Below, piece by piece: positions 1 through 64,000 of a stretch of 64,000 bases of DNA. This stretch comes from Christensenellaceae bacterium Phil1 (GTDB taxonomy: Bacteria > Bacillota > Clostridia > Christensenellales > CAG-138). Numbering within the stretch: the stretch's first letter is position 1; every line of letters starts with the position of its first letter. The stretch is taken from NCBI GenBank assembly GCA_001940855.1, contig MSGS01000031.1:2273-66272 (forward strand). The letters run 5' to 3'. The notes below the pieces were generated by a model. It made no database searches, was not told the origin of the DNA, and was given only the letters and a program-made list of their open reading frames with translations. Position numbers and translations under genes: made by a program.

Positions 1-239
1 TTCCGGGCTACCCGGTCAAAGAGCTTCGTGTCCCCGGATAGTTCAAGGCTGCTGGTGGATGTGCCGTGCGCCATGAGCTTTTTTACGGTCTGCTTGCCGT
101 GGGGCGTCTGCTTTGCCCGGTGTGCCTTGGCGATCTTGCCCCCCACCGCCCGGACAACATAGGCAAGCCCCCGGGCGGTCAGCTTTGACGCCTTCACCGA
201 TATGGCAATCGTGCGCCGGGAAATATCCTCATCTACCAG
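1..239 (-). CDS. PcfB-like conjugation protein (DUF3801), 3' end outside window
   Basis: The visible N-terminal 79 codons read VDEDISRRTIAISVKASKL and later GKQTVKKLM and LFDRVARK, the pattern of PcfB/DUF3801 proteins found next to the coupling protein in Gram-positive conjugative elements. The family is needed for plasmid or ICE transfer and is thought to work with the VirD4-like coupling protein. The start is uncertain: the reading frame is closed by a TGA just upstream, and the only candidates before the conserved part are CTG (237-239) or GTA; a GGAGG lies about 9 bases upstream of that CTG. An ATG at 246 is in another frame and stops after five codons. Either a rare CTG start is used or a frameshift has occurred. 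It follows ardA on the same strand. The family call is from memory of the motif pattern. Confidence 0.7.
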   Translation of the reverse strand, partial: MVDEDISRRTIAISVKASKLTARGLAYVVRAVGGKIAKAHRAKQTPHGKQTVKKLMAHGTSTSSLELSGDTKLFDRVAR

Positions 240-269
240 CCGTCATCGCCTCCTCTCTGATAGAATTAT

Positions 270-296
270 GACCTTGGGACAAGTTGTCCCAAGGTC
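270..296. repeat. Perfect inverted repeat overlapping the ardA stop codon
   Basis: The stem GACCTTGGGAC is repeated as its reverse complement with a 5-base centre, which extends the pairing to 13 bp per arm. The TGA stop of ardA forms the edge of the repeat. The same 11-base stem recurs at 2445-2471, placed in the same way over the stop codon of the parB-like gene. In RNA it would form a strong hairpin just before the next ribosome binding site. No clear U-tract follows, so an attenuating or RNA-stabilising hairpin fits better than a full terminator. Confidence 0.75.
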
Positions 297-1002
297 AGCG
301 TTCATCATGCTCCTTTCTCGGGTGCAGGCGTTCGACCTCCAAAGAGGAACGGTCTATGACCTCCTTGTAGGCCGCCATCTGCTCCCGGATATTCAACTTG
401 GGGTACGCAAAAATGCGGTGTTCGGCGGGAATGTCCTCGATGCCGTGGTACACCTCCTTGAAATCGCCGCTGCGGGTCAGATAGCCCGTGGGGGCGAAGT
501 GGCCGCCCTCGTTGATCCGCATATCCCGCCCATAGGCTTCAAAATCGAAGTAGGGCAGCACATTATCCGGCACATCCAACAGCTCCATGTCCTCCACATA
601 GATGCGCCCCAGCGTTTCATCATCGGTCACGCCGGGGTGCAGCTCGTAGCAGTCCAGATTGTGAACAAGGTTGATGATGTCCGCCACGCTGGAAGTATGG
701 TCGCCCTCGTTGAGCGCGGCCTCCAGCGTTTCGATCTCGTCGCTGTCCAGTTCGGAAATGAGATGCGCCAGATGGTTCAGCTCGTCCAAGTTTTCATACT
801 CGGTGAGATAGTCGTATAAGCCCATCACATCGCCGTCAAAGGCGGTGATGAAAAACTCCTCATACCGCACACCGTCCACGCCGATGTTCTTCAGAAGCGA
901 TTGCACCTCCTTCGTGGTGGCCGGAAATTTCAGCGTTTCGCCCACAAGCTGCCCCTCGGCGTATTTGCCGAGGTTGGTGATGTAGGCTTCAAATACCGTC
1001 AT
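295..1002 (-). CDS. ardA: ArdA-type antirestriction protein
   Basis: The product is a 235-residue acidic protein beginning MTVFEAYITNLGKYAEG, the typical ArdA opening, and rich in Asp and Glu throughout. ArdA proteins are double-stranded DNA mimics that bind type I restriction-modification enzymes and protect incoming DNA during conjugation. I chose ATG at 1002 because AAAGGAGG sits about six bases upstream; the in-frame GTG at 1008 would lie inside that site. The intact reading frame of the upstream methyltransferase would have overlapped this start by 14 bases, a sign of translational coupling before the stop mutation. Context is the accessory block of an integrative conjugative element. 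The call is confident from N-terminal motif, composition, length and neighbours. Confidence 0.88.
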   Translation of the reverse strand: MTVFEAYITNLGKYAEGQLVGETLKFPATTKEVQSLLKNIGVDGVRYEEFFITAFDGDVMGLYDYLTEYENLDELNHLAHLISELDSDEIETLEAALNEGDHTSSVADIINLVHNLDCYELHPGVTDDETLGRIYVEDMELLDVPDNVLPYFDFEAYGRDMRINEGGHFAPTGYLTRSGDFKEVYHGIEDIPAEHRIFAYPKLNIREQMAAYKEVIDRSSLEVERLHPRKEHDER

Positions 1003-1126
1003 TTGCACCTCCTTTTGTCAGCGCCTCTGCGATTCCCGCCATGATGTACTCGGCACAGGGCAGCGCGATGGCGTTTCCCAACGCCCGGTAACGGTGGGAG
1101 GATAGAATTTCCTCGCCGTCAGCGCC

Positions 1127-2074
1127 TTATTTTGTCCAGCCCTCCGGCAGCCCCATGAGCCGCTCACATTCCGTTTCCGTGGGAAAGCGGACGCAGCCCC
1201 TGGCGGGATCGTCCTCATACCAAAAGGCAAAGGGTGTAACACCGCCCGCTAACAGAGTGGGAAAAGGGTCAGTTGGCAGTCCAAAGCTGTTTCGGAACGC
1301 TGTTTCCGTCCGCTCCTTGGCGGACGCCCGCATACGGAAGCATTGAAAGGGTCGGGTGACTGGTATGCGCCGCCCTGCTTCAATAAAAGAGCCTCGATCT
1401 CCGCAGGCGGCGGGCAGCCCGCGATCTCCGCCAGATGCAGAAAGTGACTGCATTGTGCGGGGCTTAAAAAGTATTTCGTGGGAGCGCCGTCCTCCAAAGT
1501 CTGCCACAAGAAAGATACGCTGCCGTCGTGCCAGCCGGGGGCTTGCCCAATACTGGGCGTCCATGAGCCGCCAAGAGAGGTCAGGCGTTCGCCCTCGCAC
1601 CATTCCGGCTCCTGCCCATCTTCCAGAAGCAGGCATTGAAACATCGGTGTCTGTGAAAGCGGATAGGACGGCTCTAAAATCCATCCGGTCATTTGATGAA
1701 AACGCTCCCATGACATTTTCCCAAACAGTGATTGCTGGAAATAGACCATTTGTCGCCTCCCTCATTTCACGGATAATGCGGATAGCTTGAAAGAACAGGC
1801 TGGACTTTTCTCCCGCAAGCTCCTTGCGGTTGCCGATCTGCGAGAGATTTTGACACGGTGAGCCAAAGGTGATGATATGGACGGGCGGGAGATCCCGCCC
1901 GTCCAGCTTTGTCACATCCCCCAAGTGAACCATATCGGGAAAGTGGTGCTTGGTGATGGAGATAGGGGCTTTTTCGATCTCGCTTGCCCATATCGGCTCA
2001 ATGCCGCAGCGCACCGCTGCCAGCGGGAACACGCCGATCCCATCGAACAGGCTCCCCAGCCGGAGCGCCGTCAT
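1127..2074 (-). CDS. DNA (cytosine-5) methyltransferase, truncated by in-frame TAA
   Basis: Residues 10-14 FDGIG (AdoMet-binding motif I), 72-75 SPCQ with catalytic Cys74 (motif IV), 119-121 ENV (motif VI) and a QRIFLV stretch (motif VIII) identify a Dcm-like C5 methyltransferase. FPTLLAGG and ERLMGLPEGW lie near the end. The frame then meets TAA at 1127-1129, but the same frame stays open to a TGA at 989-991 and encodes 45 more residues including RALGNAIALP, the conserved motif X that completes the AdoMet pocket. In relatives a Tyr is expected at the stop, so one base change explains it. The truncated product (315 residues) is probably inactive. Start ATG 2074 directly follows the upstream stop; ATG 2095 is an alternative. 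In elements of this kind the enzyme likely protects against host restriction. Confidence 0.88.
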   Translation of the reverse strand: MTALRLGSLFDGIGVFPLAAVRCGIEPIWASEIEKAPISITKHHFPDMVHLGDVTKLDGRDLPPVHIITFGSPCQNLSQIGNRKELAGEKSSLFFQAIRIIREMREATNGLFPAITVWENVMGAFSSNDRMDFRAVLSAFTDTDVSMPASGRWAGAGMVRGRTPDLSWRLMDAQYWASPRLARRQRIFLVADFGGRRSHEILFKPRTMQSLSASGGDRGLPAACGDRGSFIEAGRRIPVTRPFQCFRMRASAKERTETAFRNSFGLPTDPFPTLLAGGVTPFAFWYEDDPARGCVRFPTETECERLMGLPEGWTK

Positions 2075-2075
2075 C

Positions 2076-2417
2076 TTATCTGCGCCCCTGTCCATTGACG
2101 GTCAAAATGCCCTCAAGGGTGGTGGCGGTGATCCCCAGCCGCTGGGCAACGGCAATGTCGTTCTTCATAGCCTCGGTGACGGTATGACCGCACACCACCA
2201 GCACATGAGAACGGCGGAGCAGGTCACGCCCCATGTCGATGCCGCTCTTATGCTCCTCGGGAACAGCGTCATTAAGGAAAAGGGGCTGATAGAGCGTCGG
2301 GCAGATAGGCGAAAAGCCTGCCTCATATACCGTGCGGCAATACTGCGCCGCCAGCTTTGCGTTTTCGTGATCGCTGCCGCACCACGCGGCGGTAACATAT
2401 GCGAGGGGTCGTTTCAT
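2076..2417 (-). CDS. DUF4406-like (nucleoside deoxyribosyltransferase-fold) element protein
   Basis: The 113-residue product begins MKRPLAYVTAAWCGSD and contains GIDMGRDLLRRSHVLVVCG, a pattern seen in small proteins of Gram-positive conjugative elements that resemble nucleoside 2-deoxyribosyltransferases (DUF4406 or a close relative). No experimental function is known to me. ATG 2417 is preferred because AATGGAGG lies about eight bases upstream; an ATG at 2432 overlaps that site. Its stop codon is followed at once by the start of the methyltransferase gene, and it lies just downstream of the parB-like gene, so the four genes look like one leftward operon. A role in modifying nucleotides or DNA is only a guess from the fold. 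Confidence 0.6.
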   Translation of the reverse strand: MKRPLAYVTAAWCGSDHENAKLAAQYCRTVYEAGFSPICPTLYQPLFLNDAVPEEHKSGIDMGRDLLRRSHVLVVCGHTVTEAMKNDIAVAQRLGITATTLEGILTVNGQGRR

Positions 2418-2444
2418 CTCAAAAACCTCCATTCATAAACGAAA

Positions 2445-2471
2445 GACCTTGGGACAAAAAGTCCCAAGGTC
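2445..2471. repeat. Inverted repeat overlapping the parB-like stop codon
   Basis: GACCTTGGGAC is followed by AAAAA and then its reverse complement, giving an 11-bp perfect stem with a five-base loop. The TGA stop codon of the parB-like gene forms one edge. The stem is identical to that at 270-296. On the minus strand the loop is all T and the stem is followed by TTTCG, so partial termination is possible, but the next gene starts only about 30 bases later. Confidence 0.75.
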
Positions 2472-3951
2472 ACTTTTCCAAATCGGCTTTCTTTTCGGGC
2501 TTGCCCAGTTCGGGCGGTTGCTTGGCCTTCCAGTCATCCAGCAGAGAAATGATCTTGTCTTTCATTTCCCTTGGGGACTTGTCCTTGCCAAAATACTTTT
2601 CCAGTTCCGCACTATTGATGATCACCTTGTCTACCTCCTTTTTCTCCTGCGACAGAATCCCGTCGATCACATCGCCGTTGAGCTTGCCGTCCTTGTCCAG
2701 CTCCCGCATTTTCTGTGCCTGCGACAGCGAGGGCGAGGACTGCTGCCCCTCGATGGACACGGCGATATACCTCTGATTTTTGGGACGGATGAATGAGATC
2801 TCCACTGCCGGGGTGAACGCCAGTCTTTTCTCGTCCACCATTTTCTGCAAATCCGGCACAAGCTCGGTCAGGCGGATATACCGCTGCACCTGCTTGTAGT
2901 TCATGCCGTTGCGATCTCCCACGACCTGCGTGGAGCGTTTTCCGGTGTCCTTGTCCTCCTCGCCGGGGCGGGAGCCTTGGTGCTTGATAGCCTCCACCTG
3001 CATTTTGAGCGACTGTGCCTTTTCCGTGGGCAAAATACGCTCACGGTGGCGGAGGTTGTCATCCGTCATGGCAAGGATGGCTTCATCGTCCGTCATGTTG
3101 CGGACGATACACGGCATATTCGCAAATCCGGCAAGTTCGCTTGCCCGCTGGCGGCGGTGGCCTGCGATGATCTCATAGCCGCCATCCTCACGGGGACGCA
3201 CCAGCGCGGGCTGATTGACGCTCGCCGCCTTGACCGACTCCACAAGCCCCTGCATCTCCGCATCGTCCCGGACACCAAAGGGATGATTTTTGAACGGGTG
3301 CAGGTCAGACAGGTTGAGATAGACGATCTCCTCTTTTTCGGCACGGGTGGCATCACGGGGCGCAGACGGCTCCGGCGTGACCTCCGCACCAGCGGGAGCG
3401 CCGCCCTTATCCACGGCAGGCTTCTCCGGGATGGGCTTGCTTTGGGGCTTTTTGTCCCGAGGTTTGGACGGCTTGGCCTTACCGGGAGCGGCCTTGCCAT
3501 CCTTGGACGGGCGACCTCTGCCGGGCTTGGCGGCCTTGTCCTTTTCCGTGGGCGGCTTCTGCTTGACCGCCTTTTTCTCCTCCTTGGCCGCCTCGTCACG
3601 GGCGGCGGCAATATCCACTACCTTGCCGGAATGTGCCGGGGCGGGTGCATCCTTGCCGGGAGTGGGCGGCTGCTCCTGTTCCTTTTCAGCCTTGGGGGCT
3701 TCGGGCGCGGCAGGCTCCTCCATCTCGGCGTGGGTAACAGCGTCGGCGGGATCAGGCACGGCCTCGCCCATCTCAAAGAGTGCTGCCTGCCCCTCGTGTT
3801 CCAAAATGAGCTGTTCCTCTACGGTCAGCTCCTCCGGCCCCAGCGGGGCGGGAGCGGTGGTGTCGGCCAGATCGGGAGCGGGGTTGGGCTGCTCCGGGGT
3901 CTCGGTGGGAGTACCCACATCGGGGCTGATGGTCTTTTTATCGTCTGCCAC
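2470..3951 (-). CDS. ParB/RepB/Spo0J-family partition protein of conjugative element
   Basis: The 493-residue protein has a long low-complexity N-terminal half rich in Pro, Glu, Ala and Lys (about residues 1-200). A ParB-type nuclease-fold domain follows with VYLNLSDLHPFKNHP near residue 205 and IIAGHRRQRASELAG near 260, then a helix-turn-helix region around VVGDRNGMNYKQVQRYIRL. ParB-family proteins bind parS-like sites and help segregate or maintain DNA; on elements they may act in maintenance of the excised circle. GTG at 3951 is chosen because AAAGGAGG lies seven bases upstream; the frame extends further upstream only through a hairpin-rich leader. No parA-like gene is visible next to it. 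It heads the leftward operon of the element. Confidence 0.85.
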   Translation of the reverse strand: MADDKKTISPDVGTPTETPEQPNPAPDLADTTAPAPLGPEELTVEEQLILEHEGQAALFEMGEAVPDPADAVTHAEMEEPAAPEAPKAEKEQEQPPTPGKDAPAPAHSGKVVDIAAARDEAAKEEKKAVKQKPPTEKDKAAKPGRGRPSKDGKAAPGKAKPSKPRDKKPQSKPIPEKPAVDKGGAPAGAEVTPEPSAPRDATRAEKEEIVYLNLSDLHPFKNHPFGVRDDAEMQGLVESVKAASVNQPALVRPREDGGYEIIAGHRRQRASELAGFANMPCIVRNMTDDEAILAMTDDNLRHRERILPTEKAQSLKMQVEAIKHQGSRPGEEDKDTGKRSTQVVGDRNGMNYKQVQRYIRLTELVPDLQKMVDEKRLAFTPAVEISFIRPKNQRYIAVSIEGQQSSPSLSQAQKMRELDKDGKLNGDVIDGILSQEKKEVDKVIINSAELEKYFGKDKSPREMKDKIISLLDDWKAKQPPELGKPEKKADLEK

Positions 3952-3976
3952 TAAAAAACCTCCTTTGTTGTGAAAT

Positions 3977-4002
3977 GAAAAAAGCCAGCCCGATGGCTGG
4001 CA
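3977..4002 (-). terminator. Rho-independent terminator upstream of the parB-like gene
   Basis: On the minus strand GCCAGCC, a four-base loop and GGCTGGC are followed by six T residues. It lies 26 bases before the parB-like start codon, so it would stop transcripts entering from upstream or act as an attenuator in the leader. Confidence 0.7.
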
Positions 4003-4040
4003 GCAGATAGGGTATCTCCTCCTTTCAGATTGTGGTATAT

Positions 4041-4072
4041 GAAAACGCCGCCCGTTGTCCCGTTTGGCGGCG
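4041..4072 (-). terminator. Second hairpin in the parB leader
   Basis: On the minus strand CGCCGCC pairs with GGCGGCG across a 13-base loop, followed by TTTTC. Together with the terminator at 3977-4002 it makes a tandem hairpin leader upstream of the parB-like gene. Confidence 0.45.
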
Positions 4073-4100
4073 TAATTCTTATGACTAAAACGGTTGGTAA

Positions 4101-4128
4101 TTGCGTTCTGCAAAATAATCGCTATAAT
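4101..4128 (+). promoter_or_regulatory. Candidate promoter of the orphan gene
   Basis: TTGCGT and TATAAT are separated by 16 bases, and the -10 box lies 40 bases before the start codon at 4168. The match to the housekeeping sigma consensus is good at -10 and moderate at -35. Confidence 0.5.
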
Positions 4129-4167
4129 AATAGATAGAAATACATTTCCGCAGAAATGAGGAATTTT

Positions 4168-5151
4168 ATGATACTTAAAGGGATCGCTGCAACAACTCAA
4201 GTCGATGCTCATAACACTCGAATCGCTTTAGAGGCTCTTGAAAGTGCTGCTGAAACTGTTGTTCATGGAAAATATGTACCGAGTGTTGGAGTTGAACATG
4301 ATCCTACCATCATACCCATCGGTAAAATAGTCAACGCCTATGTTGAAAAGATAAACGACACTGACTATGGGCTGTACTGTGAACAAGATATGTTTTCTGT
4401 TTACCCTATGGAGCATGATGGCGTAAAATTTGTTATGCAGAAAAGCCTTGTCGATGACAGACCGCTGGCAACCTCCTTTTTAGAACAGCGAGAGAAACTG
4501 CTCGTCCAAACTGACTTCGTTAATTTCAAATCCCGGGAGGATGCAGCGACCTATTTGAAAGAGTTATCTGACGAATACGATATTGAAACAGGTTATTGCG
4601 GAAGAAAGTCTGCCATACCTGATCCGGAATTAGCCTTTCAATTTTTAGAAGCGACAGTAAAGGGGTTGTTTATTTATTTAGCAAGTAAGCCCGTAATCGA
4701 AAAAGTAGGCAACCACATAATCGACCACGCTTTATCCGAGTTTGATGGTTTATATGCTTTTGTCAAAAAGGCCATCATTTCAGCGGCCAAGAGGTTTGTT
4801 CCGGCCAATAGACCAGTAACCTATGTGTTTACTGGAAAATATGAATTTGTGATTGAGTTAGTTGTTCAAACCACAAATCCTAATATAGCAATAGAAGCTA
4901 TTTGTGAAGAAAAGCTAATTAGTGTAGTTAGCGAAATTGAAAACCTTAAAAAACATTTTTCAAGTTTTGTCAAAATCCAGTTGGTATATAATACGGAAAC
5001 AGGACAATGGGAGTTTAACTATATAGCAACAGAAAAAGGCGAAGTTATCGGCACAGAAAAATCCTATAAGAAATCTTTGAAAAAAATAGAACTTGCCTTC
5101 CCCGAAAACAAAGATGCCACTAAGATGGCAGCATCTATTGATTTTCATTGA
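4168..5151 (+). CDS. Hypothetical protein, low-GC orphan at element edge
   Basis: I do not recognise this 327-residue protein. It starts MILKGIAATTQVDAHNTR, has a motif-like stretch GVEHDPTIIPIGK near residue 45, and a mixed alpha/beta composition. There is no signal peptide; the stretch around GLFIYLASKP is only mildly hydrophobic. ATG 4168 is preferred over 4156 because GAGGA lies just upstream of it. The gene is visibly more A+T rich than both the conjugative-element genes on its left and the chromosomal genes on its right, and it is transcribed away from the element. That suggests an independently acquired cargo gene. The HDPTIIPIGK patch faintly recalls the start of phage prohead-protease-like domains, but I would not assign function from it. 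A strong terminator follows at 5241. Confidence 0.75.
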   Translation: MILKGIAATTQVDAHNTRIALEALESAAETVVHGKYVPSVGVEHDPTIIPIGKIVNAYVEKINDTDYGLYCEQDMFSVYPMEHDGVKFVMQKSLVDDRPLATSFLEQREKLLVQTDFVNFKSREDAATYLKELSDEYDIETGYCGRKSAIPDPELAFQFLEATVKGLFIYLASKPVIEKVGNHIIDHALSEFDGLYAFVKKAIISAAKRFVPANRPVTYVFTGKYEFVIELVVQTTNPNIAIEAICEEKLISVVSEIENLKKHFSSFVKIQLVYNTETGQWEFNYIATEKGEVIGTEKSYKKSLKKIELAFPENKDATKMAASIDFH

Positions 5152-5240
5152 TTGTTGGATAAAACCTCTTGCTTGCTGCGCTAAAACCATTGATATGACT
5201 TGGTTTTTCCAGATCCCATAATTACACTCCGACCAAACAG

Positions 5241-5269
5241 AAAAGCCTATGCACAGCATGGGCTTTTTT
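5241..5269. terminator. Rho-independent terminator
   Basis: AAAAGCCTATGC, a short loop and GCATGGGCTTTTTT form a stem with one wobble pair and flanking A and T tracts, so it can work in both directions. It separates the orphan gene from the MazG-like gene. Confidence 0.75.
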
Positions 5270-5339
5270 CTATTGCTCCTTCTGTATACATTGGGGTAAA
5301 ATGATTCATATAGATTTGAATTTAGGAGACGTGTACCTT

Positions 5340-5666
5340 ATGGCAGACTTCAGCATAAACGAAATGCAGGAAATGCAGAGGGCTTTACAGGATAAATACA
5401 AGCATAAATGGGAGCCTATATGCCCAGAAGTGGGGCAGAGCAAGCTGCTGTGGATGGTTGGCGAAATAGGCGAAGTGATAGACATAGTAAAAAAGCATGG
5501 CGGGGCAAATGCAGCGGCAACGGAAGAACTGAGAAAAGATCTGGTTGAGGAAATGGCGGATGTTCTGATGTATTATAATGACGTTATGTTATGCTATGGC
5601 ATCGGCGCTGAAGAGCTGAAACAAGCATATACAGAAAAGTTTGAGAAAAATATGAAACGCTGGTAA
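5340..5666 (+). CDS. MazG-like nucleotide pyrophosphohydrolase
   Basis: The 108-residue product contains LLWMVGEIGEVIDIVKKHG and LRKDLVEEMADVLMYYNDV, giving the EExxE...ExxD metal-binding pattern of the all-alpha MazG superfamily (here GEIGEV and EEMADV). Such enzymes hydrolyse nucleoside triphosphates to monophosphate and pyrophosphate and often clear damaged or non-canonical nucleotides. ATG 5340 is chosen over 5301 because AGGAG lies about 11 bases upstream and the family similarity starts after it. Single-domain size matches the short MazG-like group rather than two-domain MazG. The gene stands alone between two terminators. The substrate cannot be told from sequence. Confidence 0.8.
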   Translation: MADFSINEMQEMQRALQDKYKHKWEPICPEVGQSKLLWMVGEIGEVIDIVKKHGGANAAATEELRKDLVEEMADVLMYYNDVMLCYGIGAEELKQAYTEKFEKNMKRW

Positions 5667-5691
5667 ACGGTTCCAATAAACCTATACAACA

Positions 5692-5720
5692 AAAAAGCAC
5701 TTCAGATGAAGTGCTTTTTG
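5692..5720. terminator. Bidirectional terminator between convergent genes
   Basis: AAAAAGCACTTC, the loop AGAT and GAAGTGCTTTTT make a 12-bp perfect stem with A and T tracts on both sides. It lies between the convergent MazG-like and beta-propeller genes. Confidence 0.85.
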
Positions 5721-5733
5721 CTTATGTCTTGTA

Positions 5734-7554
5734 TTACTTTATCTTTACGCCGTATATCTTCTGGCCGCGGGTGCCTACCACAACGGTGTTTTCAAACACG
5801 GCGGGAGAGGCTTCTACATTCGAACCGAGCGAGAATTCATAAAGTATGGTTCCGGTCTGCCCGTCAACAAGGTGCATATAGCCGGAGGAGTTGCACTGTA
5901 TCAGGTATCCGTTGCCGTTCTGGTCATATACCACAACGGGGCTTGACCACGGATAACCCGCGAAGTTGCATTCCCACACAACGTGACCGTCGGTCTTAGA
6001 GAAGGCGACAAGCTTGCCGCGGTGGCCGTCCGTCATGGCTACGGGAGCGAATACAAGCTCGCTCAGGCTGCCCTTGCCTATTGCGAAGGAGCCCTGTACG
6101 CCGCCGGATACGCCGGATACGGTCTGGCAGGAATAATCCGTGTTCTTCCAAACTATGCGGCCCGTTTCGGCATCCAGCTTCCATATGGGTATGGACGCCT
6201 TTGCATTCGTATCCGCGCGCCAGCCGCCATGGAAGGAGGTGGAGCAGTATACGTAAGGATGCCCGTTTTCAAGCTCCAGCACGGCCGTGCAGTTTGTGTC
6301 GTCCAGCACGTCCTGAACCCACACCAGTTCAAGTGTATTCAGGTTTATGCACATCATGTGGCCGCCGTTATCGCTTACGATAAGGTGTCCGCGCCAGATT
6401 ATCGCGCTGTCCTCCATGCCGAACCACCAGCCCTTTGAACCGTCCACCGTGGCGGTGCTGTTGTTGCGCGAGCCCTTATAGCGCCACTTTACAACTTCGG
6501 GAGCTACGGATATCGTGCCGGCGTTTACATCATAATTGGTGTTAAGCTTTATCATGTACAGTATGCCGTTTTCGCCGGGGTAAATGAGAGTATCAGTCTC
6601 GGCATCAACGAGGGCGGAGCTGTCGAAATACGAAAGCTTACCCCTCAGGCTGAAGCTATCCTTGCTTCCGAATTCATACAGTACCTTGCCGTCTATAAGG
6701 CTGATTATGGATGCATGGGAAGAACCCTCGCCGTAGTCCTTACTGTCGTCGCCGGAGCCGAGATACATCAGCGGATAGCCGCGCGGATCGAGCGCGCCCG
6801 CACCCTTGAAGGGATAGCGGCCCATGTTGATGGGGTCGCGCGTGCGTTCGCCGGTGTCAAGGTCAAGGAAGTAAATATGCCCGTCCATAGTGGCATATAT
6901 TACTTCAACAAGATCGGTCTTATTCTTGGCGGAATCGTAAAGGTTCATTATGCGCTTGGTTTCTTCCGGCCAGCGGACGATGAGCGGCTGTCCCGTCCAG
7001 CCGGAGCCTGTCCATGCGCCGGAACCGTATACCTTTGGCACGCTGCCGGTGTTCACTATCCATGCGTTGGCATCGTCCAGCGTTTTTTCAACTATTGTAG
7101 CAGTGCCGTAGGCGGGATTGTCGCGGAAATTGTTGCCGCGGAAGGTGATAATACCCTCAAGCTGGGTATAATCCCTGCCCTCGCCAAAGTCTATGGTCTG
7201 CTCCCGCTGATAGCTTGAAACTATCTCGCCATTGACCTCTATGGCTGTTTCCATGCCGAAATCGCTCGGCCGCGTGCCTTCTATTGCATACGGACTGAAC
7301 TCCGGCAGGGGAGTGGGGGTAGGCTCGGGCGTTTCGGTAGGCTCGGGTTCGGGCGTTTCGGTAGGCTCGGGCGTTTTGCTGAATATGGAATCGATCAGTC
7401 CGGGCTTTTGCGTTTCGCCGGGAACTACATTGTCGTTATCGCTTCCCGAATTGCTCAGCACAAGTATGCCAAGCGTGAGCGCGATTATGAACAATACCAG
7501 TATTATCACGAACTTTGCCGTGATTCTGCGCCTTCTGCGGCGGCGTGTTTTCAT
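5734..7554 (-). CDS. Membrane-anchored PQQ-type beta-propeller protein
   Basis: The 606-residue protein begins with an Arg-rich cytoplasmic tip, then a single transmembrane helix near residues 13-33 and a Thr/Pro/Glu repeat linker (TPEPTETPEPEPTETPEP) near 60-85. The rest shows beta-propeller blades with PQQ/YWTD-like stretches such as DGHIYFLDLDTGE, GILYMIKLNTNYD, GHMMCINLNTLELVW and GKLVAFSKTDGHVVW. Such domains are usually extracytoplasmic binding or scaffold modules; no PQQ-enzyme residues are evident, so catalysis is not implied. It is monocistronic, convergent with the MazG-like gene and divergent from htrA. The repeat linker probably lifts the propeller through the cell wall. Domain call is confident, role unknown. 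Confidence 0.8.
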   Translation of the reverse strand: MKTRRRRRRRITAKFVIILVLFIIALTLGILVLSNSGSDNDNVVPGETQKPGLIDSIFSKTPEPTETPEPEPTETPEPTPTPLPEFSPYAIEGTRPSDFGMETAIEVNGEIVSSYQREQTIDFGEGRDYTQLEGIITFRGNNFRDNPAYGTATIVEKTLDDANAWIVNTGSVPKVYGSGAWTGSGWTGQPLIVRWPEETKRIMNLYDSAKNKTDLVEVIYATMDGHIYFLDLDTGERTRDPINMGRYPFKGAGALDPRGYPLMYLGSGDDSKDYGEGSSHASIISLIDGKVLYEFGSKDSFSLRGKLSYFDSSALVDAETDTLIYPGENGILYMIKLNTNYDVNAGTISVAPEVVKWRYKGSRNNSTATVDGSKGWWFGMEDSAIIWRGHLIVSDNGGHMMCINLNTLELVWVQDVLDDTNCTAVLELENGHPYVYCSTSFHGGWRADTNAKASIPIWKLDAETGRIVWKNTDYSCQTVSGVSGGVQGSFAIGKGSLSELVFAPVAMTDGHRGKLVAFSKTDGHVVWECNFAGYPWSSPVVVYDQNGNGYLIQCNSSGYMHLVDGQTGTILYEFSLGSNVEASPAVFENTVVVGTRGQKIYGVKIK

Positions 7555-7724
7555 GCGTAAACAATACCTTTCTGCTTATTTATATAAAGTATTCTTTCCA
7601 GTATTATACTCCGCAACACGCTTATCATCAAGCCTGAGCAATTTTACCAATCTGTAAACATTTGCTTTCGCGCGGCAGGACACAATTAATCCAAAATGTA
7701 ACACAATATTGATACGCGCTGCGC

Positions 7725-7753
7725 GTTTATTGTACATAATCTGTCGGTATAAT
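7725..7753 (+). promoter_or_regulatory. Candidate htrA promoter
   Basis: A perfect TATAAT at 7748-7753 lies 64 bases before the htrA start. GTTTAT sits 17 bases upstream as a weak -35 box. Assignment rests mainly on the -10 match and position. Confidence 0.4.
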
Positions 7754-7816
7754 AAGGCCATAAAAAGAAAACGACCACGAGTTTCCGCGGGAACGGGAAC
7801 GAAAGGAGGAAATAAT

Positions 7817-9199
7817 ATGGAAAACAACTGGAAATGGTATGAACAGCAAAACCCGCAGCAGAACGCCCAGCAGAACGCCCAGCAGAGCGAACAGCCGCAG
7901 CAGAGCCAGCCGAACTACGGCCAATATAATTACAGCACTAATGCAAACCCGGGCTACAATGCCTACGGTGCGGGCAACGGCGGCAGCGGAAACGGCAGTA
8001 AGCCGAAAAAGTTTGTTACGATGACGCAGATGATAGTTACCGTGATAGTGGCGGCGCTGCTGTTCACGGGCGCTGGACTGGCGATAGGCCGCGGCATAAG
8101 CGCAAACAATGAGCCCACCCAGCAGGAGGTGCTTAACAACGCGACCACAGCGCCAGAGCAGAACAACACGGCTAACACGCCTGCAGCAACGCAGGATCCT
8201 GCCACGCAGCCCAGTAACGGCATTAAGACGAACGACAGCCGCGCCGAGGGCGACGGCAGCACGAGCGTTGTACAGAGCAGCATGAGCAGCGTTGTGAGCA
8301 TAGATATCGAGGCCGAGGTTTCCACCGGACGCTACTGGTATTCACAGGGTGAAACGGAAAGCGAAACGGTCGGCAGCGGCAGCGGCGTGATACTCACGTC
8401 CGATGGTTACATCGTTACCAATAACCACGTTGTGTCCGGCGCGGATAAAATAAAGGTATATCTGCAGGACGGCACGGAATACGAAGCGCAGCTCATAGGC
8501 GCGGACAGCTACACGGATCTTGCCGTGATAAAGATAGATGCCGAGAATCTTCCCGCCGCAACGGTAGGCTCCAGCAGCACCCTTATGGTGGGTGATACGG
8601 TATACGCAATAGGCAACCCTCTTGGCGTGCTTGCCACCAGCGTATCCAAGGGCATTGTGAGCGGCCTTGACAGGGAAGTTACCATTGATGGTCAGCAGAT
8701 GACGCTTATGCAGGTGAACGCCAGCGTAAACCCCGGCAACAGCGGCGGCGGTCTGTTCAATGCGGACGGCGAACTGGTCGGCATAGTCAATTCAAAGGCC
8801 AGCGGCGAAAACGTTGAAGGCATAGGCTTTGCCATTCCTATGGACACGGCTAAGAGCGTTATAACCGACCTTATGGATCACGGCTTTGTAACCGGCAGAC
8901 CGTATCTTGGCATAGTGATGCAGAACGTGGCCTTTACCACAGGCAACCGCGGGTTCTTCGGCAGCAGCTATACTACCCACCCGCAGATATACTCCATCGA
9001 ATCCGGCAGCGCGGCTGAAAAGGCCGGCCTGAAGGTGAACGATATCATTCTTGCATTCGGCGGGGAACAGATAACAAGTTCTTCCGAAATTTCCGCCCTG
9101 CTTTACGGATATAATGTGGGCGATACGGTAACAATAACCGTACAGCGCGGCAGCGAGCAGATAGACGTTGACGTTACGCTGGGCGAAAGGCAGAGCTGA
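7817..9199 (+). CDS. htrA: HtrA/DegP-like membrane-anchored serine protease
   Basis: The 460-residue protein has a Gln/Asn-rich cytoplasmic N-terminus with a repeated NAQQ unit, one transmembrane helix near residues 70-92, a Ser/Thr linker, a trypsin-fold domain and a C-terminal PDZ domain. The catalytic triad is visible: His204 in TNNHVVSG, Asp234 in YTDLAVIKID and Ser309 in NPGNSGGGL. The PDZ carries PYLGIVMQ and AGLKVNDIILAFGG. Members degrade or refold misfolded exported proteins outside the membrane. ATG 7817 has AAAGGAGG eight bases upstream; upstream in-frame starts lack a site. The gene is monocistronic with a terminator at 9268. The family is often controlled by envelope-stress two-component systems, but no operator is evident here. 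Confidence 0.93.
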   Translation: MENNWKWYEQQNPQQNAQQNAQQSEQPQQSQPNYGQYNYSTNANPGYNAYGAGNGGSGNGSKPKKFVTMTQMIVTVIVAALLFTGAGLAIGRGISANNEPTQQEVLNNATTAPEQNNTANTPAATQDPATQPSNGIKTNDSRAEGDGSTSVVQSSMSSVVSIDIEAEVSTGRYWYSQGETESETVGSGSGVILTSDGYIVTNNHVVSGADKIKVYLQDGTEYEAQLIGADSYTDLAVIKIDAENLPAATVGSSSTLMVGDTVYAIGNPLGVLATSVSKGIVSGLDREVTIDGQQMTLMQVNASVNPGNSGGGLFNADGELVGIVNSKASGENVEGIGFAIPMDTAKSVITDLMDHGFVTGRPYLGIVMQNVAFTTGNRGFFGSSYTTHPQIYSIESGSAAEKAGLKVNDIILAFGGEQITSSSEISALLYGYNVGDTVTITVQRGSEQIDVDVTLGERQS

Positions 9200-9267
9200 C
9201 AAGTCCTTGCGCCGAAACAAGCTTTGGTCATGACGGGCACTCCGTTTTGACATACCCCCCATCCATA

Positions 9268-9303
9268 GAAGGGCGCCGCAGAAATGCGGCGCTCTTCGTT
9301 TTA
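9268..9303 (+). terminator. htrA terminator
   Basis: GAAGGGCGCCGCA, loop GAAA and TGCGGCGCTCTTC form a long GC-rich stem followed by GTTTTA. Confidence 0.7.
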
Positions 9304-9345
9304 TGCATAAAACCAATGTATAATCCTAAAATATGCAATTTCGGC

Positions 9346-9374
9346 TTGACGAAGCGTCAAATATTATATAAAAT
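9346..9374 (+). promoter_or_regulatory. GntR-gene promoter with palindromic operator over the -35 box
   Basis: TTGACG (9346-9351) and TAAAAT (9369-9374) are separated by exactly 17 bases. The -35 box is the left arm of a palindrome, TTGACG-AAG-CGTCAA (9346-9360). A regulator bound there would exclude RNA polymerase, which fits autoregulation by the GntR-family protein encoded 86 bases downstream. Operator identity is inference. Confidence 0.6.
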
Positions 9375-9459
9375 ATATCTATGCAATCAGTCTGCTTTTG
9401 CGGTGTATGACAACATCGGTCGATATATTCTAAAAATTAAAGAGAGTTAGGAAGGCATT

Positions 9460-10137
9460 ATGGAATTTGCAAGAATAGCGCAGGAGCTTCAGCCGCGCTC
9501 CATAGCGGCACGGGATTGGGTGTTTCAGGTGATACGCACGGCAATAATCCGCGGCGTTCTGCCGGGCGGTATGCCGCTGAGGCAGGATGAAATATCAACA
9601 ACGCTCAACGTGAGCCATATTCCCGTAAGGGAAGCGCTGAGGCAGCTTGAGGCGCAGGGCTTGGTGCGCATATATCCAAACCGCGGCGCGGTGGTAACGA
9701 AGCTGTGCGCAAGCGAACTTGCGAACGTTATGGATACGCGCATAATGCTTGAAACCGGCACGCTTGGCGCGGCGATACCGCTGATGACGGACGAAACCAT
9801 ATGCAAGGCCAGGCAGTATCTTGATGAATTTAATGAAGAGCAGAACATGGAGTATCTTGATTCCATCAATCTTAAACTGCACTTTGCCCTGTATGAACCC
9901 AGCGGCAATAAGGTCGCCATAGGGCTGATAGATCAGTTCCATGCCAATGTGGACAGATATCTGCACCCGTTTTATACCAAGGCGGACATGCCCCGCGTGA
10001 AGAACATAGCCGAGCATCGCGCACTGATAGATGCATGCGAAGCAAAGGACACCGTGCTTGCAAAGGCTATACTTAGAACGCATCTTGAAAGCACTAAGCG
10101 GGCGCTGCTCAAGTCCCCGCTGCTGGCTAAGGAGTAA
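9460..10137 (+). CDS. GntR-family (FadR/FCD subfamily) transcriptional regulator
   Basis: The 225-residue protein has an N-terminal winged helix-turn-helix (about residues 18-80) with the classic GntR pattern LRQDEISTTLNVSHIPVREALRQLEAQGL and NRGAVV. The C-terminal FCD ligand-binding domain contains DTRIMLETG, LHFALYEPSGN and AEHRALIDACEAKD, whose Asp/His positions usually bind a metal and a small carboxylate. Such repressors control catabolic or fatty-acid genes and often themselves. A TTGACG/CGTCAA palindrome over its own promoter is a plausible binding site. The next gene, 8 bases downstream, is a broken hydrolase gene that may be the former target or co-transcribed partner. The ligand cannot be predicted. 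Confidence 0.9.
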   Translation: MEFARIAQELQPRSIAARDWVFQVIRTAIIRGVLPGGMPLRQDEISTTLNVSHIPVREALRQLEAQGLVRIYPNRGAVVTKLCASELANVMDTRIMLETGTLGAAIPLMTDETICKARQYLDEFNEEQNMEYLDSINLKLHFALYEPSGNKVAIGLIDQFHANVDRYLHPFYTKADMPRVKNIAEHRALIDACEAKDTVLAKAILRTHLESTKRALLKSPLLAKE

Positions 10138-10145
10138 AACGCCTG

Positions 10146-11066
10146 TTGAATACTAAAAAAGAAAACGACATACTGGAAGCAACGCTTTCGATAGCCGAGA
10201 ACGGATATGCTGAAGCGTATCGGTTTTTGGTCGATGCGTATGAAAAGGACGCTGGGAGTTTTGGTCCGCAGGCGCTGTATTTCCTTGCCTGTTTGGCGGG
10301 CGGAGCCGATATGCCGGAAAAAGCCTTGGCATGGATAAGAAAAGCCGTTGCCGATAACGGATGGTGGTACAGGCCGGAGGTACTGGAGGACGGCGACCTT
10401 GAGCCGCTTAAAGATAATGCTGAGTTTATCGCGCTTAAAGCCGTTTCCGATGCACGCTATGCGGACGCGGTAGCTAAGGCCAAGGAAGTGTTCTCATGGG
10501 AAGGGAAGAGGGCAGAAAAGCTGTTCCTTGCCGTTCACGGAAACACCCAAAATGGACAGACAGCGCGGAATGATTGGGAACCGTTGCTTGGCGAAAACAG
10601 CCAATGGCAGACAGAAACGATACAAAGCGCGGAACCGGACGGATACGGAACGTATCGGTGGAGCTATGACATGGTATCGTATCAGCCCGTAGCAAGGGCG
10701 CTCCAAATGATACAAAGCGCAGGCTATAAGCAAATAGCTTGCGGCGGTTTTTCGGCGGGGTGCGATATGCTGCTGCGCACAGTGCTGTTCACGCCCGCGC
10801 GCTGCGACATGCTGATTCTGTAAAGCCCATGGATACCGTTATTGCATGAAAATGCAGGGCAGTTGATCGATGCTATCGGTCAAAAGGGAATTGCTCTGAA
10901 TATCTTTTGCGGTTCGGAAGATGCCGACTGCCTTCCAATGGCGGAGCAGTTATATGCATTGGCCGCTAAAAATGGCCTGAATGTGCGGCTTGATATTCAA
11001 AAAGACTATCGACATCAATTCCCCGACAGCCCGTCCGCATTGACGGACTTGCTGCGGGGGATGTAA
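10146..11066 (+). pseudogene. Serine (alpha/beta) hydrolase gene interrupted by in-frame TAA
   Basis: A TTG-started frame encodes 225 residues ending DMLIL and then TAA at 10821-10823. The same frame continues open as SPWIPLLHENAGQL and runs to TAA at 11064-11066, giving 306 codons in total. The N-terminal third looks like tetratricopeptide-type helices (AEAYRFLVDAYEKDAG). A hydrolase domain follows with LFLAVHGN and the nucleophile elbow GFSAG (Ser203). The expected acid (EDADC) and histidine (YRHQFP) fall after the stop, so the truncated product would lack a full triad. A CAA Gln to TAA change at codon 226 explains the break. It follows the GntR gene by eight bases. Recent inactivation is likely because no other damage is visible. 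Confidence 0.8.
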
Positions 11067-11081
11067 GAAAGATTTGATGAT

Positions 11082-11115
11082 AAAACAGGCTTTCGGGATG
11101 AGAGCCTGTTTTTAT
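11082..11115. terminator. Terminator between convergent genes
   Basis: AAAACAGGCT and AGCCTGTTTTTAT pair across a partly paired loop. T and A tracts on both sides allow it to serve both the hydrolase gene and the convergent gene at 11144. Confidence 0.8.
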
Positions 11116-11143
11116 AATACTTAATTGAAGTTATTTGTTGAAA

Positions 11144-12775
11144 TCAGACGCAACTGAACGGAACCAACTCCCAAATATGTGTGGAAGTTTCATTGAACAA
11201 TTCGTCATATACTAAGCCGTTTGGATTTGGGCCGCGCTGCTCCACGATAAATATCTTGTTCCCGTCTGAAAATGCGCGGCAAACTATGCCGGCAAAAGAA
11301 AATCTGGAAACTACTTTTCCGCTTTTATCGAGCACAATAACTTTCTTCTGACTTTCGTTTGTGCATAGTATAAGGCCATTTGAAAAAACAGCTATAGCAT
11401 AAGCGGGAATTTCAAAAATTACCTTTAATGCTTCACCGTTGCGAAGATTGAAGAATCGTATTCCTGTTGAATCCCAGCAATTCCAAATTGTATCGCAGTA
11501 TATTTGCTCGTTTTCTATATAATAGTTGCCAAAATATCCGGCTAATCGGTATTCCTTATCCAAGTTGCTATCAATGACAACTAATTTGCTTGTGCTGCGG
11601 CAGCAGTAGATAAAGGAATTTATCGACTCGGCATATATCAGGTGGACTGCTTCATCGTTGGCTGAAATATGATGCAAACGCAGCAGTTCACCGGTTTCGG
11701 TATTGATTTGCCAAATTAGTGCATCGGCATCGGGAATGCCGCGAGTTGCGGGTGAAAATAGCGTAACGACGCCATCGAAAGAACTATGTATATGATAAAG
11801 TTGCCGTGAATTGCTCAGCTCGGGTTCAAAGCGCCAGCACTCGGTTCCGTCTTTTTTTATGCAGCTTACATACTCAGATCCCACAATTTGGGACCAACTA
11901 CCGTCATCCTTCTGCTCTTTGACGGTTTTAGCATACAGCACAACAAGATTTCCACTCTTTGTTATCCAGACTACAGATCGACAAGCGGCTGGAAGTGGGC
12001 CGATATCCTGATAATCATCGGTATTTCCGTTGTACAATAACAGATAATCCTTACGGTTCTCATTATCCGAATAAGGGTAGGCTAAAAGTCCATCTGCTCC
12101 TGGAACAAAGTATTCCTTTACATCTGTGTTGTATAACAGCGTACTGAGTCTATATCTTTGCCATTGCGGTTGCAGCAGTTCTAAAAGTTTCTGCCGGATT
12201 TTCATTTCATCAGGCCAAACTTCCTGCGGTACTTCGGATAAGCTGTACTTATTAGGTCGCTTGCACAGCATTGCTTCCCGCAGCTTGATTGTGCGCAATG
12301 TGGAATCTCCGCGCTCAACAATGCGTGGTTGCTCGTTTTGCATATCATACAGCGCTGCGCCGATGGTTTCTTCCAACAGTTTTAATTGCTCCTCAAAACA
12401 GGTGCAATGAGAAGCATAACGCAACGCTTTGGCAGGTAAATCATCACCGAATAAGTCGTTTAACTTTTTGCCGAATTTTATCCACGTCAAATCACTGCCA
12501 CAGGAAGCGGCTTTCCTTCCGGCGCTATATAGGTCGCAATGGAATAGCTCATCATCAAAGTATAGAAATAATAATGCTATAGCGGCATGTTCATTTGTCA
12601 ACTTCTTTGCAAGCTTGCATAGCCTGCTTATATTATCGCCATCGGTTACGCATGCTGGCACAATGGTGATCCATGGCAAATTCTGTTCGCGCAGCAAATC
12701 GCTTGGCGCAAGCAGTGGTTCGATTACTGAGCGGTTTATACCATATAGGCTGAGGGTCGTTAAGGTCGTTCCCAT
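11144..12775 (-). CDS. Hypothetical protein, beta-propeller-like C-terminal half
   Basis: I do not recognise the 543-residue protein as a named family. It lacks a signal peptide and starts MGTTLTTLSLYGINRSVI. The first 200 residues are mixed alpha/beta with a run of cysteines (CHCDLY, ASCGSD, SHCTCFEEQ). The second half has repeated propeller-like strand units such as VVWITKSGNLVVLYA, DGVVTLFSPA, KLVVIDSNLDKEY and KKVIVLDKSGKVV, followed by a soluble C-terminus. ATG 12775 is chosen because TGGAG lies seven bases upstream. Its base composition is more A+T rich than neighbours. It stands alone between a terminator and a tRNA gene. A cytoplasmic scaffold or sensing role is possible but unproven. 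Confidence 0.75.
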   Translation of the reverse strand: MGTTLTTLSLYGINRSVIEPLLAPSDLLREQNLPWITIVPACVTDGDNISRLCKLAKKLTNEHAAIALLFLYFDDELFHCDLYSAGRKAASCGSDLTWIKFGKKLNDLFGDDLPAKALRYASHCTCFEEQLKLLEETIGAALYDMQNEQPRIVERGDSTLRTIKLREAMLCKRPNKYSLSEVPQEVWPDEMKIRQKLLELLQPQWQRYRLSTLLYNTDVKEYFVPGADGLLAYPYSDNENRKDYLLLYNGNTDDYQDIGPLPAACRSVVWITKSGNLVVLYAKTVKEQKDDGSWSQIVGSEYVSCIKKDGTECWRFEPELSNSRQLYHIHSSFDGVVTLFSPATRGIPDADALIWQINTETGELLRLHHISANDEAVHLIYAESINSFIYCCRSTSKLVVIDSNLDKEYRLAGYFGNYYIENEQIYCDTIWNCWDSTGIRFFNLRNGEALKVIFEIPAYAIAVFSNGLILCTNESQKKVIVLDKSGKVVSRFSFAGIVCRAFSDGNKIFIVEQRGPNPNGLVYDELFNETSTHIWELVPFSCV

Positions 12776-12900
12776 AGTTTTCTCCATGCGTTTTATTGCG
12801 ATAGTAAAGTATTACGGCTTGAAGAGATTATAATAAAGGCTGGAATGTTTTGCAAGCTGTATAAAGAAAAGAACGGCTATTTAACAATAACCGTTCTCAG

Positions 12901-12976
<76 letters not shown>

Positions 12977-13093
12977 ACGTTATCTTTGTTGCAAAATATA
13001 TATTAGCATAAGACGGCTGTGGTGTCAAGCTTTTTTGCGAATATTTTTTTGTTGCGCTGCAAACACTTGGCATTATATACGGAGGTATAGTGG

Positions 13094-13819
13094 ATGCTTG
13101 TATTGTTTTGCAGGGTTATAATACTCTATTTTCTTGTGTTTTTTGTTATCCGGCTTACCGGTAAGCGGCAGATAAGCGAGCTGCAGCCGTTTGATCTTTG
13201 CATAACGCTGCTTATTGCGGATATGGCAAGCGTGGCTGCCACCAATACCGGCGTCCCGCTGCTGTACGGCATAGTGCCGATTGTTACGCTGTTTTTGGTG
13301 CAGCAGCTTATATCGTTCCTTTCTCTTAAAAGCGAAAGCATACGCAAGGCCGTGTGCGGTCAGCCGTTGCTGCTGATTTCGCGCGGGGTAGTGCAGGAAA
13401 AGGCGCTGAAGAGCGCGCGGTATACCATTACCGACCTTACGGAGCAGCTCAGGGTAAAGGATGTTTTTACTTTAAGCGATGTTGAATACGCCATACTTGA
13501 AACCAACGGCGAGCTCTCCGTTCTGCTGAAAGGGCCTATGCAGCAGCCGACTTATCGGGACTTTGCAATGCCCTCGCCTGATGCCGCGCCCGCACTTATG
13601 CTCGTTCAGGACGGGGCCGTGCATCCGGATACGCTTGCGCGCGCAGGACGGGACGAAGCATGGCTCAATAAACAGCTTGCCAAGGTCGGCTGCGGCGATG
13701 TGCGCTCGGTGTTCTTCGCATTTCTTGCATCTGATGGCGTGCTGCACGTACAGCTTCGCTCCGAAGCTGGTGGCAGGCATTATTTTATAGACACCAATGC
13801 AAAGGGGGACGGCAAGTGA
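13094..13819 (+). CDS. DUF421 (YetF-family) membrane protein
   Basis: The 241-residue protein has three N-terminal hydrophobic helices and the family signature VIRLTGKRQISELQPFDLCITLLIADMAS. A cytoplasmic domain follows with LLLISRGVVQEKALKSARYTITDL and LSDVEYAILETNGELSVL. DUF421/YetF proteins are common in spore formers; some members act in spore germination or membrane integrity, but their biochemical role is not settled. ATG 13094 has GGAGG about seven bases upstream. Its stop overlaps the start of a DUF4363 gene by four bases, a recurrent pairing that indicates joint function and translational coupling. Confidence 0.88.
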   Translation: MLVLFCRVIILYFLVFFVIRLTGKRQISELQPFDLCITLLIADMASVAATNTGVPLLYGIVPIVTLFLVQQLISFLSLKSESIRKAVCGQPLLLISRGVVQEKALKSARYTITDLTEQLRVKDVFTLSDVEYAILETNGELSVLLKGPMQQPTYRDFAMPSPDAAPALMLVQDGAVHPDTLARAGRDEAWLNKQLAKVGCGDVRSVFFAFLASDGVLHVQLRSEAGGRHYFIDTNAKGDGK

Positions 13820-14217
13820 GGTACAGAATATTTACATGGGCTGACATAACGGCATGCATAATAGTGATAGCGGTGCTGCTTTTCGTATTTATATATCCGT
13901 ATTGCCTGAGCTGGGATTATTATGAACTGTTTTATGATAAGCAGCAGCGCGTGCTTGAATGTACCCGCGAAGAAAATTGGGGAGAGGCACAAAAGCTGAT
14001 GGAAGCCATGGCGGCGGACTTTTATGTCAAGCGGGACTCAATGCGCTTTTTTTACGACCATGAGGACATAGATGAAATAGAAGGGTATATACTTTCCGCG
14101 CAGGAGTTGATACTGCGCGAGGAAAGCGAACAGTCAGCATCCGAACTTATGCATGCGCTTATAGTAGCGGACTTCCTCAGGGGAATACAATGCTTCGATA
14201 TGCCGAATTTGTTTTGA
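13816..14217 (+). CDS. DUF4363-like membrane protein
   Basis: The 133-residue product has a single N-terminal transmembrane helix (TACIIVIAVLLFVFIYPY) and an outward helical domain with REENWGEAQKLMEAM and SEQSASELMHALIVADFLRGIQ. This matches DUF4363 proteins, which are commonly encoded after YetF/DUF421 proteins. The GTG start overlaps the preceding TGA. Function is unknown; association with the YetF partner at the membrane is inferred from gene coupling. Confidence 0.75.
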   Translation: MRYRIFTWADITACIIVIAVLLFVFIYPYCLSWDYYELFYDKQQRVLECTREENWGEAQKLMEAMAADFYVKRDSMRFFYDHEDIDEIEGYILSAQELILREESEQSASELMHALIVADFLRGIQCFDMPNLF

Positions 14218-14222
14218 AGAGA

Positions 14223-14254
14223 GAAGCGACTTATGAATCAAGCCGCTTCTTTTA
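14223..14254 (+). terminator. Terminator of the DUF421/DUF4363 operon
   Basis: GAAGCGACTT pairs with AAGCCGCTTC (one mismatch) across a seven-base loop and is followed by TTTTAATT. Confidence 0.7.
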
Positions 14255-14260
14255 ATTATA

Positions 14261-15616
14261 TTATGCTTCCGCCATTTCCGTTTTCTTTGCTTTCTTTTCG
14301 GTATATACGAAATAGATAAGGCAAAGGGCTATTTGTATCACTGTGGAGGCAGGAGTGGCAAGGCCGATATAGAACAGCGATATGCCCTGTATGCGGCTCA
14401 TGAAATACGAAAACGGTATGCGCACAAGGAATGCGCCCGCTATACCCTGCACCATTGTGAACGTGGTGCGGCCGCAGCCGCTGTAGTATCCGCAGAAGCA
14501 GAAAAGGAACGCAGTAAGTATGCAGTCTATGCTGTATGCCTTAAGATAGTCGCTCGCCATTCGGATAACCACTTGGTCGTTTGAGAATATCCCCGCCAAA
14601 GCTTCGCCGTGGAAAAACGAAAGGTAGCCCATTACCGCGCCCGCGGCAAGGCTTGTAAGTATGCCGTATTTCAGCGCAAGCTTAGCCCTGTCGCTCCGCT
14701 TTGCGCCTATGTTCTGCGCCACGAATGCGGATAGGGACTGCATGTATGCCGAGGCCACCAGCATAAGGAAGCCGCATATTTTTTCCGCCACGCCTACGCC
14801 TGCACTTTGCGTAAGACCAAGGGAATTGACTATTGCGAATATAACAAGGAAGGAAAGGCTCACCAGCAGCTCCTGCAGCGCTACCGGCGCGCCTAACTTG
14901 AACAGCTGCAGCGCTATGTCCTTATCTATGCGAATATCCGCACGGGAAAATGCAAACGGCATCGCCCTGCGCGATATTATTATAAGCGAAAGCACAACGC
15001 TTACCGCCTGCGCAAGCACGGTTGCGTATGCCGCGCCGTCCGCGCCCATTTTGAATACCGCTACAAGCAGCAGATCGCCGAATATATTGACAACGCACGC
15101 TATCGCAACGGTTATCAGCGGCATCTTTGAATCTCCCATGCCGCGGAATATGCTGCCGAGAAGGTTGAAAGCTATTATGAATATAGTTCCCGCCGAGCAT
15201 ATGCGCACATATGAAACGGTTTGGCTGAACGCTTCCTCCGGCGCCTGCATAAGGGCGGATATTTCAGGGGTGAACGCAACGAATACAATCGTGCATACCG
15301 CCGCAATTATTGCAAAAAGCGCCACGCCCGTGCCTATTACCTTGCCGCCGAGTTCGCTTTTGCCTTCGCCTATTTTTTGACCGAGCAGTATGGTTATGCC
15401 TATTGAAAAGCTTGTAAGTACGAACGTAAGGCTCTGCATTATCTGGCTGCCTGTGGCAACGCCCGAAACATCGGCCGTGGTTGCGAATTTGCCAACCACC
15501 AGCAAATCCACCGCGCCGTACATGGCCTGTAAAAACAGCGCCAGAAATACGGGATATGCAAATTTAAGCAGCGGGCCTAATATTTTGCCCTTTGTAAAGT
15601 CGTGCAGCGATTCCAT
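14261..15616 (-). CDS. MATE-family efflux transporter
   Basis: The 451-residue protein has about twelve predicted hydrophobic helices and the MATE layout of two similar halves, opening with ILGPLLKFAYPVFLALFLQAMYG. It also has VDLLVVGKFATTADVSGVATGSQ and NLLGSIFRGMGDSKMPL. MATE proteins export cationic drugs, toxins or metabolites in exchange for Na+ or H+. Length is normal (about 450). It lies 10 bases downstream of the DUF362 ferredoxin gene on the same strand, so they are probably co-transcribed. The substrate is not predictable. Confidence 0.92.
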   Translation of the reverse strand: MESLHDFTKGKILGPLLKFAYPVFLALFLQAMYGAVDLLVVGKFATTADVSGVATGSQIMQSLTFVLTSFSIGITILLGQKIGEGKSELGGKVIGTGVALFAIIAAVCTIVFVAFTPEISALMQAPEEAFSQTVSYVRICSAGTIFIIAFNLLGSIFRGMGDSKMPLITVAIACVVNIFGDLLLVAVFKMGADGAAYATVLAQAVSVVLSLIIISRRAMPFAFSRADIRIDKDIALQLFKLGAPVALQELLVSLSFLVIFAIVNSLGLTQSAGVGVAEKICGFLMLVASAYMQSLSAFVAQNIGAKRSDRAKLALKYGILTSLAAGAVMGYLSFFHGEALAGIFSNDQVVIRMASDYLKAYSIDCILTAFLFCFCGYYSGCGRTTFTMVQGIAGAFLVRIPFSYFMSRIQGISLFYIGLATPASTVIQIALCLIYFVYTEKKAKKTEMAEA

Positions 15617-15626
15617 TTATCTATCC

Positions 15627-16772
15627 TCATTTGTTAAGCAGCCGCGCTATTGCCGTGCGCTTCACCTTCATTGCGCCCTTTGGGCAGAATTCCTGGCAGC
15701 AGAAGCAGCGTATGCATTTTTTGCGGTCTATGCTCGGCAGCTTATTCTTCATTGTTATGGCTTTGGCCGGGCAAAGCTTTGCGCACAGGCCACAGCCTAT
15801 GCATTCGCTCTTTACGGCGGCGGGCTTGGAGGCCATAACCATCTTCATAAATGCCCGCGTAACGCCGCGCGTGTTTTTTACTGATGTTATGTCGTGCCGT
15901 GGGGTAAGCTCGCAGTCCTTTATTATAAATCGGTCGGCATCGCCGTAAAGCGATACCTTATCAAGCGAATCGCGGCTTAAACCGCGCTCTATCGCGGCTG
16001 CTATTGTAGGCACGTCCATCGGCTCAACGCCTATAAGCCTTGCCCCTACAAGGTCTGCATCGTATGCCGTGTGCGCGGCTATCAGCGCGCCGCATTCGCG
16101 CGGGCGGCCCGCCGTTGGACCGTTGCCGTCCATTGCCGTTACCGCATCTATAAGCGCAAGCACGGGGTGGTTATATTCGTATATATCCACAAGCATGTTT
16201 GAAAAATCCTCGTGATTTGGGAAACGGTAATGATACTCAAGCTTTACCGTGCCGGGTATGGTGCCATACAGATTTTTCAGCGCGCCCGTCATGCCCATCA
16301 TGCCGTGGGTTTTAAGCTTGGCGAATGTTATAAGAACGTCCACATCATCGAGCCAGCCCGTATAGTGAAAGCTTTTGAGCACCTTAGCGTCCGCAAAATG
16401 CCCTTCCTTTGAAGAGAAATCATCGTTCAGCTTTGCTCCCGCTTCGGCTGCAAGCGTCATGCCCGTTGCGGAATAGGAATGGTTCAGCGCCGCGGCAGTA
16501 TATATCCCGCCCGGGCTTTCGCCTATCGTTACCTGTGCGCCGCGTTCAATAAGCATTTTTGTAAGCTCCGCTACCATTACCGGATGCGTACATACGGCAA
16601 ACTCAGGCGTTTTGGCAGCGGCAAGGTTTGGCTTTATGCCCACCTTCATGCCGGCTTTAACCCAGTCAAGCCCGCCTATTGCATCAAGCGCCTCTGTTAA
16701 AGCGGCGCGGACATGCTCGGCCTCGTAATCGGGGCAGGGGACTATTGCCGCATCGTAAACGGTGTTGCGCAT
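15627..16772 (-). CDS. DUF362 protein with C-terminal 2x[4Fe-4S] ferredoxin domain
   Basis: The 381-residue protein joins an N-terminal DUF362 domain (VGIKPNLAAAKTPEFAVCTHP, KLKTHGMMGMTGALKNLYG, DAVTAMDGNGPTAGRPRECG) to two ferredoxin motifs, CIGCGLCAKLCP and CIRCFCCQEFCP, near residues 316-365. DUF362-ferredoxin proteins are widespread in anaerobes; a redox role is likely but no reaction is established. The two intact CxxCxxCxxxCP motifs suggest electron transfer between two clusters. It is upstream of the MATE gene in a probable two-gene operon and is preceded by a GGAG-type site. Oxygen-sensitive clusters fit an anaerobic host. Confidence 0.9.
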   Translation of the reverse strand: MRNTVYDAAIVPCPDYEAEHVRAALTEALDAIGGLDWVKAGMKVGIKPNLAAAKTPEFAVCTHPVMVAELTKMLIERGAQVTIGESPGGIYTAAALNHSYSATGMTLAAEAGAKLNDDFSSKEGHFADAKVLKSFHYTGWLDDVDVLITFAKLKTHGMMGMTGALKNLYGTIPGTVKLEYHYRFPNHEDFSNMLVDIYEYNHPVLALIDAVTAMDGNGPTAGRPRECGALIAAHTAYDADLVGARLIGVEPMDVPTIAAAIERGLSRDSLDKVSLYGDADRFIIKDCELTPRHDITSVKNTRGVTRAFMKMVMASKPAAVKSECIGCGLCAKLCPAKAITMKNKLPSIDRKKCIRCFCCQEFCPKGAMKVKRTAIARLLNK

Positions 16773-16800
16773 TTATAATATGCTCCTTTCTTATAAGTAA

Positions 16801-16818
16801 GGCGGGGAAGTCCCCGCC
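16801..16818 (-). terminator. Hairpin after typA
   Basis: GGCGGGG, a four-base loop and CCCCGCC form a perfect 7-bp GC stem about 24 bases after the typA stop. The following TTACTTAT is a weak T-tract, so termination is possible but incomplete. Confidence 0.5.
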
Positions 16819-16841
16819 GTGTATTTTGCTTTGAAAAAGTA

Positions 16842-18665
16842 TCAGTTGTTCTTTGCCGCCTGCTTCATACGCATTTCCTTAGAAAGTATGCGCTTGCGCA
16901 TGCGAATATTCTTGGGCGTAACCTCCACCAATTCATCATCGGCAATGAATTCAAGGCATTGTTCAAGCGACAGTATGGTGGGCGGGGTAAGGCGCAGCGC
17001 TTCGTCGCTGCCGGCGGCGCGCATGTTGGTAACGTGCTTCTTTTTGCATACGTTCACAACAATGTCGTCCCCGCGGGAGCATTCGCCCACAACCTCGCCT
17101 TCGTATACCGGCACGCCGGGGCCAACGAACAAGCGGCCGCGGTCCTGAGTATTGAAAAGGCCGTAGCTGTTGGTTTCGCCGGTTTCGCTGCAAACAAGGC
17201 TGCCGCGTTCGCGTTCCTCAATATCTCCCTTATAAAGCTCGTAGCCGTGGAATATATGGCTCATAACGCCGTTGCCGCGCGTATCGGTAAGCAGCTCGCT
17301 GCGGTATCCCATAAGGCTGCGGGCAGGTATGTTGAAAAGTAACCTTGTGCTGCCTTCGTTTTCGGTATGCATATCAACAAGTTCCGCCTTGCGCGAACCA
17401 AGCTTCTCCATAACGCTGCCGACGTATTCGCTCGGCACGTCGACAGTCAATTCTTCGATAGGCTCAAGCGTATGCCCCTGCTCGTCCTGCTTCAATATCA
17501 CCTTGGGGCGGGATACTGCAAATTCATAATCCTGCCTGCGCATCTGCTCTATCAGTATGGAAAGGTGCAGCTCGCCGCGGCCGGATACCTTGAATGTATC
17601 GGTCGTGCCGGTTTCCTCAACGCGCATGGAAACATTGGTTTCAACCTCTTTCATCAGCCTGTCGCGCAGGTTGCGGCTGGTAACGTATTTGCCCTCCTTG
17701 CCTGCAAAGGGGCTGTCGTTTACCATGAACATCATGGATACGGTGGGTTCGTCTATATGCACGAAAGGCATCGGCTCAACGCATTCGGGCGCGCAGGCGG
17801 TCTCGCCTATAGAAAGATCCGCAATGCCCGCAACGGCTACTATATCGCCCGCGTAAGCTTCCTCAACCTCAACGCGCTTCAATCCTTCGTAGCGGTAAAG
17901 CCTGCTCAGCTTGACCGTGCGCACGGCGTTCGCCGTGCCGCCGCACATGGTGACCATCTGGTTGCGGCGGGCAATACCGCGCTCCATGCGGCCTATGCCT
18001 ATGCGGCCCACATAGTCGTCGTAATCTATGGTGGAGAACAATATCTGCAGCGGGGCTTCCGTGTCGCATGCGGGGGCGGGAATGGCGCTTATTATCGTAT
18101 CGAACACGGCCTGCATGTCCGTGCCGAGTTCGTCCGGCTCCATGCCGGCTATGCCTTCCTTGGCGCTTGCATAAACAACGGGGAAGTCAAGCTGCTCCGC
18201 CGTTGCGCCAAGCTCCATGAACAGCTCCAGCGTCTCGTCCACAACCTCCATCGGCCTTGCGCCGGGGCGGTCTATCTTGTTTACGACAACAACGGGAACC
18301 TTGTTCAGCTCCAGCGCCTTCCTCAGCACGAAGCGGGTCTGCGGCATACAGCCTTCAAATGCGTCAACCAGCAGCAGCACGCCGTCAACCATTTGCAGTA
18401 TGCGCTCAACCTCTCCGCCGAAGTCCGCATGGCCCGGCGTATCTATTATGTTTATTCTGTAATCCTTATACTTTATCGCGGTATTTTTGCTGAGTATGGT
18501 TATGCCGCGCTCCCGCTCCAGGTCGCCGGAGTCCATCACGCGCTCCTGCACCTGCTCGTTCGCCCTGAATACGCCGCTTTGACGCAGCAGGCAGTCCACC
18601 AGCGTGGTCTTGCCGTGGTCAACGTGGGCAATTATGGCAACGTTACGGATATTTTCCTTCTGCAT
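16842..18665 (-). CDS. typA: TypA/BipA ribosome-associated GTPase
   Basis: The 607-residue protein has the translational-GTPase G1 motif AHVDHGKTT (residues 13-21), G2 region RERGITI, G3 DTPGHADF and G4 NKID, followed by EF-Tu-like beta-barrel, EF-G III/V-like and the BipA-specific C-terminal domain ([15 protein letters not shown]). Length equals the family norm (about 605-615). BipA binds the 70S A-site region and assists 50S assembly and growth under stress or cold. ATG 18665 has an AAGGAG site upstream. It appears monocistronic; a hairpin follows, and the CPBP protease gene lies upstream on the same strand. Confidence 0.97.
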
Positions 18666-18749
18666 ATATTCTAAGCACTCCTTCCGGTTAAAACCGTTTC
18701 AAAAACCGCTATATTATACACCATGCGCATGTTACGGCGCAACGTTTTT

Positions 18750-19580
18750 TCATATGTTTTTGCCGCTTTTTGCTATGCGTACCGCGCTGCGCGTTGCCGC
18801 GACCATAAGTATTATGGATGCAAGCACTATATACAGGGCTGTGCTTTCCGTGAATATATGCTCCATTACATAGCCGCCCATAAGGTTGAAGCATATGTGC
18901 ACCGCAATGCCCGCAAAAAGCGAACCCGTGCTTTCAACTATCGCCGCCAGCACAAGCCCCATAACGAACGCATATGCAACCCATAATATCTGCCCGTGCA
19001 GCGCGCCGAAAACGGCAGCCTGCAATATTGCCGCAACCCATGCGGGCATGGCGCGCTTCAGCCGCGTGTATACAAGCCCGCGGAATACGGTCTCCTCGGC
19101 TATGGGTGCGAATATAACGGTGGAGAGCATCGGTATGAGCCCCGCGGAATCTATCATTGAGGCGCTTTGGTTATATTCCTCCCAAACTTCTTCACTTATC
19201 GGCAGAATGCCCAAAGCAAATGTTATAAGCACCGCGAAGCACATACCCATTATGCTAAGCGGCACATATGTAAGCGCGGGAATGGGGGAGGCGTTTATTT
19301 CACTGAGCAGATTCTTTTTGCGCAGCGCAAAAAACGCGAACAGTACGCCAACCGTGCATATATTTGAAACAAGCGTAATAAGCGTTGCATTGGTGGTAAT
19401 GCCGTCGTAAAGCACCGTCATTAGCGTATTATAATCTAAGCCGCCGTTAAGGGTCAGTTGTTCAACGGCGTAGCCAATGCCCATTGCAAGCGTAACGACA
19501 AAACTTGCAATAAGCTGCATCGCCGCGAACAGCAGCGTGTAGCATATGGCCTTGCCAAGGGCAATAAAAACGTTCTTCAT
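18750..19580 (-). CDS. CPBP-family intramembrane glutamic protease
   Basis: The 276-residue membrane protein carries the three catalytic signatures of the CPBP/Abi (Rce1-like) family: APIAEETVFRG (EExxxR), FGALHGQ (FxxxH) and HICFN (HxxxN), in the C-terminal half. Eight or so hydrophobic helices are visible. Members cleave membrane or prenylated peptides; bacterial roles include bacteriocin immunity and membrane-protein regulation, but the substrate here is unknown. The gene is upstream of typA on the same strand with an 84-base gap, so it may be separately transcribed. Confidence 0.88.
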   Translation of the reverse strand: MKNVFIALGKAICYTLLFAAMQLIASFVVTLAMGIGYAVEQLTLNGGLDYNTLMTVLYDGITTNATLITLVSNICTVGVLFAFFALRKKNLLSEINASPIPALTYVPLSIMGMCFAVLITFALGILPISEEVWEEYNQSASMIDSAGLIPMLSTVIFAPIAEETVFRGLVYTRLKRAMPAWVAAILQAAVFGALHGQILWVAYAFVMGLVLAAIVESTGSLFAGIAVHICFNLMGGYVMEHIFTESTALYIVLASIILMVAATRSAVRIAKSGKNI

Positions 19581-19741
19581 GGCGCAAAGCTCCGTTCAAA
19601 TGAAAGTATTATAAATTATTATAGCATATTTGGGTACATCATGCCAAAAAAACGTGTACATTCGGCAGTATATAATGTATTATATATATGTAAAGATATT
19701 GCTAAGAAACAGCATATTAATTTTAATGATTGGAGAAATAG

Positions 19742-20056
19742 ATGGAAAATAAAACGCCGCACGAAGAACCGAACCATCCTAAACATGGGGTAATAATGGA
19801 CATGAAGAACATATTGGCCATTTTGGCAGTTATATGCTTTACGGGTTCAATATTCATTGACGACAGGCAGTTTTTGTTTAAAGCCGTGGCATACGGCGTG
19901 GGCGCGCTTGCATATCTTGGGGAACTTATGGCGATGACGCACATGTTCAAAAAGCGTGTAGACAGCCGCGAACTGCTTATGCCCATTCTTTTCGGCGTTA
20001 TGTACATTATGCTCGGCTTCAGCTACGCAATAGAGCATTACCATCTTTTCAGTTAA
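19742..20056 (+). CDS. Small hypothetical membrane protein
   Basis: The 104-residue protein has a polar His-rich tip (ENKTPHEEPNHPKHG) followed by about three hydrophobic helices: ILAILAVICFTGSIF, FKAVAYGVGALAYLGELMA and ILFGVMYIMLGFSYAI. It ends EHYHLFS. I do not recognise a family. ATG 19742 is preceded by GGAGAAATAG. It stands alone between the divergent CPBP gene and a separate promoter-like region for the next operon. The histidines at both ends could bind metal, but this is only an observation. Confidence 0.7.
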   Translation: MENKTPHEEPNHPKHGVIMDMKNILAILAVICFTGSIFIDDRQFLFKAVAYGVGALAYLGELMAMTHMFKKRVDSRELLMPILFGVMYIMLGFSYAIEHYHLFS

Positions 20057-20125
20057 TCCTGCTGTGCTATTCACAGCATATGTGACAATACTGTAAACAA
20101 TAAATATATAGAAAAGAATGACGTT

Positions 20126-20139
20126 TTCTGGTATATTAT
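20126..20139 (+). promoter_or_regulatory. Candidate extended -10 promoter for the NfeD-FloA operon
   Basis: TCTGGTATATTAT holds a TGN-TATATT extended -10 about 38 bases upstream of the TTG start at 20175. No good -35 box is seen, which is normal for extended -10 promoters. Confidence 0.35.
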
Positions 20140-20174
20140 AGTCAGGCTTTGTACCCACGGAAGGGGGAGTAGAA

Positions 20175-20903
20175 TTGGCTAACAACATTACGCCGGAAAT
20201 GATAGCGCTGCTCAACAGCGGCAATAAGGCCGAGCTGAGGGCATTTCTTAAGCTATACACGCGCCCGGTATACGAAAGGGCGCTGGCGATAACAAAAAGC
20301 GAGGAGGACGCCATCCGTGTTACCAGAAGGGTAACGAGCGAGGTATCTGTACTTGCGCTGAGGGGAAAGCTTGAAGAGGACATAGACGCGCAGCTCATGG
20401 CGCTGACTGACGCATGCTGCAGCGAGGACATGTTCTTTGCAAGGCTTGTTGAGGATACGCTCAGGGATTACCCGGATGATAAGAACGAGCAGCCTACGCT
20501 TTTCGGCAAGGCCGTAAAGCCGAACTGGCCCGCGAAGCAGCCAAGCGTTGTGGAGCGCGGCAGCGCAGCAATAACGGCATCAGCACCGAAGTCCAAAACG
20601 GATGGCGAACCGGTCACTGCCGCGGCAAGCGCATATACTGCACCCGCAGCAGAAAGCAGCACGCCAAGGCTTTTTGACGAGGATTTATCGCTGGACTGGG
20701 AGAATGAGGACGATATAGAGCCGGAGGATGAGGCGGACAGCAAGCCCAGCGTGCTGATAGTGCTGCTGATATTCCTGCTGGCAATCGTTACGCTTGCGCT
20801 GGTGTGGGTGCTGGTGGTCAAGCTTATGTATCTTGGCATATTGCCAAAGGCGGACTTTGGCTTTGCGGAGTGGTTCAACGCGCATCTGTTCAGGCTGTAT
20901 TAG
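20175..20903 (+). CDS. Membrane-anchored protein with sigma-region-2-like N-terminus
   Basis: The 242-residue protein has an N-terminal helical region (about residues 8-95) containing FLKLYTRPVYERALAITKSEEDA, which resembles region 2 of ECF sigma factors, but no region 4 helix-turn-helix follows. Instead there is a Pro/Ala/Ser-rich linker, an acidic segment (DEDLSLDWENEDDIEPEDE) and one transmembrane helix near residues 195-218. It may be a degenerate, tethered regulator, or simply a helical protein that resembles sigma region 2. The TTG start is supported by AGGGGGAG six bases upstream. It is the first gene before nfeD, 52 bases away, so it likely belongs to the membrane-organisation operon. 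Confidence 0.7.
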   Translation: MANNITPEMIALLNSGNKAELRAFLKLYTRPVYERALAITKSEEDAIRVTRRVTSEVSVLALRGKLEEDIDAQLMALTDACCSEDMFFARLVEDTLRDYPDDKNEQPTLFGKAVKPNWPAKQPSVVERGSAAITASAPKSKTDGEPVTAAASAYTAPAAESSTPRLFDEDLSLDWENEDDIEPEDEADSKPSVLIVLLIFLLAIVTLALVWVLVVKLMYLGILPKADFGFAEWFNAHLFRLY

Positions 20904-20955
20904 GCCGCGCGGAAGAGCCGTATACAAACATTATTATGAAACGGAGGTAGTGCAG

Positions 20956-21474
20956 ATGGACTTTATGAGCGCATATCTTGCGGGCTGGAGCGTGCTCTCG
21001 CTTATGTGCCTTATAATAGGGCTTGGGCTTATGATAGCGGAGATGTTCACGCCGGGGCTTGGGCTTATGGGCACGTTTGGCATAATCGCGCTTATCGCGG
21101 CGATCGTGCTCAGCGCGCATTCGCTGCTGGATGCAATATTCACACTCGCCATAATATTCGTGGTGCTGTTCATTGCGGGCTTTATTGTATACCGTTCTTT
21201 TACAAAAGGCCGGTTGGCAAATTCAAGCATTGTGCTTAGTGATCGCATAGATTCTGCGTCAACATCGCTTGATGATGCGGAGATACAGGGCATAGTCGGC
21301 AAAGAAGGCATTACTACCACGGCGCTAAGGCCAAGCGGCAATGCCGAAATAGACGGCAAGCGGTACGATGTTGTTACGAGCGGCGAATTTATACAAAAGG
21401 ATACCCGCATAACCGTGGAACGCATAGACGGGCTGAAAATACTGGTCAAAAGGGCGGAGGATGCAAAGGAATAA
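20956..21474 (+). CDS. Short NfeD-family membrane protein
   Basis: The 172-residue product has an N-terminal hydrophobic region of three to four helices with MIAEMFTPGLGLMGTFGIIALI, a signature of NfeD/YqeZ proteins, and a C-terminal OB-fold-like domain (GIVGKEGITTTALRPSGNAEIDGKRYDV). It lacks the ClpP-like protease domain of long NfeD forms. Short NfeD proteins are encoded beside flotillins and modulate membrane microdomains. ATG 20956 has GGAGG nine bases upstream. It is followed two bases later by a zinc-ribbon gene and then floA, the classical partner. Confidence 0.9.
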   Translation: MDFMSAYLAGWSVLSLMCLIIGLGLMIAEMFTPGLGLMGTFGIIALIAAIVLSAHSLLDAIFTLAIIFVVLFIAGFIVYRSFTKGRLANSSIVLSDRIDSASTSLDDAEIQGIVGKEGITTTALRPSGNAEIDGKRYDVVTSGEFIQKDTRITVERIDGLKILVKRAEDAKE

Positions 21475-21475
21475 A

Positions 21476-21715
21476 ATGAAGGTATGCAAAAAATGCGGCA
21501 CGCTCTATAACGAAAAAGAAGGGCCGTGCCCAAAGTGCTATACGGAGGATCTGCTTATAAGCGGGGAAGCCGCAAAGCACGAAATAGATACGGATATGAC
21601 CCCGGAAGAGGCCGAAAAGGCGCGCAAAAAATCATGGATACAGATATTGATAGGCATGCCGCTTTTCATAGGGTTCATATATATTATATTTCTTTTAATA
21701 CGGCTTATGAAATAA
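21476..21715 (+). CDS. Small zinc-ribbon membrane protein
   Basis: The 79-residue product starts MKVCKKCGTLYNEKEGPCPKCYTED, with two CxxC knuckles separated by ten residues, a zinc ribbon. A charged segment (DMTPEEAEKARKKSW) and one C-terminal transmembrane helix (LIGMPLFIGFIYIIFLLIRL) follow. ATG 21476 has AAAGGA five bases upstream. It sits between nfeD and floA, suggesting a small accessory protein of the flotillin system. No named family is recognised. Confidence 0.8.
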   Translation: MKVCKKCGTLYNEKEGPCPKCYTEDLLISGEAAKHEIDTDMTPEEAEKARKKSWIQILIGMPLFIGFIYIIFLLIRLMK

Positions 21716-21750
21716 GCCTATAATAAACAAAAACACAGGAGGAAATCAAA

Positions 21751-22734
21751 ATGCCGGAATTTGTAATCACGATCATAATCGTTATAGCGGGAATTATTTT
21801 CCTGTCTATATTCTTCAGCTTTGTGCCGGTGGGCCTGTTCATAAGCGCCCGCGCAAGCGGCGTTAAGGTTGGCATAGGCCAGCTTGCGGCCATGCGCATC
21901 CGTAAGGTCACGCCCAGCCGCATAATCAACCCAATGATAAAGGCCACCAAGGCGGGTATGGACGTTCCGCTGAATAAGCTTGAAGCGCACTACCTTGCCG
22001 GCGGCAACGTGGATAGGGTTGTAAACGCACTGATAGCCGCCCAGCGCGCGGGCATACCGCTGGACTTTGAGCGTGCCTGCGCAATTGACCTTGCCGGACG
22101 CGACGTGCTAAACGCCGTGCAGATGAGCGTTAACCCCAAGGTTATAGAAACCCCCGTAATAGCCGCCATAGCTAAGGACGGCATAGAGCTGCGTGCAAAG
22201 GCGCGCGTTACCGTGCGCGCCAATATAGACAGGCTTGTCGGCGGCGCGGGAGAGGAAACCATAATCGCCCGTATCGGCGAAGGTATAGTTACCACCGTAG
22301 GCTCTTCCACCAGCCATAAGGACGTGCTTGAAAATCCGGACCTTATATCCCAAACCGTGCTGAATAAGGGCCTTGACGCAGGCACCGCCTTCGAAATACT
22401 GTCCATAGACATTGCGGACGTGGACGTTGGCCGCAACGTGGGCGCGCAGCTGCAGATAGACCAGGCGGAAGCCGATAAGCGCATAGCGCAGGCCAAGGCG
22501 GAGGAACGCCGCGCAATGGCCGTTGCTCAGGAGCAGGAGAACAAGGCGGAGGTCGCTGGTATGCGCGCCAAGGTAATAGAGGCCGAGGCTGAGGTTCCCA
22601 AGGCCATAGCCGCCGCCTTCCGCGACGGTAAGCTGGGCGTGATGGATTATTACAACATGCAGAATGTTATAAGCGACACCAAGATGCGCGAATCCATCGC
22701 CGGCGGAGCAGCCACACCCGCAAAACACGAATAA
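21751..22734 (+). CDS. floA: Flotillin-like protein FloA
   Basis: The 327-residue protein has one N-terminal membrane helix ([20 protein letters not shown]), a long SPFH-like domain (residues about 30-220) and an Ala/Glu-rich coiled coil ([23 protein letters not shown]) ending GAATPAKHE. It matches FloA/YqfA in size and sequence ([45 protein letters not shown]). FloA organises functional membrane microdomains and affects membrane fluidity, secretion and sporulation signalling. AGGAGG lies nine bases before ATG 21751. The short NfeD protein upstream is the usual partner. Confidence 0.96.
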
Positions 22735-22774
22735 GCCGGAAAGCTTGTACCCCAACGGAAAGGAGGGATAGGCC

Positions 22775-23389
22775 GTGTCGGGCATATTTGTACTGATAGC
22801 GATAGCATGGGTGGTATATGCTGCGATTGCCAAAAAGGCGAATGCTCAGCAGCAGGCGCAGCGCCAGCGTAAGCTGAACGAAAACGTGGCGGAAGCCGAG
22901 GCCGAAACATCATCGCTCCATGCCAAAACGCAGGCTGCGGCGCCGAGAGTTGCGCCCACCGTTGGCGTAAGCCAAAACGGCGCATGGACGTGCGGCTGCG
23001 GATACAGGAACACTGCAAACAGCAAATTCTGCCGCCAATGCGGCGCGGCACGCGCGCAGAGCGGAAGCATGAACTATGCTTCGAGCGAAGGCAGATCGAC
23101 CGAAGGCGGGGGAGGACTGAAAAGGCCGCCGCTTGCGCGGGAAACAATGCCCAAACCTTCGCTTAACCATGTCGTGAAGCCCATGACGGAATCGCACCAC
23201 AGCCATACGGAAGCGAGCATATCCGGCAGGGAAGCAAAGTGCGAGGAACGCTATACCGAAGCCGAGGATGCATATTCCGGCGCGGAGCAGCGTGCGGCTT
23301 ATGCCGTGGACATGGGCGACCGCGAAAAGATAATACAGGGCATACTGTATAGTGAAATACTATCCAAGCCAAAGGCGCTTAGAAAATAG
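22775..23389 (+). CDS. Zinc-ribbon protein downstream of floA
   Basis: The 204-residue protein has an N-terminal membrane helix (IFVLIAIAWVVYAAIAK), a polar linker, a zinc ribbon (WTCGCGYRNTANSKFCRQCGAAR, near residues 70-92) and a disordered tail ending KIIQGILYSEILSKPKALRK. I do not recognise a named family beyond the ribbon. GTG 22775 has AGGAGG about nine bases upstream. It is 40 bases after floA and before a strong terminator, so it is the last gene of the operon. With the ribbon upstream of floA it makes two zinc-ribbon membrane proteins around the flotillin. Confidence 0.75.
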   Translation: MSGIFVLIAIAWVVYAAIAKKANAQQQAQRQRKLNENVAEAEAETSSLHAKTQAAAPRVAPTVGVSQNGAWTCGCGYRNTANSKFCRQCGAARAQSGSMNYASSEGRSTEGGGGLKRPPLARETMPKPSLNHVVKPMTESHHSHTEASISGREAKCEERYTEAEDAYSGAEQRAAYAVDMGDREKIIQGILYSEILSKPKALRK

Positions 23390-23402
23390 CATAACGAAAC
23401 AG

Positions 23403-23440
23403 AAAGGGACTGCGTTCAAAACCGATGCAGTCCCTTTTTC
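23403..23440. terminator. Bidirectional terminator between floA operon and sigF
   Basis: AAAGGGACTGC and GCAGTCCCTTTTT pair across a 13-base loop, with A and T tracts on both sides. It serves the convergent floA and spoIIA operons. Confidence 0.85.
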
Positions 23441-24189
23441 TATACCAATTTTCTTAACCGTTGCAATATCGCGTTTTCAAGGCGCGATACCTGCACCTGC
23501 GATATCCCGAGCGACTTTGCCACCTGCGTCTGCGTTTGGTCCGAAAAATAGCGCAGGGTTATTATCGTCCGCTCCCTTGCTGAAAGTGTATTAAGCAGTT
23601 CCTTCAGCGCAACGCGGTCCGTTGCGCTGTCCAGCTCCCTGCACGCGCCGCCAACGGTATCCAGTAGCATTGCGTCGCTTTCCGCGCCGTATGCGGGTTC
23701 GTATATGGATGCATACGGCCGCGCCGCCTCAAGCGCTTCGGCTACGTCCTCCGCGTCCACGCCAAGCTCGGCTGCGATTTCGGCAACGCTCGGTTCGCGT
23801 GCGTGAGTATCTATCAGCTTTTCGCGTACGGCTGCGGCCCGCGCTGCCAGTTCCTTGAGCGACCGGCTGACCTTAATCATGCCGTCGTCGCGCAAGAATC
23901 GCTTTATTTCGCCTGCTATCATCGGCACGGCATATGTTGAAAATCTTACGTCGTAGCTGAGATCAAAGCGCGCAATGGCCTTTATCAGGCCCATGCAGCC
24001 TATCTGGTAAAGGTCGTCGTATTCTATGGCGCGGTTCATGAATCGCTTTGCAACGCTTTTTACAAGCGGCGCGTTCGTTGTGACCAGCTGCTCCTTTGCC
24101 TGCTCGTCTCCCTGCTGCGCGCGGCTTATAAGCGTGCGCGTCAATGCGGAGGAAAACTGCCCGTTTGTGTTTATCTGCCGCTCATCCAT
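23440..24189 (-). CDS. sigF: Sporulation sigma factor SigF
   Basis: The 249-residue sigma-70-family protein has region 2 (YDDLYQIGCMGLIKAIARFDLSYDVRFSTYAVPMI, near residues 55-95), region 3 and region 4 (LSARERTIITLRYFSDQTQTQVAKSLGISQVQVSRLE). Its position as third gene of spoIIAA-spoIIAB-sigF identifies SigF, the first forespore-specific sigma factor. It is held inactive by SpoIIAB and freed by dephosphorylated SpoIIAA after asymmetric division. Its start overlaps the end of spoIIAB by eight bases. Length agrees with the Bacillus and Clostridium proteins. Confidence 0.95.
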   Translation of the reverse strand: MDERQINTNGQFSSALTRTLISRAQQGDEQAKEQLVTTNAPLVKSVAKRFMNRAIEYDDLYQIGCMGLIKAIARFDLSYDVRFSTYAVPMIAGEIKRFLRDDGMIKVSRSLKELAARAAAVREKLIDTHAREPSVAEIAAELGVDAEDVAEALEAARPYASIYEPAYGAESDAMLLDTVGGACRELDSATDRVALKELLNTLSARERTIITLRYFSDQTQTQVAKSLGISQVQVSRLENAILQRLRKLV

Positions 24190-24619
24190 CGGCCCTCACC
24201 AGGCCTATTCTTTTTGTCATGGTCACCTTAGTGCCTTCCCCGGGCGTGCTTTTCACGTCCACGCTGTCCATAAACGCCTGCATAACGCAAAAGCCCATCC
24301 CGCTGCGCTCAAGATCGGGCGCGCTGGTGAAAAACGGCTGCATGGCCTGTTCTATGTCCGCTATGCCGCGGCCTTTATCGGTAATTGTCGCGGTGAATAC
24401 GTCGCCGTCTATGCTGCAATCCATGCGCACCGTGCCGCCTTTTTGCGAATAGCCGTGTATTATGGCGTTTGTCACGGCCTCGCTTATCGCCGTGCGCACG
24501 TCTGTCAGCTCCTCTATTGTTGGGTCAAGCTGCACCATGAACGCCGCCGCCACGCTCCGTGCAAAGGCCTCGTTGCGCGAAAGCGCAGGAAAAGTTATGC
24601 TCATCTCGTTGCTTACCAT
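24182..24619 (-). CDS. spoIIAB: Anti-sigma F factor and kinase SpoIIAB
   Basis: The 145-residue GHKL-type kinase shows the N-box VRTAISEAVTNAIIHGY, the G1 box ITDKGRGIADIEQAM and the G2 box LERSGMGFCVMQAFMDSV. SpoIIAB binds and inhibits SigF and phosphorylates SpoIIAA on a serine using ATP. The ATG at 24619 is preceded by a GGGGGAGA purine-rich site. It lies 12 bases after spoIIAA and overlaps sigF by eight bases, so the operon is tightly coupled in the usual stoichiometric arrangement. Confidence 0.95.
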   Translation of the reverse strand: MVSNEMSITFPALSRNEAFARSVAAAFMVQLDPTIEELTDVRTAISEAVTNAIIHGYSQKGGTVRMDCSIDGDVFTATITDKGRGIADIEQAMQPFFTSAPDLERSGMGFCVMQAFMDSVDVKSTPGEGTKVTMTKRIGLVRADG

Positions 24620-24631
24620 CGTTCTCTCCCC

Positions 24632-24943
24632 CTATATATCCATGTGCTCTGCCAGCGTGTATATGCCGGCCATACGCAGTATGCGGTCTATGGCGCGGTT
24701 GGCGCCGCCTATGAGCACCCGTCCGCCCCTCCCGGCAATAACCCTGTACCGGCCAAGTATCACGCCCAAGCCGGAGCTGTCCATAAAAGTAAGCCCTCTC
24801 AGGTCTATCCTCAGTTCGCGTATCCTTTCGTCCGTCAGCAGCGCGTCCAACTGTGCGCGTGCCTGCGCGGCGCTGTGGTGATCCAGTTCGCCCTTTATGC
24901 GCGCGGTCAGTCTGTCTCCCGCCGCTTCAATCTCCATCTGCAT
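24632..24943 (-). CDS. spoIIAA: Anti-sigma F factor antagonist SpoIIAA
   Basis: The 103-residue STAS-domain protein contains LTFMDSSGLGVILGRYR, where DSSG (residues 55-58) holds the serine phosphorylated by SpoIIAB. Unphosphorylated SpoIIAA binds SpoIIAB and releases SigF. The first ATG (24943) has GGAGG seven bases upstream and gives the normal length. It heads the spoIIA operon. The upstream 100 bases contain a sequence that resembles a SigH promoter. Confidence 0.95.
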   Translation of the reverse strand: MQMEIEAAGDRLTARIKGELDHHSAAQARAQLDALLTDERIRELRIDLRGLTFMDSSGLGVILGRYRVIAGRGGRVLIGGANRAIDRILRMAGIYTLAEHMDI

Positions 24944-24989
24944 GGCGCTTCCTCCTTTGCGTATATCGTTCGCTTGTCGCGCGGTTTGG

Positions 24990-25018
24990 TTTTCTATAAA
25001 CGGCGCGTTTATTCCTGC
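24990..25018 (-). promoter_or_regulatory. Possible SigH-type promoter of spoIIA
   Basis: On the minus strand CAGGAATAA is followed about 13 bases later by TAGAAAA, which loosely fits the SigH pattern (AGGAWWT and GAAT). The position, some 45 bases before spoIIAA, and the known SigH control of spoIIA in Bacillus support it. The -10 match is imperfect. Confidence 0.35.
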
Positions 25019-25187
25019 ATATTATTTCCACTTGTTTTGTCGTATATACGCTGATTTTGTAAAATAATTATTTTCTTTCCGCACGGATGCATATTGGTGT
25101 ATAATTCTCCGCATAGCAAAGGGCTATTGTTCGCATAATAAGGGCAGCGTTGATATAACCAATTTGTTTATTCGGAAGGTAAGTGCT

Positions 25188-25931
25188 ATGGAAGTGACTG
25201 TTTTGGGCCGCTGCGGCCCGTTTCCCGCGCCGGGAGAGGCCTGCTCGGGTTATCTTTTGAAATGCGGCGGCAAGAATATAATGCTGGACTTCGGCAGCGG
25301 AGTGTTTTCGCGGCTGTATGGGCTGCTGCCGCAGCTTGAGGTGGACGCCGTGGTGCTCAGCCATCTGCACAGCGACCATATGGCGGATATGCTTATTTTC
25401 CGCTATGCGCTGGAGCAGCTCAGCGCGCGCTCGTTGTGCCGCCAGCCGCCCATTCCCGTTATAGCGCCGGCGGAACCACGGGAGGAATATAGGCTGCTCA
25501 GCGGCAGCGGCGTATTTGATATGACTGCCATAAAGGACGGCGCGAAGTTGAGATACGAAGGGATAACGTTCACGTTTTACCGCATGACGCATCCGGTGGA
25601 AAGCTATGCAATAAGCGTTGAATACGGCGGCAAGCGTCTGCTTTATACCGGGGACACGGGAATGCGGCACGACATGGTGGATATTGCGAGCGGGGCGGAT
25701 ATGCTGCTGGCAGACGTGTGCTATCTTAATGAAGAACTTGGCACGCGGCCTATAGCTGCACACCTGAGCGCAGCACAGGCGGGCAATCTTGCCGCCGCGG
25801 CAAATGTTGATATGCTGCTGTGCAGCCATCTTTGGGGTGGGCGCACGGATCACAGCGAGCTTATGTGCCAGGTGCGCGCGGCATTCCCCAAGGCAGTGCT
25901 TGCGGAGGAATTCAAAAGCTACCCTATTTAA
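25188..25931 (+). CDS. Metallo-beta-lactamase-fold hydrolase (RNase Z/phosphodiesterase-like)
   Basis: The 247-residue protein has the MBL signature SHLHSDHMAD (residues about 64-73), followed by a later His (MTHPVES), YTGDTG and a C-terminal LCSHLWGGRTDH, giving the full set of metal ligands for a two-zinc site. It resembles the YhfI-like/RNase Z-like branch that acts on phosphodiesters. No exosite of tRNase Z is obvious. ATG 25188 has GGAAGG about ten bases upstream. It is monocistronic, divergent from the spoIIA operon. The substrate is not known. Confidence 0.9.
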   Translation: MEVTVLGRCGPFPAPGEACSGYLLKCGGKNIMLDFGSGVFSRLYGLLPQLEVDAVVLSHLHSDHMADMLIFRYALEQLSARSLCRQPPIPVIAPAEPREEYRLLSGSGVFDMTAIKDGAKLRYEGITFTFYRMTHPVESYAISVEYGGKRLLYTGDTGMRHDMVDIASGADMLLADVCYLNEELGTRPIAAHLSAAQAGNLAAAANVDMLLCSHLWGGRTDHSELMCQVRAAFPKAVLAEEFKSYPI

Positions 25932-26018
25932 GGGTAGCTTATCGTCAACAACATTTTAATAGCGTTCGTAATGCTCGCTTTCTTTATGCAGGTCGCCGTT
26001 GGTATACGGCGACTTTTC

Positions 26019-26819
26019 TTAATTCCTTCCTGCGGCTTTATATACCTGTGCCTGATGCTCAACGTCCGGCAGCGATGCAACGTGGGAAGTGGAGGATGAG
26101 AAGTATAAACAGGCATGGCCGTCCATATCGTTTGCCGCAACCGTGTCCTCGCCGTGCGGCTGGCCCTGAAGCGAAGCCGCAACGCTGTTTGCGCCTATTG
26201 TAACTATAACCGGCCGCTTTGAATAATTGAATTCGCCGCCGAATGCTTCAAGGTAAATCGCCGTATCTTCCGCCGTGCGGCATTCAACCTCCGCATGGCC
26301 TTCGCCGCCGGTGTATACCATCATAAATGTAACGCCTGTGTTGTAGTCCGTTATGGTATAGCCCGAACCCGCGACCAGCAGGTCTTTCACTGCGCTCCAT
26401 TCCATCAGCTCGCCCGTAAGCGTGGCTTGTCCGCTTAGCTGCTTGCCTATGGGTATCTTTGCGGCTATATCTGCACGCTGCACCCTGTGCGAAAACAGCA
26501 GCCCCATTGACTGCGCGCCCACAGTGCCGTCGCTCATGATAGGCTGACCTTGGCTGTCAACCTGCTTTTGCTGAAAGCGCTTTGTGGCTTCAACGGTCAT
26601 GTTCTGGAAGCTGCCGGTGGGCTTATAGTTAAAATAGCCAAGCTCTCTTAGCCTCAACTGTATGCGTACCACCGTTTCGCCCGTTATGCCGTAGCTTATC
26701 AGTTCGCCGGAATAAGCGTCTGTCTGCTCAGGCGAAGGGGAGGGCGTTGGGTCCGCATACGCCACGGTGCTTATAAAGGCCATGCTCAATATCAATATTG
26801 TACAAATCAGCTTTTTCAT
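26019..26819 (-). CDS. Exported peptidoglycan-binding protein with unrecognised C-terminal domain
   Basis: The 266-residue protein has a signal peptide (MKKLICTILILSMAFISTVAYA), a short Pro/Ser linker and a PGRP/PG_binding_1 domain (GETVVRIQLRLRELGYFNYKPTG through FQQKQ). About 120 C-terminal residues have no family I can name. That C-terminal part contains GGEGHAEVECRT, YSKRPVIVTIG, VAASLQGQPHG and DMDGHACLYF, and it aligns by eye with the end of the SH3/peptidoglycan-binding protein at 31094. ATG 26819 places the signal peptide at the start; its ribosome site is weak. It lies 51 bases after yunB on the same strand, so spore expression is possible. Confidence 0.8.
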   Translation of the reverse strand: MKKLICTILILSMAFISTVAYADPTPSPSPEQTDAYSGELISYGITGETVVRIQLRLRELGYFNYKPTGSFQNMTVEATKRFQQKQVDSQGQPIMSDGTVGAQSMGLLFSHRVQRADIAAKIPIGKQLSGQATLTGELMEWSAVKDLLVAGSGYTITDYNTGVTFMMVYTGGEGHAEVECRTAEDTAIYLEAFGGEFNYSKRPVIVTIGANSVAASLQGQPHGEDTVAANDMDGHACLYFSSSTSHVASLPDVEHQAQVYKAAGRN

Positions 26820-26870
26820 ACCATGATTATAGCACAAAAGCAGGAATAAACGCTATGTATAAAATGTAAA

Positions 26871-27554
26871 TTAGGGAAGATCCGTCGGAATAAGGTTCAG
26901 CATATCCTCTTCGCTTGCCACGTTCGTGTAAACCTGCGGCACTTCGCCCGCAATTATGTTTTCGGCTATAGCGGCTTCCGTGCTTACGCGGATAAGCTCA
27001 TATATGCCGGGCATAACAAGCTGGATGCTCGCCGTGAGCTTTATATTTACACGGTAGAGCGTTTGGTTTATGCCGGAGGAGGTGAATTCCGATGAAAACT
27101 GGCTCTGCACGCTGCCGGCGGGCGTGTGTGAAACATGAATGGCCGGCCCCTTGCCGGAAAGGAATGAAATTCCCGTTATCGTGCCGAGCGGTATGGCTAT
27201 GCCTTGCTCGCCAAGGGCGGCTATGCGCTGCTGCGCCGCTTCCGCACATTGTGCACTCAAAAGGTTCATTTGCCGCGGATCGGCCTGCACCATATATACC
27301 TTGCTGCCGTTTTCACGTATGTGCAGAAGTTCGGTATAGTTCTCGTCCTGCTGCATGGTGTCCAATATTGCGTCGTTCATGGCCTTTGCCGCAACGGAGC
27401 GTATTCTTGCCGTGGCAAGGGCGGTCATTGCGCTGCGCATGTTTGAACCGAGCCATGTGAACAGGGCACCTATCAATATCGCGGCCGCGCCTATGCAGAT
27501 GAGCATGCGCCTTAACGCGCGGTGGTTTTTCCTTAATGCAGGTGTGGTTTCCAT
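26871..27554 (-). CDS. yunB: Sporulation protein YunB-like
   Basis: The 227-residue protein has one N-terminal transmembrane helix (LICIGAAAILIGALFTWLG) and an outside domain with ARIRSVAAKAMNDAILD and IAIPLGTITGISFLSGKGP. Near the end are YRVNIKLTASIQLVMPG and VSTEAAIAENIIAGEVPQVY. This is the YunB family (similar length in Bacillus subtilis), mother-cell-expressed and needed for efficient spore formation by an unknown mechanism. It is followed on the same strand by the exported peptidoglycan-binding gene. Two possible SigE-like boxes lie 50-80 bases upstream but fit weakly. Confidence 0.85.
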   Translation of the reverse strand: METTPALRKNHRALRRMLICIGAAAILIGALFTWLGSNMRSAMTALATARIRSVAAKAMNDAILDTMQQDENYTELLHIRENGSKVYMVQADPRQMNLLSAQCAEAAQQRIAALGEQGIAIPLGTITGISFLSGKGPAIHVSHTPAGSVQSQFSSEFTSSGINQTLYRVNIKLTASIQLVMPGIYELIRVSTEAAIAENIIAGEVPQVYTNVASEEDMLNLIPTDLP

Positions 27555-27605
27555 GACAACTGCATACCCTCCTTTTAATTCAAATTATGGCTGCCGTGTT
27601 AATTC

Positions 27606-27632
27606 AGCATATGCACGCGCCCCTAAGTATTG
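27606..27632 (-). promoter_or_regulatory. Weak SigE-like promoter before yunB
   Basis: On the minus strand CATATGCT resembles the SigE -10 (CATAYAMT). An AATACTT stretch lies about 14 bases further upstream, where the -35 would be. The -35 fit is poor; the call is suggested mainly by the sporulation gene downstream. Confidence 0.25.
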
Positions 27633-27697
27633 AGCCTAAGAAGCAAAAATGATATAATAAAAAAACTAATATAGGAAAATAGGCGGATTGTATATAG

Positions 27698-30490
27698 ATG
27701 AAGGAAAAGCTAAAAGAGGTATTCGGCAATATCCGTTCCCGCGTAACAAGCGCATTCATGCATTCGGCGAGCGCGCGCGGCGGGGAGCGAGAGGTTGAAG
27801 AACTGTTCGTTGAGCGCAAGGGGAGCAGACCTTTTGTGTTGAGCGTGTTTTTCACAACGTGCAAATTCATGCTGATAGGCGTGCTGCTTTTGGGCTGCGC
27901 GGGGCTTGGATTGGTGCTTGGCGTTGCCAAGGCTTATATAGACACAACGCCTGAACTTGACGTGTCCCTGCTTACAAAGAGCGACAGAACATCGTATATA
28001 TATGACATGAACGGCAAACTGATCTCCACGTTCGCGGGCTATGAATACCGCGACTGGGTGGATATAGAAGCCGTGCCCGATATGCTTAAAAACGCCGTTA
28101 TAGCCATTGAGGACGTAAGGTTTTACAGGCACGGCGGCGTGGACTATAAGCGGCTGTTTGCGGCTGTAGTGGGGTCGCTCAGTGCATCGAGCGATGCGGG
28201 CGGAAGCACGCTTACCCAGCAGTTGGTCAAAAATAAGCTCCTCACAAGCGAAGTCAGCTACCGAAGGAAGATACAGGAAGCCTACCTTGCACTCCAGGTG
28301 GAGAATGCAATGGACAAGGATGAAATCCTTGAAGCGTACTTGAACGACGTATACCTTGGCCAATCCAATTACGGTATGAAGGCTGCGGCGAAGGATTATT
28401 TCGGCAAAGAGCTTTCCGAGCTGAGCATACGCGAATGCGCAATGCTTGCCGGCATGATAAAAGCGCCCAATAGTTACGACCCCAGGCGCAACACATATTC
28501 GCGGACGTATACTTCTGGCGATAAGGCCGGGCAGAACAAGATGGATATTACCAATTCGCGCACGGATACGGTGATAAAGCGCATGTATCAGGCGGGCTTC
28601 ATAACATACGACCAAATGCAGACCGCGCTGAACGACAAGGTGTATATTGTTGAAAAGCGGCAGAGCAATAAGGTGGATGATATGCTCTACTTTGTTGAAT
28701 ACGCCATAAGGGATATTGAGGATTATCTGCTGGAGGAACGCGGGCTGCTCGATACGTCCGCAAACCGCTCCGCGATAGAAAGCGAATTGAGTCGCGGCGG
28801 ATACTCGATTTATCTTACGGTGGATACCGAAATGCAGCACATTGTGCAGAACACGCTTGCCACATGGGAAGATTACCCGGCCGTGAGCGGCGCAGCGGGC
28901 GAAGATAAGATTCCGCAGTCAGCTGCCGTTGTGATAGATCAAAAGACGGGCGAACTGAGGGCGATAGTCGGCGGCCGCGAAGCGCCGGAAGTCCGTAAAG
29001 GGTGGAACAGGGCGTATCAAAGCGCAACGGAAGTAGGCTCAAGCATAAAGCCGCTCAGCGTATATGGCCCGGCGCTTGATTTGGGACTGTCTCCGGCGTC
29101 CGCCGTTGTGAATATTCCCGACCCGATAGTCGGCTGGGATACGGAAACGGGCTATCCCGCGATAGGTTCTGAAAAATACGAAGGCATAATCACGCTGCGC
29201 CGCGGCGTGGTGTCCTCGCTCAATGTGGCGGCGGCAAGAACGCTGCTTGAGGATGTGTCATTGCAAACGGGCGCGGATTATCTTGCCAGGCTTGGCGTTG
29301 ATCCGTCCCGCATAAAGACAACGGGCAGCGGCCTTGCGCTGGGTGCAATGGGCATAACGCCGATAGAGATGGCGGGCGCTTATGCCGCAATAGCCAACGA
29401 GGGCAAATATATAAAGCCGGTGTCCTTCAGCCGCGTTGTGGACCAAAACGGCAAGGTGATACTGGATTCATCAAAGCTTAGGACGGAGCAGCAGGTGTTT
29501 AAGCCCACTACCGCTTATATGCTGGTGGATATACTGCACGAAGCCGTTGAAAGCGGCACGGGTACCGCGGCGAAGATAAAGGGCATGACCGTTGCCGGAA
29601 AGACCGGCACCAATTCGGACTACGGCAGCGCGTATTTTGCCGGAATGACCGGATATTATACCGCAGTTGTATGGGTAGGGCCGGATAAGTATGAATATAA
29701 GCTGCCAAAAGGCTCCACGGGCGGCAAGGTTGCGGCGCCAATATGGCAGGCGTTTATGAAGGAGATACTCAACGGGCTGCCCGATAAGCAGATAATCGAT
29801 GCATCGCCCGTTGAACTGGGGCTTGTGCAGCGGACGGTATGCTCGCTCAGCGGAAAGCTTGCCACGGAAGCCTGCGCGTTTGATGCATCGGGCCATGTGC
29901 CGGTGACGGACTGGTTTGCGAGCGACAGCGTGCCTGTTGAATCCTGCGATATGCATGCGCTTGCGGGCATATGCTCCGCGTCCGGTCAGGCTGCAGGCCC
30001 TTACTGCCCGGCAGACGGAATACAGTATCAAAGCGTTGCCATCATTTCATCAACCTCGCGGTACAAGAAATATGACCCGCTGATACTTATAAAATACCTG
30101 CCGAACCTTGTGTATAGCGATGTTCCCGCGGCGGAATACGGAATGTATACCGCGGGCGGCATGTGCAGCGTGCATTACTCAAGCTGGAGCGGCGGGCTTT
30201 TCGGCGGCTATGCCGAAACAGATGCCAAGAACCTTATAGCCACCGTGCGGGATTACCTTGCAAAGGTGCAGAATTTGCCGGATACGGACAGGGCAACGCT
30301 CGAAAGCGGCATAGAGCAGCTTGAAAGCTACCTTGCATCTTCCGGCGGGTACGGGTTTATACAAAGCTATTATGATAGGCTTAAATACAATTACAGCGTT
30401 ATCAGTTCGGATTATCCGCCGCCGGCAAACGTCACCGTTGGCGGGAATACCGGCAGCATGAGCGGCGGCTGGGGAGGACCGGATGACTGA
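27698..30490 (+). CDS. Class A penicillin-binding protein (PBP1A-like)
   Basis: The 930-residue bifunctional enzyme has a cytoplasmic tail, a transmembrane helix near residues 55-80 and a glycosyltransferase domain with catalytic Glu138 (AIEDVRFYRHGGVD) and GGSTLTQQLVKN. A transpeptidase domain follows with nucleophile Ser448 and Lys451 in GSSIKP, and the KTGT box at 635-638. A long C-terminal extension (about residues 700-930) holds several cysteines and ends in a Gly-rich tail. It polymerises and cross-links peptidoglycan at the cell surface. ATG 27698 follows a short A+T-rich promoter-like region. Its end overlaps the glycosylase gene by eight bases, so the genes are probably co-transcribed. 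Confidence 0.95.
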   Translation: MKEKLKEVFGNIRSRVTSAFMHSASARGGEREVEELFVERKGSRPFVLSVFFTTCKFMLIGVLLLGCAGLGLVLGVAKAYIDTTPELDVSLLTKSDRTSYIYDMNGKLISTFAGYEYRDWVDIEAVPDMLKNAVIAIEDVRFYRHGGVDYKRLFAAVVGSLSASSDAGGSTLTQQLVKNKLLTSEVSYRRKIQEAYLALQVENAMDKDEILEAYLNDVYLGQSNYGMKAAAKDYFGKELSELSIRECAMLAGMIKAPNSYDPRRNTYSRTYTSGDKAGQNKMDITNSRTDTVIKRMYQAGFITYDQMQTALNDKVYIVEKRQSNKVDDMLYFVEYAIRDIEDYLLEERGLLDTSANRSAIESELSRGGYSIYLTVDTEMQHIVQNTLATWEDYPAVSGAAGEDKIPQSAAVVIDQKTGELRAIVGGREAPEVRKGWNRAYQSATEVGSSIKPLSVYGPALDLGLSPASAVVNIPDPIVGWDTETGYPAIGSEKYEGIITLRRGVVSSLNVAAARTLLEDVSLQTGADYLARLGVDPSRIKTTGSGLALGAMGITPIEMAGAYAAIANEGKYIKPVSFSRVVDQNGKVILDSSKLRTEQQVFKPTTAYMLVDILHEAVESGTGTAAKIKGMTVAGKTGTNSDYGSAYFAGMTGYYTAVVWVGPDKYEYKLPKGSTGGKVAAPIWQAFMKEILNGLPDKQIIDASPVELGLVQRTVCSLSGKLATEACAFDASGHVPVTDWFASDSVPVESCDMHALAGICSASGQAAGPYCPADGIQYQSVAIISSTSRYKKYDPLILIKYLPNLVYSDVPAAEYGMYTAGGMCSVHYSSWSGGLFGGYAETDAKNLIATVRDYLAKVQNLPDTDRATLESGIEQLESYLASSGGYGFIQSYYDRLKYNYSVISSDYPPPANVTVGGNTGSMSGGWGGPDD

Positions 30491-31097
30491 CGCGCTTCGT
30501 TTACTTTATGATGCCGAACGGGCAAGGCTTTCGGGGCTAAGTACGCAGAACAATGGGGACTATCTGAACCCGGTGTTCGGCGAAGGGCCGCTTACGCCGC
30601 ATTTGATGTTGATCGGCGAAGCGCCCGGGCGGGAGGAAGCTGCGGCTGGGCATCCGTTCGTTGGAAAGGCGGGCAGGCAGCTTAACGAGTTGCTTGAGCT
30701 TGCGGGCATAGCGCGCGGCGACGTGTTCGTGACAAACGCGGTGAAATTCCGCCCGATAAAGCACGGTGCGCGCAGCGTGGCTAATCGCACGCCTACGGCA
30801 AAAGAACTTGCTTCGGGAGAAGAACTGCTGAAAAGCGAAATTATTGCGGTGCGTCCGCGTGTTATAGCCACGCTTGGCAACAGTCCCCTTGCATCCATGG
30901 CAAGGATAAGCGGCGTAGCGGCGCCAAAGATAGGAGAGGCGCACGGCCAGGCTATGAACGTAAACATAGGCGGCAATAATATACGTCTGTTCCCGTTGTA
31001 TCATCCGGCAAGCGGCATATATAATAGGGAACTTGTTGAAACAATGCGGCAGGACATAGTAAAGCTTGGGCAATACATAAAGGAGGGCATGGCATGA
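30483..31097 (+). CDS. Uracil-DNA glycosylase family protein without Fe-S cysteines
   Basis: The 204-residue protein has family-4-like UDG motifs: LIGEAPGREEAAAGHPFVGKAGRQL (uracil-binding and water-activating region), FVTNAVKFRP, VIATLGNSPL and the C-terminal YHPAS. Such enzymes remove uracil from DNA. Family 4 enzymes normally hold a [4Fe-4S] cluster through four cysteines, including KCRP; here that Cys is Phe and the whole protein has no cysteine, so it is a cluster-free variant. It overlaps the PBP gene by eight bases and the following gene by four, an operon arrangement unrelated to its enzymatic role. Confidence 0.85.
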   Translation: MTDALRLLYDAERARLSGLSTQNNGDYLNPVFGEGPLTPHLMLIGEAPGREEAAAGHPFVGKAGRQLNELLELAGIARGDVFVTNAVKFRPIKHGARSVANRTPTAKELASGEELLKSEIIAVRPRVIATLGNSPLASMARISGVAAPKIGEAHGQAMNVNIGGNNIRLFPLYHPASGIYNRELVETMRQDIVKLGQYIKEGMA

Positions 31098-32251
31098 AGC
31101 GCATAATTGCATGGCTTGTGCTTGCGGCGCTGGTGATAGGCATACCGGGCGCGGTAATAAACACCGGCGGCACGGCACGCGCGGAAGAAGTCGGCGAAAC
31201 GGGCCAAATAATGGCCGATGGCGTTAAGGTGAGAAAATCGCCCGATACAAAGAGCGACGCGCTGACGGAGCTGAACTGTGGCGAGGCAGTAACCGTGCTT
31301 GCGGAGGACGGCAATTGGTACCGAGTAAAATTCGGCGATGTGCTGGGCTATGTTCGCAAGGACTATGTGTTCACCAATTCCGCCGGCAGCCGCGGAGCGT
31401 ATGCCGTGAGCGATACGGCCGTGCTGATGGGCGCGCCGTCGCAAAATTCATATGTTGTTTGTTCCCTCGCCGCCGGGCAGGGGCTGAAGGTAAAGGCACT
31501 TATAGGCGAATGGTACTATGCCGTGGTGGATAGCCATGCGGGTTATATACACCGCACGGATGTGACAATATCATCGTCGGCCGTTGCGGGCATGGGAATG
31601 CTGAAGCAGGGCATGAAGGGCGAGGAGGTCATGAAGCTTCAGCGCGCGCTTTACGACCGCGGCTTTTTAACAAAGGATAATATAAGCGGAACGTTCACAT
31701 CCCAAACGCGCAAGGCGGTTATGGAATATCAGCAGGCGATGGGCCTTTCCGCAGACGGCATAGCCGGCAGCGCAACGCTTTCAACTGTGTATGACAGTTC
31801 AAATAAGCTTGAAAAAGCGAACGCCGACTTCTATAGGCTTAAAGGCACAGTGGTGCTGCTTGATTGGTTCAAGGGCGGCAACGAATGGCTGCATAAGGGC
31901 GCGCGCTTTACCGTTACGGACGTGCGCACGGGCAAAAGCTTCCGTGCCAAGCGCTTCGGCGGCTGGTACCATGCGGACAGCGAACCTATAACCAAATATG
32001 ACACATCCATTATAAAGAGCCTGGAGGGCTTCTCATGGAATCGCAGGCCGATATGGGTAACATATAACGGCAAAACGGTCGCCGCAAGCATGCACACCAT
32101 GCCGCACATGGCAAACCCAACCCCATCCAATGGCTTTGACGGGCATTTCTGCATCCATCTGTATCATTCCAAGGTGCATGCAAACAGCAAGGAATGCCCG
32201 CGGCATCAGCGCTGCGTTCAGGAAGCATACAGCGCGGGCAAAAAACACTAA
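31094..32251 (+). CDS. Exported SH3 / peptidoglycan-binding protein with unrecognised C-terminal domain
   Basis: The 385-residue protein has a signal peptide (IIAWLVLAALVIGIPGAVINTGGTARA), two bacterial SH3 domains (about residues 35-160; MADGVKVRKSPDTKSDALTEL and YRVKFGDVLGYVRKDYV) and a PG_binding_1 domain (LKQGMKGEEVMKLQRALYDRGFL). A 135-residue C-terminal domain follows with FGGWYHADSEP, WNRRPIWVTYNGKTVAASM, DGHFCIHLYHSK and HQRCVQEAY. That last part matches the C-terminal half of the 26019-26819 protein. It may act on cell wall or cortex; DGHFCIH recalls the HGCIR active site of L,D-transpeptidases but differs at key positions. Its start overlaps the glycosylase stop by four bases. Confidence 0.8.
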   Translation: MKRIIAWLVLAALVIGIPGAVINTGGTARAEEVGETGQIMADGVKVRKSPDTKSDALTELNCGEAVTVLAEDGNWYRVKFGDVLGYVRKDYVFTNSAGSRGAYAVSDTAVLMGAPSQNSYVVCSLAAGQGLKVKALIGEWYYAVVDSHAGYIHRTDVTISSSAVAGMGMLKQGMKGEEVMKLQRALYDRGFLTKDNISGTFTSQTRKAVMEYQQAMGLSADGIAGSATLSTVYDSSNKLEKANADFYRLKGTVVLLDWFKGGNEWLHKGARFTVTDVRTGKSFRAKRFGGWYHADSEPITKYDTSIIKSLEGFSWNRRPIWVTYNGKTVAASMHTMPHMANPTPSNGFDGHFCIHLYHSKVHANSKECPRHQRCVQEAYSAGKKH

Positions 32252-32336
32252 CTGAATATAAAAACGGTATCATTACGTCTCTTTTTGCCAATACTTGCTT
32301 ATATAGCTTGTATGGATAAAGGGAGGCGTATTTTTA

Positions 32337-33932
32337 TTGAATATAATAAAGCGCATATTCAGCTTCGGCAGGAGCTACGATGAATTTGAACTGCTTGAGA
32401 CCGAAGGCGGGCAGCCTGGTTTTTTCGGCAGCACAGGAAGGGCGCATAAGGACGCAGCGGGAGCGATAGAAAACGCGAACGACACGATAAACTGCGACGT
32501 ATCCGCCAACGAAGAACGGCTCAAAACGGAGATGCACGCGGAGATAAATCCGGATATGGTAATGCGGCGCTTTTTACTTTGCGGGCAGATAGAGGCGCTT
32601 GCTGTGTTCATAAACGGCATGAGCGACCAAAGCTTAGTGAGCGATTTTATACTGCGGCAGGGAATACCCGAAAGGGAATTGCCTAATGATGCGCCGCTTG
32701 TTGAATACGTTGCAAATAATGTGTTCGCCATGGCGGAAGTGAAGCAGGAAACAAGCTGGAACACAATAAAAACAGCCATAATGGATGGCTGTACTGCCGT
32801 GTTTATTCAGGGGAAGACGACAGCGCTTACTATGGACACTCGCAGCTATGAGCACCGCAGCATACAGGAGCCCAGCAATGAAAAGGTCGTGAAAGGCTCG
32901 CAGGAGGGGTTTGTAGAAAACCTGAGGACGAACATAACGCTTATCCGCCGCCGCGTACGCACAGATGATCTGGTGGTGGAACTGCGTACATACGGCAAGG
33001 AGGGCAGCTCCCGCGCGGCAATAATGTACCGCGAAGGGATAGCGAATGAATCGCTGGTGAATGAAATTAAGCGCCGCCTTGCAAACGTGAATGCCATGTA
33101 TGTTTTTAACGCGGGCACGCTTGAGCAGCTTACCGAGCGCAACACTTATTCCGTTTTTCCGCAGCTGCTTGCGACGGAACGGCCGGACAGGACGGCGGCA
33201 ATGCTGATGGAAGGGCATGTGGCAGTTATAGTTGAAGGCAGTCCGACGGCGAATGTTATGCCGGCAACGCTTTTTACCCTTATGGCTACGGGGGAGGACA
33301 GCACAATGCGCGTTGTGCAGGGCAGCGTTATAAGAATGGTGCGCTACATAGGAGCGGCAATCTCGATATTGCTGCCGGGATACTTTCTTGCGCTTGCGCT
33401 GCATCATCAGTCGTTGCTGTCGTCGGAGGTGCTTACGACGGTTGTAGCATCGCGCAAGATGGTGTTTGCGCCGATCGGCATGGAGATGCTGTTTCTGCTG
33501 CTTGTATTCCAGCTTGTGCGCGAAGCAGGGATGCGCGTGCCGGGGTCTATCGGTCAGGCGATAGGCATAATAGGCGGGCTAATATTAGGGCAGGCCGCTG
33601 TAACGGCAAACCTTGCAAGCTCCGTAATGCTTATAATTGTTGCGCTGACGGGGCTTGGCAATTTCTGCATTCCGGATTATTCAACCCAGCTTTCTGCATC
33701 GGTGCTGCGGGTGATATTGGTGATAGCATCGTGGCTGGCGGGGCTTATGGGGCTGTTCTGCGGGGCATTTGTGATAGTTGCATGGATGGCGTCCCTCAAA
33801 TCATTTGGCGTGCCGTTCCTTGCGCCGCATTCACCGAAGGCAAATTCGAAGCGGCCAATGATACTGCGCGGGCCGATAGATAACATGAGCCGGCATAAGG
33901 ACATACTCAATACTGAGGAGGACGGCAGATGA
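32337..33932 (+). CDS. Spore germinant receptor subunit A (GerAA/GerKA family)
   Basis: The 531-residue protein matches GerA-type A subunits: an N-terminal domain (about residues 1-280) with CGQIEALAVFINGMSD and VFIQGKTTALTMDTRSYEHRSIQEPSNE. A membrane domain of about five to six helices follows (MVRYIGAAISILLPGYFLALALHH), with a hydrophilic C-terminal tail. A subunits form the nutrient-sensing part of the receptor in the spore inner membrane. TTG 32337 has GGGAGG about nine bases upstream. It is the first gene of an A-B-C operon and overlaps the B gene by four bases. Specific germinant not predictable. Confidence 0.95.
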   Translation: MNIIKRIFSFGRSYDEFELLETEGGQPGFFGSTGRAHKDAAGAIENANDTINCDVSANEERLKTEMHAEINPDMVMRRFLLCGQIEALAVFINGMSDQSLVSDFILRQGIPERELPNDAPLVEYVANNVFAMAEVKQETSWNTIKTAIMDGCTAVFIQGKTTALTMDTRSYEHRSIQEPSNEKVVKGSQEGFVENLRTNITLIRRRVRTDDLVVELRTYGKEGSSRAAIMYREGIANESLVNEIKRRLANVNAMYVFNAGTLEQLTERNTYSVFPQLLATERPDRTAAMLMEGHVAVIVEGSPTANVMPATLFTLMATGEDSTMRVVQGSVIRMVRYIGAAISILLPGYFLALALHHQSLLSSEVLTTVVASRKMVFAPIGMEMLFLLLVFQLVREAGMRVPGSIGQAIGIIGGLILGQAAVTANLASSVMLIIVALTGLGNFCIPDYSTQLSASVLRVILVIASWLAGLMGLFCGAFVIVAWMASLKSFGVPFLAPHSPKANSKRPMILRGPIDNMSRHKDILNTEEDGR

Positions 33933-35041
33933 GGCTGAACGAAGGCAAAATAGGCTTGCAGGAAAGCGCGAGCATTGCGGCGGTGGCTATCACGGCATGC
34001 AGTGTTTTTCTGCTGGATTCCGAAAAGGCGTATTCCCGCGGGGATGCAACGTTCATATCACTGCCGGTGAGCATAGCGGTAAGCTTAGCAATGTTTATGC
34101 TGATGTGGTGCGCAATGCGCCGTACAGGCGCGCGAAACCTGATCGAACTGTTTGATATGTGCGTAGGGAAGGCGATAGGCACCGTGCTGAGCATTGTTGC
34201 GGCGCTGATATTCATACTGTACGCATATAGGCTGATGGCAAGATTTTGCATATTGATACACGGGCGCGTGTTCGCCGCGGCGGAGTATGAAAGCGTTGCG
34301 CTTTGGATAGCCGTTCCGGTGGCGTATGCGGCCATAAAGGGGCTTGAATGCTTAAGCAGACTGGCTAAGATATTCGGCGTGCTGATCGGTGCGCTTGTGC
34401 TGATTAGCCTTATAATAATGATATCAGCCTATGATGTGAGCCGCCTTGCGCCGTTTCCGGGGGACTTGGGCAAGCTTGGCATGGATACGATTTCGCGTTC
34501 TGCGGATTCTGTTGCGGCATTTCTCGGGCTGATATGCGTAGCGGGCGCGCTTCAGGGCGGGCGCAATGTAAAAAAGAGTGCGCTCATTGGCAGCGGAGTA
34601 GCCATAGCATTTGTGTTCATGATACAATTCGCGCTTGGTGCAACATTTACATATACAGACCTATCCCAAATGGCAATGCCCATATATCTCATGAAAATGG
34701 TAGTCATGCGCGAAAGCTATCTTTTCAGGCTGGATCAGATGAACCTGTTCTTCTATATGATAGCAGCGCTTATAACGGCGGCGTTTTATGTATACTGTGC
34801 GGCGCTTATAATCACCCGCCGCACATTTGGGCAGGACATTCGCCCGGCGGTCGTTGGCGTGAGTGCGTTTATATTGGCCGCGCTAAGGGTTAATCACCGC
34901 TTTGAGGCAGGCATAATACAGCAGAGCATAGATTTTTTGTATGATTACGCATTTGTGGCCGGCGTGCCGTTTATACTGGCAGCGATAGCCGGATTGATAC
35001 GCTTTGGCAGGAAAGGCAGGGCATATGAAGCGGATAAGTAA
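33929..35041 (+). CDS. Spore germinant receptor subunit B (GerAB/GerKB family)
   Basis: The 370-residue protein is an APC-superfamily permease-like membrane protein with about ten helices. It starts MRLNEGKIGLQESASIAAVAI and has the B-subunit layout (LIELFDMCVGKAIGTVLS, VALWIAVPVAYAAIKGLECLSRLAKI). B subunits bind the germinant amino acid or sugar and may form the signalling channel. It overlaps the A gene by four bases and the C gene by 17 bases, a tight operon. Length is normal. Confidence 0.93.
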   Translation: MRLNEGKIGLQESASIAAVAITACSVFLLDSEKAYSRGDATFISLPVSIAVSLAMFMLMWCAMRRTGARNLIELFDMCVGKAIGTVLSIVAALIFILYAYRLMARFCILIHGRVFAAAEYESVALWIAVPVAYAAIKGLECLSRLAKIFGVLIGALVLISLIIMISAYDVSRLAPFPGDLGKLGMDTISRSADSVAAFLGLICVAGALQGGRNVKKSALIGSGVAIAFVFMIQFALGATFTYTDLSQMAMPIYLMKMVVMRESYLFRLDQMNLFFYMIAALITAAFYVYCAALIITRRTFGQDIRPAVVGVSAFILAALRVNHRFEAGIIQQSIDFLYDYAFVAGVPFILAAIAGLIRFGRKGRAYEADK

Positions 35042-36242
35042 AACAATATGCTTGATGCTGGCGGCTGCTTTTGTCGCGTTTAATATGGCGGGATGCATAA
35101 GCTATGTTGCCATAGATGAATACGGCTACGTTATGACCGTTGGCGTGGACAAGGGCGAAACGTATGATTACCGCTTCTGCTTTATTGTGCAGGTAGAAGG
35201 CGCATCGCAGGGCGAAAGCGACGCGGAAAACGTTGTGCTCAGCGCGGAAGGAAACAATATTTACGATGCTGTAGCCGTTGTAGAAGTTGGGGTTCCGTAT
35301 CAGCTGAATTTCGGCAGGGCGAACTATATGCTGTTTTCAAAGGAGGTTGCGGAGACGGGATACATAGCGCGCTTCATAGACGAATCGTTCAAAAATCTTG
35401 GCGTGCGCCGCTCAACTAAGCTTATGGTTGTGCTTGGGGACAGCCTTGATTACTGCACGGGCGTTGTGAGCAAGGATAACCCGAATACATCAAAGCGGCA
35501 GTATTCAATACTGCGCGACTATGTGTCCGAAGGCCTTACGCCTATAACAAACATTGCCATGTTCACCCAAAACGTGAACGCCAAACGCGGGGACAACATA
35601 GTTACGCTCGGCGCAACGGATGATTCTATACCGAATGAAGAAATAACCGGAAGCAGTCAGGACAGCGAACTGAACCCAAACAGCACCACGGCGGGAGTTG
35701 AGCGCACGGGCGGACTGCGGGCATATTACATGGGCTGCGCTGTGTTCGACGGCGGAACGATGAAGGGCGTGCTAAGCGGGCGTGACACGGAAATAATTCT
35801 TATGGCCAAAGGCATGTTCCGCGCGGGCAGGCTAACATTGCATCACGAAGACGGAGAAGGGCACATGGTGCTTTTACTCAAGGGCGGCGGAAAGCCAAAG
35901 GTTGAATTGTCAATAGGCGGCGATGCGCCTTACGCCAAAATGAGTGTAAGGCTGCAATGCCACATTGAATGCGGCGAGGAGGACATGGATTACAACAAAT
36001 GGAACCGGGAGGTTAAACCGATGCTTGAGGATTATATGGAACGCGAGCTTGAAAGGGTGTTCACGCTATGCCGCGGCATGAACAGCGACGCTTACGAAAT
36101 AGGCAAGTATGCGGCAATGAAGTTCCACAGTGCGGAAGAATGGGAGCAATACGACTGGAAAAGCCGGTATCCTGAGCTGAATATGGAATTTGATGTTTCG
36201 CTTTACGTTGAAAATGAAGAAATAAACTCACTTGGAGGTTAA
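35025..36242 (+). CDS. Spore germinant receptor subunit C (GerAC lipoprotein)
   Basis: The 405-residue lipoprotein begins MKRISKTICLMLAAAFVAFNMAGC with a lipobox (FNMAGC), so diacylglycerol attaches to Cys24. The body matches the Ger(x)C family (YGYVMTVGVDKGETYDYRF, QVEGASQGESDAENVVL). The C subunit is anchored to the outer surface of the spore inner membrane and is needed for receptor function. ATG 35025 is chosen because the signal peptide begins there; an upstream ATG at 35004 lies inside the B gene. It is followed by a 50-residue membrane protein three bases later. Confidence 0.93.
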   Translation: MKRISKTICLMLAAAFVAFNMAGCISYVAIDEYGYVMTVGVDKGETYDYRFCFIVQVEGASQGESDAENVVLSAEGNNIYDAVAVVEVGVPYQLNFGRANYMLFSKEVAETGYIARFIDESFKNLGVRRSTKLMVVLGDSLDYCTGVVSKDNPNTSKRQYSILRDYVSEGLTPITNIAMFTQNVNAKRGDNIVTLGATDDSIPNEEITGSSQDSELNPNSTTAGVERTGGLRAYYMGCAVFDGGTMKGVLSGRDTEIILMAKGMFRAGRLTLHHEDGEGHMVLLLKGGGKPKVELSIGGDAPYAKMSVRLQCHIECGEEDMDYNKWNREVKPMLEDYMERELERVFTLCRGMNSDAYEIGKYAAMKFHSAEEWEQYDWKSRYPELNMEFDVSLYVENEEINSLGG

Positions 36243-36245
36243 ACT

Positions 36246-36398
36246 ATGGCAGCATATGTTATTGCGCTTGCCGCGGCGGAAATATACTCTGCGGCATACG
36301 CCGTGTATTCTTTCAAAAAAGGGCCTGCATCCGCGGCCATAGCCGCCCTGATTATGGCGATGCTGCCGCTTGCGCTGTTCATAATATCGCTTACATAA
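36246..36398 (+). CDS. Small two-helix membrane protein of the germinant receptor operon
   Basis: A 50-codon gene starts ATG 36246, three bases after the gerC stop, with GGAGG seven bases upstream. It encodes MAAYVIALAAAEIYSAAYAVY, a KKGP turn and a second hydrophobic helix ending LALFIISLT. Size, two helices and position resemble the small D proteins encoded with some Bacillus germinant receptors (GerD-subunit or GerKD-type), which modulate germination. No sequence family is recognised, and identity to those proteins is inferred only from size, topology and location. Confidence 0.65.
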   Translation: MAAYVIALAAAEIYSAAYAVYSFKKGPASAAIAALIMAMLPLALFIISLT

Positions 36399-36413
36399 AA
36401 AAGGAAGGGATGC

Positions 36414-36638
36414 TCAGTCCCTTTCACTTTCATCGCTCAGCAGCTTTAACCGCTGCCTTAAAGAAAGCCGCCAGGCATCGGTGGCTTCTTTTTGTATTGT
36501 AATATTGCCGTGCTCATCGGCGGCTATAATGTCGCCTTCCGCGGCATCGGATGGCAGCATATCACGCCGCATGCCGTACAGCTTTCCGTCGTCATCTATT
36601 ATGGCTATGTCGCCCTCAAACCTGTCTATGCTCTTCAT
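36414..36638 (-). CDS. DUF3006-like small protein
   Basis: The 74-residue product reads MKSIDRFEGDIAIIDDDGK and MRRDMLPSDAAEGDIIAADE, the pattern of DUF3006 (xxIDRFEGxxAvvexdg...LPxxxxeGdvl). Function is unknown; such proteins are often beside MBL-fold or PBP genes. It is convergent with the germination operon and its stop lies only 16 bases from the small membrane gene. A clear ribosome site (GAGG) precedes ATG 36638. Confidence 0.75.
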   Translation of the reverse strand: MKSIDRFEGDIAIIDDDGKLYGMRRDMLPSDAAEGDIIAADEHGNITIQKEATDAWRLSLRQRLKLLSDESERD

Positions 36639-36804
36639 TGCATTGCCGCACCTCGCTTCTTTATTACATTATAGCGCATATCTGTCGCCCAATAAATAGA
36701 AAACGGTCAAAAAAGTATTGCAAAGCATCATTTTAACCTGTTCCATAAGGCGAAAGGATATGTTACAATATATATAAGCCTATCCGAAAAAGGGGGATGC
36801 GGTA

Positions 36805-37047
36805 ATGGCTCCGCGTAAAGGGACAAAAAAACCTGCTTATGAAGGGCTTACGCTTGAGATGCTCGAAAAGCTTAAAACCCAGGCTATACTTATGGAAGAT
36901 CGCATAAACATCATGGGCGAGGAGTGCATGGATAAAAACGGCAAACTGTGCGACCCTAAATTAAGCGAACTGAGCAACGAATACGAAGACCTATGCCTTG
37001 ATATAGAAAAGCTTGAAGGGCTGCTTAAAACGTTGAATAAAAAATGA
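36805..37047 (+). CDS. Small helical protein of unknown function
   Basis: The 80-residue product has a basic tip (MAPRKGTKKPAYEG) and a helical, coiled-coil-like body (LEMLEKLKTQAILMEDRINIMGEEC, LSELSNEYEDLCLDIEKLEGLLKTL). No family is recognised. Its start has AAAGGGGG upstream, and TATATA/ACAATATA sequences about 35 bases earlier could be a promoter. It precedes cdaA by 121 bases with a separate promoter, so co-transcription is uncertain. Confidence 0.7.
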   Translation: MAPRKGTKKPAYEGLTLEMLEKLKTQAILMEDRINIMGEECMDKNGKLCDPKLSELSNEYEDLCLDIEKLEGLLKTLNKK

Positions 37048-37093
37048 TGCGCTCTTCACTTATGAACAAATGGTAAACGCGCGCGTACAGCCG

Positions 37094-37122
37094 TTTATTT
37101 TGAAATGATTATAATGTATAAT
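37094..37122 (+). promoter_or_regulatory. Candidate cdaA promoter
   Basis: TTTATT and TATAAT (37117-37122) are separated by 17 bases, 46 bases before the cdaA start. A second TATAAT at 37110-37115 lies just upstream. Confidence 0.45.
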
Positions 37123-37168
37123 AACAAATAATGTACCGGGCTTTCCGGCGGAAAGGGGTGCGCTCGCC

Positions 37169-38017
37169 TTGTCATATGACGTATTTGCAAAGGCTATTGC
37201 TTCCGGATTGAGTCAGATCCGCATACTGGATCTTATCGATATAATCGTAATAGCCATAATAATCTATAAATTGATAGTATTGACTAAGGAGACCCGCGCA
37301 TATCAGGTGCTTAAAGGAATGGGAATACTGTTCCTGTGCGCCGTTGTGTGCGATTTGTTGCAGATACAAACATTAAGTTGGCTTTTAAGTTCATTCCTCA
37401 GTAGCGGCTTAATACTGGCCGTGGTGCTGTTCCAGCCGGAGTTCAGGCGCGCGCTTGAGCACATTGGCCGCGGCAATCTGTTCGATAAATCCGTGCTTAA
37501 CGGTTTCAGCCAGGAGGATTCAACAATAGTTTCCGAATTGCAGCTTGCAATAACGGATCTGGCAAAGCGCAGGGTTGGGGCGCTTATAGTAATAGAGCAA
37601 AAGACGGCCTTGGGCGATATTGCCGCGACAGGCACGCGCATAGATGGCGTGATATCCGCCCCGCTGGTTGAAAACATATTCGAACCCAATACGCCGCTGC
37701 ATGACGGCGCAATGATAATAAGGGACAGGCAGATAATTGCCGCGGCGTGTATACTGCCGCTGGCGGAGAACATGAGCGTTGCAAGGGAGCTTGGCACAAG
37801 GCACCGCGCCGCGCTTGGAATATCCACTGTGTCCGACAGCATTACGATAGTTGTAAGCGAGGAAACCGGCGTTATATCCTATGCACGGGACGGCAAGCTT
37901 GTGCGCTACGTTGATAACCGCGCGCTGAAGGATCTGTTGGAAACCATATTTGTGCGCGGCGGTGCATCGCCGCTCGCGCTGCTGAAGCGGAGGGTTAAAA
38001 ATGAAGAAAAGCACTAA
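37169..38017 (+). CDS. cdaA: Diadenylate cyclase CdaA
   Basis: The 282-residue protein has three N-terminal membrane helices (residues about 15-90) and a DisA-N/DAC domain with the catalytic DGA motif (TPLHDGAMIIR) and the RHR motif (GTRHRAALGIS). It makes cyclic di-AMP from two ATP and controls potassium and osmolyte balance and wall homeostasis. The TTG start has AAAGGGG about ten bases upstream. It overlaps cdaR by 17 bases, the usual pair. The glmM gene that often completes the locus is not next to it here. Confidence 0.96.
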   Translation: MSYDVFAKAIASGLSQIRILDLIDIIVIAIIIYKLIVLTKETRAYQVLKGMGILFLCAVVCDLLQIQTLSWLLSSFLSSGLILAVVLFQPEFRRALEHIGRGNLFDKSVLNGFSQEDSTIVSELQLAITDLAKRRVGALIVIEQKTALGDIAATGTRIDGVISAPLVENIFEPNTPLHDGAMIIRDRQIIAAACILPLAENMSVARELGTRHRAALGISTVSDSITIVVSEETGVISYARDGKLVRYVDNRALKDLLETIFVRGGASPLALLKRRVKNEEKH

Positions 38018-39275
38018 CACAGGCTCTGCGCTCAAAACATGGCTGAAGAACGCATTTACCAAAAATCTTGCGCTTAAAATAGTGTCGCTCATATTTGCAA
38101 TGCTCCTTTGGGGATATGTATTGATGAGCGAAAATCCGCAGCGCACCAAAACGCTGACAAATGTGCCGATAAGCGTAGAAGGCGGGGCCGATCTTATTGC
38201 GCGTAAGCTGGTATTGTCCGGCGATAAGGACTACGGCAGCGTTACCGTGCGCGTAAGCACGCAGCTAACATCATATTCCGATCTCACCGCGGACGACATT
38301 ACCGCCAGCATAAACCTTTCAAACATAACCGCTACGGGTGAGCACGAGGTAATAATTACCGCGCGTAGCGCAATAGGCACCACGGTAAGCGTATCGCCTG
38401 ACCATATAAAGGTGAACGTGGATAACCTTGTTTCAAGGTCAATACCGGTTGAAATAGACCTTGAAGGAGAACTGGATGAAGGCTACTGGGCCGGGGATGT
38501 TATATATAGCCGGAACATGATAGACATTGAAGGCCCGCTTGAATACGTCAGCCGGATAGACAGCGCCAAGGGCGTGCTGAACATAGATTCGGCCACAAGC
38601 AGCATAAATAAATCGGTTCTTCTTACGCTTTACGATAATGAAGGCAATGAACTGGATGCGGATCTGTTTTACAGCAAGCTGCCTTCCGTAACGGCACGCA
38701 TGGAAGTATTGCCCATGAAAACAGTGCCCATAGACGTGGAAAGCGCAATACAAGGCAAGGATAATATCCCGAAGAATTATGAACTTGTGGGCTACGGTGT
38801 TAACGGAACCGGCAAGGTGCGCATAGTGGGCGAGCAGGATGTGCTGGACGCTATCGATTCGATAGGTATTGATTTTATAGACGTTTCAGGCGTTACGGAA
38901 AGCATTGTGCAGGACGCTGCGCTGGTAATACCCGAGGGCGTAAGACTGCTTGACGACGACACGGTGAGTCTGTATATAAATATTCGTGAAAAGACCGACG
39001 AGGCTATGTTCAACAGCGTGCCGATAAACGTGGAACATCTTGGCCGCAAACTGAATGCGCAGCTGAACGTTGAAGCCGTGGACGTATATCTGCACGGCAG
39101 GGTGAGCCTGCTTAACCAAATAGACAGGAGCGATATTGAACTGTATATCGACCTGAGCGGGCTTGAAGCGGGCGTGCATCAGGTTCCGGTAGAAATAAGG
39201 CTGCCTAAGGAGGAAATGAAGAACGAGCTTACCTGTGTTATGAGCATAGACACGGTATCCGTTACAATACATTAA
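38001..39275 (+). CDS. cdaR: CdaA regulator CdaR (YbbR domains)
   Basis: The 424-residue protein has an N-terminal membrane helix (IVSLIFAMLLWGYVLMSENPQ) and several repeated YbbR domains outside the membrane, with recurrent VDVESAIQGKDNIPKNYEL and VPVEIRLP-like strands. CdaR binds CdaA at the membrane and changes its cyclase activity. ATG 38001 has GGAGG eight bases upstream. It overlaps cdaA and is separated by one base from the following oxidoreductase. Confidence 0.93.
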   Translation: MKKSTNTGSALKTWLKNAFTKNLALKIVSLIFAMLLWGYVLMSENPQRTKTLTNVPISVEGGADLIARKLVLSGDKDYGSVTVRVSTQLTSYSDLTADDITASINLSNITATGEHEVIITARSAIGTTVSVSPDHIKVNVDNLVSRSIPVEIDLEGELDEGYWAGDVIYSRNMIDIEGPLEYVSRIDSAKGVLNIDSATSSINKSVLLTLYDNEGNELDADLFYSKLPSVTARMEVLPMKTVPIDVESAIQGKDNIPKNYELVGYGVNGTGKVRIVGEQDVLDAIDSIGIDFIDVSGVTESIVQDAALVIPEGVRLLDDDTVSLYINIREKTDEAMFNSVPINVEHLGRKLNAQLNVEAVDVYLHGRVSLLNQIDRSDIELYIDLSGLEAGVHQVPVEIRLPKEEMKNELTCVMSIDTVSVTIH

Positions 39276-39276
39276 T

Positions 39277-40866
39277 ATGCCGATAGTTCTTAACCAGATA
39301 AAATTACCGATAGAAGAAAACGAGTCCTCGCTGAGCATACACGCGGCGAGGGCTCTTGCCGTTCCTGCAAAGGCAATAGTGGGGCTGCGCGTGGTGCGGA
39401 TTTCGCTTGATGCGCGCAAGAAGGATGCCATATCGTTCAACTATACGCTTGAAGTATCGCTAAGCCCGCAGGATGAAACACGCCTTGCGAAGAAGGGGTT
39501 TGCGCTTGCGCAGCCGCTTAAACTGGGTGAACCCATATTCGGTACAAAGCCGCTCGATAAGCCGATAATAGTGGTAGGGTTTGGCCCGGCGGGACTTTTT
39601 GCAGCATATACGCTGGCGAAATACGGCTATAAGCCGATAGTGCTTGAGCGCGGCAAGTGTGTGGACGACAGGCGAAGGGACGTCGAAACGTTCTGGCGGA
39701 CGGGCAAGCTGAACACGGAAAGCAACGTAATGTTCGGCGAAGGCGGAGCGGGCACGTTTTCGGACGGCAAGCTGACAACGCGCATAAAGGACCCGCGTGC
39801 GCATAAGGTTATAGAGTTGCTGCATCGCTTCGGTGCGCCGGAGGAGATAACTGTGATGGCGAAGCCGCATATAGGCACGGATAGGCTTATAGAGACTGTT
39901 AGAAACATGCGGCAGGAGATTGCTGCACTTGGCGGCGAAGTGCGCTTTGAAGCAAAACTGAGCGGCATAGAGCGCGAAGACAACCACATAGCCGCGACAA
40001 TAGTGCAAACGCCGCACGGCGAAGAACGCATAGAATGCAGCGCGCTTATATTGGCAGCAGGGCAGGGCGGCAGGGACACATATGAACTGCTACTGAATGC
40101 TGGCGTTGAACTTGTGCCGAAGCCTTTTGCAGCGGGTGTGCGTATTGAGCATCCACGGGAAATGATAGACCGCGCACAATACGGCAAGCATATGGACAAT
40201 CCGCGGCTCGGTGCGGCGGAGTATCAGCTCACGTCCCAGCAAGGGGACAGGGGAGTATACACGTTTTGCATGTGCCCCGGCGGCGTTGTGGTCGCATCAT
40301 CATCGGGCGAGGAGCAGGTGGTTGTTAACGGCATGAGCTACTATGCCCGCAACGGAGAAAATTCAAACGCAGCCGTTGTGGTGCAGGTAGGGGAGAAGGA
40401 TTATCCGGCAGGGCCGCTCGGCGGGCTTGATTTCCGCGAAAGGCTTGAGAAGGCGGCATTCATTGCCGGCGGGGCGGATTACCGTGCCCCTGCATGCACG
40501 GTAGGCGCGCTTAACGGCAAAGCATCCGCGTTTGCGTCGGTGAAGCCTACATACCGCCCGGGAGTCAAGTTTGCGGATATGCATAGCGTGCTGCCTGATT
40601 TTATGTATGAAGGCATACGGCTTGGGCTGAAGGACTTCGGCCGCAGGCTGAAAGGATATGATACGGAGGACGCCGTTATAACGGCCGTGGAAAGCCGAAC
40701 AAGCTCACCGGTAAGGATACCGCGCACGGAAACGGGCGAAGCCACGCGCATGGCTGGGCTGTATCCCGTTGGCGAAGGTGCGGGCTATGCGGGCGGCATA
40801 GTAAGCGCGGCTGTGGACGGGATGAAGGCAGCGGAGCATATTATGGCGATATATAAGGGAGTATAA
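39277..40866 (+). CDS. FAD-dependent oxidoreductase (NAD(P)/FAD dehydrogenase family)
   Basis: The 529-residue protein starts with a small N-terminal domain (about residues 1-80). A Rossmann FAD-binding domain follows with IIVVGFGPAGLFAAYTLAKYG (GxGxxG near residues 93-113), VMFGEGGAGTFSDGKL and a C-terminal GEGAGYAGGIVSAAVDGMKAAEHI. It is the uncharacterised FAD-dependent protein family found in many Clostridia. The reaction is unknown. It starts one base after cdaR and is probably translated from the same message, although a functional link with cyclic di-AMP is not established. Confidence 0.88.
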   Translation: MPIVLNQIKLPIEENESSLSIHAARALAVPAKAIVGLRVVRISLDARKKDAISFNYTLEVSLSPQDETRLAKKGFALAQPLKLGEPIFGTKPLDKPIIVVGFGPAGLFAAYTLAKYGYKPIVLERGKCVDDRRRDVETFWRTGKLNTESNVMFGEGGAGTFSDGKLTTRIKDPRAHKVIELLHRFGAPEEITVMAKPHIGTDRLIETVRNMRQEIAALGGEVRFEAKLSGIEREDNHIAATIVQTPHGEERIECSALILAAGQGGRDTYELLLNAGVELVPKPFAAGVRIEHPREMIDRAQYGKHMDNPRLGAAEYQLTSQQGDRGVYTFCMCPGGVVVASSSGEEQVVVNGMSYYARNGENSNAAVVVQVGEKDYPAGPLGGLDFRERLEKAAFIAGGADYRAPACTVGALNGKASAFASVKPTYRPGVKFADMHSVLPDFMYEGIRLGLKDFGRRLKGYDTEDAVITAVESRTSSPVRIPRTETGEATRMAGLYPVGEGAGYAGGIVSAAVDGMKAAEHIMAIYKGV

Positions 40867-40868
40867 GA

Positions 40869-41336
40869 ATGCTGAAACTGATAAAGCCGGAAATAGGTCA
40901 GCTTGAATATAGGCAAAAGCTTATTGCGGACAGCGATACCATGGCATACAACGCCAAATGGGGCGGAACGATAGATTTTCCGCTGGAAAAGTGGGAGAAA
41001 TGGTACGAAAGATGCCTGAACGATGCAAACGGTAAGCAGTTTTACCGCTATGTTTACAGCGAGGAAGAGAATTGCTTTGTGGGCGAAGCTTCCTACCGTT
41101 ATGATGAAGGCTATGGCGAATACATAGTGAACATAATAATAGAGCATAAGCACAGGGGAAAAGGCTACGGCAGGGAAGGGTTGCGGCTGCTGATGGATGC
41201 GGCTAAGGCAAACGGCGTGGAGAAGCTGTGCGACGATATTGCGGCGGATAATCCGAGCATTGCGCTTTTTAAGGAGATGGGCTTCAGCGAAGAATGGCGC
41301 AATGACGACGCTGTTATGATGGCGAAAACGCTTTAA
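40869..41336 (+). CDS. GNAT-family N-acetyltransferase
   Basis: The 155-residue protein has the GNAT acetyl-CoA loop HRGKGYGREGLRLLMDAAK (residues about 95-115), preceded by a beta strand YIVNIIIE, and ends in DNPSIALFKEMGFSEEW. It transfers an acetyl group from acetyl-CoA to an unknown amine. It lies three bases after the oxidoreductase gene at the end of the cdaA operon. A GC-rich hairpin follows. Confidence 0.9.
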   Translation: MLKLIKPEIGQLEYRQKLIADSDTMAYNAKWGGTIDFPLEKWEKWYERCLNDANGKQFYRYVYSEEENCFVGEASYRYDEGYGEYIVNIIIEHKHRGKGYGREGLRLLMDAAKANGVEKLCDDIAADNPSIALFKEMGFSEEWRNDDAVMMAKTL

Positions 41337-41353
41337 TTGAAAGCATATAGGAA

Positions 41354-41380
41354 GACCGGCGGGATGATTTCCGCCGGCCT
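41354..41380. terminator. Hairpin between convergent operons
   Basis: GACCGGCGG and CCGCCGGCC pair with a nine-base loop between the convergent GNAT and oppF genes. The T-tracts on either side are weak, so termination efficiency is uncertain. Confidence 0.5.
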
Positions 41381-41395
41381 TAGCTTTATGTTAAC

Positions 41396-42337
41396 TTATT
41401 TGCCAAGCATTTTGTTGTACTTTTCAAGCTCCTCTTTGTTAGCCATTATGAAGTGGCCTGGCTCGATCTCTGTCCATACGGGCTTATCAGTCTCGTAATG
41501 GTGGCAGGAAGGATCGTATATGACCAGCTTCTTGTGCTTTTCGCTCTTAGGATCGGGCAGGGGGATGGCCGAAAGCAGAGCCCTTGTATAAGGATGCAGC
41601 GGATGCGCAAACAGCTTTTCGGTTTCCGCAAGTTCTACTATAACGCCCTTATGTATAACGGCTATCCTGTCGCATATGAAGCGCATAACGCTCAGATCGT
41701 GCGCTATGAACAGGTAGGTGAGGCCGTGCTCCTTCTGCAGCTTGCTCATCAAATTGAGCACCTGTGCGCGGATGGATACGTCCAGCGCGCTTATGGGTTC
41801 ATCCGCAATTATGAACTCAGGCTCCATTATCAGCGCGCGGGCTATGCCGATACGCTGACGCTGACCGCCGGAAAACTCATGCGGGAAGCGGCTGGCAAAT
41901 TCGGGAAGCAGACCAACGTCCAGCAGCGCCTGCTCAACCATTTTGCTGCGCTCTTCCTTGCTCAGGTCCTTGCGTACGTTTTGCAGGCCTTCGCTTACAA
42001 TGTAGTCTACTTTGGCCCTTTCGTTAAGGCTTGCCATGGGGTCCTGGAATATCATCTGAATATTCTGGGTGACCTGCTTATCCAATTCCTTGGATATTTT
42101 GCCGCTTATGCGTTCGCCGTTGAACAATACTTCGCCGGCGGACATTGGGTTGATGCGGATTATGGCACGGCCGATGGTGGTTTTACCGGAACCGGATTCG
42201 CCGACCAAACCGAACGTTTCGCCCTTGTATATGTCAAAACTGACATCGTGCACGGCTACGAACGGATGGCGTTTGGAACCGAAGGTGACCTCCATATTGC
42301 GAACGCTTACCAATACATCTGTCAAATCCTTAGCCAT
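41396..42337 (-). CDS. oppF: Oligopeptide ABC transporter ATP-binding protein OppF
   Basis: The 313-residue ATPase has Walker [13 protein letters not shown], Walker [12 protein letters not shown], the ABC signature [17 protein letters not shown] and the oligopeptide-subfamily C-terminal extension ([15 protein letters not shown]). Together with OppD it powers peptide import. Its start overlaps oppD by eight bases. It is the last gene of the operon. Confidence 0.95.
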
Positions 42338-43412
42338 TGCTCAGGTCGCCTCCTCTGTTCAGGTTCATTATGTTCTTAAGATGCGGCGGCGGATCTATCT
42401 TGGGTGCTCTGGGATCGAGCAGCCAAGTGCGCGCCTTATGGGTGGGTGTGACTTCAAAATACGGCGGACGCGCCACGAAGTCAACCTTCAGCGCCTGCGG
42501 ATTACGCGGAGCAAAGGCATCGCCCTGAATATGCTGGAACAGGTTCGGCGGAGTACCCTGAATGGAGTAAAGATCCTCGCCCTTTATGCCAAGCTGCGGG
42601 AGGCTGGAAAGCAGCGCCCAGGTGTAGGGGTGCTTAGGATCGTAGAATACCTCGTCACAGGTACCTATTTCAACTATGTCGCCCGCATACATTACGGCGA
42701 TACGGTCGGCCACGTTTGCAACCACGCCAAGGTCGTGCGTGATGTATATGACGGTAAGGCCGTACTTAGCCTGCAGCTTTTTGAGCAGGTCCAGTATCTG
42801 CGCCTGAATGGTAACGTCCAGCGCGGTGGTGGGTTCGTCGCATATCAGGATTTCCGGTACGCAGGCCATTGCTATGGCTATAACGACCCTTTGCCTCATA
42901 CCGCCGGAGAACTCATGCGGATACTGCTTATAGCGCTTTTCGGGTTCGGGGATACCAACATCCGCCAGCAGCTCAAGCGTTCTCGCCTTGGCTTCAGCCT
43001 TGCTGACCTTATTGTGCAGCGTAAAGGCTTCCTGAATCTGCTTACCTACGGTCTTCAGCGGGTTAAGGCTGGTCATAGGATCCTGGAACACCATTGCTAT
43101 GCGCTGGCCGCGAATCTTTGTCCAATCCTTTTCCTTCTTGAATGTGGTCAAATCATAATCATGATAATATATATGGCCGTTGTCTATCCAGCCGTTATTG
43201 TCCAACAATCCCATAAAGGTCTTGGTGAACACGCTTTTGCCGGAACCGGATTCGCCGACTATCGCAAGGCTTTCGCCCTTGTAAAGCTCAAGGCTGATGC
43301 CGCGCACGGCAGTGAGCACCTGGCCGCGCAGGTTGAACTTGACCACAAGATCTTCAACGGTAAGGACAGGATTATTGTAATCGGGAGTATGTTCTATGAT
43401 ATAGTCTTCCAT
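42330..43412 (-). CDS. oppD: Oligopeptide ABC transporter ATP-binding protein OppD
   Basis: The 360-residue ATPase has Walker [13 protein letters not shown], the ABC signature [17 protein letters not shown] and Walker [12 protein letters not shown]. The C-terminal extension contains [15 protein letters not shown] and AFAPRNPQ, the oligopeptide/dipeptide transporter signature. No cysteine cluster of the extension is evident, unlike some Dpp/Opp ATPases. It lies 17 bases after oppC and overlaps oppF. Confidence 0.94.
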
Positions 43413-43429
43413 TATTGTTACCTCATTCC

Positions 43430-44530
43430 TTACTTGTGGTTACGCGGGTCGGATGCATCGGCAAATGCATTGCCCAGTGCGTAGAACGAAATGGTTATGG
43501 CAGACACTATCAGCACGGGGAAGAGCAGCTGATACCTCTGCTCGGCCACCAGCATGACCTTACGGCCTTCGTTGATAAGGTTGCCAAGGGAGGGGATCTC
43601 CACCGGCAGGCCAAGGCCGATATAGGTAAGGAACACTTCCGAACCTATGGCATCTGGTATGGCAAGCGCGGTTTGAAGCATAACTACCGAAATGAGCTGC
43701 GGCAGTATGTTCTTGGCGATTATCTTGGAGCTGGGAGTGCCAAGGCAGCGGGAAGCCAGATTGAATTCCCTGTCGCGATAGATGAGGATAAGGTTACGAA
43801 TGTACTTGGTCATGCCTATCCAGCCGGTGAGGCACATGACAAATATCATGGTCTTAAGGCTCGGACGGAGAATGTACATAAGCAGCATCCTCAATACCGT
43901 ATATGGTATGTTGTCAAATAGGTTATAAATCTCGGTAAATAACCAGTCCAGCTTTCTTGCGTAGCCCCAAATGGAACCGAGTATCAGGCCGATGACGATA
44001 TTGCATACGGCAACGCAGATACCTATGAACAGGCTGGTACGGGTACCCTTCCAAATACGGCTCCAAAGGTCCTGCCCGATGCTATTGGTACCGAACCAGA
44101 ATTCTTCATTCGGTGCAACGTTACGCAGAGTAGCGCCGTTTTCATCGTTATATACCTTATAGGAATCCTTCTGATTGGGCAGAAGGGGCTGTATAAACGT
44201 GAAGGCGAGCAGTGCAACGAGGAATACCAGCAGTATAACGGATATCTTCTTTTTGAAGAACACGCGGAAGGTGCTTCCCCAATAAGAATAGTTGGAATAA
44301 CCGATGCGCTCGGCTTCGGAAGTATCGTGATGCGCAAGCTCGAACAGATCGTCCGTTATGGGGGTTGAACCGTCATCGCAAACATTGCAGTTCTCGGGTA
44401 CTTTTATTTCCTCAAGATCTGCCAGGTTGTTGGTAGCAGCAAAGCCTTCCTGAAGCGTGGTTATCTTATGGTCGGCATAGCCGCGGGTGATGGGCTTTTT
44501 AGCCTTGTCAAACATTTTTTTCTCGTCCAT
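43430..44530 (-). CDS. oppC: Oligopeptide ABC transporter permease OppC
   Basis: The 366-residue protein has a long hydrophilic N-terminal region (about residues 1-100, longer than usual), a membrane helix (VILLVFLVALLAFTFIQPLL) and a BPD_transp_1 domain with the EAA loop REFNLASRCLGTPSSKIIAKNILPQL. It forms the import pore with OppB. The oppB stop overlaps its ATG by one base. Confidence 0.92.
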   Translation of the reverse strand: MDEKKMFDKAKKPITRGYADHKITTLQEGFAATNNLADLEEIKVPENCNVCDDGSTPITDDLFELAHHDTSEAERIGYSNYSYWGSTFRVFFKKKISVILLVFLVALLAFTFIQPLLPNQKDSYKVYNDENGATLRNVAPNEEFWFGTNSIGQDLWSRIWKGTRTSLFIGICVAVCNIVIGLILGSIWGYARKLDWLFTEIYNLFDNIPYTVLRMLLMYILRPSLKTMIFVMCLTGWIGMTKYIRNLILIYRDREFNLASRCLGTPSSKIIAKNILPQLISVVMLQTALAIPDAIGSEVFLTYIGLGLPVEIPSLGNLINEGRKVMLVAEQRYQLLFPVLIVSAITISFYALGNAFADASDPRNHK

Positions 44531-45483
44531 TATCTGCTGTCTCCCTTCTTGACCAGTTTAATGCGCGGGTCGCAGATCATCATCATTATATCGCCCAGCA
44601 GCAGGCCGGTAACGCTTATAACGGAGTAGAGGAGCACCATGGCCTGAACCATAGTATTATCCTGGCGCTGTATGGACTGTATCAGCAGTCCACCCATGCC
44701 GGGGATGGAGAAAAGGGACTCAACATACAGAGAACCCGATATGGTGAACAGCAGCGACGTGGGCAGGCTCTGCGCCATGGGAATGAATGCGTTCCTCATA
44801 ACGTGGCGGAAAGCGACCTGGCTGGAGGTCATGCCCTTTGCGCGCGCAAGGCGGATATAATCCATGTTCATCTGGTCCACCATGTAACGCCTCATCCACA
44901 TTGCGTTGGAGGCTATGCCGCCGAGGGAGAGGCAGATTATAGGCAAGATGCGGCTCTTCCAATCGAGCGGGTCGAACAGCATCGGCAATTTCAACAGAGT
45001 AGAAAGATACAGCTGTATCGCAAGGAAGTAAACTGCGGCAGGCAGCGCGTTTATAAGCAGAACGTATGCATTGCCCAGCGTATCCACAAATTTGCCCTTG
45101 CTGCGCGCCATCAGCACGCCAAGGGGGTAACCTATCAGCATCTGTATGCCAAGGGCTATGATGCCGAACTGGAAGGAAGTCTTAGCCTTTGGCCAGATAA
45201 CGTCAACGCAGGGTACGCCTTTGCGCATGACGATGGACTTGCCAAGATCGCCTTCAAGCAGCAGCTTGCGCCAGAAATTATAAAGCTGCTTATACCACGG
45301 GTCAAGCAGACCCAGTTCTTTCAATATGTTGTTTTTTACGGTTTCGCTCATGGTATCCGTACGGCCTTCAAAGTAACCGTCAACGGGCAGCAATCTCATG
45401 AGCAGGAATACGATGGATAGCACCAGAAACAGCGTTATCATGGCGCGACCCAATCGGCCGAGAATATATCTTAACAACAGCAT
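44530..45483 (-). CDS. oppB: Oligopeptide ABC transporter permease OppB
   Basis: The 317-residue protein starts MLLLRYILGRLGRAMITLFLVLS and has about six helices. Its permease domain contains the EAA loop DYIRLARAKGMTSSQVAFRHVMRNAFIPM. It pairs with OppC. Between this gene and oppA lie two strong hairpins (45517-45560 and 45593-45616). Confidence 0.93.
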   Translation of the reverse strand: MLLLRYILGRLGRAMITLFLVLSIVFLLMRLLPVDGYFEGRTDTMSETVKNNILKELGLLDPWYKQLYNFWRKLLLEGDLGKSIVMRKGVPCVDVIWPKAKTSFQFGIIALGIQMLIGYPLGVLMARSKGKFVDTLGNAYVLLINALPAAVYFLAIQLYLSTLLKLPMLFDPLDWKSRILPIICLSLGGIASNAMWMRRYMVDQMNMDYIRLARAKGMTSSQVAFRHVMRNAFIPMAQSLPTSLLFTISGSLYVESLFSIPGMGGLLIQSIQRQDNTMVQAMVLLYSVISVTGLLLGDIMMMICDPRIKLVKKGDSR

Positions 45484-45516
45484 TCACCTCACAGTTTTTG
45501 ATCTTGGTATTACGGC

Positions 45517-45560
45517 GCCGCCTGAGTACCGGCCCGGGCCCGAGTCGGAACTCAGGCGGC
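45517..45560 (-). repeat. Inverted repeat between oppA and oppB
   Basis: GCCGCCTGAGT and ACTCAGGCGGC are perfect inverted repeats with a long GC-rich loop. It lies between oppA and oppB and may act as a stabiliser or processing site that sets a higher oppA level. Confidence 0.6.
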
Positions 45561-45592
45561 GTGTGGCGCAAACACGCCCATCCTTCTATTTA

Positions 45593-45616
45593 GGAGAGCC
45601 CCCGAAGGGGCTCTCC
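45593..45616 (-). terminator. Hairpin after oppA (partial terminator)
   Basis: GGAGAGCCCC, a four-base loop and GGGGCTCTCC form a perfect ten-bp stem about 38 bases after the oppA stop. No clear T-tract follows on the minus strand, so it is better seen as an attenuator or 3' end stabiliser. Confidence 0.55.
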
Positions 45617-45653
45617 GTTCTGTATTACTCGCTTAAATTGTAAGCTTTTCGGC

Positions 45654-47699
45654 TTAGTAGTCTATGCCGTTAGCTTCAGCGTAGGCGATGCGCTCAGCAC
45701 GCTCGGCTTCCCAAACGGGCAGCATCTCAAGATACTGTTCGGTGCTGAAGGGCTTCTCATATACCCACTGGTACTTATAACGGTCGTCGGACATACCGAA
45801 GGGGGCATACTGGCTCTCGAAGGGGTTCATGCAGCTGGACATATAACCGCACCCGCCCAGAACGCCGAACGGAATTACGAACGCCTGATCTATCAGCCAA
45901 GCTTCGGCTTCGGCAAGGGCATTGTAGCGCTTGCTGTTGTCAACGGTTTCGGCGGTTGCTTCGGCAACCTTCTGGCCGTATACGAAATCCTTCCAATAGG
46001 TTTCATCATAACCGCTGCGGCCCATACGTCCATCGGGATCTTCCTTGGTGGTCTCGGTGGCCATGCCGTCCGCACGCCATATGTAGTTATAAGCCTGACC
46101 AAGGTTGAAAGGATCGGTCCAGGTTTCGGGGTCGGCGTAGTCAGGTCCCCAGTAGGACATCATGAAGGAGTAGTTACCGGCGCGGCGAGTGGTGCTCAGA
46201 TAGTCGGTATCAGGATAGCCCTCGATGATGAACTTGATGTAATCGGTGCCGAGGAGCTCCTCAAGCTGCTGGGAAACTATAACGGCAAGGTTGGTCTGCT
46301 GGGTGGATTCACTGTTGTACGGCATGTAAGCCATGATCGGGAAGGTGACGCCGGCGGCTTCAAGCTCGGCGCGAGCCTTGTCGCGGTACTCGATAGCGGT
46401 TTCGGGCTGGAACTGCTCGGTTTCGGTGATAGCCTTAAGAGCATCCAGATACGGATAGTCCTTACCATCGGCAGCGCAGAAGTTGTAAGGAGTGATGGTG
46501 CGCAGCTCGTAATCTTCCGGAGTGTAAGGATCGTAGCAGCCGATGCCCTTTATACGGTCAAGACCGTAATAAAGAGACTTACGGAAGTTTAGGTTGTTGG
46601 CAGCCTTGAGCCACTGCTCATGGCTAAGACCGTCGCGCTCGGTATAGGTGGGCATGAAGTTGACAAGGAAGAAATAGCTGTAACTACCGGGACGGTTCGG
46701 GCGTATAAGGGCCTTCTTCGTGGGGTCATTCATCCAGCCGTCGAGCTGATCGGTAGGAATGTCAGCATAGGTGACTTCACCGCGGAGCAAAGCCTCGGGA
46801 GCGAGGGTGCCGGCTTCGGCGTTGTACTTTTCTTCAATGCGCTCTACATGAATCTTATCTATATCCCAGTAGAGGGGGTTACGGGTTGAAATGACATAGG
46901 AGTTGGGTTCATACTGGGAGCAAAGGAACGCACCGCAGTAAAGTATGGTATCGTTGTTGGTGCCGAAGGATTCGCCCATTTCATCGAGGAACTTGGCACA
47001 GGTGGGGTAACCCCAGTTGTAAGTCAGGCGGGAGAGGAACCAGGGGCAGGGGCTGATGAGCGTGAACTGGAGTTCATATTCGCTGATGGCCTTGATACCT
47101 ACGTTGTCCCAGTTGGCTTCGGTGCCGCTTTCAAGAGCCATGTAGTAATCTTCTGCGCCGACCATGTCGAACAGAAGGTCAGCGGTACGGGCGGTATTGG
47201 CGGGATCAAGTATCCACTTGGCGGAGGTTACCCAGTCCTCGGCCTTTACGTTTTCGCCGTATTCGCTGCCGTCGTAACGCTGCCACTTAACGCCTTCGCG
47301 GATCTTGAAGGTCCAGGTCAGGCCGTCCTCACTCTTGGTCCAGCTTTCGGCAAGGCAGGGCTGGCACATACCGTAGTTGTCGTATTCAACCAGGGAGTCT
47401 ATCCAGTTTGCCCAAGTACCGGCAGAGGAGGGATGCAGGGGGTTCCAGTCCGTTATTTCGTCGGAGTAGAACAGCTTGACTACCTGCTCGGCAGCAGCAT
47501 TTTCGGGCCTTTCGGCACCGGTGTTGTTAACTACAACATTGCTGTTGTCCGGAGTGGTTGCAGGTGCGTTGTCACCGTTGGTTGCAGGGGCATCGGTGGC
47601 GGGAGTATCGGTGTTCGCGGGCTGTTCATTGGTGGTGCAACCTGCGAATGCGGATACTGCCATTATTGCTACCAGCAACAGTGCGATCCATTTCTTCAT
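45654..47699 (-). CDS. oppA: Oligopeptide-binding lipoprotein OppA
   Basis: The 681-residue protein has a lipoprotein signal (MKKWIALLLVAIMAVSAFAGC) with lipobox Cys20, an Asn/Thr/Pro-rich linker and a SBP_bac_5 domain (LAESWTKSEDGLTWTFKIREGVKW). It is longer than the usual 540-600 residues. It captures peptides outside the membrane for the OppBCDF importer encoded downstream. GGAG lies about seven bases before the ATG. A near-consensus promoter is about 220 bases upstream. Confidence 0.93.
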   Translation of the reverse strand: MKKWIALLLVAIMAVSAFAGCTTNEQPANTDTPATDAPATNGDNAPATTPDNSNVVVNNTGAERPENAAAEQVVKLFYSDEITDWNPLHPSSAGTWANWIDSLVEYDNYGMCQPCLAESWTKSEDGLTWTFKIREGVKWQRYDGSEYGENVKAEDWVTSAKWILDPANTARTADLLFDMVGAEDYYMALESGTEANWDNVGIKAISEYELQFTLISPCPWFLSRLTYNWGYPTCAKFLDEMGESFGTNNDTILYCGAFLCSQYEPNSYVISTRNPLYWDIDKIHVERIEEKYNAEAGTLAPEALLRGEVTYADIPTDQLDGWMNDPTKKALIRPNRPGSYSYFFLVNFMPTYTERDGLSHEQWLKAANNLNFRKSLYYGLDRIKGIGCYDPYTPEDYELRTITPYNFCAADGKDYPYLDALKAITETEQFQPETAIEYRDKARAELEAAGVTFPIMAYMPYNSESTQQTNLAVIVSQQLEELLGTDYIKFIIEGYPDTDYLSTTRRAGNYSFMMSYWGPDYADPETWTDPFNLGQAYNYIWRADGMATETTKEDPDGRMGRSGYDETYWKDFVYGQKVAEATAETVDNSKRYNALAEAEAWLIDQAFVIPFGVLGGCGYMSSCMNPFESQYAPFGMSDDRYKYQWVYEKPFSTEQYLEMLPVWEAERAERIAYAEANGIDY

Positions 47700-47918
47700 T
47701 GTGTGTTCTCCTTTTTATTTTTGTCCCTCCGCGCGTTTTATACGCGGGGAAGCTTTAGGTTCGTATAAATAAGTTCAACCCCTCTGACGGCTAACATTGC
47801 CGCCGGAATGCTTTATGGACGCCGTGCCCATGGTCTTTTTTATCTCAAATGTTTCTTTCAATAAATTTACTAATCCGCCCACAAAGAAAACTGAACAATT
47901 TGTCTTTGTTTGACACAA
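47700..47918 (-). promoter_or_regulatory. Long oppA leader region
   Basis: About 210 bases separate the -10 box from the oppA start. On the minus strand the leader contains a GC-rich stem candidate around CCCCGCGT/ACGCGCGG (47723-47748) and a CCGGCGGC segment. It matches no riboswitch I know. It could carry attenuation or RNA-processing signals. Confidence 0.35.
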
Positions 47919-47947
47919 ATTATACTACGCGCTGCCACACTCGTCAA
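47919..47947 (-). promoter_or_regulatory. Strong promoter of the opp operon
   Basis: On the minus strand TTGACG and TATAAT are separated by exactly 17 bases, a near-perfect housekeeping promoter. An imperfect dyad (TTTGTGTC/AAGACAAA) lies just downstream of the -10 and may be a regulator site. The promoter is about 220 bases upstream of oppA. Confidence 0.75.
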
Positions 47948-48180
47948 CAAAAATATGGTATACAATATATAATAAAAATGCATCACAATGAATGCCATCC
48001 TGCGGAGCAAGGTAAAATAAACCTATCTAATGGGGATTAAACGGAGAAAAACGCGCCTGATAGTGCATAAAATCATTCATTTCGGTGCATATATGCATTA
48101 TTTGGAGCATAAATAGAGATTTCGGCTATGTATAAGCGGTACATAAAAATACATGCACGTTTTTACCGGCAGGGTAAACA
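47948..48180. other. A+T-rich spacer, no gene seen
   Basis: This part of the 528-base gap between oppA and the PII-like gene has no convincing coding frame. It holds repeated GTGCATA/TGCATA words near 48064-48095 and nothing else that I can assign. Confidence 0.5.
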
Positions 48181-48208
48181 AAACGGCGGGGAGAGTATCC
48201 CGCCGTTT
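48181..48208 (-). terminator. Terminator of the DUF1538-PII operon
   Basis: AAACGGCGGG, an eight-base loop and CCCGCCGTTT make a perfect ten-bp stem, followed on the minus strand by TGTTT. Confidence 0.75.
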
Positions 48209-48227
48209 GGAGCATAATCTGTTTGTT

Positions 48228-48932
48228 TTATTCATCCTCATTTTCGGGAGCAAGGCTTCTAAGACCGACCATGCTGTCCACCGGAAGCGAGAACAGCACC
48301 GTCTGCGCGTCCGTATGCATGCCGGCTTTTTCCATGATGGCATGCATTATTTTATCCTTATCGGATTTGAGCGTAAGAATATATACTATTTCTTTTTCGT
48401 TACTGATGGAAAGGCCGAAAAACTTGGCCTTTGTCCCGGGCGCTGTGCCGCGCGCGTTTATTACCGTGCCGCCGCGTGCACCCGCGCTGCGTGCAGCGTC
48501 CATAACGGTATCGGTGTTGCCTTTTGCCGTGATGGCCACTATAAGCGAATACATAATATCATTCATCTTTTTCACCTCGTCAGATGTCGTCTCATTGGGT
48601 TCCTGCTGTCCCTTGGTCAAATAGTTGAAGCTGGACTGTCCGCCCACGCTGCCAACGGGTATGCTCATGGCTATTCCGTTTCCCGGCACCTCTATGCCCA
48701 TCATGTCCACAAGCCTTCTAAGAATTTTTTTGATATAGCTTGACGGCACGAATGCCTGAAGCAGCACTTTTTCTGTTTTTTCAATGCCAAGATAGTCCAG
48801 CACGCTCTTGCTCGCCGTTCCGTGGCAAAGGCTTGCAAACTGCGCCTCTATCCCTATGCTTTTGAGCATGTTCAGGTACGATTCGTATTGATCGCGCTTA
48901 ACTATGCACATCAGCAGCCTGTAATCCTTCAT
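48228..48932 (-). CDS. Tandem PII-like signalling protein
   Basis: The 234-residue protein contains two GlnB-like halves. The second (about residues 125-234) has the canonical SAGARGGTVINARGT, a short T-loop and IVYILTLKSDKDKIMHAIMEKAG. The first (1-110) is more diverged (LKSIGIEAQFASLCHGTASKS). Normal PII proteins are about 110 residues and form trimers, so this looks like a duplicated version that would assemble with pseudo-trimeric symmetry. PII proteins bind ATP/ADP and often gate transporters. The gene overlaps the DUF1538 membrane protein by four bases, so control of that protein is likely. No Tyr uridylylation site is evident in the T-loops. Confidence 0.85.
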   Translation of the reverse strand: MKDYRLLMCIVKRDQYESYLNMLKSIGIEAQFASLCHGTASKSVLDYLGIEKTEKVLLQAFVPSSYIKKILRRLVDMMGIEVPGNGIAMSIPVGSVGGQSSFNYLTKGQQEPNETTSDEVKKMNDIMYSLIVAITAKGNTDTVMDAARSAGARGGTVINARGTAPGTKAKFFGLSISNEKEIVYILTLKSDKDKIMHAIMEKAGMHTDAQTVLFSLPVDSMVGLRSLAPENEDE

Positions 48933-50464
48933 GCGTCGCCCTCCATTTCTATAATGTCTTCCACTATTGTTTCAGCCCCGCTCGCCTTTACGCCGGCGCC
49001 GGTCTTTATGCGGAACATAACGCCGAGTATCTGAATTGTGATAAGCGGTGTCATTGCCACCATTGCTACTATGCCGAAAGCATCGGTTGCAATGTCCCCA
49101 CCGACTGCCGAGCATACGCCCATGGCAAGGGGCAGCAGGAACGTTGCGGTCATGGGGCCGCTTGCAACTCCGCCGGAGTCAAACGCTATTGCGGTGAACA
49201 TCGGCGGAACGAAGAAAGACAGCACAAGCGAAAGTATGTAACCCGGCAGAAGCAGATACATTATAGGCAGCCCTGTAAGTATCCTTATCATCGCCAGACC
49301 TACCGATGCGCAGACGCCTATTGATAAGCTTACGCTCAGCGCCTTCTTTGGTATCATGCCGTTTGTAAGTTCGTATACCTGCTTGTTCAGCACATGCACG
49401 GCCGGTTCAGCAGCCACTATGAAGTAGCCCATCAGCATGCCTATCGGCACAACTATCCAGTTGTATTCAAGCATGCCGAGCTCTTTCCCTATAAGGCTGC
49501 CCATCGGCATAAAGCCGACATTTACGCCCGTAAGGAATATGACAAGGCCGATGAACGTATACACAAGGCCGATGGTTATCCTTATCAGCCGGTCTTTCTT
49601 CATTTTAATTGAAGTAAGCTGAAATATGACGAAAAATACTATTATGGGCGACAGTGCCAGCACAACTTCCTTGAGATAATGGGGGATGGCATCCTTAAAA
49701 TAGTTCCAAAGCGCCTTAGTATCCTCGAACACGGGCAGCACGTTTGAACTATACGCCGCGTCCGCGCCGGTGGGCTTGAATATAAGGCCGAGCACAAGCA
49801 CGGATATTATAGGCCCTATTGAGCAGAGCGCAACAAGGCCGAAGCTATCCTGCTCAGCGTTCTTGTCGGTTCGTATCGCTGCCGCGCCAACGCCCAGCGC
49901 CATTATGAAAGGCACGGTCATGGGGCCGGTTGTAACGCCGCCGGAATCGAACGCAACGGCAAGGAATTCCTTGGGAACGAATATAGACACGACGAATACT
50001 GCAGCATAGAAACCGATAAGCAAATAATTAAGCGGTATTTTGAACACGATGCGCAGCATGGCAATCACAAGAAATACGCCCACGCCCACGGCTACCGTGA
50101 TTATAATCGTCATATTTGGAATGTTCGGAACCTGCTCCGCCAATACCTGAAGGTCAGGTTCGGCAATGGTTATGATTATTCCAACAACAAGGCTAATGAG
50201 GGCAATGAACCACAGCTTTCGTGAACGGGTTATAGCGGAACCTACTTCGCTGCCGATAGGCGTCATTGCAAGGTCAGTACCCAGCGTGAACAGCCCCATG
50301 CCCAAAATAAGCATTATTGCGCCAATTATAAAGGAAATAAGAATGTCGGTAGGCACAGGCACAACGGTGAAGCACAGCACGAATACAATGGCCGTTATCG
50401 GCAGGACAGAGGAAAGCGATTCCTTCAGCTTTTCATAAAGTATCGTTTTGTTGGCTTTTAGCAC
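48929..50464 (-). CDS. DUF1538 membrane protein (putative transporter)
   Basis: The 511-residue protein has about 12 helices and two repeated halves. Each half carries a near-identical motif: VAFDSGGVTTGPMTVPFIMALGVG (near residue 170) and IAFDSGGVASGPMTATFLLPLAMG (near 425). This is the DUF1538 family, whose substrate is unknown. Repeated Asp-Ser-Gly-Gly motifs in inverted halves are a typical way to build a translocation site. The GTG start has AAAAGGAGG seven bases upstream. It is translationally coupled to the tandem PII-like protein, suggesting a PII-controlled transporter. Confidence 0.88.
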   Translation of the reverse strand: MLKANKTILYEKLKESLSSVLPITAIVFVLCFTVVPVPTDILISFIIGAIMLILGMGLFTLGTDLAMTPIGSEVGSAITRSRKLWFIALISLVVGIIITIAEPDLQVLAEQVPNIPNMTIIITVAVGVGVFLVIAMLRIVFKIPLNYLLIGFYAAVFVVSIFVPKEFLAVAFDSGGVTTGPMTVPFIMALGVGAAAIRTDKNAEQDSFGLVALCSIGPIISVLVLGLIFKPTGADAAYSSNVLPVFEDTKALWNYFKDAIPHYLKEVVLALSPIIVFFVIFQLTSIKMKKDRLIRITIGLVYTFIGLVIFLTGVNVGFMPMGSLIGKELGMLEYNWIVVPIGMLMGYFIVAAEPAVHVLNKQVYELTNGMIPKKALSVSLSIGVCASVGLAMIRILTGLPIMYLLLPGYILSLVLSFFVPPMFTAIAFDSGGVASGPMTATFLLPLAMGVCSAVGGDIATDAFGIVAMVAMTPLITIQILGVMFRIKTGAGVKASGAETIVEDIIEMEGDA

Positions 50465-50629
50465 TAATTATCCTCCTTTTTTGATAGATGCCGGCCGGGG
50501 GATATCCAGCCATATATTAGTTTAACATAACGAATATTTATATGCTACCCAAAAATTTGCGCATTTGTGAAATATCGGTCAAAAAGTTGGAGGATTTGTT
50601 CATTATATAATTATATATAAGTATATAGC

Positions 50630-50660
50630 AAGGCCGCACCCTTTAACGGATGCAGCCTTA
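50630..50660. terminator. Hairpin after nhaC
   Basis: AAGGCTGCATCC and GGGTGCGGCCTT pair with wobble positions across a short loop between the nhaC stop and the DUF1538 upstream region. The following T-tract is poor. Confidence 0.45.
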
Positions 50661-50685
50661 AGAGGGTTATGTACTTTTGAAACGC

Positions 50686-52431
50686 TTACGCCTGCTTAGA
50701 CTCGGTAAGAGCCTTGTTAGCGGCAGCCATTTCATCAAATATTCCCGCGTGCTTCTTGGCAACAACGGCCTTGATTACGAACAGGGTGGCAACCATAAGC
50801 ACAACGGCTATGGCAAGGTTAAGCCACACATTCTGGATAAGGCCGGCCAGTATGAAGCTTACAAACGCCACTACTGCAACGGTGATGGCATAGGGCAGCT
50901 GGGTGAACACATGGTTAAGATGGAAGCAGTGCGCACCGGCGGAGGCCATGATGGTGGTATCTGAAATGGGGGAGCAATGGTCGCCCATAACGCCGCCGGA
51001 GCAGGCCGCCGCAAGGCCGATGGTGCAGAGCACGGGCTCTACGCTGTAATCAAATACGGATACGACTATGGGAGCCATTATGCCGATGGTGCCCCAGGAG
51101 GTGCCGGTAGCAAAGCCTATCGCAGCGCCGATTATGAATATAACGGCGGGGAGGAACAACTTCAGCTCGCCGGCGTTGGCCATGGCAGCCTTAACGAACT
51201 CGGCGGAGTACATGGCGTAGCGGGTGAAGGAGCAAAGCGTCCAGGCAAAGGTCAGTATAAGTATGGGAGCAATCATCTGAATGAAGCCGTGAGGAACGGA
51301 TTCCATAGCCTTTTCAAACGTGAAGGCACCGCGGATCCAGAAATAGATGAACGTGAACACGAGCGCTATCATGCCGCCGAGGGCAAGGGCAACGCCGGCG
51401 TCCGCATTGGAAAACGCGACCGCAAACTGCTGGTAGCCTTCTTCGCCTTCGGTGAAGTAACCGCCGGAGTAAACAAGGGCTACTACGCAAACAGCTATGA
51501 GCACCACAACGGGGAGGAGCAGATCGAGCACGGAAGTTTTGCCGTTGGCAGGCTTTTCGTAATCGTCAGCGCCTTCGAAGGGACGTTCGGGAGTGGTGAA
51601 AAGATCATCCTTGACCTGGGCGTTGTACTCATGCTTGAGCATAAGACCATAGTCCAGATTGATAAGGCTGGTGACCACTATCATAACAAGAGTCAGCAGG
51701 CAGTAGTAGTTCCAAGGGATCTGCTTGATGAAGAGTTCGATACCGTTGATGTCGGCAGTGGTTACGTAACCGGAGATGGCCGCGGCCCAAGAGGACACGG
51801 GGGCTATCATGCAGACCGGCGCGGCGGTGGCATCGATTATGTAAGCGAGCTTAGCGCGGCTGATCTTGTGACTTTCGGTAACGGGACGCATAACGGCGCC
51901 GACGGTGAGGCAGTTGAAATAGTCGTCAATGAATATGAGCACGCCGAGCAGCATGGTCATAAGCTGAGCAAGGCAGCGAGTCTTGACGGCCTTCTTCGCC
52001 CAGCGGCCGAATGCTTCACTTCCGCCGCCCTTGTTCATCAGGTCAACCATTATGCCAAGAACTACCAGGAATACTATGATGCCCATGTTATAGCTGTCCG
52101 CCAGTACGGATACGATACCGTAGTTGGCACCGACAAGCTCAACGATGGTGTTCCAAGGGTTGAACTGGGTGTAAAGAAGTGCGCCTACCAGGCAGCCCAG
52201 AAACAGCGAAGAATAAACTTCCTTGCTGATAAGGGCAAGCGCGATTGCCACGATAGGCGGCAGCAGGGACCAGAAGGTGCCCGCGAAGGGGGTTTCTGCC
52301 TGAACGGTTTCGCCGTCTATAACGAATTCAGGCAGCGGAGCGCCCTTGAAGCTGATGCCGAGCACCACAAGCAGCACTACGAACACGGCACAAGCTACAA
52401 AATAGGCTATTTTTGTACCTTTTTTCTCCAT
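50686..52431 (-). CDS. NhaC-family Na+/H+ antiporter
   Basis: The 581-residue protein has about 13 helices and the family signature AACSGGVMGDHCSPISDTTIMASAGA near residue 475, plus GTSWGTIGIMAPIVVS. It belongs to the NhaC/arginine-ornithine-like antiporter group and exchanges Na+ for H+ or a related solute. ATG 52431 is chosen because AAGGAGG lies about nine bases upstream; the frame extends 27 codons further without a site. It is monocistronic with a promoter at 52555-52583. Confidence 0.9.
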   Translation of the reverse strand: MEKKGTKIAYFVACAVFVVLLVVLGISFKGAPLPEFVIDGETVQAETPFAGTFWSLLPPIVAIALALISKEVYSSLFLGCLVGALLYTQFNPWNTIVELVGANYGIVSVLADSYNMGIIVFLVVLGIMVDLMNKGGGSEAFGRWAKKAVKTRCLAQLMTMLLGVLIFIDDYFNCLTVGAVMRPVTESHKISRAKLAYIIDATAAPVCMIAPVSSWAAAISGYVTTADINGIELFIKQIPWNYYCLLTLVMIVVTSLINLDYGLMLKHEYNAQVKDDLFTTPERPFEGADDYEKPANGKTSVLDLLLPVVVLIAVCVVALVYSGGYFTEGEEGYQQFAVAFSNADAGVALALGGMIALVFTFIYFWIRGAFTFEKAMESVPHGFIQMIAPILILTFAWTLCSFTRYAMYSAEFVKAAMANAGELKLFLPAVIFIIGAAIGFATGTSWGTIGIMAPIVVSVFDYSVEPVLCTIGLAAACSGGVMGDHCSPISDTTIMASAGAHCFHLNHVFTQLPYAITVAVVAFVSFILAGLIQNVWLNLAIAVVLMVATLFVIKAVVAKKHAGIFDEMAAANKALTESKQA

Positions 52432-52554
52432 TTGAAAGGTTCCTCCTTTTATTGCGGCAATGGAATCCGCATTTATGCCCCTTATTAAGCAAGGGGAAAC
52501 ATAGAAACACAATTAAAACTAAGAATTAACGCATCCTTTACATCTGATAAAAGC

Positions 52555-52583
52555 ATTTTAACAAAATCTGAACGAAATGTAAA
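52555..52583 (-). promoter_or_regulatory. Promoter of the NhaC-like gene
   Basis: On the minus strand TTTACA and TAAAAT are separated by 17 bases, about 125 bases before the start codon. The intervening leader is A+T-rich with no recognised riboswitch. Confidence 0.6.
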
Positions 52584-52779
52584 CATGCTGTGACAGGCTT
52601 TTTTCGAAAAATATTAGTGCGTGAACAGAAAATCAATGCGAAGCAGACAACGAAATAGATAAAAATGCCCTGAAACAGGCGAAAATAGAGAATGCAAAAT
52701 TTCTTTGACGGCAGAAAAATATTTGAGCAGCTGGGTGATGATTAAACATAATCTTTACGCAAACTTTATGAAATGCAAG
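52584..52779. other. Intergenic spacer, no gene seen
   Basis: This A+T-rich stretch between the NhaC promoter and the terminator of the upstream gene has no coding frame with a ribosome site. A small GCCTGTCACAGC/TTTCGAAAA region is visible but not assignable. Confidence 0.5.
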
Positions 52780-52806
52780 AAAAGAGCGCCATGTAGGTGC
52801 TCTTTT
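52780..52806 (-). terminator. Terminator of the CARDB-like gene
   Basis: On the minus strand AAAAGAGC and GCTCTTTT pair across an 11-base loop, followed by CTTGC. It lies 23 bases after the stop at 52829. Confidence 0.7.
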
Positions 52807-52828
52807 GCTTAGTATGAACTTATACTGA

Positions 52829-54499
52829 TTAACGTATGCGTGTATCTCCGGACGGCACATCCGGCCTTTCGGCCGGACGGCCGGAGCTTATGCGCGTAGA
52901 GCCAAGGTCGTCATTTGTATCGGAGCCGATGCGGGAATGCAGCGCAGCCTGACGTTTTGCTTCCTCCTCCAGCTGAGTGCGCATCATCTTTTCGCGCTGA
53001 GCGCGGCGGCGGGCTATGCGCTTGCGTTCTTCCTTTTCCTGATGGTCAAGTATTATAAGGGCTATACCTGCGATCACTGTAAGTATTATAAGCACTATCA
53101 GCACCGTACGCAGTGCGGAGGATATTGAGCCGCCGACTTCGTTGAGCACGTCTTCTTCCGTTGTGACTGATGGGGTAGAGGTTGGGGCGGCTTCAACGCC
53201 AACATAATCCGCCTTTATATATGCGTTGTATGTATATATATTGCCGGAAGGATCCTCTATTTCAAGTTTGAATATAAGGTCGCGCGGTGAACCGACGCTC
53301 ATTTTCTGATTGAGGGTTTGCGTGCCGCGTGGGATGGATTCCAGCATGTATAAAAGGCCGTACTCAGATTCACTCAGCTTCAGGTTCTGCATGTCCATGC
53401 TGCCGGTGTTTTCCACGGTGAAGTTAAGGCTTATGGAGCCTGCGGAATCAAGCGGGGAAGCAACCTCTGCCGAGAAGGATATGCCTATGAGTGAAGGGTC
53501 TATATACTTCCTGACGACATAGGTTTCGGTATGGTCGGAATAGTTTGTGTTGGTCGCGTCTATGCCGGATATGTTGAATACAACGTTTCTTGTTTCGGTT
53601 GTGGGCACGGTATAGGTAAGCGTGCGGCTTTCACCTATTGCAAGGCTTATAGCGTCCGAATTTACGGCATTGCCAAGCTCGTCCGTTACCTTTATTTTGC
53701 TTATGCGCTGGTTGCCGTTGTTGGTAAGGGCTATTGTGAACTGCTGCCCTTCTTCACTTGCCGCGCCCTGCGTTACGCTGACGCTTATTTTTGAATTGAC
53801 CATGCCAAGCGTCTTTTCGCTTCCGGTAACGGTAACGGTGCTGCCGTCCGCGCCTGTATAGGTTACAACCGGCGCGCTTACAACGGTGGATGAACCCATG
53901 GTGAATTCGTGAATGTAAACATATGGCGTGCCGGGTTCAACGGTAACGTCGCTTATCATGGCCTGCCTGCCGCCGATCTCTTTATCTGTTAGGGATACGC
54001 CGGAAACAGGGGTGATGCCCGAGTTGGTTATGGTATAGGTAAGCGTTATAGATTCGCCGCGGGATGCTTGAGATGAACTGGCCTTTACGGATACGCTCAG
54101 CGCAGCTTCCGCCAAGCCCGTTCCGCTGTTCAGCACGGTTACGGAGGCAGTGGAGTATTTCTGCTCTCCGTTTTCTGTCCATGCAATGTCAAACCCTATC
54201 GGCTGGCCGAGCATTGCCGCGGGTATGGATACGCTTTGACTGAACGCTGTCGTTTCGCCGGGGGCGATAACAACTCCGCTTGTGTTGAAAAAGCGTGTGC
54301 CGTTGTTGGAAATGGTTATATTCTCCATGGCATACGCAGAATCGTTGGCGATGGAAATGCTCAGCTGAACGCTGCCGCCTTCCGCGCCGAGCGCGCCCGG
54401 GTCTGACGTTACGTTTATGGATGCGGCCATGACTACGCTGCCTACAAGCAGGCAGGCAAGGCTTATTATAATTGCGAAAACTCTTTTAGTGCGTTTCAT
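52829..54499 (-). CDS. Exported membrane protein with CARDB/DUF11-like repeats
   Basis: The 556-residue protein has a signal peptide (VFAIIISLACLLVGSVVMAAS), repeated beta-sandwich domains of CARDB/COG1361 type with strands such as GESITLTYTITNSGITPVSGV and GSISLNFTVENTGSMDMQNL. A C-terminal membrane helix (VLIVLIILTVIAGIALIIL) and a charged cytoplasmic tail follow. The tail ends with two similar units, LGSTRISSGRP and SGDTRIR. Such TRI-type motifs can be kinase or FHA-domain sites, but that is speculative. It is monocistronic. The role is unknown; cell-surface adhesion or envelope stress is possible. Confidence 0.8.
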   Translation of the reverse strand: MKRTKRVFAIIISLACLLVGSVVMAASINVTSDPGALGAEGGSVQLSISIANDSAYAMENITISNNGTRFFNTSGVVIAPGETTAFSQSVSIPAAMLGQPIGFDIAWTENGEQKYSTASVTVLNSGTGLAEAALSVSVKASSSQASRGESITLTYTITNSGITPVSGVSLTDKEIGGRQAMISDVTVEPGTPYVYIHEFTMGSSTVVSAPVVTYTGADGSTVTVTGSEKTLGMVNSKISVSVTQGAASEEGQQFTIALTNNGNQRISKIKVTDELGNAVNSDAISLAIGESRTLTYTVPTTETRNVVFNISGIDATNTNYSDHTETYVVRKYIDPSLIGISFSAEVASPLDSAGSISLNFTVENTGSMDMQNLKLSESEYGLLYMLESIPRGTQTLNQKMSVGSPRDLIFKLEIEDPSGNIYTYNAYIKADYVGVEAAPTSTPSVTTEEDVLNEVGGSISSALRTVLIVLIILTVIAGIALIILDHQEKEERKRIARRRAQREKMMRTQLEEEAKRQAALHSRIGSDTNDDLGSTRISSGRPAERPDVPSGDTRIR

Positions 54500-54618
54500 C
54501 AATATACCTCAAAAGCTTTTGTCATCGGTAAACCGATACATATTCTATTATAGCTTAAAAAATGCCCGAACGCCATAGCGAAGGGCAATATGTTTCATTA
54601 AGTTAATATTCCGGCAGG

Positions 54619-55248
54619 CTACTGCGGCAGTACCAGTTCGCATTCGCCTGCAAGTTCCGGCTTGCAGCGGCCGTCGGTGCGCTCTATTATGGCCTTTGTA
54701 ATGCTGTCCGCCTCTTTCTTAGCACAGGATATCGAAAGGCGTATCTCGTCCGTAAATTCGCTTTCGGTTATTGCGGCATTTGACTTTGCTATAAGGCTTT
54801 CTATCGCACCATAGCGGGAATAGTCGCACCTGAGTGCTATCAGCGCGCCGGGAATGTGCTTTTCCACTCCTGCTGCCTTAACGGCGTCTGCCGCGCCCGA
54901 TGAATATGCGCGCACAAGTCCGCCCGCGCCTAACAGTATTCCGCCGAAGTAGCGCGTTACTGTGCAAAGCACATAGGTCAGCTCGTTTGCTTTCAGCACC
55001 TCAAGGATAGGCATTCCCGCCGTGCCGGATGGCTCGCCCGCGTCGCTGAAGCGGGTAGTCTCGCTCAGTTCGCCTATTCTGTATGCATAGCAAACGTGCG
55101 TGGCGTCCGGATATTGCTTCCTTACTTCATTCAGCTTTGAAAGCGCCTCGTCTTCGCTCCTTACCGGAAAACATTGGGATATGAAGCGGGAGCGGTTTAT
55201 TATCCGCTCCGTTTTCGCTTCTGTATGTGCTGTTTTATACGGCCTCAT
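54619..55248 (-). CDS. yigZ: YigZ/IMPACT-family protein
   Basis: The 209-residue protein has an IMPACT-like UPF0029 domain (SRFISQCFPV, ATHVCYAYRIG, DAGEPSGTAGMPILEVL, VTRYFGGILLGAGGLVRAYSSGAADAV) and a C-terminal DUF1949 ferredoxin-like domain. Family function is not settled; the eukaryotic relative IMPACT regulates translation via GCN1. It is six bases from tyrS on the same strand, so the two genes probably form an operon. Confidence 0.93.
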   Translation of the reverse strand: MRPYKTAHTEAKTERIINRSRFISQCFPVRSEDEALSKLNEVRKQYPDATHVCYAYRIGELSETTRFSDAGEPSGTAGMPILEVLKANELTYVLCTVTRYFGGILLGAGGLVRAYSSGAADAVKAAGVEKHIPGALIALRCDYSRYGAIESLIAKSNAAITESEFTDEIRLSISCAKKEADSITKAIIERTDGRCKPELAGECELVLPQ

Positions 55249-55254
55249 GGGGCG

Positions 55255-56481
55255 TTAGCCCTTTATTACGCGCAGGAAGCCCTTCTTGCCCTTTTTCAGT
55301 ATTATACCGCTTTCAAGGGCGGCGGGGTCTGCCGCGGCGTAAACATCGGTCACTTTAGCGTCGTTCATCAGTACGCCGCCGCCTTCTATTGTACGGCGCG
55401 CGTCGCTCTTGCTGGTGCAAAGCTTACCAAGCACCAGAAGATCGGTAACCCTAAGGCCGGTGGATTCGATTTCGGCATCGCTCAGCTTGAGCGTGGGCAT
55501 GTGCTCTATATCTCCGCCGCCGCCGAACAGGGCTTCGGCTGCCTGCTGGGCCTTCTTGGCCTCTTCTTCACCGTGTACCTGAGCGGTAAGGGTGTATGCA
55601 AGCACCTTCTTAGCCTCGTTTATGTTGGCCGTGGGCGCGGTGAGGGCGTTTATTTCGTCTATGGGCATAAAGGTGAGCATCTTGAAGCAGTTCTGCACGC
55701 CGTTATCGTCCACATTGCGCCAGTACTGATAGAATTCGTAAGGGCTGGTCTTTGCGGGGTCAAGCCACAGCGCGCCCTTTTCGGTTTTGCCCATCTTTTT
55801 GCCTTCACTCGTGGCAAGAAGTCCCGTGGTCAGCGCGAACGCAGCATGCTGCTCTTTGCGCCTTATAAGGTCGGCGCCGCTGAGGATGTTGCTCCACTGG
55901 TCGTCGCCGCCCATTTCCAGCACGCAGCCGTATTTCTGGTGCAGCATAAGGAAATCGTAGCTCTGCATCAGCATGTAGCCCATTTCAAAGAAAGTGAGGC
56001 CGCGCTCCATGCGCTGCTTGTAGCATTCTGCGGCAAGCATTCTGTTAACGCTGAACAGGGAACCTATGTCGCGCATAAACTCAAGGAAGTTGAGCGAATG
56101 CAGCCAGGTGGCGTTGTTTTCTATTATGGCGGCGTTTTCGCCTTCAAAGTTGAGCACGTGCGCCATCTGCTTCTGGAAGCAGGAAGCGTTGTGCTGTATC
56201 TCTTCTGTGGTCATCATGCGGCGCATGTCCGTTTTGCCGGAAGGGTCGCCGATGTATGCCGTGCCGCCGCCGAGCAGCACTATAGGCCTATGGCCCGCGC
56301 GCTGCATATGCGCCATGGTCATCAGCGCAACATAGTGACCGATGTGCAGGCTGTCTGCCGTGGGGTCGAAGCCGATGTAGAAGGTCAGTTTCTCTTTGCC
56401 CATCAGTTCCCTGAGTTCTTCGGGATGGGAACATTGCTTAACAAGGCCGCGTTCCTCAAGTATGTCGTATGCGTTTCTCAT
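55255..56481 (-). CDS. tyrS: Tyrosyl-tRNA synthetase
   Basis: The 408-residue class I enzyme has HIGH (residues 46-49 in SLHIGHYVALM), the tyrosine-binding TFYIGFDPTADSL, and KMGKTEKGA as the KMSKS motif near residue 230. An S4 RNA-binding domain ends the protein (SDARRTIEGGGVLMNDAKV). It charges tRNA-Tyr. No T-box leader is present because only 21 bases separate it from the upstream gene. It is followed by yigZ. Confidence 0.97.
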   Translation of the reverse strand: MRNAYDILEERGLVKQCSHPEELRELMGKEKLTFYIGFDPTADSLHIGHYVALMTMAHMQRAGHRPIVLLGGGTAYIGDPSGKTDMRRMMTTEEIQHNASCFQKQMAHVLNFEGENAAIIENNATWLHSLNFLEFMRDIGSLFSVNRMLAAECYKQRMERGLTFFEMGYMLMQSYDFLMLHQKYGCVLEMGGDDQWSNILSGADLIRRKEQHAAFALTTGLLATSEGKKMGKTEKGALWLDPAKTSPYEFYQYWRNVDDNGVQNCFKMLTFMPIDEINALTAPTANINEAKKVLAYTLTAQVHGEEEAKKAQQAAEALFGGGGDIEHMPTLKLSDAEIESTGLRVTDLLVLGKLCTSKSDARRTIEGGGVLMNDAKVTDVYAAADPAALESGIILKKGKKGFLRVIKG

Positions 56482-56502
56482 TTCAGTCTCCTCGAAAATA
56501 TG

Positions 56503-57021
56503 TTATTTGCTTATTATTTTGAATTTATCGCCAAGCCGTTCGCTCAAAAGCGCGCCAAGCCTGTTACTGCCGTCCTTATCAAAGCCGGCCTTATCAATTA
56601 TCAGCGCAAGGGCCTTGTTTGAATAAAGATAAAAGCAGTCGTTCGTTTCGTATGCGCAGAGCAGCTTATCGTAATCATAGCTTTGCTCATGCCCGTTTAT
56701 GCTCATAGTTACGCCGGAATCACGGAAGCGGTATTCGTGCCGGAGATTGATGAACGAAGAACTGTCAAACTTCCGCGCCGGCGCTATATAGAGGAAATAA
56801 TATCGCCTGCCCAACCAAGCCATGCACGCTATGCTTATGGCGAAAAGGATATATCCTCCGGCGGTTACGGAATACACGGCAGTGGCCAACGCTATTGCGA
56901 AAAGCATAAAGAACACGGTATGCGTACCCCAAGCGACGGACTTGAACATGCGTGCGTCAAAACGCTGAAAGTCCAGCACGGCCTTTTTTGTATATACTGT
57001 TGTGTTCATTATATCAGCCAA
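56503..57021 (-). CDS. YcxB-like membrane protein
   Basis: The 172-residue protein has two central membrane helices (HTVFFMLFAIALATAVYSVTAGG, ILFAISIACMAWL) and a C-terminal soluble domain with FRDSGVTMSINGHEQSYDYDKLLCAYETNDCFYLYSNKALALIIDK, the YcxB/DUF pattern. TTG 57021 has GGAGGAG about nine bases upstream; an ATG at 57009 is an alternative start. It precedes tyrS by 21 bases. Function unknown. Confidence 0.8.
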   Translation of the reverse strand: MADIMNTTVYTKKAVLDFQRFDARMFKSVAWGTHTVFFMLFAIALATAVYSVTAGGYILFAISIACMAWLGRRYYFLYIAPARKFDSSSFINLRHEYRFRDSGVTMSINGHEQSYDYDKLLCAYETNDCFYLYSNKALALIIDKAGFDKDGSNRLGALLSERLGDKFKIISK

Positions 57022-57185
57022 TGCCTGATACTCCTCCTAAAAGCATGGAAATAGTGTATCATTTTTTATCCCTTTTAGCAATACGGGCTTATCCTGTATT
57101 TATAATGCTTTTTATTATCTGTTGTAATTTGGCGCACTATGCGGCTATAATAATGCCTATACAAATTATGGAGAGTACAATGTAA

Positions 57186-57641
57186 ATGTACGGCGAATGC
57201 GATAAATATTATATGCGTCTGGCGATAGAGCAGGCGAGGGCGGCAATGGCGCTGGGGGAGGTGCCGATAGGTGCGGTCATAGTGAAGGACGGCGAGGTGA
57301 TAGCAGCAGCACATAATATGTGCGAATCAAGCGGCGATCCTACCGCGCATGCTGAGCTTACAGCCCTTCAGGCCGCTGCCGAAAGAATAGGCAAGCGTGC
57401 GCTTTGCGAATGCGAACTGTATGTAACGGTTGAGCCGTGCGCAATGTGTGCGGGTGCAATAATCAACGCGCGGCTTAAAAAGACGGTGTTTGGCGCGCAT
57501 GAGGAGCGTACGGGCTGCATGGGCAGCGTTATGGATATAAGCGAAGGGTATTTTATCAATTCCGTGCGGGCATACGGCGGGGTGCTTGAGAATGAGTGCG
57601 CGGCGCTTATGGGAAGCTTTTTTGGTGATAAAAGGCAATGA
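57186..57641 (+). CDS. tadA: tRNA adenosine(34) deaminase TadA
   Basis: The 151-residue deaminase has the zinc and catalytic motifs HAE (55-57) and PCAMC (84-88), plus an FGAHEERTGCMGS segment. It converts adenosine to inosine at the wobble position of tRNA-Arg(ACG). ATG 57186 gives a normal length; the ribosome site is weak. In many Firmicutes the SRP RNA and dnaX follow, but neither is seen here. A terminator lies about 135 bases downstream. Confidence 0.95.
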   Translation: MYGECDKYYMRLAIEQARAAMALGEVPIGAVIVKDGEVIAAAHNMCESSGDPTAHAELTALQAAAERIGKRALCECELYVTVEPCAMCAGAIINARLKKTVFGAHEERTGCMGSVMDISEGYFINSVRAYGGVLENECAALMGSFFGDKRQ

Positions 57642-57774
57642 TACAAAGTTTATTCACAAACCGGCTACCGAAGGTTCATCTATTATTCTTACCCATGACA
57701 CATTTGGGGTTTATCATAACAACATCGGAAGCAAGCAAGACTTTTTCTTCCGTATGTGATACCTTCCTGCGATA

Positions 57775-57817
57775 AGATGCCGGCTCGGGCTGTCCCCGGG
57801 TCGGCATCGTCTATTTT
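57775..57817 (+). terminator. Strong terminator after tadA region
   Basis: GATGCCGGCTCGGG and CCCGGGTCGGCATC form a long stem (one G/T position), followed by GTCTATTTTT. It lies about 135 bases after the tadA stop; the space holds a smaller CGGAAG/CTTCCG hairpin at 57726-57752. Confidence 0.75.
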
Positions 57818-57819
57818 TG

Positions 57820-57854
57820 GATAAAACAGCGCCCGGAAGCGGTTGCTTCCGGGC
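57820..57854 (-). terminator. tkt terminator
   Basis: On the minus strand GCCCGGAAGC, a four-base loop and GCTTCCGGGC are followed by GCTGTTTTAT. Confidence 0.8.
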
Positions 57855-57873
57855 ATATATGTAAACAGTAATT

Positions 57874-59853
57874 TTAGCGGTTGCGTTTGATAACTTCTAT
57901 TGCCGCATTGGCCACGTTTTCCGCCGTGAAGCCGAACTCTTTGAACAGCACGGCGCCTTTTGCGCTTGCGCCGAAGTGGTCAAGGCCTATGCTTGCACCG
58001 TCAAGGCCGACATACGCGCCCCAGGGCTGGGTAGCGCCGGCTTCTATGCTTACGCGCGCGCGTATTGAGGCGGGCAGAACGCTCTGCTGATATTCTTCGG
58101 TCTGCTCGCGGAACAGTTCCATGCAGGGCATGGACACAAGGCGGGCGGTGTAACCCTGTACGGAAAGAATATCCGCGGCCTTGTACATCAACTCAACCTC
58201 GGAACCGGATGCCATCAATATAACATCGGGCGTGCCCTTGGGTTCGCGCAGAATGTAACCGCCAAGCATAGCCTTGTCACAGGTATCCTCAAGCTGGGGC
58301 AGGTTTTGGCGGGAAAGTGCCATTACGCTGGGCGCGTTCAGCTTAAGCGCGGCGCGGTAAGCGTATGCCGTCTCCTTTTGATCGGCAGGGCGGAACACAT
58401 ATGTGTTTGGCGTTGCGCGCAGCGATGCAAGCTGCTCTATGGGCTGATGCGTGGGGCCATCCTCGCCAACGCCTATGCTGTCGTGCGTAAGCACATATGT
58501 TACAGGCAGCTTCATGAGCGCGCTGAGCCTGAGCGCGGGCTTTACATAATCGCTGAACACGAAGAACGTAGCGCAGTACGCCCTTAGCCCGCCGTAAAGG
58601 GCTATGCCGTTGGCTATGCAGGCCATGGCCAGTTCGCGCACGCCAAAGTGTATGTTGCAGCCTTCGCGGCAATCGGGCGCGAAGTAGCCGCTGGTTTTAA
58701 GTTCTGTATTGTTGGAAGGGCCAAGGTCCGCACTGCCGCCGAAAAGGTTGGGCATATGCGCGAATATGCGGTTGAGCACAACTCCGCCGCAGGAGCGGGT
58801 GGCCTTGGGCGCGTCTGCCGCAAGCATTTCATCATCGCTGAACACATCTTCGCTCACTTCGCCCTTGCGCCAGGATTCAAGCTGCGCGGCGAGCTCGGGA
58901 TATGCTTCGGCATAGCCTGCATACATTTCTTCGTATTCTTTGCGTGCGCGCGCCCCGCGCAGGGACAGCGCCTCAAAGTGGGCATATACGTCCTCGGGAA
59001 TATCAAACGGCGGATTCTTCCAGCCAAGGCGCTTGCGCATGTCCGCAATAACATCATCGCCAAGGGGGGAACCGTGCGCGCCGGCCGAACCTTCTTTAAG
59101 AGTGCCATGGGCAATGTCCGTATGCACTATTATAAGGGAAGGCTTTTCGGCCTCTATACGTGCTTCCTCAAGGGCGAGCGATATGGCGACGATATCTTCA
59201 CCGTTTTCAACGTTTATTACCTGCCAGCCCATTGCGCCGAAGCGGGCGGCGACGTTTTCGGTAAAGGCTATATCGGTGGAACCTTCTATGGTGATGCGGT
59301 TGCTGTCGTATATGGCTATAAGCTTGTTCAGCTTCTGCGTACCGGCAAGGCTTGCCGCCTCGTATGATGCGCCTTCCATCATGCAGCCGTCGCCCATAAG
59401 GACGTATGTATAGTTATCAACAACGTTGAAGCCTTCTTTATTAAATATGGCAGCCATGTGCGCTTCAGCCATCGCCATACCTACGGCCATGGCAAATCCC
59501 TGGCCGAGCGGGCCTGTGGTCGCTTCCACACCAACGGTGTGGCCGTATTCGGGATGGCCGGGAGTAAGGCTTCCGTACTGGCGGAACTGCTGCATGTCCT
59601 CTATGGTCAAACCATAGCCGTAAAGATGAAGCAGGGAATAAAGCAGGCTGGACGCATGGCCGGAAGAAAGGACGAATCTGTCCCTGCCGGGCCAGTTGGG
59701 GTGCTTAGGGTCATGGCGCATGTCGCTCCATATGGCATACGCGGCGGGCGCTGCACCTATGGGCATGCCGGGGTGGCCGCTGTTGGCCTTTTGAACGGTG
59801 TCTGCCGAAAGCACGCGGATAGCGCTGATAGCCTTGGCTTCGATGGGTCGCAT
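57874..59853 (-). CDS. tkt: Transketolase
   Basis: The 659-residue enzyme has the thiamine-diphosphate motif (GDGCMMEGASYEAASLAG), the N-terminal GHPGMPIGAAPAAYAIW and the later HDSIGVGEDGPTHQPIEQL of full-length transketolases. It moves two-carbon units between sugar phosphates in the non-oxidative pentose phosphate pathway. Length is normal (about 660). Its start has CGGAGG upstream, and an extended -10 promoter lies about 40 bases away. It is monocistronic. Confidence 0.97.
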   Translation of the reverse strand: MRPIEAKAISAIRVLSADTVQKANSGHPGMPIGAAPAAYAIWSDMRHDPKHPNWPGRDRFVLSSGHASSLLYSLLHLYGYGLTIEDMQQFRQYGSLTPGHPEYGHTVGVEATTGPLGQGFAMAVGMAMAEAHMAAIFNKEGFNVVDNYTYVLMGDGCMMEGASYEAASLAGTQKLNKLIAIYDSNRITIEGSTDIAFTENVAARFGAMGWQVINVENGEDIVAISLALEEARIEAEKPSLIIVHTDIAHGTLKEGSAGAHGSPLGDDVIADMRKRLGWKNPPFDIPEDVYAHFEALSLRGARARKEYEEMYAGYAEAYPELAAQLESWRKGEVSEDVFSDDEMLAADAPKATRSCGGVVLNRIFAHMPNLFGGSADLGPSNNTELKTSGYFAPDCREGCNIHFGVRELAMACIANGIALYGGLRAYCATFFVFSDYVKPALRLSALMKLPVTYVLTHDSIGVGEDGPTHQPIEQLASLRATPNTYVFRPADQKETAYAYRAALKLNAPSVMALSRQNLPQLEDTCDKAMLGGYILREPKGTPDVILMASGSEVELMYKAADILSVQGYTARLVSMPCMELFREQTEEYQQSVLPASIRARVSIEAGATQPWGAYVGLDGASIGLDHFGASAKGAVLFKEFGFTAENVANAAIEVIKRNR

Positions 59854-59892
59854 AAACTACCTCCGAGATTGCATTTTTTGTTTGCAGGATGT

Positions 59893-59901
59893 ATTATACC
59901 A
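59893..59901 (-). promoter_or_regulatory. Extended -10 promoter of tkt
   Basis: On the minus strand TATGGTATAAT is an extended -10 (TGG-TATAAT) about 40 bases before tkt. No strong -35 box is needed. Confidence 0.5.
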
Positions 59902-60084
59902 TATGATTGGAAATGATGGAACGAATTATGCCGTATTATTATTCAGGAATATTTCATGCGGCGATGAGCGTACATATAAGCAGCTTGCTTAGGCGGCGGG
60001 GTTCGATGCGAAGCAAAATTTGCTCAAAAATGAAAAATCGACCTCATTTTAACATTTGTGTCACAGCAATGCGCGTACGGCCGC

Positions 60085-60113
60085 TTGATATAATGCGTAA
60101 AATGCGCTAAAAT
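60085..60113 (+). promoter_or_regulatory. Promoter of the asp23-fakA-recG operon
   Basis: TTGATA and TAAAAT are separated by exactly 17 bases, 38 bases before the asp23 start. An overlapping TATAAT at 60088-60093 could be a second -10. Confidence 0.6.
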
Positions 60114-60151
60114 AAACTATCAAATTATTTAGTGAAGAAGGAGGGAGCTAA

Positions 60152-60505
60152 ATGCCCGGAATCATTAATACGGAACTTGGCGCCATATCTATACCGGATG
60201 AGATCGTGGCAACCATAGCAGGCTATGCTGCCAGCGAGAATTACGGAATAGTCGGCATGCACGCCAAAACTACCGGCGATCAGCTTTGGAAGCTTGTCGG
60301 GGGCGACAATCAGCGCCGCGGCGTGAAAGTCACCTGCGTAGAAGGCGACCAGATCGATATAGATCTGTTTGTTACTATCATATACGGCGCAAGCCTTACC
60401 GCCGTTGCGGAGAATGCAATCGGCAACGTGCGCTATCGTGTGGAGGACATGACGGGACTTAAAGTGCGCAATGTGAATATTCACGTTGAAGGCGTACGCG
60501 CCTGA
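60152..60505 (+). CDS. Asp23/Gls24-family envelope-stress protein
   Basis: The 117-residue protein reads MPGIINTELGAISIPDEIVATIAGYAASENYGIVGM and VKVTCVEGDQIDIDLFVTIIYG, the Asp23/YloU family. Members associate with the membrane and are linked with wall and fatty-acid metabolism. The gene has AAGGAGG upstream and sits just before the FakA-like gene, a conserved pairing. The ribosomal L28 gene often found divergently upstream is not seen in this window. Confidence 0.92.
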   Translation: MPGIINTELGAISIPDEIVATIAGYAASENYGIVGMHAKTTGDQLWKLVGGDNQRRGVKVTCVEGDQIDIDLFVTIIYGASLTAVAENAIGNVRYRVEDMTGLKVRNVNIHVEGVRA

Positions 60506-60561
60506 AATTGATAATGCTTTCCATGCGGCGTGAACGCAGGGGAAGCACGGAGGAAACTGAT

Positions 60562-62205
60562 TTGGAAAACATGACCATAGGCGGCGCGATGCTGAAGGAA
60601 ATGTTCCTTACCGGCGCGGCGCTGCTTGAAAAGAACCGGGCGTATATCGATTCGCTCAATGTGTTTCCCGTGCCGGATGGCGATACGGGAACCAATATGT
60701 CCATGACGATGCAGAGCGCCGTCAAGGAAATACAGAATTGCAAAGGCACCAATGTGAGCGATATCGCAGCGGCGGCCTCTTTGGGCGCACTCAAGGGTGC
60801 GCGCGGCAATTCGGGCGTTATATTGTCCCAGATATTAAGGGGCTTTGCGCGCGCACTTTCAGGCAAAGAAGAAATGGCGCCGGAAAACTTTGCCGCCGCG
60901 CTTATGACAGGCACCGAGGCCGCGTATAAGGCCGTTATGAAGCCCAAGGAAGGCACCATGCTCACCGTTGCGCGCATGATGGCGGAAGCCGTTGCCAAGG
61001 AAGCGAACGAGGGCGCAAACCTTTATAAGCTTATAGACGTTATGATAGACGAAGGCGAGCGTGCGCTGCGGCTCACGCCGGAGCTTTTGCCTGTGCTTAA
61101 GGAAGCGGGCGTTGTGGATTCCGGCGGCAAGGGCCTTGTTACCATACTTCGCGGCTTTAAGATGGTTATAGACGGCGAGGAAGTTGATGAATACGTCCTT
61201 GCACCGCAGCAGAATACTGCCGAGATAACAGGCAATGAAGAAGGCGCGGATCTTGAAGCGCTTGACGATATAGAGTTCGGCTATTGCACGGAATTTTTCA
61301 TAATACATCTTGATGAGTCGTTCTCTGAGGCGGATTTGGACAAGCTGCGCGAAAAGCTTATGAAGATAGGTGATTCCGTTGTTGTGGCCCATGATTCGGA
61401 CTTTATAAAGATCCATGTTCATTCAAATTGCCCCGGCAAGATACTTCAGCTTGCGTTAAGGCTTGGCGAGATAGACCGCATAAAGATAGAGAATATGCGC
61501 GAGCAGAACCGCGAATTGCTTGCCAACATGAAGAAGAACGAGAAAGAGAACGCTCTTGTCGCCGTGAGCATAAGCGACGGTATAGACGAAGTTTATAAGG
61601 CGATAGGCGTGAACAATCTCATCTCCGGCGGGCAGACCATGAACCCGAGCATAGACAGCATAACCAAGGCCATACGCCGCGCAAACGCCAGGAACGTTTT
61701 TGTGCTGCCCAACAATTCAAACATAATCATGGCGGCCCAGCAGGCCGCGGCCATAAGCGACCGCAACGTTATCGTAATACCCAGCAAGACCATGATGCAG
61801 GGCCTTAGCGCCGCGCTTGCATACAGCGATGATGTTGACGTTGAAACCAATACGGAGCGCATGACTGCCGCCATAAAGCAGGTGCTTTCCGGTTCCGTAA
61901 CATATGCCGTGCGCGATACGCAGTTCAATGGCGAAAAGATATCCCAGGGCGATATAATCGGCCTGCTCGATAACGTGATAACCAAGGTTGGCACCAGCGT
62001 GGACAGCGTTGCCGTTGAACTTCTTTGCAGCATGATAGAGAATAAGGGCGATGACTGTATGGCCACCATATTCTATGGCGAAGGCGCAGATGAGGACAGC
62101 GCGCATGCCGTTGCCGATGCAGTGAATGAAAAATATCCCGATGCGGAAATAACGGTGCAGTACGGCGGTCAGCCGCTTTACTACTATTATTTCTCCGTGG
62201 AATAA
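60562..62205 (+). CDS. FakA/YloV-like DAK2-domain kinase
   Basis: The 547-residue protein has an N-terminal DhaL/DAK2 domain with NVFPVPDGDTGTNMSMTM, LKGARGNSGVILSQILRG and DSGGKGLVTILRG (metal and ATP-binding loops). A middle domain follows, then the YloV/FakA C-terminal domain (NNLISGGQTMNPSIDSI, VFVLPNNSNIIMAAQQAA). In Staphylococcus the homologue phosphorylates fatty acids bound to FakB. TTG 60562 is chosen because GGAGG lies eight bases upstream; an ATG nine bases later is an alternative. It is one base from recG. Confidence 0.93.
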   Translation: MENMTIGGAMLKEMFLTGAALLEKNRAYIDSLNVFPVPDGDTGTNMSMTMQSAVKEIQNCKGTNVSDIAAAASLGALKGARGNSGVILSQILRGFARALSGKEEMAPENFAAALMTGTEAAYKAVMKPKEGTMLTVARMMAEAVAKEANEGANLYKLIDVMIDEGERALRLTPELLPVLKEAGVVDSGGKGLVTILRGFKMVIDGEEVDEYVLAPQQNTAEITGNEEGADLEALDDIEFGYCTEFFIIHLDESFSEADLDKLREKLMKIGDSVVVAHDSDFIKIHVHSNCPGKILQLALRLGEIDRIKIENMREQNRELLANMKKNEKENALVAVSISDGIDEVYKAIGVNNLISGGQTMNPSIDSITKAIRRANARNVFVLPNNSNIIMAAQQAAAISDRNVIVIPSKTMMQGLSAALAYSDDVDVETNTERMTAAIKQVLSGSVTYAVRDTQFNGEKISQGDIIGLLDNVITKVGTSVDSVAVELLCSMIENKGDDCMATIFYGEGADEDSAHAVADAVNEKYPDAEITVQYGGQPLYYYYFSVE

Positions 62206-62206
62206 A

Positions 62207-64000
62207 ATGGCAGTCGCTCCTATAACGAGCATAAAGGGAATAGGACCCCGCCGGGCCGAAGCATTCGGCCGGTTGGGTCTTTTTTCGGTTGAAGATATGC
62301 TATCGTTTATGCCAAGGAGCTATATTGACTATACTACAAGCGTGCTCATGCGCGAAGCGGAGCAGGGGATGCTCTGCGCCGTTAAGGTAACGATTACGGG
62401 CGAAGCCAAAACCGTGCGAATACGCGGCGGGCTTACAATAACCACAGCTGCGGCAACGGACGGGCTGAATAAACTTCAGCTGTGCTGGTATAATCAGCCA
62501 TATATGGCGTCTAAACCCGAAGAGGGAAGAACATGCTATGCCTGCGGCCGTGCGGACAAGCGGCGCGGGATGAAGCTGATGAATCCGCAGCTTTACGATG
62601 AATTGCCCGGCATAGCGCCGCAGTATCCGCTGGTTAGCGGCCTTACGCAAAAAATAATGCGCGAAGCGGCAGCGGACGCATTGGGCATGTATAAGGGCAG
62701 AATAGAAGAAACGCTCCCGGAATGCATAATGGCTGAGTATTCGCTTATGCCGCGCGGGGATGCGCTGCTTGCCATGCATATGCCGCAAAGCTTTGAACAG
62801 CTTGAGCGCGCGAAAGAGCGCATGGCGTTTGAAGATATGCTGCTTTATGCGCTGATGCTGAGCATACTGAGGCGCAGGCGGGAGCAAGGCGGCGGAATTG
62901 CGTTCGATATGAACGGCAAACTTGAAAGCTTCAAAAAGCTGCTGCCGTTTGAGCCTACGACGGCTCAGCTTAGGGCAATGCAGGATATTTCAGCGGACAT
63001 GGCAAAAAATGTTCAAATGAACAGGCTCATTCAGGGCGATGTTGGCAGCGGCAAGACAGCCTGCGCACTTTTTGCCATATATGCCGCCATTGAAAACGGA
63101 TACAGTGCCGCGCTTATGGCGCCGACTGAGATATTGGCGGATCAGCACTACCGCACGCTGGGAAAAATGTTTGGCAGCAGGGCAATACTGCTCAAAGGCG
63201 GTATGAAGAAAAAAGAGCGGGAGGAGATAGCCGCGCGCCTTATGAGCGGGGAGGCGCTGGCGATAACCGGCACCCATGCCATAATAAGCGGCGGAGTTGA
63301 AATAGCCAACCTTGGCCTTGTTATAGCGGATGAGCAGCACCGCTTCGGCGTTAGGCAGCGCGCGGCCATAAGCGCAAAGGGGAGCGCGCCGGATACGCTT
63401 ATAATGAGCGCAACGCCAATACCGCGCACACTTTCGCTGCTTATGTACGGAGACCTTGAACTGAGCATTATTGACGAGCTGCCACCGGGCAGAAAGCCTA
63501 TAAAAACGCGAATCGTGCCGCAGCAAAAGCGGGACGATATGTATCGCTTTATAGAGAATGAATTGAAGCAGGGTGCACAATGCTACGCCGTGTGTCCGCT
63601 TGTTGAAGAAAGCGAGGCCATGGAGGGCGTACTCAGCGCAGCGGCGCTTTATAAGGAGCTGAGCAAAAAGCTTGATGTCAGCATAGAACTCATGCACGGG
63701 CGGCTGAGCGCGGCGGAAAAGCAGGCGCGGGCGGCGCGCTTTGCATCGGGCGAAACGAAACTGCTTGTATCCACGACCGTGGTTGAAGTGGGCGTGGACG
63801 TGCCAAACGCTACAATAATGGTAATAGAAAACGCGGACCGCTTCGGCCTTGCGCAGCTTCATCAGCTACGAGGCAGGGTTGGGCGCGGCAGCAAGGAATC
63901 ATATTGCTTTTTGCTGAGCGAATCGGATTCAAAAACGGCAAAGGAAAGGCTCAGCATACTGTGCGGCACCACGGACGGATTCAAAATAGCGGAGCGCGAT
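62207..64000 (+). CDS. recG: ATP-dependent DNA helicase RecG, 3' end outside window
   Basis: The visible 598 residues begin MAVAPITSIKGIGPRRAEAFGRLGL, a helix-hairpin-helix start typical of RecG. An OB-fold wedge region and a superfamily 2 helicase core follow: GDVGSGKT (motif I), DEQHRFG (motif II), SATPIPRT (motif III) and LHQLRGRVGRG (motif VI). RecG unwinds and reverses stalled forks and resolves recombination intermediates. The usual length is about 680 residues, so some 80 lie beyond the right edge. It is one base after the FakA-like gene, in the asp23-fakA-recG order common in Firmicutes. Confidence 0.96.
   Translation, partial: MAVAPITSIKGIGPRRAEAFGRLGLFSVEDMLSFMPRSYIDYTTSVLMREAEQGMLCAVKVTITGEAKTVRIRGGLTITTAAATDGLNKLQLCWYNQPYMASKPEEGRTCYACGRADKRRGMKLMNPQLYDELPGIAPQYPLVSGLTQKIMREAAADALGMYKGRIEETLPECIMAEYSLMPRGDALLAMHMPQSFEQLERAKERMAFEDMLLYALMLSILRRRREQGGGIAFDMNGKLESFKKLLPFEPTTAQLRAMQDISADMAKNVQMNRLIQGDVGSGKTACALFAIYAAIENGYSAALMAPTEILADQHYRTLGKMFGSRAILLKGGMKKKEREEIAARLMSGEALAITGTHAIISGGVEIANLGLVIADEQHRFGVRQRAAISAKGSAPDTLIMSATPIPRTLSLLMYGDLELSIIDELPPGRKPIKTRIVPQQKRDDMYRFIENELKQGAQCYAVCPLVEESEAMEGVLSAAALYKELSKKLDVSIELMHGRLSAAEKQARAARFASGETKLLVSTTVVEVGVDVPNATIMVIENADRFGLAQLHQLRGRVGRGSKESYCFLLSESDSKTAKERLSILCGTTDGFKIAERD

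Follow-up and report, generated by a model that had tools for sequence, protein, structure and literature searches.

An AT-rich single gene as exchangeable cargo in the terminal slot of a mobile element, with a probable role in defence

The window, that is, the whole 64,000-nucleotide stretch of DNA analysed here, carries in its left part the genes of a mobile element, encoding ArdA, a DNA methyltransferase, a DUF7768 protein and a ParB-like protein (Table 1). These genes match other elements, one of which lies in the same genome, and ArdA, ParB and the methyltransferase together indicate that the element is probably conjugative. The parB ORF had been called with 580 aa up to position 4212, which is probably over-extended, as a GTG start near 3951 appears likely from the sequence. 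Six right ends, when aligned, stay conserved as far as ACTCCGACCA (window base 5235) and diverge immediately after it. The gene studied here, with a stop codon 84 bases ahead of base 5235, is therefore located inside the element, in agreement with the earlier note, which had placed it at the element's edge.

Table 1 Features at the cargo locus and in the adjoining part of the element.
Feature	Position in window	Strand	Basis
ArdA antirestriction protein of the element	295-1008	-	profile match
C-5 cytosine DNA methyltransferase of the element	1127-2095	-	profile match
parB-like gene of the element	2470-3951	-	profile match; start read from sequence
Left slot border, conserved palindrome TATATGAAAACGCCGCCCG...GGCGGCG upstream of parB	4036-4073		alignment of elements
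Putative promoter into the slot, TTGCGT, 16 nt, TATAAT	4101-4128	+	sequence, alignment of related elements
Ribosome-binding site GAGG, 6 nt 5' of ATG 4168	4158-4161	+	sequence
Cargo gene, 327 aa	4168-5151	+	ORF and tblastn relative
Right slot border and element end, about 80 bases, ending in ACTCCGACCA	5157-5235		alignment of ends
Host intrinsic-terminator hairpin, directly outside the element	5239-5269	+	folding energy, strict terminator rule

Read from its first ATG, the ORF of the cargo gene spans 4156-5151 (331 aa). The start at 4168, which the earlier note had chosen, is preferred because of the GAGG ahead of it, and the claim of a ribosome site of its own stands with it. Searching a plasmid collection with tblastn identified a relative, the hypothetical protein WP_015026263.1 on plasmid pEMTOL01 of Emticicia oligotrophica (E=2e-25; 92% of the query aligned at 31.6% identity). 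As this relative comes from another phylum, we regard 4168-5151 as a real coding gene, and the term 'orphan' used for it previously no longer applies. Its base composition is indeed unlike that of either neighbour, with a G+C content of 0.385 compared to 0.582 for the element part (1-4073) and 0.518 for the chromosome part. When the window was read in overlapping 984-base stretches, including those that overlie the gene, 0.6% were equally AT-rich. The gene is present as a single copy in its own genome.

In line with the earlier statement that the protein resembles no known family, searches of Pfam, NCBIfam and PHROGs returned no family for it. PADLOC gave a weak match of the whole protein to the defence candidate PDC-M16A (E=0.0077, 64 profile positions), and the N-terminal piece matched the same profile at E=0.0021 over residues 58-126. 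This match covers 67 of 687 profile positions, not most of the profile, and may be due to chance.

The -10 box of the putative promoter (TATAAT, 4123-4128) is perfect and occupies the identical alignment column in 3/5 related elements, window included, suggesting that the slot itself provides the promoter. As for the gene's own promoter claimed previously, the -35 sequence at 4101-4106 matches at three of six positions, and the 4101-4128 site was not among the output of a consensus promoter scan, which found 3 promoter-like sites compared to 5.0 expected. The strong terminator described for the gene is a real hairpin, with a folding energy of -17.8 kcal/mol that 5% of 400 random 50-mers from the window reached, but it belongs to host DNA beyond the element end. 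It was found by the strict terminator rule and was absent from the consensus scan output. Further outside the element lies a MazG-like pyrophosphohydrolase gene (5301-5666; Pfam MazG, 1.6e-6) with 0.423 G+C, which is AT-rich for the chromosome part; owing to its location it was dropped as a partner of the cargo gene. No empty insertion site could be shown in genome G030, where a gene like window 5734-7554 has a different neighbour.

Comparison of related elements revealed that the gene occupies a slot between two conserved borders. The left-border palindrome is found in five elements, with G903 having its left half only, followed by an insertion sequence. The element of G400 matches the window at 3933-4073 (79%) and 5157-5235 (80%), and the ~2.95 kb in between does not match. 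The slot of G400 (L042:5751-7811) encodes a retron reverse transcriptase (PADLOC RT_VI, 8.2e-74; the best NCBIfam model stayed below its cut-off) together with an FRG-domain protein (Pfam, 8.7e-10), which may be the retron partner, and two small ORFs, one of 82 aa. In G1031 (L057:2309-5757), LmuA-like (5.2e-13) and LmuB-like (3e-23) genes recognised by PADLOC flank a 152-aa ORF and represent a diverged Lamassu-type system; none of these slot genes matched Pfam or NCBIfam, and no right border was found within the 14 kb fetched. Apart from the two ORFs of the G903 insertion sequence, presumably an IS3-type transposase, we found a 201-aa ORF in G054 (L060:3838-4443) with no family in Pfam, NCBIfam and PADLOC searches. 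We take its REACNKIIH to be a HEPN-like stretch and its neighbours to be phage-like genes. The right border is also present in two IMG/VR viral contigs, each with an AT-rich ORF (192 aa and 142 aa) between the border and an integrase-like gene that we assume to encode a tyrosine integrase. Used as a pattern, the left border had no match in viral contigs, nor any within 5 mismatches in these two.

We excluded G016, where the contig ends, and G045, which has the right border alone, next to regulator genes. Seven slots were readable: two hold PADLOC-recognised systems, two hold family-less ORFs, two are the viral-contig slots with ORFs outside the library searches, and one holds an insertion sequence. 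Cargo G+C is similarly low, with 0.385 in the window, 0.36 in G400, 0.35-0.36 in G1031 and 0.34-0.35 in the two viral contigs, compared to 0.57-0.58 for the element backbones of the window and G1031; in G400, the cargo value is hardly below that of the whole 16-kb locus (0.397). The cargo in the terminal slot of this mobile element, including the 4168-5151 gene, is thus exchangeable. The distribution across element insertions, which the earlier note had proposed to check, agrees with this, as the cargo differs between related elements and the gene is present in no sampled relative.

The type VI retron and the Lamassu-type pair share with the cargo gene the identical slot and a similarly low G+C content, but no sequence relation to it was seen, and the window cargo is a single gene. 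That cargo at this edge serves defence, as had been suggested, is supported by association, through these two sister slots and the defence genes beside the Emticicia relative described below, whereas PADLOC recognised a system in no more than 2/7 slots. The gene could be a passenger with a non-defence function, captured by chance by an AT-rich slot that is permissive. Neither the window gene nor the G054 ORF has a family above any threshold, the G903 slot is filled by an insertion sequence, and the slot ORFs of the viral contigs lie outside the library searches, all of which would fit such a passenger. With clear defence systems in two slots, and with the relative in another phylum also found among defence genes, we nevertheless consider a chance passenger unlikely.

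Comparison with the Emticicia protein, a full-length relative, showed several identical stretches, namely (331-aa numbering) EH at 47-48, S107, GRKS at 149-152 and PDPE at 155-158 (together GRKSxxPDPE), PANRP at 216-220, WEFNY at 285-289 and VIGT at 297-300. Plasmid pEMTOL01 is typed conjugative, and the relative sits there in a defence island. On its upstream side, separated from it by two ORFs, lie genes for an AbiLi-type ATPase (2.6e-101) and an RloB/AbiLii protein (3.2e-32); on its downstream side, beyond four ORFs, lie those for KwaB and KwaA of Kiwa. The KwaB domain (PF16162) matched the neighbouring Emticicia KwaB at 1.8e-38 and was absent from both the cargo protein and its relative. 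In contrast to the window gene, which stands alone, the relative is part of a larger island near HEPN-like ORFs.

Two of the ORFs near the relative, L002:8817-9365 and L002:11084-11587, contain what we take to be HEPN-like RX4-6H stretches, and a membrane-protein-like ORF separates one of the two from the relative. Pfam matches among the nearby ORFs, to HEPN_RiboL-PSP (E=4.7e-4) and pEK499_p136 (E=0.016), both fell below the curated cut-offs. The HEPN-like ORFs possibly form an undescribed system. Our literature searches found nothing tying Emticicia oligotrophica to a defense system.

The neighbourhood of the window gene also allows a different reading, in which it serves maintenance or transfer of the element, for example in entry exclusion, excision control or as an accessory to ArdA, the methyltransferase or ParB. 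The gene adjoins parB, lies within 5 kb of the ArdA and DNA methyltransferase genes and is located at the attachment end, and excision regulators are often found at attachment ends. Unlike a core function, however, the slot content is swapped wholesale among related elements, and the composition of the gene is foreign to the element. In addition, the relative is located in a defence island, with no parB among the 20 annotated features around it. We therefore view a maintenance or transfer role as conceivable but doubtful, and favour defence cargo.

To determine how widely the gene is distributed, we searched several collections. The gene was found in 1 of 103 genomes of the family and 1 of 391 genomes of the class, in each case its own genome. 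At the level of the order (337 genomes), a DNA search with window 3925-5240 recovered the borders in five other genomes and no second copy of the gene. A profile search of the phylum returned 2 of 398 genomes, the own genome and G629. The G629 match, a 259-aa protein encoded 3' of a MurB-like ORF (E=6.6e-4), presumably DivIB/FtsQ, was dismissed as chance; with the Emticicia relative (P0003) as query, phmmer gave it E=7.9e-6 in a small ORF set and 6.8e-5 in another run. Scans of contig collections, which use short exact patterns that distant relatives can escape, yielded no relatives with the cargo protein (44 pattern-matched stretches in genome contigs, 1 in viral contigs), with the two-member alignment (57 in viral and 25 in genome contigs) or with P0003 (18 in viral contigs). 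DNA patterns of the conserved stretches selected 7 + 1 viral loci, in which neither phmmer on their ORFs nor a profile search on 3/8 of them identified a relative.

By tblastn, no match was obtained against phages with the protein, and two at E 1 and 2 with its N-terminal piece. Against plasmids, the Emticicia protein was the sole accepted match. Plasmid matches of protein pieces at E 0.5-7 were judged to be chance, those in Paraburkholderia because one record is annotated treA and two carry a trehalase-like long ORF, which we assume to encode a trehalase. The cargo gene is very rare in the collections searched, and the family may be commoner around Emticicia, a group outside the genome sampling. 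As two members are all that is known of the family, its association with defence genes is thin.

By eye, we took the first 80 residues of the protein to resemble phage prohead proteases (Peptidase_S78, PF04586), and compared them with a set of Pfam PF04586 matches and with the best 80 of 202 relatives from viral contigs. With an HMM built from 51 distinct proteases (of 86), the cargo protein scored 7.7 bits (E=0.12), ahead of all others in a set of itself, its relative and 1000 shuffles, and the Emticicia relative scored -1.5 bits. Using hhalign against 29 proteases, which remained of 68 sequences after length and redundancy filters, the two-member N-terminal profile aligned over residues 15-80 (P=0.0022), a score equalled by none of 300 column shuffles. 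The cargo protein alone gave P=0.001 (0/200 shuffles), and the Emticicia relative alone a non-significant score of 10.9, which 150/200 shuffles matched. Reversal of the pair lowered its score from 24.7 to 10.0. Among 120 pieces of 41 window ORFs, that of the cargo protein was best with 29.7, the runner-up reaching 20.9. In the alignment, EHD, PIG and YGLY of the cargo protein fall opposite NHd, plG and kGLyV, which are conserved in the proteases.

Other comparisons marked the limits of this resemblance. The whole pair had no hhalign match to 6 proteases, and global alignment with the proteases gave P=0.11. Pfam S78 did not match the cargo protein, nor, at E up to 10, its N-terminal piece or that of the relative, and the XkdF-like Peptidase_S78_2 (PF14550) had no Pfam match. 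Local alignment did not extend beyond residue 80, and neither the SfGF-like motif nor the EvSvVT strand was detected. Cargo residues ~12-80 align with the first half of S78, including the conserved histidine, PIG and GLY, but no serine-strand motif was found in the protein, the ~200 residues that follow are of no recognised kind, and the gene lies between parB and the element end instead of among phage head genes. On these alignments, we consider it plausible that the N-terminal half is prohead-protease-like; the protein cannot be filed under S78.

An active S78-like protease would allow for a single-gene abortive-infection effector, in which infection triggers cleavage of self or host proteins by an H48/S107 pair. 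Both residues (331-aa numbering) are identical in the two family members, and H48 falls in the alignment column of the conserved protease histidine. The nucleophile of prohead proteases is the serine of the SfGF-like motif, and S107 lies outside such a motif, with neither the local nor the global alignment placing it at the corresponding position. For related proteases of T4-like phages, a passage of PMC5694885 describes a His-Ser-Asp triad. The most hydrophobic 19-residue segment of the cargo protein reaches 1.24 on the Kyte-Doolittle scale, so that there is no clear membrane segment by hydropathy, which counts against an effector acting through a pore; because of this low value, a membrane-pore reading of the protein was also dropped. 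We rate an active protease effector as quite improbable.

Single-sequence AlphaFold2 modelling resulted in a pLDDT of 36 for the whole protein and 60 for the C-terminal 122 residues, which, modelled alone, showed a strand-helix-strand pattern. Foldseek found nothing at E<=0.001 with either the whole or the C-terminal model, and searches of PDB sequences nothing better than E=0.16. The best VIA-align hit (Z 4.5), to an unrelated-looking periplasmic domain, was given no weight. The structure and profile searches called for by the earlier note returned no Pfam, NCBIfam or PHROGs family and no convincing match to a solved structure.

Taken together, we favour a cargo of one gene that serves defence against phages or plasmids and is carried in a fixed slot at the element's end. 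To this reading, with the capsid mechanism proposed here, we assign a probability of roughly 0.5. The company of the gene is that of defence, with its relative between AbiL and Kiwa genes and with a type VI retron and a Lamassu-type pair in sister slots, and the role as defence cargo is better supported than the proposed mechanism. The gene would be expressed from the slot's own TATAAT promoter and would protect element and host. In the mechanism, which we propose tentatively, the protein meets the maturation of phage capsids: the N-terminal ~80 residues would adopt the fold of the first half of prohead proteases, without a recognisable nucleophile motif, and might sense capsid assembly or serve as its decoy. 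A putative C-terminal alpha/beta domain (~215-305, with PANRP, WEFNY and VIGT) would be the effector or partner-binding part. That a domesticated capsid-maturation-protease fold, separated from its phage, and a new C-terminal domain have combined into a one-gene immunity that recognises or poisons capsid assembly is a speculative and rather improbable proposal, and in the literature searched we found no paper that brings a capsid protease together with defence, decoys and phage resistance.

If the gene does serve defence, its family would be one that is clearly recognised by none of the four profile libraries, and the terminal slot, recognisable by its borders, would be a place to seek more defence genes. 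If the prohead-protease fold of the N-terminal part is true, immunity of a mobile element would be tied to capsid assembly, a step common to tailed phages.

The ends of these elements share a further property. Applying the strict rule, we found an intrinsic terminator directly beyond 5/8 ends with this terminal sequence (window 5235-5269, L059, L061, L168 and L169), compared to 113 of 6400 random positions (1.8%) in the same loci, a control for which intergenic positions would be fairer (binomial tail 9e-8). A sixth end, in G016 (L058), is followed by a strong hairpin (-24.2 kcal/mol) whose loop is longer, and those of G054 and G400 have no terminator hairpin. Elements with this end therefore tend to sit just upstream of intrinsic terminators. 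In a literature search on element insertion at terminators, the terminator term was absent among the matches listed. That mobile elements and viral contigs share this end suggests that their integration systems are related. Beside the end in one viral contig (L168, reverse complement 5215-5790) and just beyond the end in G903 (L061:12571-13164), we observed ORFs of 192 and 197 aa that are alike by eye and rich in hydrophobic stretches; the ORF in G903 may be the sign of a second, tandem element.

Follow-up and report, generated by a model that had tools for sequence, protein, structure and literature searches.

Two genes of the 64,000-nucleotide stretch of Christensenellaceae DNA analysed here (the window) encode proteins, named P1 (minus strand) and P2 (plus strand), that are closely accompanied by genes of spore formation and germination (Table 1). 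As the original prediction had it, both open reading frames are present and both products carry a PG_binding_1 domain ahead of a common C-terminal domain; P2 additionally contains SH3_3 repeats. On direct reading, a signal-peptide-like segment opens each protein, and with their peptidoglycan-binding modules both have the build of exported, modular, wall-targeting proteins. The yunB gene and the gene for a class A penicillin-binding protein (PBP) lie between the P1 and P2 genes, and gerK lies beside P2. This yunB / PBP-udg-P2-gerK neighbourhood is retained, with conserved synteny, in L040-L046.

Table 1. Features of the P1 and P2 region; positions refer to the window.
Feature	Position	Strand	Remarks
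spoIIA-like genes	23440..24943	-	STAS, anti-sigma kinase, sigma factor; beyond P1
P1	26019..26819	-	266 aa; signal-peptide-like start, then PG_binding_1 and the new domain at the C-terminus
New domain in P1	26022..26444	-	sequence comparison; AF2 model, pLDDT 92.9
PG_binding_1 of P1	26562..26684	-	residues 46-86; E 1.3e-7
Likely site residues of P1			H175, E177, E179, H222, C237, H246, H255
Spore_YunB gene	26871..27554	-	PF09560, E 2.8e-29; 51 bases upstream of P1, same strand
Class A penicillin-binding protein	27698..30490	+	Transgly + Transpeptidase; opens the gene run that P2 closes
Uracil-DNA glycosylase superfamily gene	30483..31097	+	overlaps both the PBP gene and P2
P2	31094..32251	+	385 aa; signal-peptide-like start, then two SH3_3, PG_binding_1 and the new domain at the C-terminus
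Best SH3_3 stretch of P2	31217..31369	+	residues 42-92
PG_binding_1 of P2	31619..31783	+	residues 176-230; E 5.3e-16
New domain in P2	31820..32248	+	residues 243-385
Likely site residues of P2			H293, D295, E297, H338, C353, H362, H371 (domain numbering: H51, D53, E55, H96, C111, H120, H129)
gerA/gerK-type germination genes	32337..36242	+	GerA, Spore_permease, GerAC; downstream of P2

The C-terminal domains of P1 and P2, about 140 residues long, share 34% identity over 126 residues (BLASTP E 4e-21), and by sequence comparison they are homologous beyond chance. When the whole genome was searched with either one as query, exactly the partner domain came up (E 1e-16), and no further copy. The motifs GG..HA[DE].E and DGHxC[LI] occur exactly in both domains and are followed by the later His residues that had been noticed, H120 and H129 (domain numbering is used from here on); the RPxxV..G..AAS strand is also found in both, with its G offset by one residue.

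The domain was described at the outset as unrecognised, and it has no catalogued match in Pfam, NCBIfam or PHROGs. No Pfam or NCBIfam model covers it in P1 or P2, even at E-values up to 10, and the same three libraries gave no consistent model for 52 homologues, only scattered chance-level matches in single members; the curated threshold of a family was not reached in any of them. A search of PDB sequences with the domain profile gave chance matches only (LSm8, E 0.17). RefSeq names such proteins "peptidoglycan-binding domain-containing protein", after the binding module only, or hypothetical. AlphaFold, in answer to the original call for a structure prediction, models the domain as well folded (pLDDT ~92) and with no clear match in the PDB: for two models, Foldseek found nothing in the PDB at E ≤ 0.001 (best E 0.065 and 0.10), and the best E in BFVD was 0.023. 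A second look with VIA gave best Z scores of 7.2 and 7.0, to PilZ-like and other small barrels and to chymotrypsin-like proteases. These scores are below the level that would mean more than a common arrangement of strands, and a PilZ fold is not claimed. For the two predicted models, neither Foldseek nor VIA found a known hydrolase with a matching fold.

Homologues were recognized in 66 of the 196 genomes sampled in the class, and in 104 of the 299 sampled across the phylum. The N-terminal partner domains of 70 phylum-wide members are LysM (39), PG_binding_1 (24) and SH3_3 (5). Of 68 cellular members, 61 have a hydrophobic export segment, and of seven phage members none has. The domain occurs mostly in spore formers, and in some of their phages. 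In the phylum sample, SpoIVA was found in all 92 high-quality genomes that have the domain and in 137 of the 175 that do not (p 4e-8); in the class sample it was found in 51 of 56 high-quality domain-positive genomes and was absent in five, of which two carry degenerate copies of the domain. This link between the domain and sporulation is due in part to shared ancestry. A crude regular-expression scan for sporulation-sigma promoters upstream of members gave no significant enrichment, a weak test given metagenome-assembled genomes and uncertain gene starts.

Seven residues mark a likely site: H51, D53 (or E), E55 (or Q), H96, C or D at position 111, H120 and H129. All seven are kept in 153 of 188 members, and 31 members depart from the set once, always at D53 or E55. 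The four remaining members are degenerate copies, the only ones with joint losses, in which two, five, six and six of the site residues have been lost together; the two with six losses (L192 and L193) still retain the scaffold residues W16, D34, RxxV, AAS and GH. At position 111, 184 aligned members have Cys (152), Asp (29), Phe (2) or Gly (1), and nearly all of the 29 Asp members retain the rest of the site. The collection scan relied on a Cys-type subset, alignment A1 being too heterogeneous for it, and its counts are biased to Cys; the fairer figure comes from the phylum sample, with 51 Cys, about 15 Asp, 2 Phe and 4 unaligned (n = 72). The tree indicates at least six switches between Cys and Asp, in both directions, four of which are forced by well-supported branches, and Cys is found inside Asp clades. 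The original prediction depended on His and Cys being conserved across homologues; the His residues are conserved, and the Cys is not, Asp being its natural replacement.

A PG_binding_1 module joined to the domain, without a signal peptide, is also encoded by seven phage contigs in IMG/VR. The domain was not matched in the INPHARED phage collection, so the phage evidence rests on these seven contigs. All seven show the layout of a lysin, namely a binding module and a putative catalytic domain with no signal peptide, and in one of them the domain gene is followed by one small gene and then by a holin gene (PHROG E 1e-21; Pfam Phage_holin_6_1), with an endolysin-like gene preceding it. On the L235 contig an ELLD-SH3 gene stands directly ahead of the domain gene; Pfam assigns this endolysin-like domain (ELLD, PF25309) to the neighbour but gives no such match for the protein with the new domain, and the two domains are distinct. 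A 169-kb contig also encodes NlpC/P60 and GH25 proteins, and Amidase_2 is found in none of the seven. Since ELLD, NlpC/P60 and GH25 genes are also present, we read the domain gene as one of the lysis-type genes of these phages rather than as their endolysin, and the domain may be accessory there.

The GHxC pattern had been compared with the Cys site of L,D-transpeptidases, and a Cys-nucleophile enzyme of that kind, YkuD-like or a distant relative with a changed active site, would be in keeping with the His that precedes Cys111 in 152 of 188 members. YkuD L,D-transpeptidases (PF03734) resemble the new domain in size, in the GH.C motif and in their upstream wall-binding modules, which many of them have, and L,D-transpeptidase domains only distantly related to YkuD have reportedly been described. 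However, the Cys is replaced by Asp in 29 of the 188 homologues, nearly all with the other site residues intact, and hhalign against 30 YkuD domains gave a probability of 0.2%, whereas two positive controls gave 100%. YkuD has no Pfam match in P1, P2 or the 52 homologues, and its conserved His set is different; we know of no counterpart in YkuD of the strongly conserved H51/E55, H120 and H129. The YkuD fold was not among the Foldseek and VIA matches, which by itself does not count against such a fold. The Cys/Asp exchange and the absent profile similarity led us to reject YkuD itself, and a transpeptidase of this kind in general seems quite improbable. It is highly improbable that the domain belongs, as a distant and so far unrecognised relative, to a known family of hydrolases such as the 3D/MltA barrels, the M15-type carboxypeptidases or the type-2 amidases. 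The GHFD[LIV][YH] stretch recalls the "IDvyF" strand of 3D domains, and the His/His/Asp-or-Cys set recalls type-2 amidases, but the 3D/MltA guess failed in hhalign (probability 0.5%, against a small set of nine 3D sequences), no consistent Pfam match appeared in the 52 members, and the many known structures of such families produced no Foldseek match in the PDB at the threshold above. The domain could also be non-catalytic, either structural or a binder of peptidoglycan or cortex, in which the conserved residues hold a metal or ligand purely for recognition; other binding modules almost always adjoin it, its fold has a weak likeness to simple beta-barrels such as PilZ, and degenerate copies persist in genomes lacking SpoIVA. 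Yet the mixed H/D/E/H/[C/D]/H/H set conserved phylum-wide is typical of catalysis, the LysM or PG_binding_1 proteins already bind peptidoglycan, and the modular, lysin-like phage copies contain no other candidate catalytic part, so that a purely binding role appears rather unlikely.

One of the closest comparisons is with the type-2 amidases (Amidase_2, PF01510: T7 lysozyme, AmpD, AmiE, PGRP), which likewise act in a peptidoglycan context and have phage and autolysin versions. Their zinc is held by His/His/Asp in AmpD and AmiE and by His/His/Cys in T7 lysozyme and LysC (PMC7404271); Cys and Asp are interchangeable at this third zinc ligand, as they are at position 111 of the new domain. In sequence, the new domain has a conserved set of this kind, H96, C or D at 111 and H120, which is lost together in the degenerate copies. 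It differs in its predicted secondary structure, which is small and beta-barrel-like, and in the extra H51-x-D-x-E and H129, and no match to Amidase_2 was returned by Pfam, for 52 copies of the domain and for 70 full-length proteins, or by Foldseek. By this analogy the domain may be likened to type-2 amidases in its working only, and we do not assign it to them. In its build it follows the LysM / PG_binding_1 / SH3_3 wall hydrolases of Firmicutes (SleB, NlpC/P60, GH25), which combine a signal peptide, binding modules and a usually C-terminal domain and are likewise used in phage lysins; here the further domain is not a catalogued one.

On balance, we lean towards a new, uncatalogued catalytic domain that acts on peptidoglycan, probably as a zinc-dependent hydrolase. 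The LysM, PG_binding_1 or SH3 modules would deliver it to the wall, where the likely active site would comprise H51, D53 and E55 on one strand together with H96, C or D111, H120 and H129. By analogy, a metal ion, presumably zinc, would most likely be held by H96, the residue at 111 and H120, with catalysis by H51/E55, and the domain would probably hydrolyse peptidoglycan at an amide or peptide bond. The cellular form, exported and found mainly in spore formers, may serve in cortex or wall remodelling or in germination, and the phage form, without a signal peptide, would act within lysin-type proteins. The original suggestion of a new wall or cortex enzyme is thus consistent with the conserved site residues, the sporulation and germination neighbours and the lysin-like phage proteins. 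More tentatively, the family may constitute a new superfamily of hydrolases that act on peptidoglycan (cortex) and depend on a metal, with a fold of its own and a metal site of the type His/His/(Cys or Asp) in which the last two are exchangeable; it would often be multicopy, and phages would have borrowed it as a lysin. Should the domain prove to be an enzyme, an unrecognised family of wall or cortex enzymes would be present in about one in three of the sampled Clostridia-type genomes, most of them from spore formers, and an unrecognised lysin catalytic domain in some phages. The domain would then be a new and directly testable candidate for cortex maturation or germination, and a new type of lysin domain.

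P1 and P2, two proteins of the window, are encoded by real open reading frames, and their C-terminal parts align across 126 residues with 34% identity (E-value = 4 × 10-21). The two regions are homologous, which upholds the original prediction of two exported proteins with a common C-terminal domain, and a search of the whole 2.85-Mb genome that contains the window found no further copies. The description of the domain as unrecognised also stands: neither C-terminal part matched Pfam or NCBIfam, and 52 homologues gave only isolated weak matches to Pfam, PHROGs and NCBIfam. A sequence search of the PDB found no relative of the domain, and none turned up among the INPHARED phages. The RefSeq name of the Tepidibacter relative is taken from its binding domain, and the Cytobacillus relative is named as hypothetical. 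Modular, exported or phage-borne wall-targeting proteins are of a known kind; the domain itself is absent from the libraries searched.

Positions of P1, P2 and the degenerate family members (P1 and P2 in the window, the others in their own stretches)
Feature	Position	Strand	Remarks
P1	26819 to 26019	minus	266 aa; signal-like hydrophobic N-terminus, PG_binding_1, C-terminal domain
P2	31094-32251	plus	385 aa; signal-like hydrophobic N-terminus, SH3_3 repeats, PG_binding_1, C-terminal domain
L192, degenerate domain copy	2629-3381	+	PG_binding_1 protein, ORF intact
L193, degenerate domain copy	2974-3726	-	PG_binding_1 protein, ORF intact
L168, partly degenerate member	1349-2548	-	
L077, partly degenerate member	2-571	+	intact paralogue in the same genome stretch

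The domain was recognized in 66 of 196 genomes across the class (single-sequence search) and in 104 of 299 across the phylum (profile search). When public genome contigs were scanned, 564 of 599 candidate stretches were confirmed; most of the 80 that were kept come from Clostridia MAGs, with Caldicoprobacter algeriensis and C. oshimai among the named carriers. Bacilli also have the domain, in a Cytobacillus plasmid member. On the Cytobacillus spongiae plasmid (L254, 4840-6678), it lies near the N-terminus of a protein with a different C-terminal extension, and the gene adjoins a divergent VanW family gene. Tandem pairs of family members exist in two stretches (L078, 4999-7801; L104, 469-3003).

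Among 70 full-length members of the phylum sample, the partner modules are LysM (39), PG_binding_1 (24) and SH3_3 (5), and a hydrophobic N-terminal segment was found in 61 of the 68 members scored. In the window, P1 lies 51 bases after yunB on the same strand, with spoIIA-like genes further along, past this pair; P2 closes a run of overlapping genes, PBP-udg-P2, with a gerK-type operon downstream. The order P1/yunB//PBP/udg/P2/gerK recurs in related genomes (L040-L046), in one of which (L046) the same test did not detect udg. The class A PBP at the head of the PBP-udg-P2 run (27698-30490) has a C-terminal tail of about 240 residues past the transpeptidase domain, with several Cys and outside Pfam coverage. 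SpoIVA served as the indicator of spore formation. By comparison of lists, all 92 high-quality domain-positive genomes of the phylum sample carry it, versus 137 of 175 that lack the domain (Fisher p = 4 × 10-8, ancestry ignored); the class sample gives 51 of 56 versus 69 of 103 (p = 9 × 10-4, ancestry ignored). A regex scan for sporulation-sigma promoters gave no significant result.

Conservation was counted over 188 non-identical members; because many of them are kin, the tallies do not represent independent events. In domain numbering, which starts at P2 residue 243 (P2 residue = domain residue + 242), H51 is present in 186 and H96 in 184 members, H120 in 179 of 183 and H129 in 181 of 182 aligned members; position 53 is Asp or Glu in 185, position 55 is Glu or Gln in 183, and position 111 is Cys (152), Asp (29), Phe (2) or Gly (1). 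Departures at these sites are sharply divided: 153 members show none, a further 31 differ at a single site, in every case D53 or E55, and the other four have lost 2, 5, 6 and 6 site residues jointly. Two of them (L192 and L193, from two SpoIVA-negative genomes of one order) lack H51, D53, E55, H96, C111 and H120, while W16, D34, the AAS strand and the GH loop are retained; to judge from sequence, these copies are likely pseudoenzymes. Such collective loss is the best evidence at the sequence level that the site residues make up one functional site. P2 has two extra Cys, C368 and C374, flanking the last conserved His (KECPRHQRC; window 32195-32215); the equivalent pair exists in many relatives, is missing in most distant members, and possibly forms a disulfide or a second metal site.

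AlphaFold models from the family alignment and from an independent run with P1 leading (pLDDT 92.4 and 92.9; pTM 0.87 in both) predict a helix, three strands, a helix, two strands, a long loop, one strand and a C-terminal helix. From strand alternation, we infer that H51, D53 and E55 share one face of a predicted strand, and H109, C111 and H113 that of another. Foldseek found no match at E ≤ 0.001 in PDB and BFVD, and the best VIA scores (Z = 7.2 and 7.0, to PilZ-like and other small barrels) are background by the tool's own description; therefore, neither a known nor a new fold is claimed.

The GHxC motif had been likened to the Cys site of L,D-transpeptidases (YkuD). In a 125-member tree computed with column 111 left out, Cys and Asp switched at least six times, four of these forced by well-supported branches, and Cys members are nested within Asp clades. 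A nucleophilic Cys is not expected to swap with Asp in otherwise constant surroundings, and Cys/Asp exchange does occur among metal ligands. Profile comparison with 30 YkuD domains gave a probability of 0.2% (3D domains, 0.5%), and the positive controls, a split YkuD set and Cys-type versus Asp-type members, gave 100%. The likeness therefore does not hold up, and a cysteine enzyme of the YkuD kind is improbable; having neither of the two defining features tested, the domain is not classed as YkuD.

The main rival, a domain serving for binding only, seems less likely than a hydrolase, and the phage members bear on it. In seven IMG/VR contigs the domain lies downstream of PG_binding_1, is Cys-type in all translations inspected, and has no export signal (0 of 7); a wall-binding module plus this domain alone is the make-up one expects of a lysin. 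In one stretch (L235), the domain gene comes after an endolysin-like ELLD-SH3 gene (E = 4 × 10-61); next in order are a small protein containing a hydrophobic segment and then a holin (PHROG, E = 1 × 10-21; Phage_holin_6_1, E = 4 × 10-11). In another (L233) terminase and portal genes lie immediately downstream. In a 169-kb contig the domain gene is one among several lysin-type genes, since NlpC/P60 and GH25 genes are present as well, together with four PG_binding_1 proteins. In a 20-kb phage stretch (L236; IMGVR_UViG_3300031992_000016), TAG apparently encodes an amino acid: the domain gene (9743-10423) has an in-frame TAG under the standard code, and translating TAG as Q raises the coding density from 0.61 to 0.81. 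Short of proof, the export-free pairing of a wall-binding module with this domain argues that the domain itself carries out the chemistry.

With slightly better than even confidence, we consider a zinc-type hydrolase the most likely reading. Among type-2 amidases, AmpD and AmiE have a His/His/Asp zinc site, T7 lysozyme and LysC a His/His/Cys one (PMC7404271); the domain may act similarly, although it does not match the Amidase_2 profile and is therefore not classed there. H129 may be structural because the two most degenerate copies retain it. The binding modules would keep the protein on peptidoglycan, where a metal ion bound to H96, C/D111 and H120, most probably zinc, would activate water, with H51 and E55 as helpers, and an amide or peptide bond of the peptidoglycan stem would be cut.
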